This document shows positions 1 through 40,074 of a stretch of DNA of 40,074 nt, one piece after another (the stretch's first letter is position 1; each line of letters begins with the position of its first letter). The translations under genes and the position numbers were made by a program. This stretch comes from a virus: the IMG/VR virus record IMGVR_UViG_3300007512_000087, positions 1-40,074 of that record. One strand, given 5' to 3'. The notes below the pieces were generated by a model that worked only from the letters and a program-made list of their open reading frames with translations, was not told where the DNA came from and did no database searches.

Positions 1-66
1 ATCAACATATTCAGGCATTGGGGTTTTGACCATAGGATGGTCTGGCTGTAAAAGTTTATATATCAT
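1..66 (-). CDS. N-terminus of a possible peptide deformylase (cut by window edge)
   Basis: An open frame starts with ATG at 66-64 and runs off the left edge; 22 codons are visible, beginning MIYKLLQPDHPMVKTPMP. The ATG shares four bases (ATGA) with the gp46 stop, so it is translationally coupled to gp46. Peptide deformylases often begin with a short strand followed by a 'P-D-x-x-L/V-K/R-x' element, and phage-encoded deformylases occur in marine T4-like genomes; the visible residues fit that pattern. The catalytic motifs (GxGLAAxQ, EGCLS, HExDH) would lie outside the window, so the assignment rests only on a short N-terminal resemblance. The presence of a coding start here is much surer than the product. 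Confidence 0.4.
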   Translation of the reverse strand, partial: MIYKLLQPDHPMVKTPMPEYVD

Positions 67-1736
67 GCTTCAATTAATTTGCTAAAGTTATTCTGTTTCT
101 CAAATTTCATAATACTTTGAAACTTGTCAAACAATATATCGCCTTTGTGAGAAATCACAAATATATTTTGACTCTCAAGTTGATTGAGAATCTTCAAAAA
201 ATCATCAGTTCCAGATGCATCAAGGCTGGAATCAAACACCTCATCCATAATGAGTAGATTGGTATTGGTTGAGTTTTTCAACCTTGCAACCTCTCTCCAT
301 GTGAACATCAGAGCCAAGTCTATTCTCATCTTTTCACCTTCTGAGAATGAAGCATACGAAAAGTCATCACGATAACGAGACTTGATTGTTTCTTCAAACT
401 GTTCATTGAGGTGAAAGTTCACATAGAAATCCAGAACACCCAGATACTTTTGAATCGTCTGGTTCATCACAGGAAGATACTGTTTGATGATTTTTGATTT
501 TATCCCTGTATCATGCAACAAATTTTTACAAATGTCAAGGTAAAAATTTTCCTCTTTCAGTTCCTTCGTTCTGAGATCTATCTCTTCTATATTCTCCTTC
601 AAACCTTCTATCTGTTTTTTCTGTTCGTCAGTCTGTTCCTTATCTTTGGTTAATTGATCCAGATAATCTTGGCACTTAGTAGCCATTTTCTCTAATGCAT
701 TGATCTCAGCATTGTTCTGTTGCATTTCAGCTGCAAGACTATTCAGTTCTGAAAGATTGGTAGTCAATCGTTCCAGTTCCGTTTCCATCTCACCCATCGC
801 ATTTTGATACTTCTGAGATTGATCTAGTAACTCTGAGTTTCTGAATTTCTTGAATGACTTCTTAATAGGCTGTTCACATACTGGACAGTCATCATTCTTT
901 ACAAAGAATTCTCTCTGTTTATCCACTTCAGACTTCTTGGTTCCTACTTGTGTCTTGAGTGTTTTCAGTTTACTGGTATCAGTTTCTACAGTTGTCTTGT
1001 GGACTAATGCAGCCTGAATCTCTTGATTTCTATCCTGTCTTTCCTGTTTAGATTCTAAATGGTTATCCCTCTCCTTGGTCAGATCTTCCATCTTTTTCTC
1101 TGCATCATCTTCAACCTTCTTCAGATGAGACTCCTCAACTTCCAAAGTGCTCCTGTATAAAGACTCCTCTAACTTCAGTTCATTGACTTCAGACTGAACC
1201 TCTTTGTATTTAAGCTTCAGTAGAGTGTTCATCAGAGAGAACACCTTGATATCAAGAATATCTTCTACCACCTCTCTACGATGAGTTGAAGATAACTTCA
1301 TGAAAGGAATGAAACAGGAAGACCCTAGAATCACTACTTGAGTAAATGACTTGTAGTTCAACTTGAGTATCTGTTCTTCCAGAACTTTCTGGAAATCCCT
1401 TGAATGAGCCTCTTGATCCATAGGTTCACCATTCCGAATGATCTCAAAGATATTCGGCTTGATTCCTCTACGAACCAAAAACTCATTGGTTCCTATCTGG
1501 AAATCCACCTCAACTTCTGCACCACCAGAATTGATAGAATTTACCAGTTGGTTTTTCTTAATTGGTCTGTATGGTTTTCCAAATAGAACAAAACACAATG
1601 CATCAAGGACAGTGGACTTACCAGCTCCATTCTCTCCTATGATGAGTGTGGTTCTAGATCTATCAAGAATGACCTCTGTAAATTGGTTCCCTGTTGAAAG
1701 AAAATTCTTCCAACGAACCTTTTTAAAGTGTATCAT
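63..1736 (-). CDS. 46: gp46-like recombination nuclease subunit (Rad50/SbcC family ATPase)
   Basis: Large subunit of the T4 gp46/gp47 complex, which resects DNA ends for recombination-dependent replication and degrades host DNA in the cytoplasm. The 557-residue product is about the length of T4 gp46. Visible features are a Walker A motif GENGAGKST at residues 34-42, long heptad-rich coiled-coil arms on either side of a zinc-hook CPVC at residues 284-287, an ABC signature FSEGEKMR near residue 450, and a Walker B/D-loop LLIMDEVFDSSLD near residue 500. Its start overlaps the gp47 stop by ATGA and its own stop overlaps the next start the same way, so the genes form a translationally coupled chain. 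The family assignment is secure. Confidence 0.96.
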   Translation of the reverse strand: MIHFKKVRWKNFLSTGNQFTEVILDRSRTTLIIGENGAGKSTVLDALCFVLFGKPYRPIKKNQLVNSINSGGAEVEVDFQIGTNEFLVRRGIKPNIFEIIRNGEPMDQEAHSRDFQKVLEEQILKLNYKSFTQVVILGSSCFIPFMKLSSTHRREVVEDILDIKVFSLMNTLLKLKYKEVQSEVNELKLEESLYRSTLEVEESHLKKVEDDAEKKMEDLTKERDNHLESKQERQDRNQEIQAALVHKTTVETDTSKLKTLKTQVGTKKSEVDKQREFFVKNDDCPVCEQPIKKSFKKFRNSELLDQSQKYQNAMGEMETELERLTTNLSELNSLAAEMQQNNAEINALEKMATKCQDYLDQLTKDKEQTDEQKKQIEGLKENIEEIDLRTKELKEENFYLDICKNLLHDTGIKSKIIKQYLPVMNQTIQKYLGVLDFYVNFHLNEQFEETIKSRYRDDFSYASFSEGEKMRIDLALMFTWREVARLKNSTNTNLLIMDEVFDSSLDASGTDDFLKILNQLESQNIFVISHKGDILFDKFQSIMKFEKQNNFSKLIEA

Positions 1737-2806
1737 GCTTCTAAATCGGCTGCTTCAATGTATAATGATTTTAATTTGGTCTTGATTCGTTCCTTGTCGA
1801 GAGTTGTCTCTATCTCTTCAACATACCGATCAAGAAGTGAAAGTGTATCCTGAGCTCCATCCACAATGTCATCATGAACAAAATCGGAGCTCAGGTCTGA
1901 AAAATCTTCAACTATCTTTAAATCATGTAAGGAAATCTCCTTATACAGTCGATCCAAAAATTTGTCGTATGCATAATAATCATTTCGATTCTCCACGAAC
2001 ACCTTAACATATTTCTTATCAAATTTGGTTATGTCAAATTCTACATAGTCATGCTTAGTGTCATCATAATATATCTTCTCAAACATGGTATACTCGTTTG
2101 GAATGAACTCTAATTCCCTAGTTTCCAAATCGAAAGTGTGAAACCCTTTTGGATCTCCACAATCTGCCCATGTCATTTCGTAAGGACACCCCAGATAATA
2201 AATCTGGCCATCATTGGATCTCTTATGGTAGTGTCCACTCAGAACCAGTTCAAAGTTCTTGAACAATTCCTTCTCAAATCCATGATCTGAAACCACCCCA
2301 GAGTGCATTTCAAATCCTCTGACTTCCAGATGACCCATACCAACTTGAGCTCCTGACTTGAGAACCTTGGTAGTCTCTGCATAGTTCTCGGCAGTGATCC
2401 AAGGAATGATTGCAATATCCTGTTTCTCAATAGAGATCACTTGAGGTTTATCATACACATACCAACAAGCCTCACTTCCAGGCATGGGTAACTCATTATA
2501 ACAATTTACTGCAAGTGTGTTCTTATAGTAAATGTCATGGTTTCCCACTATAAAATAACAAGGCAACCATGTTCCCATAAGACCACCTATGAACTTCTCA
2601 CGAAAATCCATGGCCGTCTTATAGTTGATAAACTTCCTGCGATCTAGACAATCTCCCAGATGCATGACACCACAAATATCTTCAGAATTTTCCACTATGT
2701 ATGGAAAGAACTGATTTTGATAGAAGTCAAAGAAATAGTCACTAAAAACCTGACTATCGTTCCGAGCCCCGAAATGAGTATCAGTAATGATTACGAGTTT
2801 CTTCAT
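1733..2806 (-). CDS. 47: gp47-like recombination nuclease subunit (Mre11/SbcD family)
   Basis: Nuclease partner of gp46. The 357-residue protein carries the calcineurin-type phosphoesterase motifs in order: DTHFG at residues 9-13, HLGDCLD near 50, GNHD near 90, GHLEV near 155 and SGHYHKR near 190; together these build the two-metal active site of Mre11/SbcD enzymes. Length is slightly above T4 gp47. The start codon overlaps the stop of the upstream 56-codon gene by ATGA, and its stop overlaps the gp46 start by ATGA, so stoichiometric coupled translation with gp46 is expected. No substitution of a key metal ligand is apparent. Alternative identities are unlikely given adjacency to gp46. Confidence 0.96.
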   Translation of the reverse strand: MKKLVIITDTHFGARNDSQVFSDYFFDFYQNQFFPYIVENSEDICGVMHLGDCLDRRKFINYKTAMDFREKFIGGLMGTWLPCYFIVGNHDIYYKNTLAVNCYNELPMPGSEACWYVYDKPQVISIEKQDIAIIPWITAENYAETTKVLKSGAQVGMGHLEVRGFEMHSGVVSDHGFEKELFKNFELVLSGHYHKRSNDGQIYYLGCPYEMTWADCGDPKGFHTFDLETRELEFIPNEYTMFEKIYYDDTKHDYVEFDITKFDKKYVKVFVENRNDYYAYDKFLDRLYKEISLHDLKIVEDFSDLSSDFVHDDIVDGAQDTLSLLDRYVEEIETTLDKERIKTKLKSLYIEAADLEA

Positions 2807-2973
2807 TTTTTAACTAACGCATCAATGAAGTCCTCTAACCAAATTTTACCAGCTCCTGCTTCAGATTCTTCGATTGAGGCTTCAATCTCATGCAGTTCTG
2901 TAGCTGGAATATTTGCAGTGAAATCTGAAATCATTTTCTCGACCTCATCTACATACTTTTCAAATTTTGTCAT
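2803..2973 (-). CDS. Small acidic 56-residue protein between gp55 and gp47, unknown function
   Basis: A 57-codon frame (including stop) begins MTKFEKYVDEVEKM and ends WLEDFIDALVKK. Its ATG at 2973-2971 shares ATGA with the gp55 stop, and its TGA at 2805-2803 shares ATGA with the gp47 start. This double four-base overlap, without any spare DNA, is strong evidence that it is a real gene in the coupled gp55-gp47-gp46 chain. The product is acidic, probably helical, and has no cysteine, signal peptide or membrane segment. I do not recognise the family. Its place suggests a small accessory factor for late transcription or for the recombination nuclease, but that is inference from position only. Confidence 0.8.
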   Translation of the reverse strand: MTKFEKYVDEVEKMISDFTANIPATELHEIEASIEESEAGAGKIWLEDFIDALVKK

Positions 2974-3506
2974 AATTCCTCTTCTATGAAATTTTCAATC
3001 CCTTTTTTACGCCGTTTCTTTTTGGGCATACTTTCTTTTGGAAGATTATCCCTCAAGAAATCAATGTAAGTGTTATCGTATACATCGTCATCATAATCAT
3101 GGACATCATGAGTCTTCAATGTATCGTTATCTATAATTTTCTGCTTAATTGCAGTTTGTTTCTTTTCTTTAGTAATTCGTCTAAGAAATGCATAATAAAT
3201 TATTTGAGTAAAATACGCAAATGGATTTTGTGATTTCTCAGGGTTGAAATTCTTAGCATATTGAATACAATTTTCTATACCATCTCCAATCATCTCCTCT
3301 CGATAAGTGTAATTAATAAAATTTGGTCTATACGATAAATGAGTTGCTATCTTGTAAAAACATTCTCCTATGTACTCAGGTATAGGAGGAATCTGTTCTC
3401 CTTCAGATTCAGCTTCATTTACTTCATCCTTCCAATCTAACATCGCTGCTAGAAATACTTTATTATCCACATAATGTGGTTTTTTAGGTTTTTCACTATT
3501 ACTCAT
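2970..3506 (-). CDS. 55: gp55-like late transcription sigma factor
   Basis: Phage sigma factor that directs host RNA polymerase to TATAAATA-type late promoters, in T4 together with gp33 and the gp45 clamp. The 178-residue length matches T4 gp55 (about 185). The stretch around residues 85-115, with FNPEKSQNPFAYFTQ followed by AFLRRITKEKKQ, is the conserved region-2-like core of this family. The C-terminus is basic then acidic (KKKRRKKG followed by IEEEL), the tail expected to contact the sliding clamp. It begins at an ATG with a good AGGAG ribosome site six bases upstream. The late-promoter motifs elsewhere in the window are its expected targets. It heads the coupled chain to gp47 and gp46. 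Confidence 0.95.
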   Translation of the reverse strand: MSNSEKPKKPHYVDNKVFLAAMLDWKDEVNEAESEGEQIPPIPEYIGECFYKIATHLSYRPNFINYTYREEMIGDGIENCIQYAKNFNPEKSQNPFAYFTQIIYYAFLRRITKEKKQTAIKQKIIDNDTLKTHDVHDYDDDVYDNTYIDFLRDNLPKESMPKKKRRKKGIENFIEEEL

Positions 3507-3534
3507 ATTATACTCCTTTTTTTGAAAATGTCAA
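3507..3534 (-). promoter_or_regulatory. Possible sigma70-like promoter overlapping the gp55 ribosome site
   Basis: Reading the minus strand, TTGACA (3534-3529), 16 bases, then TATAAT (3512-3507) directly abuts the gp55 ATG. Both boxes are perfect matches to the bacterial consensus, and the spacer carries the AGGAG ribosome site. If used, transcription would start inside gp55, so it could not serve gp55 from this ATG; it may be chance or could serve downstream genes. Confidence 0.3.
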
Positions 3535-3562
3535 GTCGTTTATTTTTGTCTTGACTATTGAG

Positions 3563-3594
3563 AAAAAACCATGTATACTTTGTATGTTCAGGTT
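3563..3594 (-). terminator. Weak candidate intrinsic terminator after uvsW
   Basis: On the minus strand just after the uvsW stop, AACC pairs with GGTT around an inner ATAC-AAA-GTAT hairpin, separated by an internal loop, and the 3' arm runs into six T residues. The T tract and position are right for a terminator between uvsW and gp55, but the stem is imperfect. Confidence 0.3.
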
Positions 3595-3598
3595 CAAG

Positions 3599-5047
3599 TT
3601 ACATCTCTACCTTATGGATTTCATAGTCGAACTCCTCTTGGTTGTAGATGCTGATCCTCTCTGCAAAGTGTTTAATGGTGTGATTCCGACCATCGAAATC
3701 ATCAGCTATATCATACAATTTTGCATTCACCTTACTGTCATGCAACCTTAATCCCCTACCTATTGATTGTAGATTTCTGATGCGAGACTTATAAGGACTA
3801 GCGAAAATAATGTTATGAAGATTCCTAATATTGATGCCAGTACTAAATACACCAAAGCTGGCGACAATAATCCTTCCATTTGTTTGTTCTGTAAGTTTTC
3901 TGATTCCTTCTCTTGTTTCGGTATCTGTGGCTCCGTAAACCAAGTGAACATCATTTGTTTTCTCCTTTATTAGCTTATATAATAACTCTCCATGTTTTAT
4001 TAACGAAAAAAGGACGAGCGTGTTACCTTTCTGATCTACGCTTAAATTACGAATCAAATTATTTCTCTTTGGATGCTGGGTTATATACTTAATTTCATCT
4101 TGATATTTCCTTATTATACACTCTTCTTTTGAATAAGTCAAGACAATTCCTGTCACTTTTATATCAGAAAGTTGTTTCTTATCAATGAGTTGACGAGTTG
4201 TAGTAACCTGTTTTACAGGCCCAAACAACCCCTCAAGTACTAACCTATGACTCTGTGTATCGTTTAGAGTCCCTGTTAAACCATATTTAAACTCCGTACT
4301 TATTGTTTTAGACATGATCTTCTTGAGAGAATCAGCCTTAAATGTATGGGCCTCATCCCCAAAGATCACTCTGAATTTTTTAAAATAACTCTGAGGTTCT
4401 TTATATAATGACTGCCATGTTGATATGTAAACTATTTTCCCCTCAGCTTGTTTCTCTCTACCTGAGTATATTCTATGACAATAATAATCTGAGTTCCATC
4501 CATACTCTTTAAAATCAGAGAACATCTGTTCCACTAGTGAGGTAGTAGGAACCAATAATAACATACAGTCTTTGCCTGGGTCATGCAAAAATTTCTGATA
4601 ATATCGAATCAGTATATAAATTATAAGGGATTTGCCCGATGCAGTAGGACTAACAAGGAGGCTGCGGCCAGTTCTGATACTATGATGAACTGCATCCATT
4701 TGGTAATCCCTAATTTCATACGGAATCCCCAATCTTGAAATAAACGACTCAACATTTTCTTTGTGAATTGAAAGGGGCGACCAATTTCCCCCTGTTAATG
4801 AATATGATCTTTTTTCTGCAAATTCTCTGATATAGTTATATAACCCACTGTAAATTTGGTTAGTCCTAGTATCAAATAGTCTTATCTTACCATCCCAAAA
4901 CCTGTTCTTGTATGCAGGCATAAACTTAGCTTCTGGGATATCAAAACTGAAAAATTCATTCAGTTCCCTCGCAATACTTCTTTCACACTCCACTTGAAGA
5001 TAGACTTCATTCTTCTTATGTAATGTGATATCAGATTCCAGCCTCAA
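3599..5047 (-). CDS. uvsW: UvsW-like ATP-dependent DNA/RNA helicase
   Basis: Superfamily 2 helicase that unwinds R-loops and branched recombination intermediates and switches T4 from origin- to recombination-dependent replication. The 482-residue protein has Walker A SPTASGKS near residues 133-140, a DEAH box at 231-234, motif III-like GLTGTL near residue 260, and a C-terminal RecA-like domain with motif VI QSIGRGLRLH. The first ~110 residues match the small N-terminal substrate-binding domain seen in UvsW, and length is close to T4 UvsW (about 500). It overlaps the end of uvsY by 17 bases, so the two recombination genes are read as one unit. The assignment is secure. Confidence 0.95.
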   Translation of the reverse strand: MRLESDITLHKKNEVYLQVECERSIARELNEFFSFDIPEAKFMPAYKNRFWDGKIRLFDTRTNQIYSGLYNYIREFAEKRSYSLTGGNWSPLSIHKENVESFISRLGIPYEIRDYQMDAVHHSIRTGRSLLVSPTASGKSLIIYILIRYYQKFLHDPGKDCMLLLVPTTSLVEQMFSDFKEYGWNSDYYCHRIYSGREKQAEGKIVYISTWQSLYKEPQSYFKKFRVIFGDEAHTFKADSLKKIMSKTISTEFKYGLTGTLNDTQSHRLVLEGLFGPVKQVTTTRQLIDKKQLSDIKVTGIVLTYSKEECIIRKYQDEIKYITQHPKRNNLIRNLSVDQKGNTLVLFSLIKHGELLYKLIKEKTNDVHLVYGATDTETREGIRKLTEQTNGRIIVASFGVFSTGINIRNLHNIIFASPYKSRIRNLQSIGRGLRLHDSKVNAKLYDIADDFDGRNHTIKHFAERISIYNQEEFDYEIHKVEM

Positions 5048-5462
5048 ACTTTCTCCACTCTATCGCATTTTTGATCTGAAAGGATCGGTTTGAAATGGAC
5101 TTAACAACTTCTTGAAGATATTCTACTACAGTCTCATAGTATTCAACCTTTCCCTTGAGTTCTCTGACTTCTTCATCAGCCTCAATAAAGGTTCGTTCTT
5201 CGTCTTTGGTTTTTAATTTTAATGGAAAATCTCCCTTCTCCTTATAGACTTCTTCTGGAGCCTTACCTGTATAGTAGATCCATTTGTTCCTTTTGAGAAC
5301 TGCAAAATCACCTTGAGTTTTTTTGAGAAGTAGAGAATGCTCCGTAAGAAGCTGTAGATATTTTGAATGGAGTGAAGGGATTCGTAGGGACTCAATATCT
5401 AACTCCATATCGTTGATCTTGAGATCCTTTTTTACTTTATCTTGTATTTCAGTTAGTGTCAT
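5031..5462 (-). CDS. uvsY: UvsY-like recombination mediator protein
   Basis: Loads the UvsX recombinase onto single-stranded DNA coated by the phage SSB. The 143-residue protein matches T4 UvsY in length (137) and pattern: an N-terminal helix with KYLQLLTEHSLLLKK, a central KWIYYTGKAPEEVYKEK motif, and a C-terminal coiled-coil region ending IKNAIEWRKFEAG, which is characteristic of the family. It lies immediately upstream of uvsW with a 17-base overlap. No Shine-Dalgarno sequence is visible before its ATG, and its leader contains an 11-bp inverted repeat and a CATAAATA late-type motif about 100 bases upstream, so translation may depend on leader structure. Identification is firm. Confidence 0.94.
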   Translation of the reverse strand: MTLTEIQDKVKKDLKINDMELDIESLRIPSLHSKYLQLLTEHSLLLKKTQGDFAVLKRNKWIYYTGKAPEEVYKEKGDFPLKLKTKDEERTFIEADEEVRELKGKVEYYETVVEYLQEVVKSISNRSFQIKNAIEWRKFEAGI

Positions 5463-5477
5463 AATGTAGTTTCAAGT

Positions 5478-5559
5478 TGAGTCGCTCAAGGCACCCAAGT
5501 ATGTTGTCGCACATGAATCGAGTGGACTGATTTATTGGAAAATCTGTCTGAGCGACTCA
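5478..5559 (-). repeat. 11-bp inverted repeat in the uvsY leader
   Basis: TGAGTCGCTCA at 5478-5488 is the exact reverse complement of TGAGCGACTCA at 5549-5559, separated by 60 bases. Each arm is itself nearly palindromic (TGAG...CTCA). Both arms lie between the CATAAATA motif and the uvsY ATG, so the long stem would form in the 5' untranslated RNA. It could be an RNA structure or a pair of operator half-sites. Confidence 0.7.
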
Positions 5560-5563
5560 TTAC

Positions 5564-5571
5564 TATTTATG
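5564..5571 (-). promoter_or_regulatory. Late-type promoter motif CATAAATA before uvsY
   Basis: The minus strand reads CATAAATA, matching the T4/cyanophage late -10 pattern (N)ATAAATA. It overlaps the stop of the tail-tube-fold gene and lies about 100 bases upstream of the uvsY ATG, leaving a long leader that contains the 11-bp inverted repeat. Confidence 0.55.
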
Positions 5572-6154
5572 TTGCATTTTTAAACTCATAATACAAATAT
5601 CTGAAAGATGCATCAACTCTAATATATTCCACATCAGAAGTATCAGTTGTTAGATCAATACCACTCAAACTAGTAGGAAATATATCCCTAAAATGGACTT
5701 CAACTTTTGCAATATTTTTAGAGTTATAAAAAGTCATCGTTGCATCAGAATATGCAGCTCCTTCAGATAAAGTTACATTTTGTCCTGCTTGATTAGAATA
5801 AGTCATTCTAGAAGCCCCTGGCAGAACTGTATTTACTTTACTCTCAGATAAGACATCAGAAAATTGAGAATGTTGTTTTGGAAATCCAAGACCAACCAAC
5901 CATTCCCACATTTCTCTATAATTCTTTAATTCTTCATCTGCAAGAAACTGTATATTCAAAGTGTCAAATGTAAGTTTATCCCCAGAAATGGGTATATCAG
6001 ACATAGGTGTAGGAAACTGAGCTTCTCCCAGAGTAATGCCTGGTATATTTGCATTGGTGCAAAACCAAGTGGTTAAGGGGAGTCGATCAAAGTTAATTCT
6101 CCATTGATTTGGAGAAGCATAATCGTATGTTGTGGGTTGACTTGCATCGGCCAT
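5567..6154 (-). CDS. Tail-tube-fold virion protein (between gp23 and uvsY)
   Basis: A 195-residue protein. Residues ~35-95 (ANIPGITLGEAQFPTP, then GDKLTFDTLNIQFLADEELKN) follow the same pattern as gp19 in this window (TNLPGMTLGEVAVPF, then GDRTFETWTTTIL), and the C-terminus has the similar 'F-R-D-I-F-P-x-S-L' and 'Y-I-R-V-D-A-S-F-R-Y' layout of gp19 (GLWPLTIAP, ITYRYQFF). It is therefore probably a gp19-superfamily tail-tube, tube-cap or adaptor protein, as are T4 gp48 and gp54. As I recall, in cyanophages the position between gp23 and uvsY is annotated gp3 (tail completion); I cannot decide between these names. It starts at an ATG with an AGAGGT site and is preceded by the gp23 terminator and a CCTAAATA motif, so it looks separately transcribed. 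Confidence 0.75.
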   Translation of the reverse strand: MADASQPTTYDYASPNQWRINFDRLPLTTWFCTNANIPGITLGEAQFPTPMSDIPISGDKLTFDTLNIQFLADEELKNYREMWEWLVGLGFPKQHSQFSDVLSESKVNTVLPGASRMTYSNQAGQNVTLSEGAAYSDATMTFYNSKNIAKVEVHFRDIFPTSLSGIDLTTDTSDVEYIRVDASFRYLYYEFKNAT

Positions 6155-6169
6155 AATTACCTCTACAAG

Positions 6170-6177
6170 TATTTAGG
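6170..6177 (-). promoter_or_regulatory. Variant late-type motif CCTAAATA
   Basis: The minus strand reads CCTAAATA about 15 bases before the ATG of the tail-tube-fold gene and just after the gp23 terminator. CTAAATA recurs before gp18 and before the gene ending at 16388, which suggests a tolerated variant of the TATAAATA late box. Confidence 0.4.
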
Positions 6178-6187
6178 TGGGTTTGAA

Positions 6188-6210
6188 AGGGGGGCCTCTT
6201 TTACCCCCCT
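6188..6210 (-). terminator. Intrinsic terminator after gp23
   Basis: Six C and six G residues pair, extended by one A-T pair to a 7-bp GC-rich stem with a 9-base loop, lying 14 bases after the gp23 stop. On the minus strand the stem is followed by a short TTT. It is the clearest hairpin terminator in the window, as expected after the very highly expressed capsid gene; the T tract is short. Confidence 0.75.
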
Positions 6211-6223
6211 CCCAAATATGTGA

Positions 6224-7582
6224 TTACATAATGTTTGTAACCTTGGCACGCCTGTAGTAACAGTTGTCACCTACACCAAAAGGTGTGGAGTCTGTTCTGA
6301 TAGCTCCAGTTGAACCGACTTTTGCGAATGGATTTTCTGCCATTCCGTAACGTGTCTTGAACGCAATCCTTGGTTGGAAAGTGTCTTCAGAGACGGCACG
6401 AACCATTTGCAATGGAACGTATGGGCAGTAAAACAACCCAGCGTCATAAGCAGATGCACCACGATATCCGGCAACATACCAATCACTGGCACCATCGACA
6501 GCCGATGCATAAGGATCAACATAGACTTTAATTCGTCCGTTGATTGTACCGGCAAATGTGCTTCCTGTTGGATCAACATTCAAGTTAGTTGACATTGCAG
6601 GTGCATAGTCAAGTACTCCAGCCATTGACAGAGCAGATGCTGTGTCAGCGGAACACATCAGAATGTTTCCTTTTCCTCGGCGAGTTCTAATTCCGATTGC
6701 ATTACAATCTTTCTCAATTTGGAAAAGTAATCCTTTGAATTTTTCAACTGACCATCGACCATTAGAGTCAAGATCAAGATTGAAAACTCCACCTGAGGCT
6801 GTACCTTGAGCACCAGTTTCGGCAGTCAAATAAATGGTACGGATAACTTCACGATTGATCTCCTGAAGAATCTCTTGACTCAGAATGTTGGACAACTCGG
6901 ACTCAGCATCCAGACCATGAATAGCTTTCAGGTCTTGTGCGAGTTCCATTGTGTAACCGGCACGCAAAGCACGTGAGTTAGCAGTTACAGTTGCTTTCTC
7001 AATAGTAAATCCCATATCTTGGAAAGCAGTTCCACCCGATGCACCATAGGCTTCTACATTTGCTGTAGTATCACCTGGCTTTACGTTGTAGTCACCAGGA
7101 GTGTCTACACCATAAATGTCTGGTGTACCGGCTGCATTTGTAACAGGGGCATTTCCACCATTCAGGGCGCCTGGGTTTGTTCCGGCTTGGTCAGCGGAAT
7201 ATGTGGAGTTTGATCCAGAAGTATTAGCTTCGTCATGAAGTACTTCGGTATCTCCTGTAGTTCCACCACCGATTCTCGCTTTCATAGCGAAAATAAGTCC
7301 TGTAGGTCCACTCATAGGTTGGACACCGCACACATCGTATGCAATGAGACTTGGCATTGCACGGCGGACTAATGAAATAAGAACTGGGTCCCAATTGGAG
7401 ATAGCTGACCCTGTAGACATATCAGCTTCTTGCAACATTTGGCGAGACTCTTTCAGTTCTCTTTCTTGGTTTTCCAAGACAACAGCGGTAACTGCACGCT
7501 TATAAGCATCGTTGATCTCTGGGAGATCGGGATGATTCAAAACTGGTTGCCACTTCTCTTGGAGTTGTTCTGAATTATACAT
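6224..7582 (-). CDS. 23: gp23-like major capsid protein
   Basis: HK97-fold major head protein that forms the hexamers of the prolate capsid. The 452 residues are typical of marine T4-like phages, shorter than T4 gp23 (521). The N-terminal ~52 residues are charged and helical and end in LQE before ADMSTGSAISNWDP, which fits the gp21 cleavage rule (I/L-x-E), so this is probably the propeptide removed on head maturation. The core motifs LVRRAMPSLIAYDVCGVQPM and the C-terminal ENPFAK belong to the family. It begins at an ATG with AAGGAGAA upstream, follows gp22, and is followed by a GC hairpin terminator. Identification is firm. Confidence 0.96.
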   Translation of the reverse strand: MYNSEQLQEKWQPVLNHPDLPEINDAYKRAVTAVVLENQERELKESRQMLQEADMSTGSAISNWDPVLISLVRRAMPSLIAYDVCGVQPMSGPTGLIFAMKARIGGGTTGDTEVLHDEANTSGSNSTYSADQAGTNPGALNGGNAPVTNAAGTPDIYGVDTPGDYNVKPGDTTANVEAYGASGGTAFQDMGFTIEKATVTANSRALRAGYTMELAQDLKAIHGLDAESELSNILSQEILQEINREVIRTIYLTAETGAQGTASGGVFNLDLDSNGRWSVEKFKGLLFQIEKDCNAIGIRTRRGKGNILMCSADTASALSMAGVLDYAPAMSTNLNVDPTGSTFAGTINGRIKVYVDPYASAVDGASDWYVAGYRGASAYDAGLFYCPYVPLQMVRAVSEDTFQPRIAFKTRYGMAENPFAKVGSTGAIRTDSTPFGVGDNCYYRRAKVTNIM

Positions 7583-7607
7583 AAATTCTCCTTAAAAAGT
7601 ATTCAGA

Positions 7608-8777
7608 TTATTTTTTTGACCGCTTAACATCTTTTCCAATTGCACTCATATATTGTGCCATTGTACCAGATGTTTCTACGGGCGTTTCGGATTGTCCTTC
7701 TTCAGTAAGAACATTTTCAGTTTTTACTTCAGAGGTTCCAAAATAGCTTTCTCTGATTGTTTGAAGTTTACCTTTGTAGGTTTCTTCATCAGAAAATTCT
7801 ACATCCTCAACCAGACTTTGGAACTTCTCAGTTTCAGTATCAGTCATCCCATCAGCAACGGCAGAAATCATGGACTCTTTTACAAGTTCACCCTTCTGTT
7901 TTTTCAACTGGACATTTTCTTCCATCTGTTTGTTAAGTTTTTCCTCTAACTCTTCGATCTTCGTCAAGTTAGCTTCCAGAATGTCATACTTCTCATCTGG
8001 AACATCAATATAGTGGTCTTCAAAAAGATTCTTCAGTCCACTAATGAAGTCTTCTGCAATTTCACCTTTGAGTCCACGCTCAATGGCTAATTGGTTGTCT
8101 TCCATCCATTGTTCAACAACGTAATTCATGTAGTCATCAACCTTCTCAACTATGTCATTCATTGTTGATTCGGCCATGTCTTCCATTACCTTGTCGTTTT
8201 GTTCTTGAATTTTTTCAAGTTCTACACGGACTTTAGATTTAACTGCACTTTCAAAGATTGTTGCAGCTTTTGTCTTAAATTCTTCGGAAAGTTCTTCTCC
8301 GTCTACGAGAGCGGTGACATCATCAGAAACATCAAGTCCATCAACTATTTGATCAATGGATTCTTTCTTGACTTTTTTCTCTTCTGATTCTTCTTCACCA
8401 TCTTCGTCATCATCATCCTCATCTTCCTCTTCCTCGTCATCTTGTTCTAAGATTTGAGCTCCATAGATTTTGGCAAGATCTTCTTTCTTCAGACCTTTCA
8501 TGTGGTCTACAAGACCTTGAAGAATTTCCGATTTCAGTTTAGGCATCTCTTTGATTTCCTCAACTTCCTCTTCTACTTCTTCAGTTTCTTCTGCAGCCAT
8601 AGGTGCAGTACCTTTTGTTTTAGGAGCAGAGGCAGTAGGTCCACCCTGTGGCTTCTGCATATCGTGTGGTTGTTGTTTCAGTTTAGAATTACTGCCCTTT
8701 GTTTTAGGAGCAACAGCTTCCTCTACTGATTCTTCCTCAACCACCTGTTCCATCTCTTTATTGAGTTCTTCAGACAT
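7608..8777 (-). CDS. 22: gp22-like prohead core scaffolding protein
   Basis: Major internal scaffold around which gp23 assembles; degraded by gp21 before DNA packaging. At 389 residues it is longer than T4 gp22 (269), mainly through an N-terminal low-complexity extension containing two PKTKG repeats and a run of nearly 25 mostly Asp/Glu residues near 112-136. The rest is predicted helical and coiled-coil (ESIDQIVDGL, ELEKIQEQND, EELEEKLNKQMEEN). The C-terminal MAQYMSAIGKDVKRSKK is the typical scaffold tail that contacts the shell. Many I/L-x-E sites could be cut by gp21. A perfect TATAAATA lies about 31 bases before the ATG, followed by an AGGAGA ribosome site, so gp22-gp23 form a strong late unit. 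Confidence 0.9.
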   Translation of the reverse strand: MSEELNKEMEQVVEEESVEEAVAPKTKGSNSKLKQQPHDMQKPQGGPTASAPKTKGTAPMAAEETEEVEEEVEEIKEMPKLKSEILQGLVDHMKGLKKEDLAKIYGAQILEQDDEEEEDEDDDDEDGEEESEEKKVKKESIDQIVDGLDVSDDVTALVDGEELSEEFKTKAATIFESAVKSKVRVELEKIQEQNDKVMEDMAESTMNDIVEKVDDYMNYVVEQWMEDNQLAIERGLKGEIAEDFISGLKNLFEDHYIDVPDEKYDILEANLTKIEELEEKLNKQMEENVQLKKQKGELVKESMISAVADGMTDTETEKFQSLVEDVEFSDEETYKGKLQTIRESYFGTSEVKTENVLTEEGQSETPVETSGTMAQYMSAIGKDVKRSKK

Positions 8778-8808
8778 ATTTAAGTCTCCTGAGTAAATTT
8801 GTTAATTA

Positions 8809-8816
8809 TATTTATA
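8809..8816 (-). promoter_or_regulatory. Late promoter TATAAATA for gp22-gp23
   Basis: A perfect minus-strand TATAAATA in the gap between the gp21 stop and the gp22 ATG, about 31 bases upstream of the start with AGGAGA between. No hairpin is visible here, unlike at gp20. Confidence 0.8.
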
Positions 8817-8819
8817 AAA

Positions 8820-9440
8820 TTAGAGTTTTGAAAGGAACGATTCAAAGGCTTCTGCCTGTTTATTTGCGGATGCAAGTCTATGAATTCGAGCAACTTCAGC
8901 CTCTTTTATGATGCCGTTGTCCCAAATCCACTCCTTACCTTCCATAATTCCTTCCACAAACGCTTCAGGTGCTGAAGGATCTGCAACAATATCCCCTGCT
9001 GTCGCAAGATAAAAATCATCTTTGACATAGTTCGTGTTACCCTTCTTTTCAAGTGTTCCCATTCCTCTACTAGAGACTCCAAGTTTTGCACCAGCATTTA
9101 GCAATTCCTTGACAATCTTCCCATTAGGAGTATCAAGAATCTTTGCTTTCCCGACAATATTCTTACCATCGGGCACCAGTTCCTCAATAAGATGAGAAAC
9201 CCTATCCAGATTGACAGTTGGTCCTTCTGGATGACCTAGTTCTCCGAAAGCTCGTTTCTTCTCAACCAGTTCTTTGTTGTATCTTTTGACTTCTTTTTCC
9301 AGTACACCAAAAGGATAAATTCGACCATTTCTATTTTTAGTCTCAGCTTGCATGAAAACCCCTTGGATTTTCATATCTTTACCATTCTTCCCTTCGGTAA
9401 GGATTTCAAAATCATCATACATTTCCGTAATTAATTTCAT
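8820..9440 (-). CDS. 21: gp21-like prohead maturation protease
   Basis: Serine protease that processes scaffold, capsid and internal proteins inside the prohead after I/L-x-E. The 206-residue protein matches T4 gp21 in length and catalytic motifs: AFGELGHPE with His70 and LGVSSRGMG with Ser123/124, plus IQGVFMQAETKNRNGRIYP at the start of the fold and a conserved GDIVADPSAPEAFV. The N-terminus MKLITEMYDDFE ends in acidic residues that could allow self-processing. It lies in the standard order downstream of the small core genes and upstream of gp22. An AGAGGAATT site precedes the ATG. Its presence supports reading the N-termini of the gp16-gp17 spacer genes as cleavable targeting peptides. Confidence 0.95.
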   Translation of the reverse strand: MKLITEMYDDFEILTEGKNGKDMKIQGVFMQAETKNRNGRIYPFGVLEKEVKRYNKELVEKKRAFGELGHPEGPTVNLDRVSHLIEELVPDGKNIVGKAKILDTPNGKIVKELLNAGAKLGVSSRGMGTLEKKGNTNYVKDDFYLATAGDIVADPSAPEAFVEGIMEGKEWIWDNGIIKEAEVARIHRLASANKQAEAFESFLSKL

Positions 9441-9448
9441 AATTCCTC

Positions 9449-9808
9449 TTAGTGTATTTTATGGACTACAAGTGTAATTAATCCATTAGTAAAATCTGTA
9501 AAGGTGACTCCTATATCAGCGGCATCAGAACCCCTAAGAGCAACTCCAGAGTTCTTGTAATTGATATGTCCTATCAAATTAGAACCACCACTTCCATTTC
9601 CTACTAATTTTATTGCATCAGTTCCACCTCTATCAATTACAACTGTACCAGTAGCAGGAATATTGTAAATTATTTCCACTATTCTTGCACCAGTTAAAGC
9701 AGCTTCATCAGAGCCTGATCTTAACTCAGCAAGAGTAATCTCTCCGTCATTTGTATCTAAATGGAGAATAGCTCTATCGTATGAGTTTTTGTCTATTGTG
9801 TTTGCCAT
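9449..9808 (-). CDS. Unknown 119-residue beta-rich protein in the prohead gene block
   Basis: Begins MANTIDKNSYDRAILHLDTN at an ATG with AGGAT upstream and ends VHKIH eight bases before gp21. The sequence is rich in Gly, Thr, Ser and beta-branched residues, with short alternating stretches (VEIIYNIPATGTVVIDRGG, then IKLVGNGSGG) suggesting a small beta-sandwich. No cysteine, membrane segment or signal peptide is present. I do not recognise it. Its place between a small core gene and the maturation protease suggests a head protein, perhaps a decoration or cement protein on the capsid surface, but this is inferred only from fold style and position. Confidence 0.75.
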   Translation of the reverse strand: MANTIDKNSYDRAILHLDTNDGEITLAELRSGSDEAALTGARIVEIIYNIPATGTVVIDRGGTDAIKLVGNGSGGSNLIGHINYKNSGVALRGSDAADIGVTFTDFTNGLITLVVHKIH

Positions 9809-9816
9809 AAGTTATC

Positions 9817-10068
9817 CTAGATTGTAAGCATTTCTTTGTCAAAATATTTCATAATATCCTTTTCTTTGACACCATTTTTCTTGGCGACCTTTGTTACAGT
9901 CTTATCAAATGTACTCAAAAAATCAGCTGGTTTTTTCTCCAAGGTAATATACAATTCATCAACTGCCGTCTTCATTTTAGGAGTTAATTTTTTGTATTCT
10001 GCTGATTTTTTATGTTCATCCTTTTCTATAACATTTTGATGAAACTCACTAAACTTCTTCACCGGCAT
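9817..10068 (-). CDS. Small basic prohead-core-like protein (83 residues)
   Basis: The open frame could start at 10086, but I prefer the third Met at 10068-10066: it has AGGA five bases upstream and gives MPVKKFSEFHQNVIEKDEHK. The first in-frame Met gives a poor MCHRMQ start and more overlap with the upstream gene. The product is Lys-rich and helical, and its F-S-E-F start resembles the short targeting peptides of T4 internal and core proteins. With the adjacent 60-residue gene it occupies the place of T4 genes 67 and 68 between portal and protease. I infer a minor prohead core component; sequence similarity to gp67 or gp68 cannot be shown here. Confidence 0.75.
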   Translation of the reverse strand: MPVKKFSEFHQNVIEKDEHKKSAEYKKLTPKMKTAVDELYITLEKKPADFLSTFDKTVTKVAKKNGVKEKDIMKYFDKEMLTI

Positions 10069-10231
10069 CTGCATCCTGTGGCACATGGTGCTTAACTAAA
10101 GTGTTTGCGATTTCCACTCGTTTTAAATCCAATGCATCACCAACTTTTTGAGCAATAACTTCTTTAAATGCACCTTCAGCCTCAATCTTATTGTCATCTA
10201 TCAAGGCATTTATCATATTTGGTATAGCCAT
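10049..10231 (-). CDS. Small 60-residue prohead-core-like protein after gp20
   Basis: Begins MAIPNMINALIDDNKIEAEGAF at an ATG preceded by GGAGAT and overlaps the next gene by 20 bases. Residues 1-45 look like two amphipathic helices (ALIDDNKIEAEGAFKEVIAQ, then VGDALDLKRVEIANTLV), and the C-terminus is acidic. Similar short genes sit immediately after the portal gene in many marine T4-like phages. The place corresponds to T4 gene 67, a small prohead core protein, and the size is similar. I call it core-like on position, size and helical character; homology is not demonstrated. Confidence 0.75.
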   Translation of the reverse strand: MAIPNMINALIDDNKIEAEGAFKEVIAQKVGDALDLKRVEIANTLVKHHVPQDADAGEEV

Positions 10232-10234
10232 AAT

Positions 10235-11800
10235 TTATCTCCGTTCTATGCTATCAATTTGAATTTGTTCCTCCTCTGGTTCTTCTTCATCCCCAGGCGG
10301 TTGAGGTGGACCTTCATCATCTCCTCCCTCATCATCAGCATCAATATCTGGTGGTGGTGGTTCCGAATCAATAGAATCTTTCATCGAATCTATCTCATCA
10401 TCTGACATTCGGAAAACGTGTTTCTGTACATATTCTTTAGAAAACCATTCACCGATATAAGGTTCTATACTATTTAGTATTTCTAATCGGTCACGCAACA
10501 AATCCATGTCACGCATTTCTGAATAATGACCATCTCTAAGATATGTAAACCTTATATTATCCCTAATTGCAGGCCAATCTTCATCTGTTATCACTCCTTT
10601 GAGTAATAATTGGGTTTTTAGTAGATCAAAAAACAGAAGACTGAATTTTCTTCTAAGTTTTTGGACAAATTTAGTGAATTTGACCTCATCTCTTGTAATT
10701 TCTGCACCTCTACCCAGATTGAAGCCTGGACTTGGTTCTTCTAATCGACTTGCAGGAATATTAAGAGATTTGTAGAGTTTATTTCGGAAATATAATATAT
10801 CTTCAACTTCACCAAGATTTTGTCCTCCTGGCAGAGTAGTAATTTCCGTACCCCTTCCACCTTCTCTCCTTGGAAGCCAGAAATCCTCCAACATACTCAT
10901 TTGATTTCTGTCATCTCGTATCTCACCAGTTGCATTATTATATACCAGTTTGTTACGATATCGATTCATGACATCTTTAAGGTATGTCTCAGCTTTAACC
11001 TTTGGTAAATTACCAACATCAATATAAAATATTCTACGTTCAGGTGCTCTTGCAATTCTGTAAATTACAACAGCATCCTCAATCATTCTGAGTTGGTTTA
11101 CTGGTTTGATTGCTTTTTGAAGGTAGGAAAGCACCAAATTTTTCTGAGGATCATGCAATCCCGATGGAACATAACAAATCGAATCTTTTGCAATTTTAAA
11201 AGAGCCCGCTGTTGAGGTTGATATTCCCTTTTCGTTATATAAAAAGTATTCTTCTTTTATTTCTAGAGTTGGAGATCCTTTTTTTGTAGCCCCTCTATCA
11301 ACTTTTCGTACTAATTTGATTTTGGTTGCATCAACGTATCGTAATTCTGCTATTCCCTGTTTTGGATCTGACTCATCTATAATCTTATGATAATGTAATC
11401 TTCCATCAATATACCATCGTCTGAATATGTCATGGGCTCTATTATTAAAATCTAATAATCTTATGATTTGTTCAAACTCAGATTTGATTCTATTTCTGAT
11501 TTTAACAGAAAACGGAACTGCTTCAGATATAATAGAAACAGAATCACGCAATTCTTCTGTATTGACAGCCTCATTAATAATATCTTCAATTGCTAAATCA
11601 CATTCTGGATGTTCGGCCGTACTTCGGTATTTACGAATAAGATCATATTCGTTCTTAGTCTGCCCTTCTATATCTAGAAATTCGCTGTAGAATCCAGCTG
11701 TAGTAGTTGCGCCCGTTTCAGGTTCAGGGAGAACAAAAGTTGGTTGATCTCCCTGTTCCTTCGGCGCTCGTGTTATTTGAAAACCAAATAAATTCGCCAT
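10235..11800 (-). CDS. 20: gp20-like portal vertex protein
   Basis: Forms the dodecameric ring at the unique capsid vertex through which DNA is packaged and ejected and on which head assembly starts. The 521-residue length equals T4 gp20 (524). Family stretches include EYDLIRKYRSTAEHPECDLAIEDI near residues 50-70, APERRIFYIDVGNLP near 250 and LPGGQNLGEVEDILYFRNKLY near 325, followed by ASRLEEPSPGFNLGRGAEITRDE. The C-terminal 40 residues are Pro/Glu/Asp-rich low complexity. The ATG has a GGAG site that lies inside a hairpin overlapping a TATAAATA late promoter. Portal genes of this type are standard diversity markers for marine myoviruses. Identification is firm. Confidence 0.96.
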   Translation of the reverse strand: MANLFGFQITRAPKEQGDQPTFVLPEPETGATTTAGFYSEFLDIEGQTKNEYDLIRKYRSTAEHPECDLAIEDIINEAVNTEELRDSVSIISEAVPFSVKIRNRIKSEFEQIIRLLDFNNRAHDIFRRWYIDGRLHYHKIIDESDPKQGIAELRYVDATKIKLVRKVDRGATKKGSPTLEIKEEYFLYNEKGISTSTAGSFKIAKDSICYVPSGLHDPQKNLVLSYLQKAIKPVNQLRMIEDAVVIYRIARAPERRIFYIDVGNLPKVKAETYLKDVMNRYRNKLVYNNATGEIRDDRNQMSMLEDFWLPRREGGRGTEITTLPGGQNLGEVEDILYFRNKLYKSLNIPASRLEEPSPGFNLGRGAEITRDEVKFTKFVQKLRRKFSLLFFDLLKTQLLLKGVITDEDWPAIRDNIRFTYLRDGHYSEMRDMDLLRDRLEILNSIEPYIGEWFSKEYVQKHVFRMSDDEIDSMKDSIDSEPPPPDIDADDEGGDDEGPPQPPGDEEEPEEEQIQIDSIERR

Positions 11801-11805
11801 AAAAC

Positions 11806-11835
11806 TCCGTAATCAATATTAAATATTTATACGGA
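11806..11835 (-). promoter_or_regulatory. Late promoter inside a hairpin that covers the gp20 ribosome site
   Basis: Minus-strand TATAAATA occupies 11831-11824. The arms TCCGTA (11835-11830) and TACGGA (11811-11806) form a 6-bp stem with an 18-base loop; the 5' arm shares its last two bases with the -10 box and the 3' arm contains GGA of the GGAG ribosome site. RNA reading through from gp18-gp19 would fold; RNA starting at this promoter would lack the 5' arm. Confidence 0.65.
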
Positions 11836-11838
11836 TTT

Positions 11839-12366
11839 TTAACTGGTCGTATCGGTTTCAAAAAATTGGTAGCGGTATGTAATCTCAAATTCCTCTACGG
11901 CATCATTAGTATCGTATCCCAATTCGATAGGTGCTATCGTCAATGGCCACAATCCTCTGAAGGTATAGGACTTAATTACTGTTCCAGCACGATCCAGTTG
12001 ATCAACAAACGCATCAACTTGGTAATCGGATGGATTTTCCAGACCACTATTATCTGAAAGAGCATTGATTCCATTCATCCAACGCTCGAAAGCATTACGG
12101 ATTGCGAAATCTGTGTCATTCAAAATTGTAGTTGTCCATGTTTCAAAAGTTCGATCACCAGCAATATACAGGGAACGACCTCTGAATGGAACAGCAACTT
12201 CACCAAGTGTCATACCTGGCAAATTAGTTGATCTACAAAGAAACGACATAACTCTCGATTCTCCACCCACAGCTGCAAAGCCTGGGAAAGGCATATTTAC
12301 TGAGAACTGATTCGCTCTTGCACCACCACCTTTTAATGTTGCTTTAAAATCGTTAATATTTGCCAT
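11839..12366 (-). CDS. 19: gp19-like tail tube protein
   Basis: Stacks as hexamers to form the inner tail tube through which DNA passes. The 175-residue protein has the family pattern: ANQFSVNMPFPGF near residue 18, STNLPGMTLGEVAVPFRGR near 47-65, IAGDRTFETWTTTILND near 70-85, and a C-terminal SYTFRGLWPLTIAPIELGY followed by EEFEITYRYQFFE. Length is close to T4 gp19 (163). It follows gp18 by ten bases and has TAAGGAGG as a ribosome site, so gp18 and gp19 are co-transcribed. A second gene with the same pattern lies at 5567-6154. Identification is firm. Confidence 0.95.
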   Translation of the reverse strand: MANINDFKATLKGGGARANQFSVNMPFPGFAAVGGESRVMSFLCRSTNLPGMTLGEVAVPFRGRSLYIAGDRTFETWTTTILNDTDFAIRNAFERWMNGINALSDNSGLENPSDYQVDAFVDQLDRAGTVIKSYTFRGLWPLTIAPIELGYDTNDAVEEFEITYRYQFFETDTTS

Positions 12367-12376
12367 TTAGTCCTCC

Positions 12377-14359
12377 TTACGCCCCAACTACTTCACTGAA
12401 CGCAACACCAGTTTTCGTGGCGATGAAATTCAGAGAAATAAAGTTAATAGACCGAGCAGGCTTGACGTAAATATCAGCGACAAACTCGTTACGATCAATA
12501 ACCGAGCCGGGGTTATTGGTTTCGTCACATACTACCAAGAAATCGGTGACACCTCTTCGACCTTGCACATCTCGCAAGAAAGGTTCGACCATATTCCTGA
12601 ATCCAGCTCTTGTGAACTCATCATTGAACTCAAACAACTGAAATTTAGCAGCAGTTGAGATAGCTTTCTCAAGAGTGATAAACAACCTTCGTACATTGAT
12701 TCTATCAAATGCACTTGGTTTTGATTGTGCAGTTTTATCACCATAAAGGACTGTTCCTTGGCCTGGGAAAGTAACAATTGGATTGATTCTTGCACGATAA
12801 AGAATGTCCCTATTAGCTTTCTGTGGATTATAGGCAAGTTTTACAACTCCCCTAATCTGACCTCGATTAAATCCCCCTGGCGAAAACCAAGGATCTGCAA
12901 CCAAATCTGTTCTTGCACAAAGTCCGGCCATATCTCCGTTCAATGGAATCCACCGATAAGTGTCATTATACTTATCGTATGTGTATTTCCATCCACTATC
13001 GAATACTCCGTAAGATGTAGATGTAAGTCCATCAAAATATGATTTTACATTTGATGTTTGCGTTGTTTCATTTGCAACATTGACTACATCTGCAAGTTCT
13101 GGTGAAACGAATGCAACTGCATCTTTACGATCAGTACACATATCCATTGCGTTACCAGCTTTTGTTGCATCTGCTACTCCACAAATGAACATATTTAAAT
13201 CAACAGTTTCAGTGTCCTTGAAACGATCAATTCCATCTTTTTGTTCACCAGTGGTCATAGTGTAAGAATCAACTCCACCAACTAAAGAAACTGATGTATT
13301 AACTTCTGCAAGTGCAGTAAATAATGTTGATCCTTGAGTTGAAATGTCATTACCATATCCTGTATTGGCAGAAGGATGATCCATCCAATAAATGTAACTA
13401 GAACCACTATAAATTGCAGTTGCATAGTAATTATCAGCACCTTGAGCTGTTTTAGCATCACTCAATTTTGATACTGCATTCCATTTTTCCAGAATCTCTC
13501 CTGGCGTTCCTGTTATTGAACCATCTTCATCAATTATGATAATATGCATTTCATCAGCAGTATTGACACTAGAACGATCTTTCACATAATCAGATGTTCC
13601 AGGCGCACTATCGAATTGATCATAATATTCCCATCGTCTGCGAACATCAGCTCCATTCGCAATAGCTGACCTTACTCCACCAGCAGTATTTGCAGTGCCA
13701 TATCTTTCGATAGTTAAAATATCAGTACTAATAGCGGTTACTTTATATTCAGAACCATCTGCTTCAAAAAAGTGAACAATATCACCAACATTAAATTTTG
13801 CACCACCATCTCCATCAGAACCTCCACCATTTGCAAGTTCAATAGTAGTATCACCAAGCGCTGGACCATTACCTACAATTCCAGCACCAGAAGTGAAAGT
13901 TTCTTCAAACTCTGATGCACTTGGACACATAGAAACTTTTAAACTATTTCCCCATGCTCCAGCTGTTCTTGCGGCCCATTGACCGACATTTGCTTCCCCA
14001 CCATCATATGGTCCACTTGATGTACCATCACCATCTGAATAGTGGGTGTTATTCTTAATCAAAATCGCTGTTCCAGAACTGACTGCATTCTTCATTGTTG
14101 AAGTGGAAGGTCGAACTACTCTCAAAGAATTAGCATAACCTAAAAAAGCTGCACCGGCCATCCAATCGCCGGCGTTATCTGTTTTAGGTTTCCCAAAAAT
14201 TGAAACGAGTTCTTCTTCTGATGCGATAGCTGTAATCTGGTCACATGGACCTTTAGCTGCAGCCATCACCATTCCAGTAATTGAAGTTGCAACAGCAGGA
14301 ACTACGTTTGTTAAGTCTTTTTCTGTTACCTGTACTCCAGGCGAAACTTGAAAACCCAT
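12377..14359 (-). CDS. 18: gp18-like contractile tail sheath protein
   Basis: Polymerises around the tail tube and contracts to drive it through the host envelope. The 660 residues match T4 gp18 (659). The N-terminus GFQVSPGVQVTEKDLTNVVP and the following ATSITGMVMAAAKGP are family signatures; the C-terminal domain (RTDLVADPWFSPGGFNRG near 480, ILYRARINPIVTFPGQGTVLYGDKT near 515, RRLFITLEKAIS near 555) is the conserved sheath core used for inter-subunit linkage. The middle (about residues 100-300) is a variable, surface-exposed region rich in Gly, Ser and Thr. The ATG has AGGAGTCAGG upstream, and a TCTAAATA late-type motif lies about 31 bases before it. Confidence 0.96.
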   Translation of the reverse strand: MGFQVSPGVQVTEKDLTNVVPAVATSITGMVMAAAKGPCDQITAIASEEELVSIFGKPKTDNAGDWMAGAAFLGYANSLRVVRPSTSTMKNAVSSGTAILIKNNTHYSDGDGTSSGPYDGGEANVGQWAARTAGAWGNSLKVSMCPSASEFEETFTSGAGIVGNGPALGDTTIELANGGGSDGDGGAKFNVGDIVHFFEADGSEYKVTAISTDILTIERYGTANTAGGVRSAIANGADVRRRWEYYDQFDSAPGTSDYVKDRSSVNTADEMHIIIIDEDGSITGTPGEILEKWNAVSKLSDAKTAQGADNYYATAIYSGSSYIYWMDHPSANTGYGNDISTQGSTLFTALAEVNTSVSLVGGVDSYTMTTGEQKDGIDRFKDTETVDLNMFICGVADATKAGNAMDMCTDRKDAVAFVSPELADVVNVANETTQTSNVKSYFDGLTSTSYGVFDSGWKYTYDKYNDTYRWIPLNGDMAGLCARTDLVADPWFSPGGFNRGQIRGVVKLAYNPQKANRDILYRARINPIVTFPGQGTVLYGDKTAQSKPSAFDRINVRRLFITLEKAISTAAKFQLFEFNDEFTRAGFRNMVEPFLRDVQGRRGVTDFLVVCDETNNPGSVIDRNEFVADIYVKPARSINFISLNFIATKTGVAFSEVVGA

Positions 14360-14390
14360 TCCTGACTCCTATAAGAAGTGTTATCTCCTA

Positions 14391-14398
14391 TATTTAGA
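14391..14398 (-). promoter_or_regulatory. Variant late-type motif TCTAAATA for gp18-gp19
   Basis: The minus strand reads TCTAAATA about 31 bases before the gp18 ATG, the same spacing as the perfect TATAAATA at gp22. It lies 32 bases from the plus-strand CATAAATA, so the two form a divergent late-promoter pair. Confidence 0.5.
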
Positions 14399-14426
14399 CA
14401 TTTGATGTTTTTCAGAAGGGTCTTTT

Positions 14427-14444
14427 ATAACATAAATATGTTAT
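14427..14444 (+). promoter_or_regulatory. Plus-strand late motif CATAAATA inside a perfect hairpin at the start codon
   Basis: ATAACAT (14427-14433) and ATGTTAT (14438-14444) form a 7-bp perfect stem with a 4-base AAAT loop, ending one base before the ATG at 14446. CATAAATA occupies 14431-14438. Transcription from it would begin about at the ATG, giving a nearly leaderless message; no Shine-Dalgarno site is visible. Confidence 0.55.
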
Positions 14445-14445
14445 T

Positions 14446-14748
14446 ATGACCCATTATGAGAAATACAAAGATACCATCAAAGAAGGTGTAAAGAAAGCTC
14501 GTAGAAAAAGGGAGATTTGGATCAATGAATATCTTGCCGATAAACATTGCAAATATTGTGGGGAATCAGAAACGTGTACGCTTGTCTTCCACCCTGACGA
14601 TCAAAAAATCAGAATCTTTTCAAGATCGAAAGGACTCAGAGAAGGACTCAGAGTACCGATTCTGGAATGGATACAAAAGAATATCATTGTATGTATGAAT
14701 TGCAGAAGTAAATTGGATAATGATATAGAACTCTCACCAATCCTCTAA
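14446..14748 (+). CDS. Degenerate HNH-like zinc-binding protein (only plus-strand gene)
   Basis: A 100-residue protein with a Lys/Arg-rich helix (KKARRKRE, residues 16-23), a CKYC pair at residues 35-38, a VFHPDD segment at 47-52 and a second CMNC pair at 83-86. The layout CxxC ... hydrophobic-x-H ... CxxC is that of the treble-clef HNH nucleases of the 'CxxCG ... LxxHHxDP ... CxNCH' type, but only one His is kept in the middle motif and the His after the last CxxC is Arg87. It is therefore likely a zinc-binding DNA-binding protein or an inactive relative of a homing endonuclease. It reads opposite to all neighbours, diverges from gp18, and converges on gp17 with a 15-base 3' overlap. Confidence 0.8.
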   Translation: MTHYEKYKDTIKEGVKKARRKREIWINEYLADKHCKYCGESETCTLVFHPDDQKIRIFSRSKGLREGLRVPILEWIQKNIIVCMNCRSKLDNDIELSPIL

Positions 14749-16395
14749 CCATTCCTTATTTGAATGAACTACAGGAGAAAATGTAGATCCATATTCGTCT
14801 ATAGATTCTCCTATTTGTATACCATCTTCATCATGAATTCCATCTAATACAAATCCAAAAGGGGCCATGTCCTGTTCTACTAGTTCCTCTTTTTCTTTCC
14901 AGAGTTGTTGACGAATATCCATGTTAGTCAATTCTTTAAAATAAGTCTGATCGGATAACCAACCAAACAGAACCATACACATTGCAAGATCATCTGTTGA
15001 ACCTTCATCAGCTTCAAAAGATTGTCCTTTAGATATGAAAGTGGTCAATTCTACAATGGTATCAAAATCCTGTATAAGAATCTTATCCCCCTCCAACATG
15101 GTCTTGAAATTAGAACATCCAACCTTCTTGAGGGCCTTAGTTGTTCTTACACCCAACTGTGCCTTCTTTCCAGAGAAACCACCTCCTGCAATTTGACCAT
15201 TTCGACCATGCATAGTAGTCATAATCATATTATCATATTCTAAATCAAACTGAAGTGCATCTGCAACCTGTCCTCCAATATCATTGATCTCTGTTAAGAC
15301 ATAGGCTAAATTATATGCATTTGCTAATTTATGAATAATGGTAGGAAAATTCATAGGTTTTATTTCATTATCCCTATAAACTGCAACCTGTCTATAAGGT
15401 ATATCTGAAACATCCATTACTGTAAATGCAGAATAATCACTATTAATACCTCTTGATACATCTGCAATTAGAACATAAGAATGTTCTGGAAGTGGATTTT
15501 CATAGACTTTCAACCCTGCATTAACCTTCAAAGGCTCTCTATGAGTCAATGCTCGGAGTTTTGAGGGATGTATGAGGGTATTTACGGACCCAAGAAACTC
15601 ACATTCAAACTCCACGTTGAACTGTTGTTCACTTGTGTTCTTGATAGTTTCTTGTTTCCACTTCTCATCTCTCCCAGGCACCTCACTCCAATGTACCTCA
15701 ATAGGAATATAAGAATTTCTACCATTCTCAGCATCATTCCACATCTTGTAAAACATATTCATTCCATGTGGAGTACTTACCATCATGACCTTGGATGTTT
15801 TACCAGAGGAAATTGTAGGATAGACTGAACTGAAAAACTGTTCGGCTATGTTATTAGGAACGTAGGCAAACTCATCAAGAAAAATGATGTTGTAAGAACC
15901 ACCTCTGACTGCACTTGAGGATGTTGCACTTGCAAGAATCTTGGAGCCATTTTCCAGTTCAAGAGATCCCTTGTTCCAAGTCATCACCCCTTGTTGCAAC
16001 CACTTTGGTAGATGCTCGTATGCGAGTTGTAGCCTTCCTAAGAGATCCCTTGCGACTGCGGCTTTATTAGCCAAAATGGCCACATTAACTGTAGGATTAA
16101 ACAGACAATAATGCAGCAGATATGCAATAATCGTTGTGGATTTACCAGATTGTCTTGGGAGTTTACAGATAGAGAAACGATTGGTATGAAAGGTTTGAAC
16201 CATGTCTCTTTGAAAAGGATAGAGATTAAATGGAACAAGGCCTTCATCAATACTTACTATCTTAATATAGTTTTCGATGAAGTATGCAGGGTCATCCTGA
16301 CATCGAGCATACTCAACAATTTGTTCCTGCGTAAACTCGATTTGGACATTCGCTCTCTTGAGATTGGGATTCCCAAGATATACATTATCAGACAT
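14734..16395 (-). CDS. 17: gp17-like large terminase subunit (packaging ATPase and nuclease)
   Basis: Motor that translocates DNA through the portal and cuts concatemers. The 553-residue protein has a Walker A RQSGKST at residues 81-87, Walker B IIFLDE ending at Asp174-Glu175, an ATPase coupling motif STPHG near 207, and a C-terminal RNase H-like nuclease with Asp312 in LIADVSRG, an acidic TEIND near 370 and TDDLAM near 495. It is somewhat shorter than T4 gp17 (610). Unlike in T4, it is not next to gp16: four genes lie between. It overlaps the preceding gene by eight bases and its 3' end overlaps the plus-strand gene by 15 bases. Identification is firm. Confidence 0.96.
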   Translation of the reverse strand: MSDNVYLGNPNLKRANVQIEFTQEQIVEYARCQDDPAYFIENYIKIVSIDEGLVPFNLYPFQRDMVQTFHTNRFSICKLPRQSGKSTTIIAYLLHYCLFNPTVNVAILANKAAVARDLLGRLQLAYEHLPKWLQQGVMTWNKGSLELENGSKILASATSSSAVRGGSYNIIFLDEFAYVPNNIAEQFFSSVYPTISSGKTSKVMMVSTPHGMNMFYKMWNDAENGRNSYIPIEVHWSEVPGRDEKWKQETIKNTSEQQFNVEFECEFLGSVNTLIHPSKLRALTHREPLKVNAGLKVYENPLPEHSYVLIADVSRGINSDYSAFTVMDVSDIPYRQVAVYRDNEIKPMNFPTIIHKLANAYNLAYVLTEINDIGGQVADALQFDLEYDNMIMTTMHGRNGQIAGGGFSGKKAQLGVRTTKALKKVGCSNFKTMLEGDKILIQDFDTIVELTTFISKGQSFEADEGSTDDLAMCMVLFGWLSDQTYFKELTNMDIRQQLWKEKEELVEQDMAPFGFVLDGIHDEDGIQIGESIDEYGSTFSPVVHSNKEWLEDW

Positions 16396-17317
16396 TTTTT
16401 ATTTTAGTTGTCTTTTGAATATATCTTTCTAAGTTCCATATATCATCATATCGCATAATAGGAAATCCATGAATAGTATCGCCATCCTCATAACTATGAG
16501 AATATGCAGGAGTAACGTGTACTTTATTAACTACAAAATTATTTACCACTATTTCATCCCATTGTGATTGTTCTTTACCCTTTTCATATCTAAATGTCCT
16601 ATTCATTGCATAATCATAAAACAACGATTGTAGAACTTTAGAATTTTTCTTCATCACTTTCTCTATTCCATCAAGATAATCTTTAATGGCCATTCTAAAT
16701 GCGAAACCTCGTGTCTTGGGCCTTTGTGAGTTAATATTAGTACCAATCATTTCCCATGCATGGAATGGATCTTTCTTTATGTCTTTTACACTCCCTAAAA
16801 TGGGATCTGGCTCTATCCATTCATCATACTCATTAACAAGTCGTTTAAACATACTAATTAAATCTCTTTTCATTCCTACCAATTTTTTACCACCACCTAA
16901 TCCTCCACCATCAATACCTTGTCTAAGCGTTTGAAATGACATATATCTTCTGCCAGAGTTATCTACTATAGTATTAAGGTCATCTGGTCCAGCCACAAGA
17001 ATGTCACCAGTTAATTCTGCAACAAAACCACCATCAGTCTGAATACCTGACTCTAAAAAATAACTATCCATATTAAAAAATGCAGATATTGATTTTTTTG
17101 ATTTCTGCATCTTTCTTAGTTGGTCTATACCACTCTCATCGGTAATATGAAATACCTTAGAACGTATTTTATCAGGCCATAATCTTTCAATTATTGATGA
17201 ACCTAATGGTATCTTCACATCATCAACTGAATGTCTTCTAAAATTAAATAGCATAGAAGACAAACTACCCTGCCGTAATACATTTTCTGAGATAAAAGAT
17301 TTAAATGATTTTAACAT
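16388..17317 (-). CDS. Putative capsid-packaged protein, paralogue A (possible ADP-ribosyltransferase-like)
   Basis: A 309-residue protein starting MLKSFKSFISENVL. The first 11 residues resemble the T4 internal-protein capsid-targeting peptide and end in I-S-E, a gp21 cleavage site. It is a paralogue of the product of 17827-18822: both share 'VFHxT', 'ISAFF', 'GIQTxGG', 'SGRR', 'IKDYLDG' and 'WDEIVVNNF' in the same order. The arrangement His57 (VFHIT), Ser76/78 (KKSISAF) and Glu255 (WDEIVV) recalls the three strands of ADP-ribosyltransferases (H/R, S, E), and the C-terminal E-I-V-V...V-x-K-V matches T4 Alt's E-V-I-L...V-N-K-I. This is a hypothesis. A TCTAAATA motif lies 12 bases before the ATG, and the GAGAGG site abuts the ATG unusually closely. 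It overlaps gp17 by eight bases. Confidence 0.75.
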   Translation of the reverse strand: MLKSFKSFISENVLRQGSLSSMLFNFRRHSVDDVKIPLGSSIIERLWPDKIRSKVFHITDESGIDQLRKMQKSKKSISAFFNMDSYFLESGIQTDGGFVAELTGDILVAGPDDLNTIVDNSGRRYMSFQTLRQGIDGGGLGGGKKLVGMKRDLISMFKRLVNEYDEWIEPDPILGSVKDIKKDPFHAWEMIGTNINSQRPKTRGFAFRMAIKDYLDGIEKVMKKNSKVLQSLFYDYAMNRTFRYEKGKEQSQWDEIVVNNFVVNKVHVTPAYSHSYEDGDTIHGFPIMRYDDIWNLERYIQKTTKIKNV

Positions 17318-17329
17318 CCTCTCTATTGT

Positions 17330-17337
17330 TATTTAGA
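17330..17337 (-). promoter_or_regulatory. Variant late-type motif TCTAAATA before paralogue A and gp17
   Basis: The minus strand reads TCTAAATA 12 bases before the ATG at 17317, in the 24-base gap that breaks the otherwise overlapping gp16-to-gp17 gene chain. The untranslated leader would be only a few bases. Confidence 0.45.
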
Positions 17338-17341
17338 TCGT

Positions 17342-17830
17342 TTATCCTCTCACTCCGACTGTAGCACCTACAGATCGAATTTTCATTTTTCTAGAATTAG
17401 ATCTTCTCAATTTTCTGAGTAGACTTTCTTTTCTAGTGGAACCTTTGAGTCTACTGGCCTCTGCTCGACCTCGATTTTTAGACTCATCTTCAAATCCGAC
17501 AATCTTCCCTCCTTTATGAGAAGCATCTTTTCCATCACCATTTCCGTAAGTTCCTTTATCACGATTAAACTTTACAAGAGCCGCTCGATATTTTATTCTC
17601 TCAGGAGATGATTGAAACTTCTTGTATTCTGCTTTATAGTCTCGTTTTGCAGATTCTATTGCAAGAACCTTAGTTCCATTTCGATCCATTTTAACTGATT
17701 TAAGACCAAAATGTTTTTTGAGATGTTGAATAACATCAGCAACAGATAACATTTTATTCAATCCCTTCAGATAAGAATTGATCTGCACCAGTGAAACTTT
17801 ACTATCCCAATATTCTTTAAATGTTTTCAT
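17342..17830 (-). CDS. Basic 162-residue putative packaged protein with a DxSH/SxNR motif
   Basis: Starts MKTFKEYWDSK, close to the MKT(Y/F)xE start of the T4 internal-protein targeting peptide, though without a clear I/L-x-E site nearby. It is strongly basic, with many Lys and Arg and a C-terminal run of Arg/Lys/Ser (RKLRRSNSRKMK). Residues 81-122 contain YRAALVKFNRDKG, GNGDGKDASHKGG and ESKNRGRA; similar 'GDGxDxxH..GG....SxNR' segments occur in phage proteins and look like a relic of an HNH nuclease (Asp102, His105, Asn119). A DNA-associated protein packed with the genome fits composition and place. Its ATG overlaps the stop of the upstream gene by ATGA. Confidence 0.75.
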   Translation of the reverse strand: MKTFKEYWDSKVSLVQINSYLKGLNKMLSVADVIQHLKKHFGLKSVKMDRNGTKVLAIESAKRDYKAEYKKFQSSPERIKYRAALVKFNRDKGTYGNGDGKDASHKGGKIVGFEDESKNRGRAEASRLKGSTRKESLLRKLRRSNSRKMKIRSVGATVGVRG

Positions 17831-18822
17831 TTTTTACCTAATGCTTTCAAGACCTCTGCTTGTCGTTTTGCCAAATCATCTGCTGGGTTAGATTTCTTCT
17901 TCGCCTCACCAGCGTCTTTCTTTGCAACATCTCTAATATACTGTTCCAAATTATTTCTAGAAATTGGTTGAAACTTCAATTTATCTTTTGTTACTTCATC
18001 CTTAAAGTCATTAAGCAAGAAATTCTGTCCGTATGCAACAATCTCATCATCAGGGCTCCAATTATCACTGTCATCTATACCAAAGACCTTTTTGATTTTA
18101 AAATTATTTACTACAATCTCATCCCAAGCCTCTTCAGTTCTCCTCAGATTCAAATAATTTGTCAACATTCCTCTGAGATGGTTTGCATTCTTTTTATAGA
18201 TTGATTCAACTCCATCCAAATAATCTTTAATAATCAAATGAAGGGTTTTCTTATCATTTTCTCTAGCCTTCATTCCAAGATTCATCCAATGAATATAATA
18301 TCTACCTTTCTGAAATCTAGGGGTACTGGACACATTCATAACCTTTTGCCAGTATTTGTTTAATAATTCTCCTACTAAATCCTGCAATCCTTTTTGATAC
18401 TTACTAAGATCCTTCTCACCAAACCTACCCTTCATAAATTCTAATTGCACCCAGCGTCTTCCTGAAGTGTCTGGGGCACTCATTACATCTTGATTGAACG
18501 CACCAAGGATATTTGCATCTAACTCTAGTACCACCCCACCACTTGTCTGTATACCCTGTCCAAAATAATTAGGCCTCATCTCAAAGAATGCTGAAATACC
18601 AGCTTTCTTACCCTGCATCTTTTTAATATTTCGATACCCAAGTTCGTTTGTCACATGGAAAACAGTAGCTCGAACTTCTTTGGGCCAAATCCTTTTCATT
18701 ATTGAACTAGACAATGGCATCCAAAATGCATTGAAACCTATAGAAGATCCCTGTGCAACATCAAAGAGTCTCGTAGAAAGACTCTGTTGCCACATCATCT
18801 GTTCTTTGAAGGTTCTCATCAA
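17827..18822 (-). CDS. Putative capsid-packaged protein, paralogue B (possible ADP-ribosyltransferase-like)
   Basis: A 331-residue paralogue of the 16388-17317 product, starting MMRTFKEQMMWQQSLSTRLFD. Shared landmarks in order are VFHVT (His56), AGISAFF (Ser77), GIQTSGG, TSGRR, IKDYLDGVE and AWDEIVVNNFKIKKV (Glu235). The N-terminus keeps the T-F-K-E of the putative targeting peptide but lacks an obvious cleavage site. The C-terminal ~40 residues are Lys/Ala-rich (KKDAGEAKKKSNPADDLAKRQ). It is ATGA-coupled to the 83-residue gene before and to the basic 162-residue gene after. The proposed H-S-E layout of an ADP-ribosyltransferase is inference from spacing and the local E-I-V-V-x-x-x-x-x-x-K-K-V pattern; another fold is possible. 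Confidence 0.75.
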   Translation of the reverse strand: MMRTFKEQMMWQQSLSTRLFDVAQGSSIGFNAFWMPLSSSIMKRIWPKEVRATVFHVTNELGYRNIKKMQGKKAGISAFFEMRPNYFGQGIQTSGGVVLELDANILGAFNQDVMSAPDTSGRRWVQLEFMKGRFGEKDLSKYQKGLQDLVGELLNKYWQKVMNVSSTPRFQKGRYYIHWMNLGMKARENDKKTLHLIIKDYLDGVESIYKKNANHLRGMLTNYLNLRRTEEAWDEIVVNNFKIKKVFGIDDSDNWSPDDEIVAYGQNFLLNDFKDEVTKDKLKFQPISRNNLEQYIRDVAKKDAGEAKKKSNPADDLAKRQAEVLKALGKK

Positions 18823-19070
18823 TCTAACTTTATTTCGTAGTTATAAGCAACTACTCCTTTTGTAGAACCTGGCATCTTTCTCAGATACACATGAATGGTT
18901 GAACTTCCAGTATGATGACCCATAGTAAAGTCAGCCTTACCTTTTATCATCTTTCGATCATCAGTTGCATTGACAGTAATCCTTGCAAGTTTCCTTCGCT
19001 TGATCTCATCGGCAACATACCTATCAGTCCTATCATCGTATTCTTTGATAAATTCTTTGTATGTTTTCAT
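18819..19070 (-). CDS. Small protein with T4 internal-protein-like capsid-targeting N-terminus
   Basis: An 83-residue basic protein starting MKTYKEFIKEYDDRTDRY. The first ten residues differ from the T4 internal-protein targeting peptide (MKTYQEFIAE as I recall it) at two positions and end in I-K-E, a gp21 cleavage site after Glu10. The remainder is basic and probably beta-rich (ARITVNATDDRK, then TIHVYLRKM and VVAYNYEIKLD). I do not recognise a family. Together with the neighbouring genes this suggests a protein packed in the head, processed by gp21 and injected with the DNA. It is ATGA-coupled to gp16 upstream and to paralogue B downstream. Confidence 0.8.
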   Translation of the reverse strand: MKTYKEFIKEYDDRTDRYVADEIKRRKLARITVNATDDRKMIKGKADFTMGHHTGSSTIHVYLRKMPGSTKGVVAYNYEIKLD

Positions 19071-19444
19071 TTTCCCTTTATAAGCTTTTGGAGTTCTGCC
19101 GTGGACCCGACAAAGAGTGCATTGGTCACATTCTTAGGTCCAGAGGATTCTCTCACCTTTTTCTTGGTTGTTTGTAGATTGACCAACTTTTCAGTATTTT
19201 CTGCGTTAGTCTTCAACAACTGTCCTGCGACCTCGTAGGCTCTAGGATGGTCAGTCTCTTTTGCAACCTGAAGAATTCCATCAAGTGCATCCTGACCTCG
19301 TTCAATTATATGATAAAGATTTTCCCGACTATATTTGAAGTCATCGTTGTCTTCATCCGTAGTCTGTACCCTTGGGATTGCAGGGACAGTTGTGGTGGCT
19401 ACTGCCTTTTCTGCAATACCCAAGAGTTCATCAATTTTTTCCAT
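19067..19444 (-). CDS. 16: gp16-like small terminase subunit
   Basis: DNA-recognition subunit that regulates gp17 and starts packaging. The 125-residue protein is shorter than T4 gp16 (164) but has the conserved central helical hairpin: RENLYHIIERGQDALDGILQ, VAKETDHPRAYEVAGQLLKT and AENTEKLVNLQTTKKKV, which build the ring-forming coiled coil. The N-terminus starts MEKIDELLGIAEKAV. The gene follows the C39-like gene by four bases and shares ATGA with the next gene. In T4 gp16 directly precedes gp17; here four genes intervene, all in the same direction and mostly overlapping. Confidence 0.92.
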   Translation of the reverse strand: MEKIDELLGIAEKAVATTTVPAIPRVQTTDEDNDDFKYSRENLYHIIERGQDALDGILQVAKETDHPRAYEVAGQLLKTNAENTEKLVNLQTTKKKVRESSGPKNVTNALFVGSTAELQKLIKGK

Positions 19445-19448
19445 ACCA

Positions 19449-21266
19449 TTATGATGTTATCTGCGACCAATCAATAAATAAAGATGCAAGAAGTTTATTC
19501 AAACCACCACCTCCAGCTTGAGTCCAATTTCCAGTTCTGGCAATAGGAATTGCTTTAATGTGTCTAATAGTATCTAACCCACCCCCAAGAGTAGGAGTTG
19601 TTGCTCCAGTTCCATTTACACCATGTTCTGTATTATTAGACCCTATATTAGTTGCATATTGTCCTGTTACTTTCCAATCATCTAATACAAGTAAATATAC
19701 TGATTCTTTATCTGCAGCTGAAGCAGGAGTAAATACTTGATTTGTATAATTACCTCCATCTCCAAAACCTAAATTATGATACTTACTTGAATTTGTACCT
19801 GTAAATCCATTTTTAACATGAACATATCCAACTACCAGAACAGTATGTCCTATTGTTGAGGTTGGTGAACTTGCATCATAATTCGGAGCACCTTCTCCAT
19901 TAGGAGAAGCATCACCACCAGAATATGCACCATTTGCACTTGCCCACTCATAAAATGAAATTGGAAAATTTGTTAATTGTATATTACCACTTGCATCCGT
20001 TCCCATTGTTTCTGGTGCAAGTGGAGCTATTGTTGTAGTAGTTCCTGCCTTGTCATATTGATATCTCTTTAAATCCCAATGAGCCCATGATGCAATAAAT
20101 GGTCTATTTGCATCTAATTCTGCTTTAATATTACTCCATGCAGTTGTTGGTGAACCCTCTAACCAACCCTTTGAAGCTGCACCAGTTCCTGCTGGGGGAG
20201 AAGTCCAAACAGAAGTATCTTGATTCCATGCAAGACCCATCGCAGAATCTAATGATGCAGAAGTATATCCAGCCTTAAGCATAAATTGTTTAAACCCAAT
20301 ATAAAAATCTGCAATAGGTGTACCTGTAAATGCAGTCCCAGCCGTACCATCAGTCGCAACTGTTGATAAAGTTGCATCCTTGGCTCCCCCATTGTTGGTA
20401 TTCAAATACCAACCAATATCAGTCAAAGAACCACTTGCGGTATTATATGCATATGTTGAATTTGCACCAGAACTATCTGCTCGTCCAGTATTTTGAAACT
20501 GATGACTATGCCAAGTATTTGTACCTATTGCAGTTGTCAAAGGCCATATAGAAACACTAGAAAAAGAACCAGATTTTTTCGCTTTAAAATAACCAACCCA
20601 ATTTGCCATTGCAGTTGGGACACACCATGCATCAGCCTCTGCACCATTCACATTACCAGACTGGCCATCAGCTTGAGAACTAGGATCTATCCACCAAGCA
20701 GGCATAGTATCTATCAATTTTGTATCTAAATATCCACCAAATTCTGTACTCAAATTTGAAGAAGAAAGCCTCAATCTTGCATTATTGTGTATATGAGCTC
20801 CAGTTCCTCCCAAAGTAGAATTCCATCGTTGATTTGTAGAATCATACATGAATTTAACTTCACCAAATCTACCCCCACGATTTTTAATAAGTATGGATTT
20901 TTGATTATCAAAATATTGACTAGTTTCATTTCCGTCTGGCCATTTTGGATTAGGATTGGCACTACTTGGATTAACTGTCTGATTATCTATATTATGACTA
21001 GCAGTAATCGCAATTTCATTTGTTTTACTAGTCTGATTTCCAATATCCTTCATAACAACTTCATCTCCATCTACAGGATTAGCAGGAAGTGCAATATGAA
21101 CACCCAATTTATGTTGATCCGTTCCTGTTACTCCTTTTATTGTAGAATCAGTCCTAACCAAAATTGTTTCATTTGATTCTGTATCGGTATATCTATCTCC
21201 TGTGAGTTTAACTCTCTTTTCGGTATGATAGTCAACCTTATAATTTTTATATGCTGAATGTGACAT
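19449..21266 (-). CDS. Virion-type protein with a C39-like cysteine peptidase domain
   Basis: A 605-residue Ser/Thr/Gly/Asn-rich protein. Residues ~1-180 resemble phage structural or fibre repeats (ALPANPVDGDEVVMKDIGN, then EVKFMYDSTNQRWNS). From about 205 a different domain begins: DAWCVPTAMANWVGYF contains Cys215 in a C-x-P-T-A/S-x-A-M motif like the C39-like papain-fold peptidases, GHTVLVVGY contains His474, and VLDDW gives Asp529/530 as a third member. The Cys-His distance (259 residues) is long, implying inserts. No signal peptide is visible. It lies between gp15 and gp16 beside a second fibre-like gene, so it is probably a virion component; the peptidase could act on cell-wall cross-links or on an envelope protein. 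Activity is inferred from motifs only. Confidence 0.75.
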   Translation of the reverse strand: MSHSAYKNYKVDYHTEKRVKLTGDRYTDTESNETILVRTDSTIKGVTGTDQHKLGVHIALPANPVDGDEVVMKDIGNQTSKTNEIAITASHNIDNQTVNPSSANPNPKWPDGNETSQYFDNQKSILIKNRGGRFGEVKFMYDSTNQRWNSTLGGTGAHIHNNARLRLSSSNLSTEFGGYLDTKLIDTMPAWWIDPSSQADGQSGNVNGAEADAWCVPTAMANWVGYFKAKKSGSFSSVSIWPLTTAIGTNTWHSHQFQNTGRADSSGANSTYAYNTASGSLTDIGWYLNTNNGGAKDATLSTVATDGTAGTAFTGTPIADFYIGFKQFMLKAGYTSASLDSAMGLAWNQDTSVWTSPPAGTGAASKGWLEGSPTTAWSNIKAELDANRPFIASWAHWDLKRYQYDKAGTTTTIAPLAPETMGTDASGNIQLTNFPISFYEWASANGAYSGGDASPNGEGAPNYDASSPTSTIGHTVLVVGYVHVKNGFTGTNSSKYHNLGFGDGGNYTNQVFTPASAADKESVYLLVLDDWKVTGQYATNIGSNNTEHGVNGTGATTPTLGGGLDTIRHIKAIPIARTGNWTQAGGGGLNKLLASLFIDWSQITS

Positions 21267-21270
21267 ATTT

Positions 21271-22833
21271 TTATACCTCCATTAAGATCCATCCATTTGT
21301 TGCTTCATAATAAACTAACCCAAATCCAGCTCTATTAGTATTTACTGTCATATCAGCTGCATTTCCATTTATATTGGTTCCATTTCTTGCAACTGTCATT
21401 GCATTAGTTGCTGTATTTCCAGACCCATCTATGATTCTTACCCAATTTCCAAATGATGGATTTGCAGGAAGAGTAATGGTTCTCGATGCGGCTGCAGAAT
21501 CTACTATAAGTCTCTCTCCATGAGATGCTGTTCGATTTCCTATAATAGCACACCATCCACCATGATCTGTCGTGTAAATAGGACATTTTTGAGAACTAGA
21601 ACCTCCACCCATTCCTGCATGAGCAGTACAATAAATGAAAAGAATATCTGGTGCATCCTGTTTTACTTCTATCTCAGTGTATGCTCCAGCTGACCCTGGC
21701 GTACCAGTTGTCGTTACACCACTAGTATATGCCGTTCCAGAATTCCAAGTTCCATCAGCCGTTGTTGAAAATGCAAGAATATGTGTACTGTTAGAAGAAT
21801 TTGACTGATCAAACCTATATTTTGTTCCCTTTTGTAGATGTAAAACATTTCGTACATGAGTATTAGATTTAATTGCAGTTCCGTCTATTACAAATACATT
21901 TTGAGAACCAGAGCCATCATCTGCAACTGTAACTGACATCGTTACATAATTAACTTGTACTGCTGAATCTGTATAAGCCTTTACAGCAGCTGATGTTGGA
22001 ATTGTTGTATCATTATTGTTTGATGCAATGGTTTCAGATTGTGTTACTAGAGTTCCAGCTGCAATTTCTGAAGTCGTGACTGCAAGACTAAGTTTTGTTT
22101 GTGCAATCGCAGCTGAGGCCTTAATATTTGCATCCTCAATATTTGTTATACTATTTCCAGTACCATCTGCATCAATTGTTTTGTTGGTAAGAGTGTCTGT
22201 TGTTGCTTTACCTATCAGAGTATCCGTTGCAGCAGGCATTGTCAAAGTATTACTACCTGACTGTTTTAGTGATACTATAACTGGAGTTGTCAGAGTCTTA
22301 TTTTCAAGTGTCTGAGTTCCTGCTAAAGAAACTTCTGCATTAATAGTAACAGTATCGGTTCCCGATGCAGTGGTTGTAGTAATACCTGTTCCTCCTGCAA
22401 CTGTAAGAGTATTACCATCTGTAATACTTTGTCCAGACCCAGCTTGACCAGCAAGTGTAAAGGATGACATATTTCCTCCACCAGAAACACCAACAGTATT
22501 TCCATTCCAATATAAAGTCCCACCCACATTATAAAGTTTATTCGTTGTGGTGCCTGGTGCAGAACCAGCCCCGACTAATAGTTCATTTCCTCTCAGATTG
22601 ATTGCACCTGTATTAGTAATGTTAATATCACCAGATGTGGTTCTGTTTACAAACTTAGTTCCGTCTGCAACTAGTATATCCCCTGAAGTATTCGCATTAG
22701 AGAGATCTGTACCATCTCCAAATTCTGCATAAATTTCGTTAAAATTTGCGTTGATTTTGGTTCCACCAGATCTTAGGGTATCTCCTGTACCATCATTTGC
22801 TGAGGAACCTAATCCTACTGTTTGTTTTGCCAT
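21271..22833 (-). CDS. Fibre-like virion protein with a cupredoxin-type copper-site domain
   Basis: A 520-residue protein. It starts with MAKQTVGLGSSANDGTGDTL and NANFNEIYAEF, a common N-terminus of marine phage structural proteins, and contains repeats typical of fibre shafts (TLENKTLTTPVI, TLTNKTIDADGTGNSITN). Residues ~300-412 form a different module: HLQKGTKYRFDQSNSSNSTH, ILAFSTTADGTW and IYCTAHAGMGG. His351, Cys402, His405 and Met408 have the type-1 copper ligand order, with the C-x2-H-x2-M loop of amicyanin. The C-terminal ~100 residues (RTITLPANPSFGNWVRIID, AGFGLVYYEATNGWILMEV) are a small beta domain common at fibre ends. It lies between gp15 and the C39-like gene. Copper binding is inferred. 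Confidence 0.75.
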   Translation of the reverse strand: MAKQTVGLGSSANDGTGDTLRSGGTKINANFNEIYAEFGDGTDLSNANTSGDILVADGTKFVNRTTSGDINITNTGAINLRGNELLVGAGSAPGTTTNKLYNVGGTLYWNGNTVGVSGGGNMSSFTLAGQAGSGQSITDGNTLTVAGGTGITTTTASGTDTVTINAEVSLAGTQTLENKTLTTPVIVSLKQSGSNTLTMPAATDTLIGKATTDTLTNKTIDADGTGNSITNIEDANIKASAAIAQTKLSLAVTTSEIAAGTLVTQSETIASNNNDTTIPTSAAVKAYTDSAVQVNYVTMSVTVADDGSGSQNVFVIDGTAIKSNTHVRNVLHLQKGTKYRFDQSNSSNSTHILAFSTTADGTWNSGTAYTSGVTTTGTPGSAGAYTEIEVKQDAPDILFIYCTAHAGMGGGSSSQKCPIYTTDHGGWCAIIGNRTASHGERLIVDSAAASRTITLPANPSFGNWVRIIDGSGNTATNAMTVARNGTNINGNAADMTVNTNRAGFGLVYYEATNGWILMEV

Positions 22834-22840
22834 AGTTTAC

Positions 22841-23638
22841 CTATTCGTCTTGCCCCGTTTCTGGGTTAAATGTTTTTGCATCCGTAAAGAATGAACTCGT
22901 TTCATTAAATCCAAAATCATCATCAAAATCAGAAGTAACAGGATCGGGTGTAACTGTATATCTCTGTTCCCTTTTAGGTGCAGCTGATGAGGAATCTGCA
23001 AATTGATCAACCTGAACTTTAGTGACAACCTGACCAGAGATTACAGGACCATACAAATAAGCCTTTGCAGTAAAAGATAGAGTATAGATAATCGCTCGTC
23101 TTTCTGTAAATTCTCCTTCGTAATTATCCTCATAAGAAATTCCTGTCAATATAATAGGAACATCTCTCTTATTACTCATTTGAACAATGTCGTTGATAGT
23201 GATCGTATATTCTGGTTGAAAATACGGAAGTATTTGCTCAACGATTTGCAATGCATCATCACTGTTCTTTGACATTGCATAAAGTTCAAAATCAATATTA
23301 TAAGGAACAGGCATATATTGAGTGTCCACCTTATTCCCAGATGATCCAGGCTTTTTGACCTTCTGTATCTTATTCAATTTCCTTACTGGATCGTATGAAA
23401 TTGCACCAATCTCAAATCCAATTCTAGGAAGTGTTATTGCAACCGATTTTGCAATATTTGGATCTTCTCGCAAACGAACCAGAAATTTCTGTTTGGGTCC
23501 GAAAGCCAAAGGAACCTTCATAGATTGTTGTACGTTACCAGAACTATCTTTTCTCGTAATATGAATATTATTAAAAAGTGTTCCAAATCCAATAACAACC
23601 TTTCTGACTGTCTCATGGTAGAATGTATTTCCAAGCAT
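22841..23638 (-). CDS. 15: gp15-like tail terminator / sheath-stabiliser protein
   Basis: Caps the tail tube and last sheath ring and joins the tail to the neck. The 265-residue protein matches T4 gp15 (272). Conserved parts are the N-terminus MLGNTFYHETVRKVVIGFGT, then VPLAFGPKQKFLVRLREDP near residues 43-60, ITLPRIGFEIGAISYDPVRK near 68-87, the domain containing YMPVPYNIDFELYAMSKN near 107-124, and RRAIIYTLSFTAKAYLYGP near 183. The start overlaps the gp14 stop by one base (TAATG). Order gp13-gp14-gp15 is as in T4. Identification is firm. Confidence 0.94.
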   Translation of the reverse strand: MLGNTFYHETVRKVVIGFGTLFNNIHITRKDSSGNVQQSMKVPLAFGPKQKFLVRLREDPNIAKSVAITLPRIGFEIGAISYDPVRKLNKIQKVKKPGSSGNKVDTQYMPVPYNIDFELYAMSKNSDDALQIVEQILPYFQPEYTITINDIVQMSNKRDVPIILTGISYEDNYEGEFTERRAIIYTLSFTAKAYLYGPVISGQVVTKVQVDQFADSSSAAPKREQRYTVTPDPVTSDFDDDFGFNETSSFFTDAKTFNPETGQDE

Positions 23639-24378
23639 TATGTTACCTCACCAAAGGGGTTAATTTCTGTAAAATCAAGTATCGAATCACCTTGTGTTTC
23701 AAAGAAAATGTTATCAGCTGATGGATCTATCGTATCAATTAAGAGTTCTTCTTGAACGATAAAATCACCATCCTCTGTTATTAAATAGTTAGTTCCAGAA
23801 TCCGTACCCGATTCTAAAACAAACTGATATCCCAATGCATCTAATGTTTCTGATGTTTCTATTGCATCAATCGCAGAGATACCAGTTGCAAATCCTTCAC
23901 TACTGTATTCAAAGGTTCTGCACCTCATCTTGAATACAGGAAGGTTGTTTATCTGATAAAATGGATCATCATGATCCACAAAGGAAATTTCAAAGAGTTT
24001 CTTAGCCTTAGGAAAATAGATCAGATCCCCTTCATTCGGGCGTGTACTGACTATAAGATTTTGATCAGTACTAATTAACTGTTCAAACCTTCTCTTTGAA
24101 ACTACCCATGTCGCTTCGTCCTGCATATCCAGACCGAAACGTGTCATCATTTCTTTCTGTCCCTCAAATCCTTCAATGTTATCTAGATACATCTCTATGA
24201 TATATGCATCATTGAAAGAAGATAACCTATCTTCACCAAACAGAGTGTCTTCGTTTACCAGCTTTCTAGGAAGATAATAAACATCATGACCAAAAGCTCT
24301 GAGTTGCTCAATGATAAGATTTTCGTATAGCCTCTGTTCAGCAGTTGTTCCAGAATCGAAATATACATTTGTTGGCAT
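23638..24378 (-). CDS. 14: gp14-like neck protein
   Basis: Forms with gp13 the neck that closes the portal and receives the tail. The 246-residue protein is close to T4 gp14 (256) and begins MPTNVYFDSGTTAEQRLYEN, then LIIEQLRAFGHDVYYLPRK and EDTLFGEDRLSSFNDAYIIE, a well-conserved N-terminal region. The middle has GDLIYFPKAKKLFEISFVDH and YQINNLPVFKMRCRTFEYSS, typical of a beta-barrel connector. It follows gp13 by one base and overlaps gp15 by one base, so the three neck genes are tightly coupled. Identification is firm. Confidence 0.94.
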   Translation of the reverse strand: MPTNVYFDSGTTAEQRLYENLIIEQLRAFGHDVYYLPRKLVNEDTLFGEDRLSSFNDAYIIEMYLDNIEGFEGQKEMMTRFGLDMQDEATWVVSKRRFEQLISTDQNLIVSTRPNEGDLIYFPKAKKLFEISFVDHDDPFYQINNLPVFKMRCRTFEYSSEGFATGISAIDAIETSETLDALGYQFVLESGTDSGTNYLITEDGDFIVQEELLIDTIDPSADNIFFETQGDSILDFTEINPFGEVT

Positions 24379-24379
24379 A

Positions 24380-25195
24380 TTATCCTATCATCATATCAGC
24401 AGGTAAACCAAATCCATTAAGCATTTGTTCTTCTAATAGCTTTATCTCCTCATCAGCCTGTTGATAAATTATTTCTCCGTTCATCTGGACTCCCCCTAAC
24501 ATTTGAACTCCTTGAAACTTGATCAAGTTGGCACCCCATTGTTTTTTGATAAGTGCCGTTGCATACTTCTTCAAGAACATATCATTATAAACATCTGTAT
24601 ATGTAGTTGGATCAAGTTTTCGATAACATTCAATTATAATATATTGATCTTCTTGAACGGCTGTCCAATCTTGATCTATATACAATCTATTTTGATGTAC
24701 ATTATAACGAATAGGATGTTCACCTGTCAATAAATGATCTATAAGATCTAAATGTTCTTGCAACATCTGATAGTTAATCATAGATGTGCTAGTGAAGTCC
24801 CAAAGATCATTCAGTCTCATTTGATATTTCATATCAAACATAGGAACTGTAGAGCTATCCGTGAGAGGTAATACTCTAAGTATTGAAACAACTGATGTTG
24901 GAATTGGAATCCATACTTTCTGTTCTTCCCAAGCGTATGCACCACCAGTATTATCTACTGTATCTGTAACATTTGCAGATGAATTTGTTTGAGATCTAGT
25001 CTTTTGAGTTGAAGTTATTTTATGTTTTAAGTAGACTCTCTCAACTCCATCCATGTGATACTCTGCAAAATATTGAAGAGCTTCATCTATTCTATCATCA
25101 CATTGATCTGGATCAACATTGACCTCAATAACTGGTTTCCCTAGTGACCTGAGACAGTATTCTTTAAGTGTGTCTTTTGTTGTTGGTGTAGCCAT
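24380..25195 (-). CDS. 13: gp13-like neck protein
   Basis: Head-completion connector that binds the portal after packaging. The 271-residue protein is shorter than T4 gp13 (309). The N-terminal segment TLKEYCLRSLGKPVIEVNVD, then DRIDEALQYFAEYHMDGVER, is the conserved signature of this family in marine T4-like phages. Further conserved stretches are KVWIPIPTSVVSILRVLPL near residues 94-112 and a C-terminal FLKKYATALIKKQWGANLIK with KLLEEQMLNGFGLPADMMIG. It stands at the boundary between the fibre cassette upstream and the neck genes downstream, three bases after the fibre-like gene ending at 25199. Confidence 0.92.
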   Translation of the reverse strand: MATPTTKDTLKEYCLRSLGKPVIEVNVDPDQCDDRIDEALQYFAEYHMDGVERVYLKHKITSTQKTRSQTNSSANVTDTVDNTGGAYAWEEQKVWIPIPTSVVSILRVLPLTDSSTVPMFDMKYQMRLNDLWDFTSTSMINYQMLQEHLDLIDHLLTGEHPIRYNVHQNRLYIDQDWTAVQEDQYIIIECYRKLDPTTYTDVYNDMFLKKYATALIKKQWGANLIKFQGVQMLGGVQMNGEIIYQQADEEIKLLEEQMLNGFGLPADMMIG

Positions 25196-25198
25196 ATT

Positions 25199-26089
25199 CT
25201 ATCCTAATGCGATTGCGAATGCTGATGCCTGGGCACTGACATGAGTTTTTACTGCGGCCTCTGTGACCAATTTTGTTTCACTTGCAGATGCAGATGTAAA
25301 TGCAGAGGTTGCTCCGGCCGCATCAACCAAAACTCCATCTATTACTTGTCCTGAATCAAATTGCAAATTTCCTGAAAGTCCTAAATTTGTAACCCCTGTG
25401 AGTGTCCCTGCAATTGCAAGGTTTCCAGTTGATGTTATATTTCCTGCTTTAATGTCAGCTTGTGCAGATACATTTATATTTCCAGAAACCACTCCTGTAT
25501 CTGTAGTAGTTATAAAATTAAAAAGATCCTCACTCTCATCCCATATAAACGCAACATTAGTACTAGAACCTCTTTCTGTAACGAATCCAGAATCAAAAGT
25601 ACTTGCGACACCAGATCCTACTCCTGTATTTAATGCCAAAATAGGATCTTCAGTTGCAATCTTAACTGTCTCTGTGAAATTACCTTGGACTGTCAAGTTA
25701 CCTGAGAGAGTCATATCTCCTGTAACTGCAAGAGTAGCTCCATCAAATGTTAAATTTGAACTATCCTCAAGTTCCCCTGCCGTTCCTGCGACCACCACCC
25801 GATTGTCTGTCAGATCTGAAACCTTTGCAGATGCAAGTGTCGCAGCTGTTGAGATATTTACATTCGGTGTAGTCAGAGTATTTGTAGAACCATCAAAAGT
25901 AAGATCTGCCTCCACTGACATTGCAGTGGTTCCATTACCTGTGAGTATCTTATTTGCAGTGATAGTTGCTAGTCCAGTTCCTCCATGAACGACTCCAATA
26001 GTATCACCCGCTGATGATTGTAGTTCTGCAAGACCTGTTACATTTCCAGATCCGTCAAATAGTCCTTTTAGTGGAGTTTTATCTGCCAT
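25199..26089 (-). CDS. Fibre-like structural protein (296 residues)
   Basis: Low-complexity beta-type protein rich in Thr, Ser, Gly, Ala and Val, starting MADKTPLKGLFDGSGNVTGL. It has repeated strand-turn units such as LTFDGSTNTLTTPNVNI, LTFDGATLAVTGDMTLSG and NLTVQGNFTETVKIATEDPI, and GNLAIAGTLTGVTNLGLSGN, which suggest a beta-helical or trimeric shaft. The C-terminus ETKLVTEAAVKTHVSAQASA is helical and could trimerise. It belongs to the run of fibre-type genes upstream of gp13 and is separated from its neighbours by only a few bases. Its function is probably attachment or decoration of the tail; no enzymatic motif is visible. Confidence 0.75.
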   Translation of the reverse strand: MADKTPLKGLFDGSGNVTGLAELQSSAGDTIGVVHGGTGLATITANKILTGNGTTAMSVEADLTFDGSTNTLTTPNVNISTAATLASAKVSDLTDNRVVVAGTAGELEDSSNLTFDGATLAVTGDMTLSGNLTVQGNFTETVKIATEDPILALNTGVGSGVASTFDSGFVTERGSSTNVAFIWDESEDLFNFITTTDTGVVSGNINVSAQADIKAGNITSTGNLAIAGTLTGVTNLGLSGNLQFDSGQVIDGVLVDAAGATSAFTSASASETKLVTEAAVKTHVSAQASAFAIALG

Positions 26090-26097
26090 AACTTATC

Positions 26098-26496
26098 TTA
26101 ATTAGGTACACCTGTGTTTCCACCATCATCATCCCATGTAATACCATGAGAATGAGTATGAACTTGATGATTAGCTTTCGATATAAAGTGTCCTTGAAAT
26201 AATGAAAATAACATCATTTGTTGGAATATATTATATGTAGTTAATGTTCCATCTGCTTTGGTAAAGTTCATCTTGAACCCTGTCACCGATATACCCTGTA
26301 AGGCTCCACCAGCAGTAGTGAAATCCAAAGTAGCAGCAACATCTTCACCACCTATTTTTTGTGCAATTCCATTAGAATCCCCAACCCACATTTTAAGGTC
26401 AGCAAGATTAATTCCTATTTCACCTGTAGCTAAATCACCATTAGCAGGAGTATCCCCTGAAGTTGTACTACGTTTATGTCGTATAGCTACTGCCAT
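26098..26496 (-). CDS. Small fibre/adhesin-type protein with a His-rich C-terminus
   Basis: A 132-residue protein starting MAVAIRHKRSTTSGDTPANG, then LATGEIGINLADLKMWVGDS. This 'RxKRS..SG..P....L..GEI.IN..D.K.W.G' N-terminus is the short anchoring domain found at the start of many phage fibre and tropism-determinant proteins. The C-terminus contains HQVHTHSHG (encoded at 26169-26143) followed by ITWDDDGG; alternating His residues are used by T4 fibre tips (gp12, gp37) to bind metal ions. The gene starts one base within the stop of the preceding gene (TAATG). It is probably a short structural partner of the neighbouring fibres. Confidence 0.75.
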   Translation of the reverse strand: MAVAIRHKRSTTSGDTPANGDLATGEIGINLADLKMWVGDSNGIAQKIGGEDVAATLDFTTAGGALQGISVTGFKMNFTKADGTLTTYNIFQQMMLFSLFQGHFISKANHQVHTHSHGITWDDDGGNTGVPN

Positions 26497-28298
26497 TAGA
26501 ATGATCCACCATCAATGGTTGAAGTCCATTCAGGAGCTGTTGCACCACTATTCATTACCAAAAATTGACTTGCAGTTCCTTTTGCTAATGTTGCAATTGT
26601 AGTTGTTCCAGATGCATATACCATATCTCCAGCAGTAAACGATGCTAGTCCTGTTCCACCTGTTCCAACTGCAAGTGTTCCTGAGACTGCATTTGAATTT
26701 CCTAAAGGTAAAGATCCCCAAGTCGCTTCGTTTCCTACTGTTCCAGCAGAAAGAAGAATTTGATTTGCAGTTCCAGATGAATTTACATGAATTGCATTTG
26801 CATCAGCATCAATAGTAGTTCCCCCAACTACATTTATAGTATTTCCAGATTTTGTAAGACCAGTTCCAGCTGTAATTTGTCCTGCACCTGAAAATTGAGA
26901 AACTGGTAATTCTGTATTATTTGATAATGTTCCATCTGTTAATGTTGGAGTTCCATTATGTGTAAATACATAACCATTTTCTGCATTTGTTCCTTCTTCA
27001 ACAAAAGTAAATGTTCCACCTGTAAACTCTGAGGTGGCATCACAATCAGTTGCCCTTGTTAATACAAAAGTAGCACTTCCAGAACCTACTGTAGTGACTG
27101 TATAGATACCATTTTGTCTTGCTTCTGCTTGATTTTTAACCAGAACTCTATCATTTGCAGTTAGAGTTACACTTTGTCCCATTCCAGCAGAAGAGTTAAT
27201 AGAACCATTTCCTGACCTTGTTAATGTTCCAGTTGATTGTGAATATGTAACTGTATCCAGAGCAGCTGTAGTTGCAATTCTAACAGAATCTTTAACATCT
27301 AATCCCGACTTAGTGGCATCAACATACGATTTAGTAGCAGCATCCTGTGCTTGAGTTGGATCTGTGACATTAATTATTTTTGAATTACTAGCATTGATAG
27401 CACCAGTTCCATTTGGGTCAAGAACAAGGTTTCCATCTGTATCTGTAGTACTAATTGTGTTTCCATTAATATCAACATTATCAACTGTGAGTTGTGTCAC
27501 TCCTGCAATAGCTGTTGATGTTCCACCTAATGAAGTACTAGTAGAACCTATTGTAATTGCACTGAATGCTAATTTTGCATTTGCTATCGACCCTGCGAGT
27601 TGTGCATTTGTAACACCCAATACTTTTATAGTTACATCACCACCTGTAACTGAAAAATCATTTGACGAAAACGAAGCAGCTCCCTTTGCGGTTGTACTTG
27701 CATCATCTATTGAAATTGAAATTGAGTCACCACTCACTAGTGTATCAATTGGGTCAGTACCATTAAAAGTAAGTGTATCACCTGTATCAAAAGAACTAGT
27801 AGTTCCTGAATCGGCTGCAAGATTGAAAGAAGAAGTTACAGTTGCCCATGACATAACCCCAGAACCATTGGTCTGAAGAAATTGATCTGTTGTTCCATCA
27901 TCAACTGGTAAAGTCAATGTAACATCTGATGTTAGTGCATTTGGTGCTTGTATTCTAACCCTTGAGGTTCCACCATCTCCCTCAAGAAAATCAACTTTAC
28001 CAGCACTACTTGTGACACCCACTTTAAGTTCATTTATTTGACCACTTGCATTTGCAATCAAAGCCGAACCATTAGTAAGAGTACCTGGCGCATGATCAAG
28101 CAATTGTGTGAAATATTCACCACCAATAATATGAACTCCGTTTCCAGCTGCATTACCTATGTAAAGTCGTTGACCACCATTTGTTTGTGATGCAGTTCCA
28201 TAGACATACGCCAACTCTGCATTTGTTATATTAGAAGAGGTAGGTGCAGTATCAGAAGTTCCTGAACTTGGTCTTTTTATTTGAATTACTGTTGCCAT
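26496..28298 (-). CDS. Fibre-like structural protein (600 residues)
   Basis: Starts MATVIQIKRPSSGTSDTAPT, then NITNAELAYVYGTAS and RLYIGNAAGNG, the same type of anchoring N-terminus as the next gene downstream. The body is Thr/Ser/Gly/Asn-rich with fibre-shaft repeats (RIQAPNALTSDVTLTLPVDD, GTTDQFLQTNGSGVMSW) and recurrent hydrophobic-polar strands. A unit near residues 320-460 (QDAATKSYVDATKSGLDVKD, NDRVLVKNQAEARQNGIYTV, TRATDCDATSEFTGGTFTFV) is widespread in phage tail fibres of environmental phages. No hydrolase motif is evident. Context places it in the adhesion cassette. Ends TSTIDGGSF with TAA overlapping the next ATG by one base. Confidence 0.8.
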   Translation of the reverse strand: MATVIQIKRPSSGTSDTAPTSSNITNAELAYVYGTASQTNGGQRLYIGNAAGNGVHIIGGEYFTQLLDHAPGTLTNGSALIANASGQINELKVGVTSSAGKVDFLEGDGGTSRVRIQAPNALTSDVTLTLPVDDGTTDQFLQTNGSGVMSWATVTSSFNLAADSGTTSSFDTGDTLTFNGTDPIDTLVSGDSISISIDDASTTAKGAASFSSNDFSVTGGDVTIKVLGVTNAQLAGSIANAKLAFSAITIGSTSTSLGGTSTAIAGVTQLTVDNVDINGNTISTTDTDGNLVLDPNGTGAINASNSKIINVTDPTQAQDAATKSYVDATKSGLDVKDSVRIATTAALDTVTYSQSTGTLTRSGNGSINSSAGMGQSVTLTANDRVLVKNQAEARQNGIYTVTTVGSGSATFVLTRATDCDATSEFTGGTFTFVEEGTNAENGYVFTHNGTPTLTDGTLSNNTELPVSQFSGAGQITAGTGLTKSGNTINVVGGTTIDADANAIHVNSSGTANQILLSAGTVGNEATWGSLPLGNSNAVSGTLAVGTGGTGLASFTAGDMVYASGTTTIATLAKGTASQFLVMNSGATAPEWTSTIDGGSF

Positions 28299-28307
28299 TG
28301 TTTATCC

Positions 28308-29852
28308 TTAAAAATGTCCTCCACTGATAGAAACATCACCATAAGTTGTACCGAATGGTTGTTGATCCTTCCATTTGGATGAAGAATTTTGATATATTAA
28401 AAGAGAATTATCTGGTATTGTTGAAGCAATACTTGTGTCTGACATTGAACTAATTGCTCCACCTTCAGCACCAGCAGCTGCCATAATATTCCATTTTGTA
28501 TTGTCCGTTCCTGGCGTTACATTTTGACTTGTTGCAACTGCAATATATGAAGATCCATTATAATAAACAGCTTCATTTAATCCATATACTGTAGTATTTG
28601 ACCATCCACCTTTCCAAGTTATCTCACCAGTTGCTCCAGTTGCACCTCTTGGTATTGTGAAATCTAAAGTTGCAGTTGTAGAATTTCCAGAATTAGTAAC
28701 TTCTGCATCTGTGCCAGGTAAACTTGTAGTGACTGAACCTACTGAGACTGTAGCAGCTGATCCTTGAGCGCCATCTACTCCTCTATTCCCTCTAGGTATT
28801 GTAAACTGTAAACTCGTTTGATTTGGTGTGCCTGTTTGTGCGACAGATGCATCAGTACCTTCTCCACCTGTGATTGTTGTAAGAATTTGAATTGTTGCAT
28901 CTACTCCATCAGCACCAGCGGGTCCAGTTGCACCTTGTGGTCCTTGAACTCCAGTTGTTCCAGGCTGTCCGTCTTCACCATCGGCCCCTGCCGGTCCAGC
29001 TGGTCCTGCGGGCCCCGTTGCACCAGTATCTCCTTGTGGTCCTTGTGTTCCAGTTGCTCCTGTATCTCCTTTTGGTCCTGTTGGACCAGTTAAACCAATT
29101 TGTCCTTGTGGTCCTGTTGGCCCTGCGGCTCCATCTGTTCCATCATTTCCATCTGCACCAGCAGCTCCAGTTGGTCCTGCTGGTCCTTGTGGTCCAGTGG
29201 CTCCATCTGCTCCTGCTGGTCCTTGTGGTCCTGTAGCTCCAGTTGGACCAGTATCTCCTTCTGGTCCCTGAGCTCCAGAATCTCCTTGTGGTCCTTCTGG
29301 TCCCTGAGCTCCTTGAGCACCAGTTGCACCTGGCGATCCTGGCGCTCCGTCCGATCCTGCTGGTCCTTGAGGTCCAGCCGGTCCTGTTACTGATGTTCCA
29401 TCTTGTCCATCTGCACCAGCTGGGCCCTGAGCTCCTTGAGCACCAGTTGCACCAGAATCTCCTTTTTCACCCCTTGGTCCAGCGGGTCCAACTGCTCCTG
29501 TTGCTCCTGTAGACCCAGCTGTTCCAGTTGCACCTGTAGATCCAACATCTCCCTTGGATACTATTACACTCCACTGAGATGTATTTTGATCTGGTCTGAG
29601 ATCCGAATTTCCTTGTATACAAATATAAGAACTTCCATCATAATATACAACTTGATTCACTACATAGGTAGTCGCAGAACTCCAAGTTCCTGCAAAGGAC
29701 ATATCTCCATCTGCACCCTGAATGCCCTCAACCGCCATTCGTGTAACTTGAGGTACTGGAGCACCAACCTGAGTAGATGCGGCTACTTCACTTGCAGTTG
29801 TAGTTGTTCCTGAAATAGATCCAGGCGATGATAAAGTTGCATTAACTGGCAT
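28308..29852 (-). CDS. Collagen-like fibre protein with flanking carbohydrate-binding-like modules
   Basis: A 514-residue protein. Residues ~100-316 are almost uninterrupted Gly-X-Y triplets ([32 protein letters not shown]), broken once near GTSVTG; such tracts form a collagen-type triple helix and a stiff trimeric rod. Before and after lie two similar ~45-residue modules, [20 protein letters not shown] near 53-72 and [20 protein letters not shown] near 411-430, each with 'W...Y..N..V.Y.GSSYI', resembling the small chitin-binding (CBM5/12-like) fold. A further stretch with GRRG-like '[10 protein letters not shown]' and '[10 protein letters not shown]' resembles short phage collagen caps. It overlaps the stop of the upstream gene by one base. 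Probable host-recognition fibre. Confidence 0.88.
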
Positions 29853-30190
29853 TACTGAGTTACCCTTGGATTAATTGTTACGATACCTTCAACAACTCTG
29901 GTCTTGGTTCCACCAGAAGTTTGAGTTATAACTGCATCATAAACGTATCGACCATGAGGTATAGCTGCCGTTTGTGTATTGGAAAGTGCAAGAGTGAATT
30001 GTCCTGCTGAAGCTTCTGTAGTCGTAGTTGTAAACGCTACAGTTGCAGAAGAAGATTCGTAAGTTTTACGAATTTGAGCTGCGTGAGTATAACCAGAAAG
30101 GTTTACAGCACTCCCTGTACTATCTGTAACTGTTACAGTAGTCGTGAAGTCTGCTCCTGCATCAATGAATATATTTGAAATGACCGCCAT
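29852..30190 (-). CDS. Small beta-sandwich tail protein (BppU N-terminal-like)
   Basis: A 112-residue protein starting [20 protein letters not shown]. The order of features, [19 protein letters not shown], then [18 protein letters not shown], then [20 protein letters not shown] and [20 protein letters not shown], is that of an Ig-like module in which a 'G..F...v.v.D..G.p.dLsg....a.ir' strand set is followed by a 'G.y.yDv' strand, as in the N-terminal domain of baseplate upper proteins. It may be a fibre anchor or spacer. Its ribosome site GAGGGT lies inside a strong hairpin that also contains a TATAAATA late promoter, so expression is likely restricted to late transcripts. Confidence 0.75.
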
Positions 30191-30194
30191 GTTT

Positions 30195-30228
30195 AACCCT
30201 CATAAATGTTTAAATATTTATAAGGGTT
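30195..30228 (-). promoter_or_regulatory. Late promoter inside a 13-bp hairpin covering a ribosome site
   Basis: On the minus strand AACCCTTATAAAT (30228-30216) pairs with ATTTATGAGGGTT (30207-30195): 12 Watson-Crick pairs and one G-U, with an 8-base loop. TATAAATA (30222-30215) lies in the 5' arm and loop edge; the GAGGGT ribosome site of the gene starting at 30190 lies in the 3' arm. Read-through RNA would hide the ribosome site; RNA started here would not. Confidence 0.75.
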
Positions 30229-30246
30229 GACGATTAGAGGTGAGAT

Positions 30247-30453
30247 TTAGGCGAATGCTATCCAGAACTCTTCACGTTCCTTTTTTGCTAGTTCACTTTG
30301 GTATCTAATGAACCAGAATGCGGCAATGATTACACAGGCAGGTATGCCCAGGTCCATCACCATTTGATATAAGTCAGGCATAGCCTCCGTTGTGTTGATT
30401 GTTGTAGGGTAGTTATAATATTGATCCGCTGGATTAGGATGATGTCCACTCAT
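30247..30453 (-). CDS. Small single-pass membrane protein (holin-like or YvrJ-like)
   Basis: A 68-residue protein starting MSGHHPNPADQYYNYPTTIN. Residues ~31-48 (MVMDLGIPACVIIAAFWF) form one hydrophobic segment, followed by a charged helix IRYQSELAKKEREEFW. The 'GIP-hydrophobic-x-x-R/K-charged' layout recalls the short YvrJ-type phage membrane proteins, which are sometimes proposed as holins. It lies alone between the giant LamG gene and the late promoter hairpin, with AAGGATT before the ATG. A role in lysis or in inner-membrane association during DNA entry is possible; the sequence alone does not decide. Confidence 0.7.
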   Translation of the reverse strand: MSGHHPNPADQYYNYPTTINTTEAMPDLYQMVMDLGIPACVIIAAFWFIRYQSELAKKEREEFWIAFA

Positions 30454-30495
30454 AGTTCAATCCTTGTTATCCGTCATGTTTCCGCCATCCGCCAC

Positions 30496-33400
30496 TCATG
30501 CAAAGGCCATGTAGATGTAGGTGTCACCACTAGTATTCATTGCCACAGTTGAAGTACCAGAATCAAGTGTGAATCCAGTTGCAGTAAATCTAATTCCATA
30601 AGAAGAGTAAGATTGCTCATAATCAGTAATGTTTGCAAAAAGAGGGGTTGTAATTTCATCTTCCACATCTCTGAATGAGTCAAATACACACCAATGTCCG
30701 ACAGAATCAATATTTTTAATCATTACACATTTAGGTAGAAATCCCATATCGCTAACAGTCACATCCGAAGCCGTTCCTTCGTAAGTCCCAAACGCACTCA
30801 CGCCTGACACGGCTTTAAATGCGTAGCAGACATAACTTTGACCACTTTCTAATACCACACCACCATAATTCAAATTTATTTTATCTGATGTAATTCCGTA
30901 GCCAGATCCTGCCCACGGATCAATAGAGGTGTTAGCAGATCCTCCATAATATCCTTTTTGAGTGTTGGCATTTAATTGAATATAATCTGATGCGTTTGTG
31001 CTTGAACCACTATTTAAACCTGAGTGCCAGACTATCCAATGGTATGTAGCTGATGTGCATTTTATTATTACCCAATCTGGTGTTCCAGATAGTCCGTGTT
31101 TAAACCAACCATCAGTCGAACCATTTGCTGTGTATGTTGTAATAGAAAAATTACCACTTGTATTAACACTTTGACGTATTGCGCTAAAATCACTTGCGCT
31201 ATAATCAGTCCCAGATGTTAAATTTGATTCCGTTCCATCAACTATCTTTTTCCCATTACCACTAGGCGCACCTCCAGCCTTCCATGCCCATGCTATATGC
31301 GCTTTTTCGTTTTCATTAAAATACGAATGACCGTTTTTTATAATAAACCCATCACTCCTAAACTCTGCATCTAAGTCAGTACCATCGTAAGCTGCCGTAT
31401 TAGCTTGTGATTGCAACCAGTTATTATCCCCACGGACAGAATCCATTAGTAGGTGGTTCCTAGCAACGTCCCTGTTCTTAAACCACAGGAGGTCTGGCTG
31501 ATATCCAAAACCTAAAATTTCTTGATTTGTTACACTATTGTTACTGGCAGAAATACCAACATACCTCCGTGCGTTGAACAAAGTAGGATTTCCAGATTCT
31601 AACTTAGTTATCTGAAGTGCCCCTACTCCAGAACTCTCATTAATCTCTGAAATTCTAGCAGCATCTCCATTTGCTTGCATTCTAATACGAACATTAGTTG
31701 CAGTTCCAGCTGTACCTGTCATGGTTCCAGTAATGGTTGCAGTATTTGCTCCTGCTCCACCATCTGCTAAGTTTCCACTCAATCCGGCAGGAAGGGAACT
31801 TCCTTGTTCTGAGAATGCAATCTCTGGAGTGAATGTAAGAGTCTGAGAACCAGCGGCAGAACCAGTTGTATTTTGACTGAGAACTAAAACTCCATCATCA
31901 GCAGAACTTTCAGTTGTAATACTTGCAACTGTAGTTGTTCCACTTCCAGAAATACCTGTTCCTGTTACTTTATCACCAACTCTAATATTAGAAGTTGTTA
32001 TATCTGTAACAGCTGTGGAAGTATTAGCAAGAGTCCCTGTAGTTGAAGTTGTAGAGGGAGTTGCTGTCAGAGTAATGGTTCCTACACTTGGAGTTTCTGA
32101 GCCATAGGCTCCGTAGATTTTGGTGGGTTGGTCATAGTTACCCCATTCAGAAGTAGATGTTCCTGTGTATCGGATAGAATCTGAAACTCTTATTCCTTCT
32201 AAATAGCCTTTGAAAGATCCTACGTTTGTGTCACTTCCACTTTCTCCACCTCCAAAGCATAAATCATGTCCTGATTCATTTATTAACCGACCTGTCCAAA
32301 GGGAACCTGTAGCTGCATCTGGAGCAACATATTTCCCATTTACATAAACTTTTGCAACACCACCAGAACTTCCTGTATGTGTGAAGGCAAAGTGATGCCA
32401 TTGATTATTTGGGAAAGTTGTTTGAAAATCTGCAACTGTATAAACAGAATAGGGTGATGTCGCATAAGCATAGGACTTGGCATCTAATAACCACCCTTTC
32501 AAAGTACCAGAGGCGTTTATTTCAAAGAGAAAATTCTTTCCAATTTGACCATGATCAAACCTTTCTGACCTGAATAAAGACATCCGAGATCCAGATCCAG
32601 TACAATAAAACCAAAATTCAACAGTTGTATTTTTTGCATTTGTATGCATACAAGCTGGAGATGGTGATACATTTATACGATCCCCATCATGTGAAGTGTC
32701 TCCATCAAAATAAGCCCCAGCACTTCCAGTTGCCTTCTGGCTTGCGGGCCAAGTCATCGCAGGGGCGATTCCTCCGTGGCCTTGTGAGTGGTATGAGCCT
32801 GTTGGGGTTATGGTGTGGTCAGAGGTAGCACTATCGTCAAACTTTGTACCATCTCCATTTACTAAAAGTTTAACATTGGATGATGTAGTGTTTGCCACTA
32901 CTACACCTGAAGTAATTTCGCTTGCAGTGTATCCTGCTGGGCTACTAGCTGACCAAGTTTTTGTTGATAAAACTGACTGAGTTGGTTTCGTAAAATTAGC
33001 TGTGTAGACTAACATCGATGTTAATCTAAAATTCTGAATGTATCCGTCAAACCAGCGACTATCTAATGAGTCACCACCAATCTGGAATACTCCTGCTTCT
33101 GCATCAACGGGCGTGGAGGCATTAATTGTCTGTGTGCTTCCTACTTGTGAACCATCAATGTAAAATTTAACTTCAGCACCATTTCTAGTCACTGCGAAAT
33201 GATACCAAGTGCCAGTAGATGGGGTACTCCAATTTACAGAAACAGATCCCGTGTCATCATCATGATATCGGAGTTTGTAAGTTCCACTATCATTCATAAG
33301 GTCAACTAAATTAAGATTGTTTCCACCAGTTCCTCCAATTCTATAAAAAGGATGAAACCTCCCACTACCAGATGTAGTAGGAAGATTAATAAAGTGGATG

Positions 33401-35214
33401 TATGCCTCTACTGTGAATGCTCCAGTTCCTAAATTAAATGCATTTGAATATTGAGGAAAAGATATGCGGTCAGAAGCCCCGTCAAACCTCCAAGCACTAT
33501 AATCCCCTATCATTTTAGGAATAGCATTATCATAAAGAGTTACTGGATGATTAAAATCTGAGCTATCAGCAACCTGATTACTATGAATCAGCAACTTTGT
33601 ATTCGTAATTGCTGTTAGTCGGCTGGTTGGGACATCGAAATCGCCTGTGTAAACGGCAGTGCCTACGACGATCCTAAACTCATCCATGTAACCATGAAAA
33701 GGCCACCCTCCCGATGAGTTTGCTCCGATATAAATAGGATTACCACTATAGTCTACACTAGAAGAATAATCAGTCTTAGAAGACTTATATATCCCATCAA
33801 AATAAAATTTTAATGTTGTTCCTTGTCTAACTATAGCATAGTGATGCCATCCACTGTCATTATAGTTGACAGTGCTATCAAAGTAAGTTGGAGTCGCTAC
33901 TCTAATTGTGGTGCTGGTTTCTTGGTGACAAAATAAGACATTATCACCCCCTATTGTAAAAAATCTGTCATTATTTCCTTGTGTGTGTACATAAGCCCAC
34001 CATTCAATCGTGAAATCACTTGTACTAAAATTCCAATCTGAAGAAGCCGGAATAGTTAATCTATCATCACTTCCATCAAAAAAGATCGCTGACTTCCCAT
34101 CCCCAAAAGGTGATGCCTTGATGGTTGCGTTACCGCTTGCCGTTATTTTGTGACCATCGCCACCCACGTTGCTGGAATCCTCAATGTCCGTTCCACCAGT
34201 GCGGTCAAAATTCAGCAGTAGTTTTGTATTAGAATCCTGACCTCCACCAGCAACTTGACCAGATCCATAAGAACCTAAAGTTGTATCAGAAGGTGCAACT
34301 GTAACCACTCCACCCGATTGTGTAATTGCAAATTCTGAAGTAATATTTGGGTCAGTTGTAAACTTTTTTCCAGAACTTAATATGTTTGAACCAAGTCCTG
34401 CCTTAGTAACTTTTACATAGATGGTTTCATTATTTCCAAAGGTATCATAATTTGACTCATTACCAAACCATTGTGCTTCACAAGAAGTTCCACTAGCAGA
34501 ATTAATTCTAGATGCAGTTGTAACTTTAGTTCCATCTGACCTTTGTATCACCACAGTCAAATCAGCAGTATTAATTCCAATATTAATTCCTGTGATTGTA
34601 AGAGTACCACCCATTATCTCAGCTACTGTTTTAGAAATAACTAACGGAGATCCAGCAGCACCAGCTGCAGTTGAATTTGTTGAAAGTGTAAGAGCGGTTC
34701 CAGAGATATTTGCTACAGTAGTTCCATTTGCAATTCCAACCCCTGTAACAGTTGCACCAACTACTACATCAGTACCAGAACTTAAAGTTACTGATGTACT
34801 ATTATCATTCCATGTTCCTGTAGGGGTAAGAGGTGCTTCGTATGCGTTTAAGTTTCCAGAAATACCAGTAATTTTTGGAGCAGTCAGAGATTCTGCCCAG
34901 CCAGCTACACCTGTAGTTCCATTGATTTGAAGAACGTACTTATCGTTTGTTCCTCTTGAAGTTGGAAGAGTCCATGAACCTCCAGAACCACTACCAGTTC
35001 CTAATGTAACTGCACCTGTTAATTGAGATGTACCTGTATGAGTAGAGGCCCCAGCTACAGTTAATGTGCCTGAACCAGTTGTTGCGATATTACCCGATGT
35101 ACTAATAGAAACATCATTTGCTAGTTCAGCAGTTCCTATTGCATCAGCGGCTATGTCTTCTGCCTTTAAGGTATCTGTTGCAACTCCTGCTCCTGTTACT
35201 TTTGAAAATGCCAT
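30496..35214 (-). CDS. Giant LamG-domain tail fibre/adhesin, paralogue 1 (1572 residues)
   Basis: N-terminus MAFSKVTGAGVATDTLKAED is a fibre anchor. Three LamG/concanavalin-type modules follow: near residues 323-540 (starting NTKLLLNFDRTGGTDIEDSS, with WWAYVHTQGNNDRFFTIGG), near 540-770 (NTKLLIHSN, then FTVEAYIHFINLPTT) and near 780-1030 (NVKLLVNGDGTKFDDSA, then TTVEFWFYCTGSG). Each carries the 'FDGxxD', 'W.H.A..R.G....Y.DG' and 'GY.D.FRI' landmarks of glycan-binding sandwich folds. The C-terminal ~350 residues (YVGISASNNS onward, with GFGYQPDLLWFKNRD and AHIAWAWKAGGAPSG) are shared with the downstream paralogue and end TYIYMAFA. Identical DNA islands link the two genes. A TATAAATA promoter lies 24 bases before the ATG. 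Confidence 0.88.
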   Translation of the reverse strand: MAFSKVTGAGVATDTLKAEDIAADAIGTAELANDVSISTSGNIATTGSGTLTVAGASTHTGTSQLTGAVTLGTGSGSGGSWTLPTSRGTNDKYVLQINGTTGVAGWAESLTAPKITGISGNLNAYEAPLTPTGTWNDNSTSVTLSSGTDVVVGATVTGVGIANGTTVANISGTALTLSTNSTAAGAAGSPLVISKTVAEIMGGTLTITGINIGINTADLTVVIQRSDGTKVTTASRINSASGTSCEAQWFGNESNYDTFGNNETIYVKVTKAGLGSNILSSGKKFTTDPNITSEFAITQSGGVVTVAPSDTTLGSYGSGQVAGGGQDSNTKLLLNFDRTGGTDIEDSSNVGGDGHKITASGNATIKASPFGDGKSAIFFDGSDDRLTIPASSDWNFSTSDFTIEWWAYVHTQGNNDRFFTIGGDNVLFCHQETSTTIRVATPTYFDSTVNYNDSGWHHYAIVRQGTTLKFYFDGIYKSSKTDYSSSVDYSGNPIYIGANSSGGWPFHGYMDEFRIVVGTAVYTGDFDVPTSRLTAITNTKLLIHSNQVADSSDFNHPVTLYDNAIPKMIGDYSAWRFDGASDRISFPQYSNAFNLGTGAFTVEAYIHFINLPTTSGSGRFHPFYRIGGTGGNNLNLVDLMNDSGTYKLRYHDDDTGSVSVNWSTPSTGTWYHFAVTRNGAEVKFYIDGSQVGSTQTINASTPVDAEAGVFQIGGDSLDSRWFDGYIQNFRLTSMLVYTANFTKPTQSVLSTKTWSASSPAGYTASEITSGVVVANTTSSNVKLLVNGDGTKFDDSATSDHTITPTGSYHSQGHGGIAPAMTWPASQKATGSAGAYFDGDTSHDGDRINVSPSPACMHTNAKNTTVEFWFYCTGSGSRMSLFRSERFDHGQIGKNFLFEINASGTLKGWLLDAKSYAYATSPYSVYTVADFQTTFPNNQWHHFAFTHTGSSGGVAKVYVNGKYVAPDAATGSLWTGRLINESGHDLCFGGGESGSDTNVGSFKGYLEGIRVSDSIRYTGTSTSEWGNYDQPTKIYGAYGSETPSVGTITLTATPSTTSTTGTLANTSTAVTDITTSNIRVGDKVTGTGISGSGTTTVASITTESSADDGVLVLSQNTTGSAAGSQTLTFTPEIAFSEQGSSLPAGLSGNLADGGAGANTATITGTMTGTAGTATNVRIRMQANGDAARISEINESSGVGALQITKLESGNPTLFNARRYVGISASNNSVTNQEILGFGYQPDLLWFKNRDVARNHLLMDSVRGDNNWLQSQANTAAYDGTDLDAEFRSDGFIIKNGHSYFNENEKAHIAWAWKAGGAPSGNGKKIVDGTESNLTSGTDYSASDFSAIRQSVNTSGNFSITTYTANGSTDGWFKHGLSGTPDWVIIKCTSATYHWIVWHSGLNSGSSTNASDYIQLNANTQKGYYGGSANTSIDPWAGSGYGITSDKINLNYGGVVLESGQSYVCYAFKAVSGVSAFGTYEGTASDVTVSDMGFLPKCVMIKNIDSVGHWCVFDSFRDVEDEITTPLFANITDYEQSYSSYGIRFTATGFTLDSGTSTVAMNTSGDTYIYMAFA
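32734..32778 (-). repeat. 45-bp GC-rich island identical to 37679-37723 (paralogue 1)
   Basis: Forty-five identical bases, 29 of them G or C, in AT-rich surroundings. They encode GGIAPAMTWPASQK just before a 'GSAGxYFDG' LamG landmark, in the third module here and the second in the partner gene, so the island has changed module position. Confidence 0.88.
34172..34245 (-). repeat. 74-bp island identical to 38457-38530 (copy in paralogue 1)
   Basis: These 74 bases are identical to 38457-38530 and encode the start of the first LamG module (NTKLLLNFDRTGGTDIEDSS). The flanks diverge quickly, so the identity looks like recent exchange or strong conservation of a recombination seam. Confidence 0.9.
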
Positions 35215-35238
35215 TGATTTCTCTGAATGTGTTTCTTA

Positions 35239-35246
35239 TATTTATA
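35239..35246 (-). promoter_or_regulatory. Late promoter TATAAATA between the two LamG fibre genes
   Basis: A perfect minus-strand TATAAATA in the 37-base gap after the stop of paralogue 2 and about 24 bases before the ATG of paralogue 1. It allows paralogue 1 to be transcribed on its own. No hairpin over the ribosome site is seen here. Confidence 0.75.
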
Positions 35247-35251
35247 GTTTG

Positions 35252-38200
35252 TTATGCAAAGGCCATGTAGATGTAAGTACCACCTGAAGCATTTGTTTCC
35301 GTGTTTGAGGAATACAACTCGAATCCTTTATTACCCCCAGAAACGTATGTTCTTACACTTGAGTGTGTTCCAGAGCTTTCTGCCCCACTTAAATCTGCAT
35401 AAAGTGTTCGATGATCTGCATCATTGTAATGAACTCCGCTTGTTGTTGTAGTTCCAGCAAATAACGTATTAGTCATCATCATCCAACTTGCATCTCCATT
35501 TGTTTTTTTAATCATCAGAAAAGAAGGGACAAAACCTATAGACTTATTGTTTCCTGCACTTCCAGTTCCACTATAACTCCCAAATGCACTCACGCCTGAC
35601 ACGGCTTTAAATGCGTAGCAGATAAATGCACCAGCAAATCCTCCAGAACCATCGGCAGAGCCTGTCGTTATTACAGTTGAAGGTGCAGTTGAAAAAACAC
35701 CACTATTAGCTGTTAAGTCATCATTGGTATTAAGAAATAAACTGTTTCCAGTAAGTGTGCCTTGATTTTGATGCCAAGCATACCATCCATCCGTTGTTCC
35801 GCTATTTACTAGGGATTTTATGACAAGAAAAGCTGGAGTATCCCCAAGATTATGAGGGAATGCACAACCAGAATCATGACCAGTAAATTTTGTGATACTA
35901 AACCCAGAATCACGATTGACGGACTGGGTAACATTAGTGGCATTAGAAATAAGTGAATATCCACTATCTGAGGATGAACTAATTGTTCCTGCACCAGATG
36001 TCGTAGTAGAATCAATAGTTCCTAATGTCCCACTAGGCGCACCTCCAGCTTTCCATGCCCATGCTATTTGAGCCTTAGTGTCATAATTAACCCCATTGTT
36101 GTTACCAACAGTAAAACCATCAGAGTCAAATGACTTTAAGCCTTCAGTGATCTGGGTGTTTCCTTGGGTATCATCAGAACGGATTCTGTATGTAGCCCCA
36201 CGGACAGAATCGAATAGTGCATGAGTGTCTACTGTATCTCTGTTTTTAAACCAAACCAAGTCAGGTTGAAAACCAAATCCGTTAATATCTCTTTCTGCAC
36301 CTGTCCCAACATACCTCCGTGCGCTAAACAGCGTTGGCTGAGTATCAGAATCTATTGCAATGGTGAGCATCGGATCAGAAGTACCCATCACTATTGCATC
36401 ACTCGCAGTGGAAGTGGGATTACCATTTACAATAGCTACTCTCTCAGGATCACCGAAGTAAATTGTTCCACTTACAGTACCACTATGAACTTTTGTAACT
36501 GTAATTTGAGTCGCACTATCTATTGACTTAATAACATTAGTAAATGTTAAACTCTGGCTACTTAATGAGCCGTCAGTTGTACTAGCAGAAAGTGTTATTT
36601 GTGTTCCTGAGTCTATTGTTGAAACTGTTGTTCCATTAGGTATTCCTTTACCAAAAACAACCATTCCAACAGCAATATCGCTAGTAACTGAAGAACCAAA
36701 TGTTACTGTAGTGCCATTGTTATAACTTGCACCAGTTAAAGTGACTTCTGTAACAGCATTAGTAGCACTTCCAGTTAATATGTAATACCCAGGCTGTAAT
36801 CCTTCGGTATTTATCCCACTACCAAATGTGATTGTGGCTTGTCCGCTAGTTCCTGAAGCACTCCCTCTCTCTGTTCGGACCTGTGCTTTTACTGGTAGGT
36901 TTGCTCTTGTAGTACCACTAAAATTATCACTAATTGTTCCTGTTAGTTCAGCTTTGTTTTTGTTTCCTCCTGTTAGGTTTGTCAGAGTCAACCCAATCTT
37001 TGAGTCATCGAGCTTCTGCATTCCACTTGTGATTGAGGTATTTGCTACATTACTAAACTCAATGTCCTCATCGGATGCCAAGGAACCTGATGCTAGTTGC
37101 CCTGTGAAGGTGATGGTTGGGATTGTTTTGGATTTATAGGCTCCGTAGATTTGGGTGGGTACTGGATAAGTGTATGTTCCAGAGTTATTAACATGACGAG
37201 CAATATTTGAAACACGAAAACCATCTATATAACCATTGAAATAGTGGCCACTAGCACTATATATAGAATACCCTATATGCAGATTATCGCCTGTTCCAGA
37301 TGTGTCTGAAGTATTAAGGGTATGCGTTGAAGAACCAACTTCTGTTCCATCAACAAACATTCTTACAGTAGTTCCATCATAAGTAGATGCAACGTGTTTC
37401 CAATTATTTAAAAATGAAGACTGAGTAGCCGTGGTGTTAAAATCAGCTGATCCATGTCCCTGAAAACGTAAATACCCTCCGTGTAATATTGATGCACCAA
37501 AATGTTTCGCAGGAGTATCTTCCCCATAACTCCAAAGATATTGATAATCACCACTAGAGGATTGAGTTTGATATACGAACGCCTCAATACTTCTAGCACC
37601 AGCACCCGATGGGCCTACTGCTGCATCAAGATCAAGATTATCGTTACCATCAAAATAAACCCCAGCACTTCCAGTCTTCTTCTGGCTTGCGGGCCAAGTC
37701 ATCGCAGGGGCGATTCCTCCGTGTAGCTTTGAATGGATTGCACCTGTTCTAGTTATAGTATGAGCAGTATTATTAGCAGGAGAATCAGAAGAACTATCCG
37801 TAAATGTAGTATTGCCTTCGTCTGTTCGGTTACTATGAATCAGCAATTTGGTATTCGTAATTGCTGTTAGTCGGCTGGTTGGGACAGTGAAATCTGAGGT
37901 GTAAACGGCAGTGCCTTTGACGATTCGGATTTCGTCTAGGTATCCATCAAGATAAGAGCCATTATAATCTCCAGCTTTACCGATTGTTGGGTTGACTGTA
38001 GCTGTAGCCATTGATAACCCTGTCACACTTCCAGTTGCGACTGATACCCCATCCACATAATTTGTTATGGTATTCCCATTCCTTACAGAGGCAACGTGAT
38101 ACCAAGTATTTGTACTGAAAACGGCATCAGATAATACCTGAACATTACTCCCACTTGATGGCACAAATACAAATTTTAATTTTTGGGATGATGTCATTCC

Positions 38201-39115
38201 AAATGAAAATGTTTGGTATGAGCCTGAAGAATTGTGATCTGCAAAAATTTCATTATCGGAACTAAAACTTGAAGCATACACCCAACATTCAAATGTAAAA
38301 TCACCAGAGCCAAAGGCAAAGTCATCTGAGTCTGTGATTGTTAATTTATCATCCGTCCCATCAAAGAACATCGCAGACTTCCCATCCCTAAAAGGGCTTG
38401 CTTTTATGACTGCATTTCCGCTTGCCGTTATTTTGTGACCATCGCCACCAGTGTTACTGGAATCCTCAATGTCCGTTCCACCAGTGCGGTCAAAATTCAG
38501 CAGTAGTTTTGTATTAGAATCCTGACCTCCTCCAGCAACTCTGCCGCCATAAGTACCAAAGTGGTTCGTTGTATTTGCACCTGAACCTGTTCCTTGGGTG
38601 AAGGTAACTGTAGGATCTGCGGATACTACGAATGCCGTGGCAAATCTTGTGGTGATTCCAGAATTTGATGCTTCTGCATAAAGTGTTGCACCTACGTTTA
38701 AATCACCATGACCAAAGGTTGCTTCTAGTTTGGTTGTTGTCTGATTGGTAATGGTCGCATCTGATCCAACTTTATTACCTGATGTACTTGCATCCCAAAG
38801 AGAAACAGTAGTATTAGGAGAAAAATCAGCACCAAAGAGCGTTAAGGTTGAGTCCTGATCATGATTGAGAGAACCCGATATATCATTAATGGTTGGTGCT
38901 GTTGCAGTGACATTCCATCCTGTAGTCCCATTGGTTTTATCTGTCATGGCAAGAACATAGTTGTTCTCAGCAGCTCTTACAATTGGAAGTTTGTAAGAAT
39001 TACTTCCAGAACCTACAGTAATTTGACCAGTGGAATCTGCAATTGTGGCCGCAGTTGTTCCGTCATCTGCTTTAAGGGTTGGTCCTTGTAATGTTGTTAT
39101 TCTACGAACTGCCAT
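35252..39115 (-). CDS. Giant LamG-domain tail fibre/adhesin, paralogue 2 (1287 residues)
   Basis: Starts MAVRRITTLQGPTLKADDGT, then an IPT/TIG-like Ig module near residues 75-165 (PTINDISGSLNHDQDSTLTL, FGADFSPNTTVSLWD). Two LamG-type modules follow, near 195-415 (NTKLLLNFDRTGGTDIEDSS; DFTFECWVYASSFSSDNEIF; WYHVASVRNGNTITNYVDGV) and near 425-650 (NTKLLIHSNRTDEGN; ARSIEAFVYQTQSSSG; NGYIDGFRVSNIARH). The region 660-930 is repetitive beta sequence with a second Ig-like part. The C-terminal domain from ~936 (RRYVGTGAERDINGFGFQPD, then AQIAWAWKAGGAP) is homologous to the end of paralogue 1 and also ends TYIYMAFA. It is probably a receptor-binding fibre; no depolymerase motif is evident. Confidence 0.88.
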   Translation of the reverse strand: MAVRRITTLQGPTLKADDGTTAATIADSTGQITVGSGSNSYKLPIVRAAENNYVLAMTDKTNGTTGWNVTATAPTINDISGSLNHDQDSTLTLFGADFSPNTTVSLWDASTSGNKVGSDATITNQTTTKLEATFGHGDLNVGATLYAEASNSGITTRFATAFVVSADPTVTFTQGTGSGANTTNHFGTYGGRVAGGGQDSNTKLLLNFDRTGGTDIEDSSNTGGDGHKITASGNAVIKASPFRDGKSAMFFDGTDDKLTITDSDDFAFGSGDFTFECWVYASSFSSDNEIFADHNSSGSYQTFSFGMTSSQKLKFVFVPSSGSNVQVLSDAVFSTNTWYHVASVRNGNTITNYVDGVSVATGSVTGLSMATATVNPTIGKAGDYNGSYLDGYLDEIRIVKGTAVYTSDFTVPTSRLTAITNTKLLIHSNRTDEGNTTFTDSSSDSPANNTAHTITRTGAIHSKLHGGIAPAMTWPASQKKTGSAGVYFDGNDNLDLDAAVGPSGAGARSIEAFVYQTQSSSGDYQYLWSYGEDTPAKHFGASILHGGYLRFQGHGSADFNTTATQSSFLNNWKHVASTYDGTTVRMFVDGTEVGSSTHTLNTSDTSGTGDNLHIGYSIYSASGHYFNGYIDGFRVSNIARHVNNSGTYTYPVPTQIYGAYKSKTIPTITFTGQLASGSLASDEDIEFSNVANTSITSGMQKLDDSKIGLTLTNLTGGNKNKAELTGTISDNFSGTTRANLPVKAQVRTERGSASGTSGQATITFGSGINTEGLQPGYYILTGSATNAVTEVTLTGASYNNGTTVTFGSSVTSDIAVGMVVFGKGIPNGTTVSTIDSGTQITLSASTTDGSLSSQSLTFTNVIKSIDSATQITVTKVHSGTVSGTIYFGDPERVAIVNGNPTSTASDAIVMGTSDPMLTIAIDSDTQPTLFSARRYVGTGAERDINGFGFQPDLVWFKNRDTVDTHALFDSVRGATYRIRSDDTQGNTQITEGLKSFDSDGFTVGNNNGVNYDTKAQIAWAWKAGGAPSGTLGTIDSTTTSGAGTISSSSDSGYSLISNATNVTQSVNRDSGFSITKFTGHDSGCAFPHNLGDTPAFLVIKSLVNSGTTDGWYAWHQNQGTLTGNSLFLNTNDDLTANSGVFSTAPSTVITTGSADGSGGFAGAFICYAFKAVSGVSAFGSYSGTGSAGNNKSIGFVPSFLMIKKTNGDASWMMMTNTLFAGTTTTSGVHYNDADHRTLYADLSGAESSGTHSSVRTYVSGGNKGFELYSSNTETNASGGTYIYMAFA
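37679..37723 (-). repeat. 45-bp GC-rich island identical to 32734-32778 (paralogue 2)
   Basis: Partner of the 45-bp island in paralogue 1; direct orientation, about 4.9 kb apart. Base composition stands out from the AT-rich flanks. Confidence 0.88.
38457..38530 (-). repeat. 74-bp island identical to 34172-34245 (copy in paralogue 2)
   Basis: Partner of the 74-bp island in paralogue 1, at the same place at the start of the first LamG module. Distance between copies is about 4.3 kb in direct orientation. Confidence 0.9.
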
Positions 39116-39124
39116 TGTTTCCTA

Positions 39125-39679
39125 TTATGATGGTTGTGTTGGCCAAGTTATCTCTGAATATTTAGTTTTTGCTGACTGTTCAGCTGGCAAATCTCTGAGA
39201 GCGACTCTGTATGTCTTCCATTTAGCTGCAACTGTTCCTCCGTTCTCTCTTGCCTTGATGACTACCCAATCGGTATCTGCAAGGAGTCTAGTTCTTTCTC
39301 TTCTGATTTTTTTCCATTCTTCTGCGAGGTCATAGGCAGCCTTAGCGGTATCATCTTTGACTATTTTGGTTCCGTCCCACTTGAGGTGGTAGTGTGTGCC
39401 GTCTATCTCTGAATGTATGTGACCACTCTCGTTAAAAGTAACTGTAATGTCGTTACCCTCTTCATCTTTGTCCTGATAACTCAGGGGAGCATCAGTTTCT
39501 ACGATCTCGTAGTCCTCCCCCGAAAAGTCATAGCTTTTATGTCCGTTTTCGTCTTCAGTAGTAACAGTAGCTAGCCAAGTCCAGTAAGCGGATTTGTCTA
39601 AGCCTTTAGTCTTTCTCCTGCATTGCCACTCTGTTTCGTGAACTTGCTGGATTACATTTGATTTATGTGATATGAACAT
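39125..39679 (-). CDS. Tail fibre assembly chaperone-like protein
   Basis: A 184-residue protein starting MFISHKSNVIQQVHETEWQC. The C-terminal 75 residues match the phage tail assembly chaperone pattern: EEWKKIRRERTRLLADTDWV, then AAKWKTYRVALRDLP and a terminal ITWPTQPS, that is 'R-x-E-R-x-x-L-L-x-x-x-D-W', 'W-x-x-Y-R-x-A-L-R-D-L-P' and 'W-P-x-x-P'. Such proteins are encoded next to fibres and assist their folding or attachment, or form a fibre-end module. The N-terminal ~100 residues are polar and may bind the fibre (YDFSGEDYEIVETDAPLSYQ; SGHIHSEIDGTHYHLKWDGT). It follows the edge gene by one base and precedes paralogue 2 by nine bases, so it probably serves the LamG fibres. Confidence 0.8.
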   Translation of the reverse strand: MFISHKSNVIQQVHETEWQCRRKTKGLDKSAYWTWLATVTTEDENGHKSYDFSGEDYEIVETDAPLSYQDKDEEGNDITVTFNESGHIHSEIDGTHYHLKWDGTKIVKDDTAKAAYDLAEEWKKIRRERTRLLADTDWVVIKARENGGTVAAKWKTYRVALRDLPAEQSAKTKYSEITWPTQPS

Positions 39680-39680
39680 T

Positions 39681-40074
39681 TTATACCTTATTTATTACTA
39701 GATAACACAAAAATGCATTTTGATTTCCTTCTAAATCATCACCTTCTATGTGGATATAGTCTCCTCTTTTTAAATGCAAAGTAAATCTTGCATCACCTTG
39801 TCCTCTTCCTGTTGAAGGGCCAAATTCTGATATTCTAACATCAGTACCATTTAATTTAAGTATGGATTTTCCTCCTGTAGCACCAGTTCTAGAAACTCCA
39901 TCCCAATTAACACTATATTCACCATCTACTAAACAAATAACTCGATCATAAGCATAAGCAAAGTTTTCTTTATGAATACACTGTTTTAAATTTGCTACAC
40001 CTCTTAAAAAATCAAAAATAAAATCTGCTGTTGAAGTAATATCTCCACCATCTCTAGTTATTTGAAGAACTGTT
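39681..40074 (-). CDS. C-terminal part of a fibre-type protein (start outside window)
   Basis: An open frame enters from the right edge and ends with TAA at 39683-39681; about 130 codons are visible. Its sequence includes FDFLRGVANLKQCIHKENFA, ICLVDGEYSVNWDG, TGGKSILKLNGTDVRISEFG and the end HLKRGDYIHIEGDDLEGNQN, then AFLCYLVINKV. Alternating hydrophobic strands ending in 'G-D-x-I-x-I...F-x-x-Y-x-V' resemble a jelly-roll (TNF/C1q-like) knob at the end of a fibre, but I do not recognise the family. It lies one base before the chaperone-like gene, so the two are probably co-translated. Confidence 0.75.
   Translation of the reverse strand, partial: TVLQITRDGGDITSTADFIFDFLRGVANLKQCIHKENFAYAYDRVICLVDGEYSVNWDGVSRTGATGGKSILKLNGTDVRISEFGPSTGRGQGDARFTLHLKRGDYIHIEGDDLEGNQNAFLCYLVINKV

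What the first reader, a model, noticed from the sequence alone, without database searches (positions are those of the whole stretch)
30496..39115. Tandem giant LamG fibres share identical GC-rich DNA islands
Seen: direct identical blocks of 74 bp (34172-34245 and 38457-38530), 45 bp (32734-32778 and 37679-37723), 37 bp (30794-30830 and 35586-35622) and 36 bp (33599-33634 and 37851-37886) lie in otherwise diverged genes. The 45-bp block is 29/45 G+C in AT-rich DNA and sits before the third module in one gene and the second in the other. Inference: the islands are seams for recombination or gene conversion that shuffle receptor-binding modules.
Basis: partly seen in the sequence, partly recalled or inferred. 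Interest (0 to 1): 0.66.

Follow-up and report, generated by a model that had tools for sequence, protein, structure and literature searches.

The report
Phage lectin fibres swap at seams
Two giant sugar-binding fibre genes of a marine T4-like virus are built like a train whose carriages (lectin modules) differ from virus to virus while the couplings between them stay alike at the DNA level even in viruses of unrelated kinds, which points to repeated carriage-by-carriage exchange of putative host-recognition parts across virus families.

Summary
All four identical blocks are real, and far longer than chance (74 nt against 11-14 nt in shuffled genes). They are cores of at least seven conserved stretches (S1-S7) in two tandem fibre genes, A (LamG x3 + DUF7483) and B (LamG x2 + DUF7483), of a T4-like, pelagimyophage-like virus. 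The same stretches recur in 18 other uncultured phage contigs whose other genes are unrelated; several carry podovirus-type portal or internal-virion proteins. Between them the modules are mostly unalignable, yet particular modules are shared at 77-90% DNA identity seam to seam (gene A's LamG2 with G014: 87% over 977 nt). Ends of long shared segments fall in seams 53 times of 102 (shuffled mean 16.6, maximum 32). Module sets are mosaic. Synonymous codons agree more in seams (0.67) than in equally conserved module columns (0.53). B and one other phage lack exactly the S2-S3 cassette. The seam interpretation holds, but exchange is mainly between phages; A and B are each other's nearest relative only at S1. 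Precedents exist (T-even adhesin motifs; DNA motifs around coliphage receptor-binding domains). New here are serial intragenic seams crossing phage types. Recombination is inferred, not observed; receptor binding is untested.

The parts
30496..35214 (-). Gene A, 1572 aa: N-terminal part, three LamG modules, linker X, DUF7483
35252..39115 (-). Gene B, 1287 aa: same plan with two LamG modules, DUF7483; the S2-S3 cassette is missing
34052..34255 (-). Seam S1 in gene A (contains the 74-nt block 34172-34245): N-terminal strands of LamG 1
38337..38540 (-). Seam S1 in gene B (contains the 74-nt block 38457-38530)
33578..33698 (-). Seam S2 in gene A (36-nt block 33599-33634): last strand of LamG 1, linker, first strand of LamG 2
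37830..37950 (-). Seam S2 in gene B (36-nt block 37851-37886)
32702..32822 (-). Seam S3 in gene A (45-nt block 32734-32778, peptide HGGIAPAMTWPASQK)
37647..37767 (-). Seam S3 in gene B (45-nt block 37679-37723)
32072..32131 (-). Seam S4 in gene A (PTKIYGAY motif after LamG 3)
37109..37168 (-). Seam S4 in gene B (PTQIYGAY)
31259..31319 (-). Seam S5 in gene A (AWAWKAGGAPSG, inside DUF7483)
36030..36090 (-). Seam S5 in gene B
30773..30830 (-). Seam S6 in gene A (37-nt block 30794-30830, CYAFKAVSGVSA)
35565..35622 (-). Seam S6 in gene B (37-nt block 35586-35622)
30498..30544 (-). Seam S7 in gene A: gene end, TYIYMAFA-stop
35254..35300 (-). Seam S7 in gene B: gene end, TYIYMAFA-stop
32823..33577 (-). 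LamG 2 cassette of gene A; shared with phage G014 (L021/L030) seam to seam at 87% (32702-33672)
37768..37829 (-). 62 nt left between S2 and S3 in gene B, where the others carry a LamG 2 cassette of about 600-870 nt
36857..37160 (-). Segment after S4 in gene B, 88% identical to phages G001 and G005 while the LamG before it is unlike
30247..30453 (-). 68-aa ORF after gene A: first 66 residues match (95%) a 107-aa protein that follows the fibre in G010 (relatives in 11 further contigs), then ends IAFA-stop like the fibres; probable exchange scar
63..5462 (-). T4-type recombination and late genes: SbcC-like (gp46), SbcD-like (gp47), late sigma, UvsW-like helicase, UvsY

Best explanation
The fibres are serial cassettes. 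Conserved stretches at the edges of each LamG jellyroll (last strand, linker, first strand of the next) and within and at the end of the DUF7483 region serve as short homologies at which co-infecting phages recombine, so that single lectin modules, or strings of them, are replaced, gained or lost while the protein frame is kept. Because crossovers keep falling in these stretches, the seams pass from phage to phage and stay alike at silent sites, while the modules between them are old and unalignable. Shown: seam conservation, seam-bounded module sharing, mosaic module sets, absence of the S2-S3 cassette in two genes. Inferred: homologous recombination (by T4-type UvsY/gp46/gp47 or relaxed phage annealing proteins) as the agent, and change of host recognition as the benefit. 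Between genes A and B themselves a recent conversion, or a shared donor, is needed only at S1.
For: Seam DNA mostly 70-92% identical between phages whose flanking modules are unlike. Module sharing seam to seam: A-G014 S2-S3 87%; G010-G012, G012-G015 and G010-G015 S2-S3 88-90%; G010-G016 S1-S2 77%; G010-G012 S5-S6 84%; G015-N083 S4-S5 85%, with step-like edges at the seams. Internal ends of long shared segments in seams: 53/102 against 16.6 +/- 4.6, none of 2000 circular shifts reaching it. Barcodes do not fit one tree, e.g. G010 shares LamG1 with G016, LamG2 with G012/G015 and D with G012; most module-to-module Mantel correlations are near 0. Outside the fibres and their immediate flank the window has no close gene in common with these contigs, and the pairs compared by blastn have almost no other DNA match. 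Seams exceed modules in silent-site agreement and in GC3 in 20 of 20 fibres; DUF7483 motifs GFQPDLVWFKNRD and DSVRG, conserved as protein, show only 0.40-0.44. Cassette absent in B and N083. A truncated neighbour gene 95% identical to that of podovirus-like G010 follows gene A. UvsY, UvsW, gp46/47 are present.
Against: No recombinant was seen within one population; the one second assembly of this phage (L003, L094) keeps the gene order as far as it reaches. Within seams, linkage between halves is weak (r 0.30 in S1, 0.29 in S2, about 0 in S3, S4, S6), which very frequent exchange or site-by-site constraint would both give. Seam limits used were set by DNA matches, which inflates their rates; the protein-projected test is smaller. 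For the exact 74- and 36-nt block peptides, silent-site agreement among other phages is only 0.52-0.55, no better than other conserved columns (0.57-0.58).
Confidence: 0.77

Rival explanations
1. DNA- or RNA-level constraint: the seam codons are held by selection (slow codons at domain borders for co-translational folding, mRNA structure), and the likeness between phages is not due to exchange.
For: GC3 is raised in seams in all 20 fibres regardless of genome GC; linkage inside seams is weak; the sites lie at domain borders.
Against: It does not explain whole modules shared seam to seam at 77-90% between otherwise unrelated phages, the mosaic barcodes, or the truncated hitchhiking gene. Many seam codons vary between phages rather than being fixed.
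Confidence: 0.12
2. Recent gene conversion between genes A and B inside this genome made the identical blocks (concerted evolution of a tandem duplicate).
For: At S1 A and B are each other's nearest relatives, 89% over 204 nt with a 74-nt exact block, although the same peptide has same-codon agreement of only 0.52 among other phages. The second strain L003 has at 38456 the base of gene A, lengthening the match.
Against: At S2, S3, S4 and S6 each gene is as close or closer to other phages than to its neighbour (S2: A-G010 90%, B-G014 92%, A-B 83%). The seams recur in phages with one fibre gene.
Confidence: 0.08
3. A dedicated site-specific system (serine or tyrosine recombinase, invertase) or a diversity-generating retroelement acts on the islands.
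For: Short identical blocks flank variable domains.
Against: No RVT_1, resolvase or phage integrase match in the window, the 52-kb second contig, G010 or G014; the four islands share no motif beyond chance; no inverted repeats bracket the modules. The records are fragments, so an enzyme encoded elsewhere is not excluded.
Confidence: 0.02

Closest known systems
[quoted passage not shown] title read in the reference lists of PMC3797505 and PMC10408124)
   Same: Conserved motifs separate variable receptor-binding segments, and recombination between motifs reshuffles them.
   Different: There, per PMC9229481, glycine-rich motifs and hypervariable segments in the adhesin at the fibre tip; here LamG jellyroll modules in two giant DUF7483 fibres, with seams shared with phages of other families.
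Conserved DNA motifs of 44, 95 and 20 nt around the receptor-binding domain in six lytic coliphage genera (PMC10408124)
   Same: DNA motifs conserved across genera at the borders of an exchangeable receptor-binding domain, proposed as recombination hotspots.
   Different: [quoted passage not shown] here at least seven seams lie in series inside one gene so that single modules move, and conservation was tested at silent sites. The motif identities there averaged 63-81%.
Host recognition cluster of pelagimyophages (PMC7029224) and metaviromic islands of marine phages (PMC3909814)
   Same: Same kind of phage and locus: hypervariable tail-fibre region, concanavalin A-type and collagen domains; tail fibre and lectin genes under-recruit in viromes.
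   Different: Those papers describe the variability; a search of their text for 'recombination' found no mention, and no seams are described in the passages read.

Membership tests
Concanavalin A-like / LamG lectin domain proteins | Match to Laminin_G_3 (PF13385) and the LamG fold | tested here: met
   E 4.5e-45 (A, 3 stretches) and 1.4e-38 (B, 2 stretches); a modest-confidence model (pLDDT 63.5) matches laminin LG pairs at E 5e-13
DUF7483 phage fibre C-terminus (PF24299) | Profile match at the C-terminus | tested here: met
   E 2e-56 and 1.3e-59; PHROG hits annotated tail fibre or virion structural
T4-like myoviruses of the pelagimyophage type | T4-type sheath, portal, major head protein, UvsY, late sigma | tested here: met
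   sheath 57% identical to Pelagibacter phage Mosig over its full length
Seam-mediated receptor-binding module exchange (Tetart-type or PMC10408124-type) | Conserved DNA flanks variable binding modules in different phages | tested here: met
Seam-mediated receptor-binding module exchange (Tetart-type or PMC10408124-type) | Recombinants with breakpoints in the conserved motifs | tested here: met
   Inferred from natural mosaics; not from a cross
Seam-mediated receptor-binding module exchange (Tetart-type or PMC10408124-type) | Exchange changes the receptor or host | not testable with these tools
   Hosts of all contigs unknown; needs binding assays
Diversity-generating retroelement | Reverse transcriptase with template and variable repeats | tested here: not met
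   No RVT_1 in the window, the second contig, G010 or G014; records are fragments
Invertible tail-fibre cassette | DNA invertase and inverted repeats around alternative ends | tested here: not met
   repeats are direct

The most novel reading that the evidence does not exclude
A common exchange standard: unrelated marine phages (T4-like and podovirus-like) keep the same serial DNA seams because carrying them gives access to a shared pool of lectin modules, so that silent-site likeness at the seams is kept up by exchange itself across family borders, and each LamG slot evolves as its own gene pool.
Probability: 0.3. Interest if true: 0.8.

Novelty: new variant of a known kind. Interest (0 to 1): 0.6.

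Why it matters
It gives sequence-level anatomy for how putative host-recognition proteins of uncultured marine phages could be reassembled module by module, and across phage types rather than within a lineage. Seams can be used as baits to collect modules from metagenomes and to measure exchange rates. It also warns that fibre genes cannot be treated as one evolutionary unit in host prediction.

Tried and rejected
Named phages: no useful DNA match to the fibres (one 54-nt piece in a fosmid phage; none for G012 and G013 fibres), so all relatives are uncultured contigs. Genome contigs: no relative. Kin of a virus record cannot be drawn. A degenerate pattern for CYAFKAVSGVS found only this phage and at first suggested a private sequence; the cause is that most relatives have W for F, so that idea was dropped. 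The first silent-site estimates with DNA-defined seams were judged biased upwards and redone with protein-projected limits. Site-specific recombinase, invertase and retroelement were tested and disfavoured. Linkage inside seams was tested to separate exchange from constraint and did not decide.

Full report
WHAT WAS CLAIMED AND CHECKED. The four block pairs are exact at the stated coordinates; shuffled genes share at most 11-14 nt. They are cores of longer repeats between the two genes, 79-90% identical over 47-204 nt, and three more exact blocks of 20-32 nt exist. Aligned by codon, A and B share 473 of 1152 aligned residues; among identical degenerate residues 266 of 458 use the same codon, while the blocks are 100%.

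THE GENES. Gene A (1572 aa) and gene B (1287 aa) carry three and two Laminin_G_3 stretches and a C-terminal DUF7483, with PHROG hits annotated as tail fibre or virion structural proteins. The window has T4-type sheath, portal, major head protein, late sigma factor, UvsW-like helicase, UvsY, SbcC- and SbcD-like proteins. Its sheath is 57% identical to that of Pelagibacter phage Mosig and about as close to methylophage Melnitz and HTVC008M, so it is pelagimyophage-like; the host is not known.

RELATIVES. Pattern and protein scans of IMG/VR gave 18 other contigs with the same fibre plan (G006 was too distant to use) plus two further contigs of this same phage (L003, L094). The window's non-fibre proteins have no close relative in the contigs compared (only weak terminase, collagen-repeat and fibre-linker hits). 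Several contigs carry podovirus-type markers: head-tail adaptor or portal in G002, G011 and G016, internal virion proteins in G010, G013 and G015. G014 has a weak tail-sheath hit and may be another myovirus.

SEAMS. In these contigs the stretches around the blocks are alike as DNA (mostly 70-92%) while the modules between are mostly unalignable. Seven seams were recognised: S1 before LamG 1, S2 between LamG 1 and 2, S3 before LamG 3, S4 after it, S5 and S6 in DUF7483, S7 at the gene end. A model of S1-S3 (pLDDT 63.5, modest) shows two jellyrolls, with S2 covering the last strand of one, the linker and the first strand of the next; its best PDB matches are laminin LG pairs (whole-model TM about 0.24, so the match concerns domains, not their arrangement).

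SILENT SITES. The clean test used only pairs of other phages, seam limits taken from the A-B repeats and projected by protein alignment, and only pairs whose flanking modules are unlike. Same-codon agreement at identical residues is 0.64 in seams and 0.46 in modules; in columns of equal local protein conservation 0.67 and 0.53, bootstrap difference 0.145 (0.106-0.181). Shared codon usage predicts 0.42-0.46; non-fibre genes of these contigs give 0.41. Protein-conserved DUF7483 motifs outside the seams give 0.40-0.44. GC3 is higher in seams than modules in all 20 fibres. Limits: the 74- and 36-nt block peptides by themselves give only 0.52-0.55 in other phages, so the A-B identity at S1 needs a recent A-B exchange or common donor on top of pool-wide conservation.

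EXCHANGE. Long shared DNA segments run seam to seam, with steps at seams in 30-nt profiles. Of 102 internal ends of segments of 300 nt or more, 53 lie in seams; 2000 circular shifts gave a mean of 16.6 and a maximum of 32. Part of this is built in, since a match next to a conserved seam will be extended through it, and pairs are not independent. Module alleles are mosaic; most module pairs are uncorrelated, exceptions being N with X (0.72) and N with LamG 3 (0.44). LamG 3 has no shared allele among 19. B and N083 lack the S2-S3 cassette (62 and about 120 nt remain), while G015, 85% identical to N083 up to S2, has it.

A AGAINST B. At S2, S3, S4 and S6 each gene's nearest relative by silent sites is another phage; only at S1 are A and B mutual nearest (at S3 A is B's second nearest). 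So the likeness between the tandem genes is mainly a sample of a seam pool shared among phages.

A PROBABLE SCAR. After gene A lies a 68-aa ORF whose first 66 residues are 95% identical to a 107-aa membrane-type protein after the fibre of podovirus-like G010; relatives lie in 11 other contigs, mostly downstream of the fibre. In the window it breaks off and ends IAFA-stop, as the fibres do (YIYxAFA-stop). In G010 it is followed by another small protein and an M15 endolysin. Inference: gene A's end arrived with part of a podophage lysis region.

MECHANISM. Shown: seams, seam-bounded sharing, mosaicism. Inferred: homologous recombination during co-infection. Not shown: any recombinant in a population, receptor binding, or change of host. 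The constraint rival is not excluded for part of the silent-site signal.

KNOWN OR NEW. The principle is known for T-even adhesins (Tetart 1998, cited in PMC3797505) and coliphage tailspikes (PMC10408124). The serial intragenic arrangement, module by module, between T4-like and podovirus-like marine phages was not found in the papers searched, a library limited to open-licence papers.

Noticed in passing
30247-30453 (-): 68-aa ORF: truncated copy of a roughly 105-aa membrane-type protein found near the fibre in 12 other contigs, ending in IAFA-stop like the fibres; looks like a recombination scar. The only other contig with the scar is a second assembly of the same phage.
   Followed up: partly
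30450 and 34233: In metagenome 3300008952 the same phage is assembled as two contigs (L094, L003) that stop at 30450 (just after gene A) and at 34233 (inside the 74-nt block), leaving out gene A from S1 to its end: perhaps a repeat break, perhaps several versions of gene A in that sample.
   Followed up: partly
36861-36928 and 39638-39680: The second strain L003 differs from the window at 20 sites in 5.4 kb, 16 of them in these two short clusters, the first in the S4-S5 module where it is closer to G001 and G005: small exchange tracts.
   Followed up: partly
28308-29852 (-): 514-aa protein with collagen repeats and a CBM_5_12 match next to the fibres.
   Followed up: no
32132-32701 and 37169-37646: LamG 3 is the most variable slot: no shared allele among 19 fibres.
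   Followed up: no
21271-22833 (-): Baseplate-type protein (T4 gp9/10 N-terminus) shares a domain of about 100 aa with the N-terminal parts of four of the other phages' fibres.
   Followed up: no
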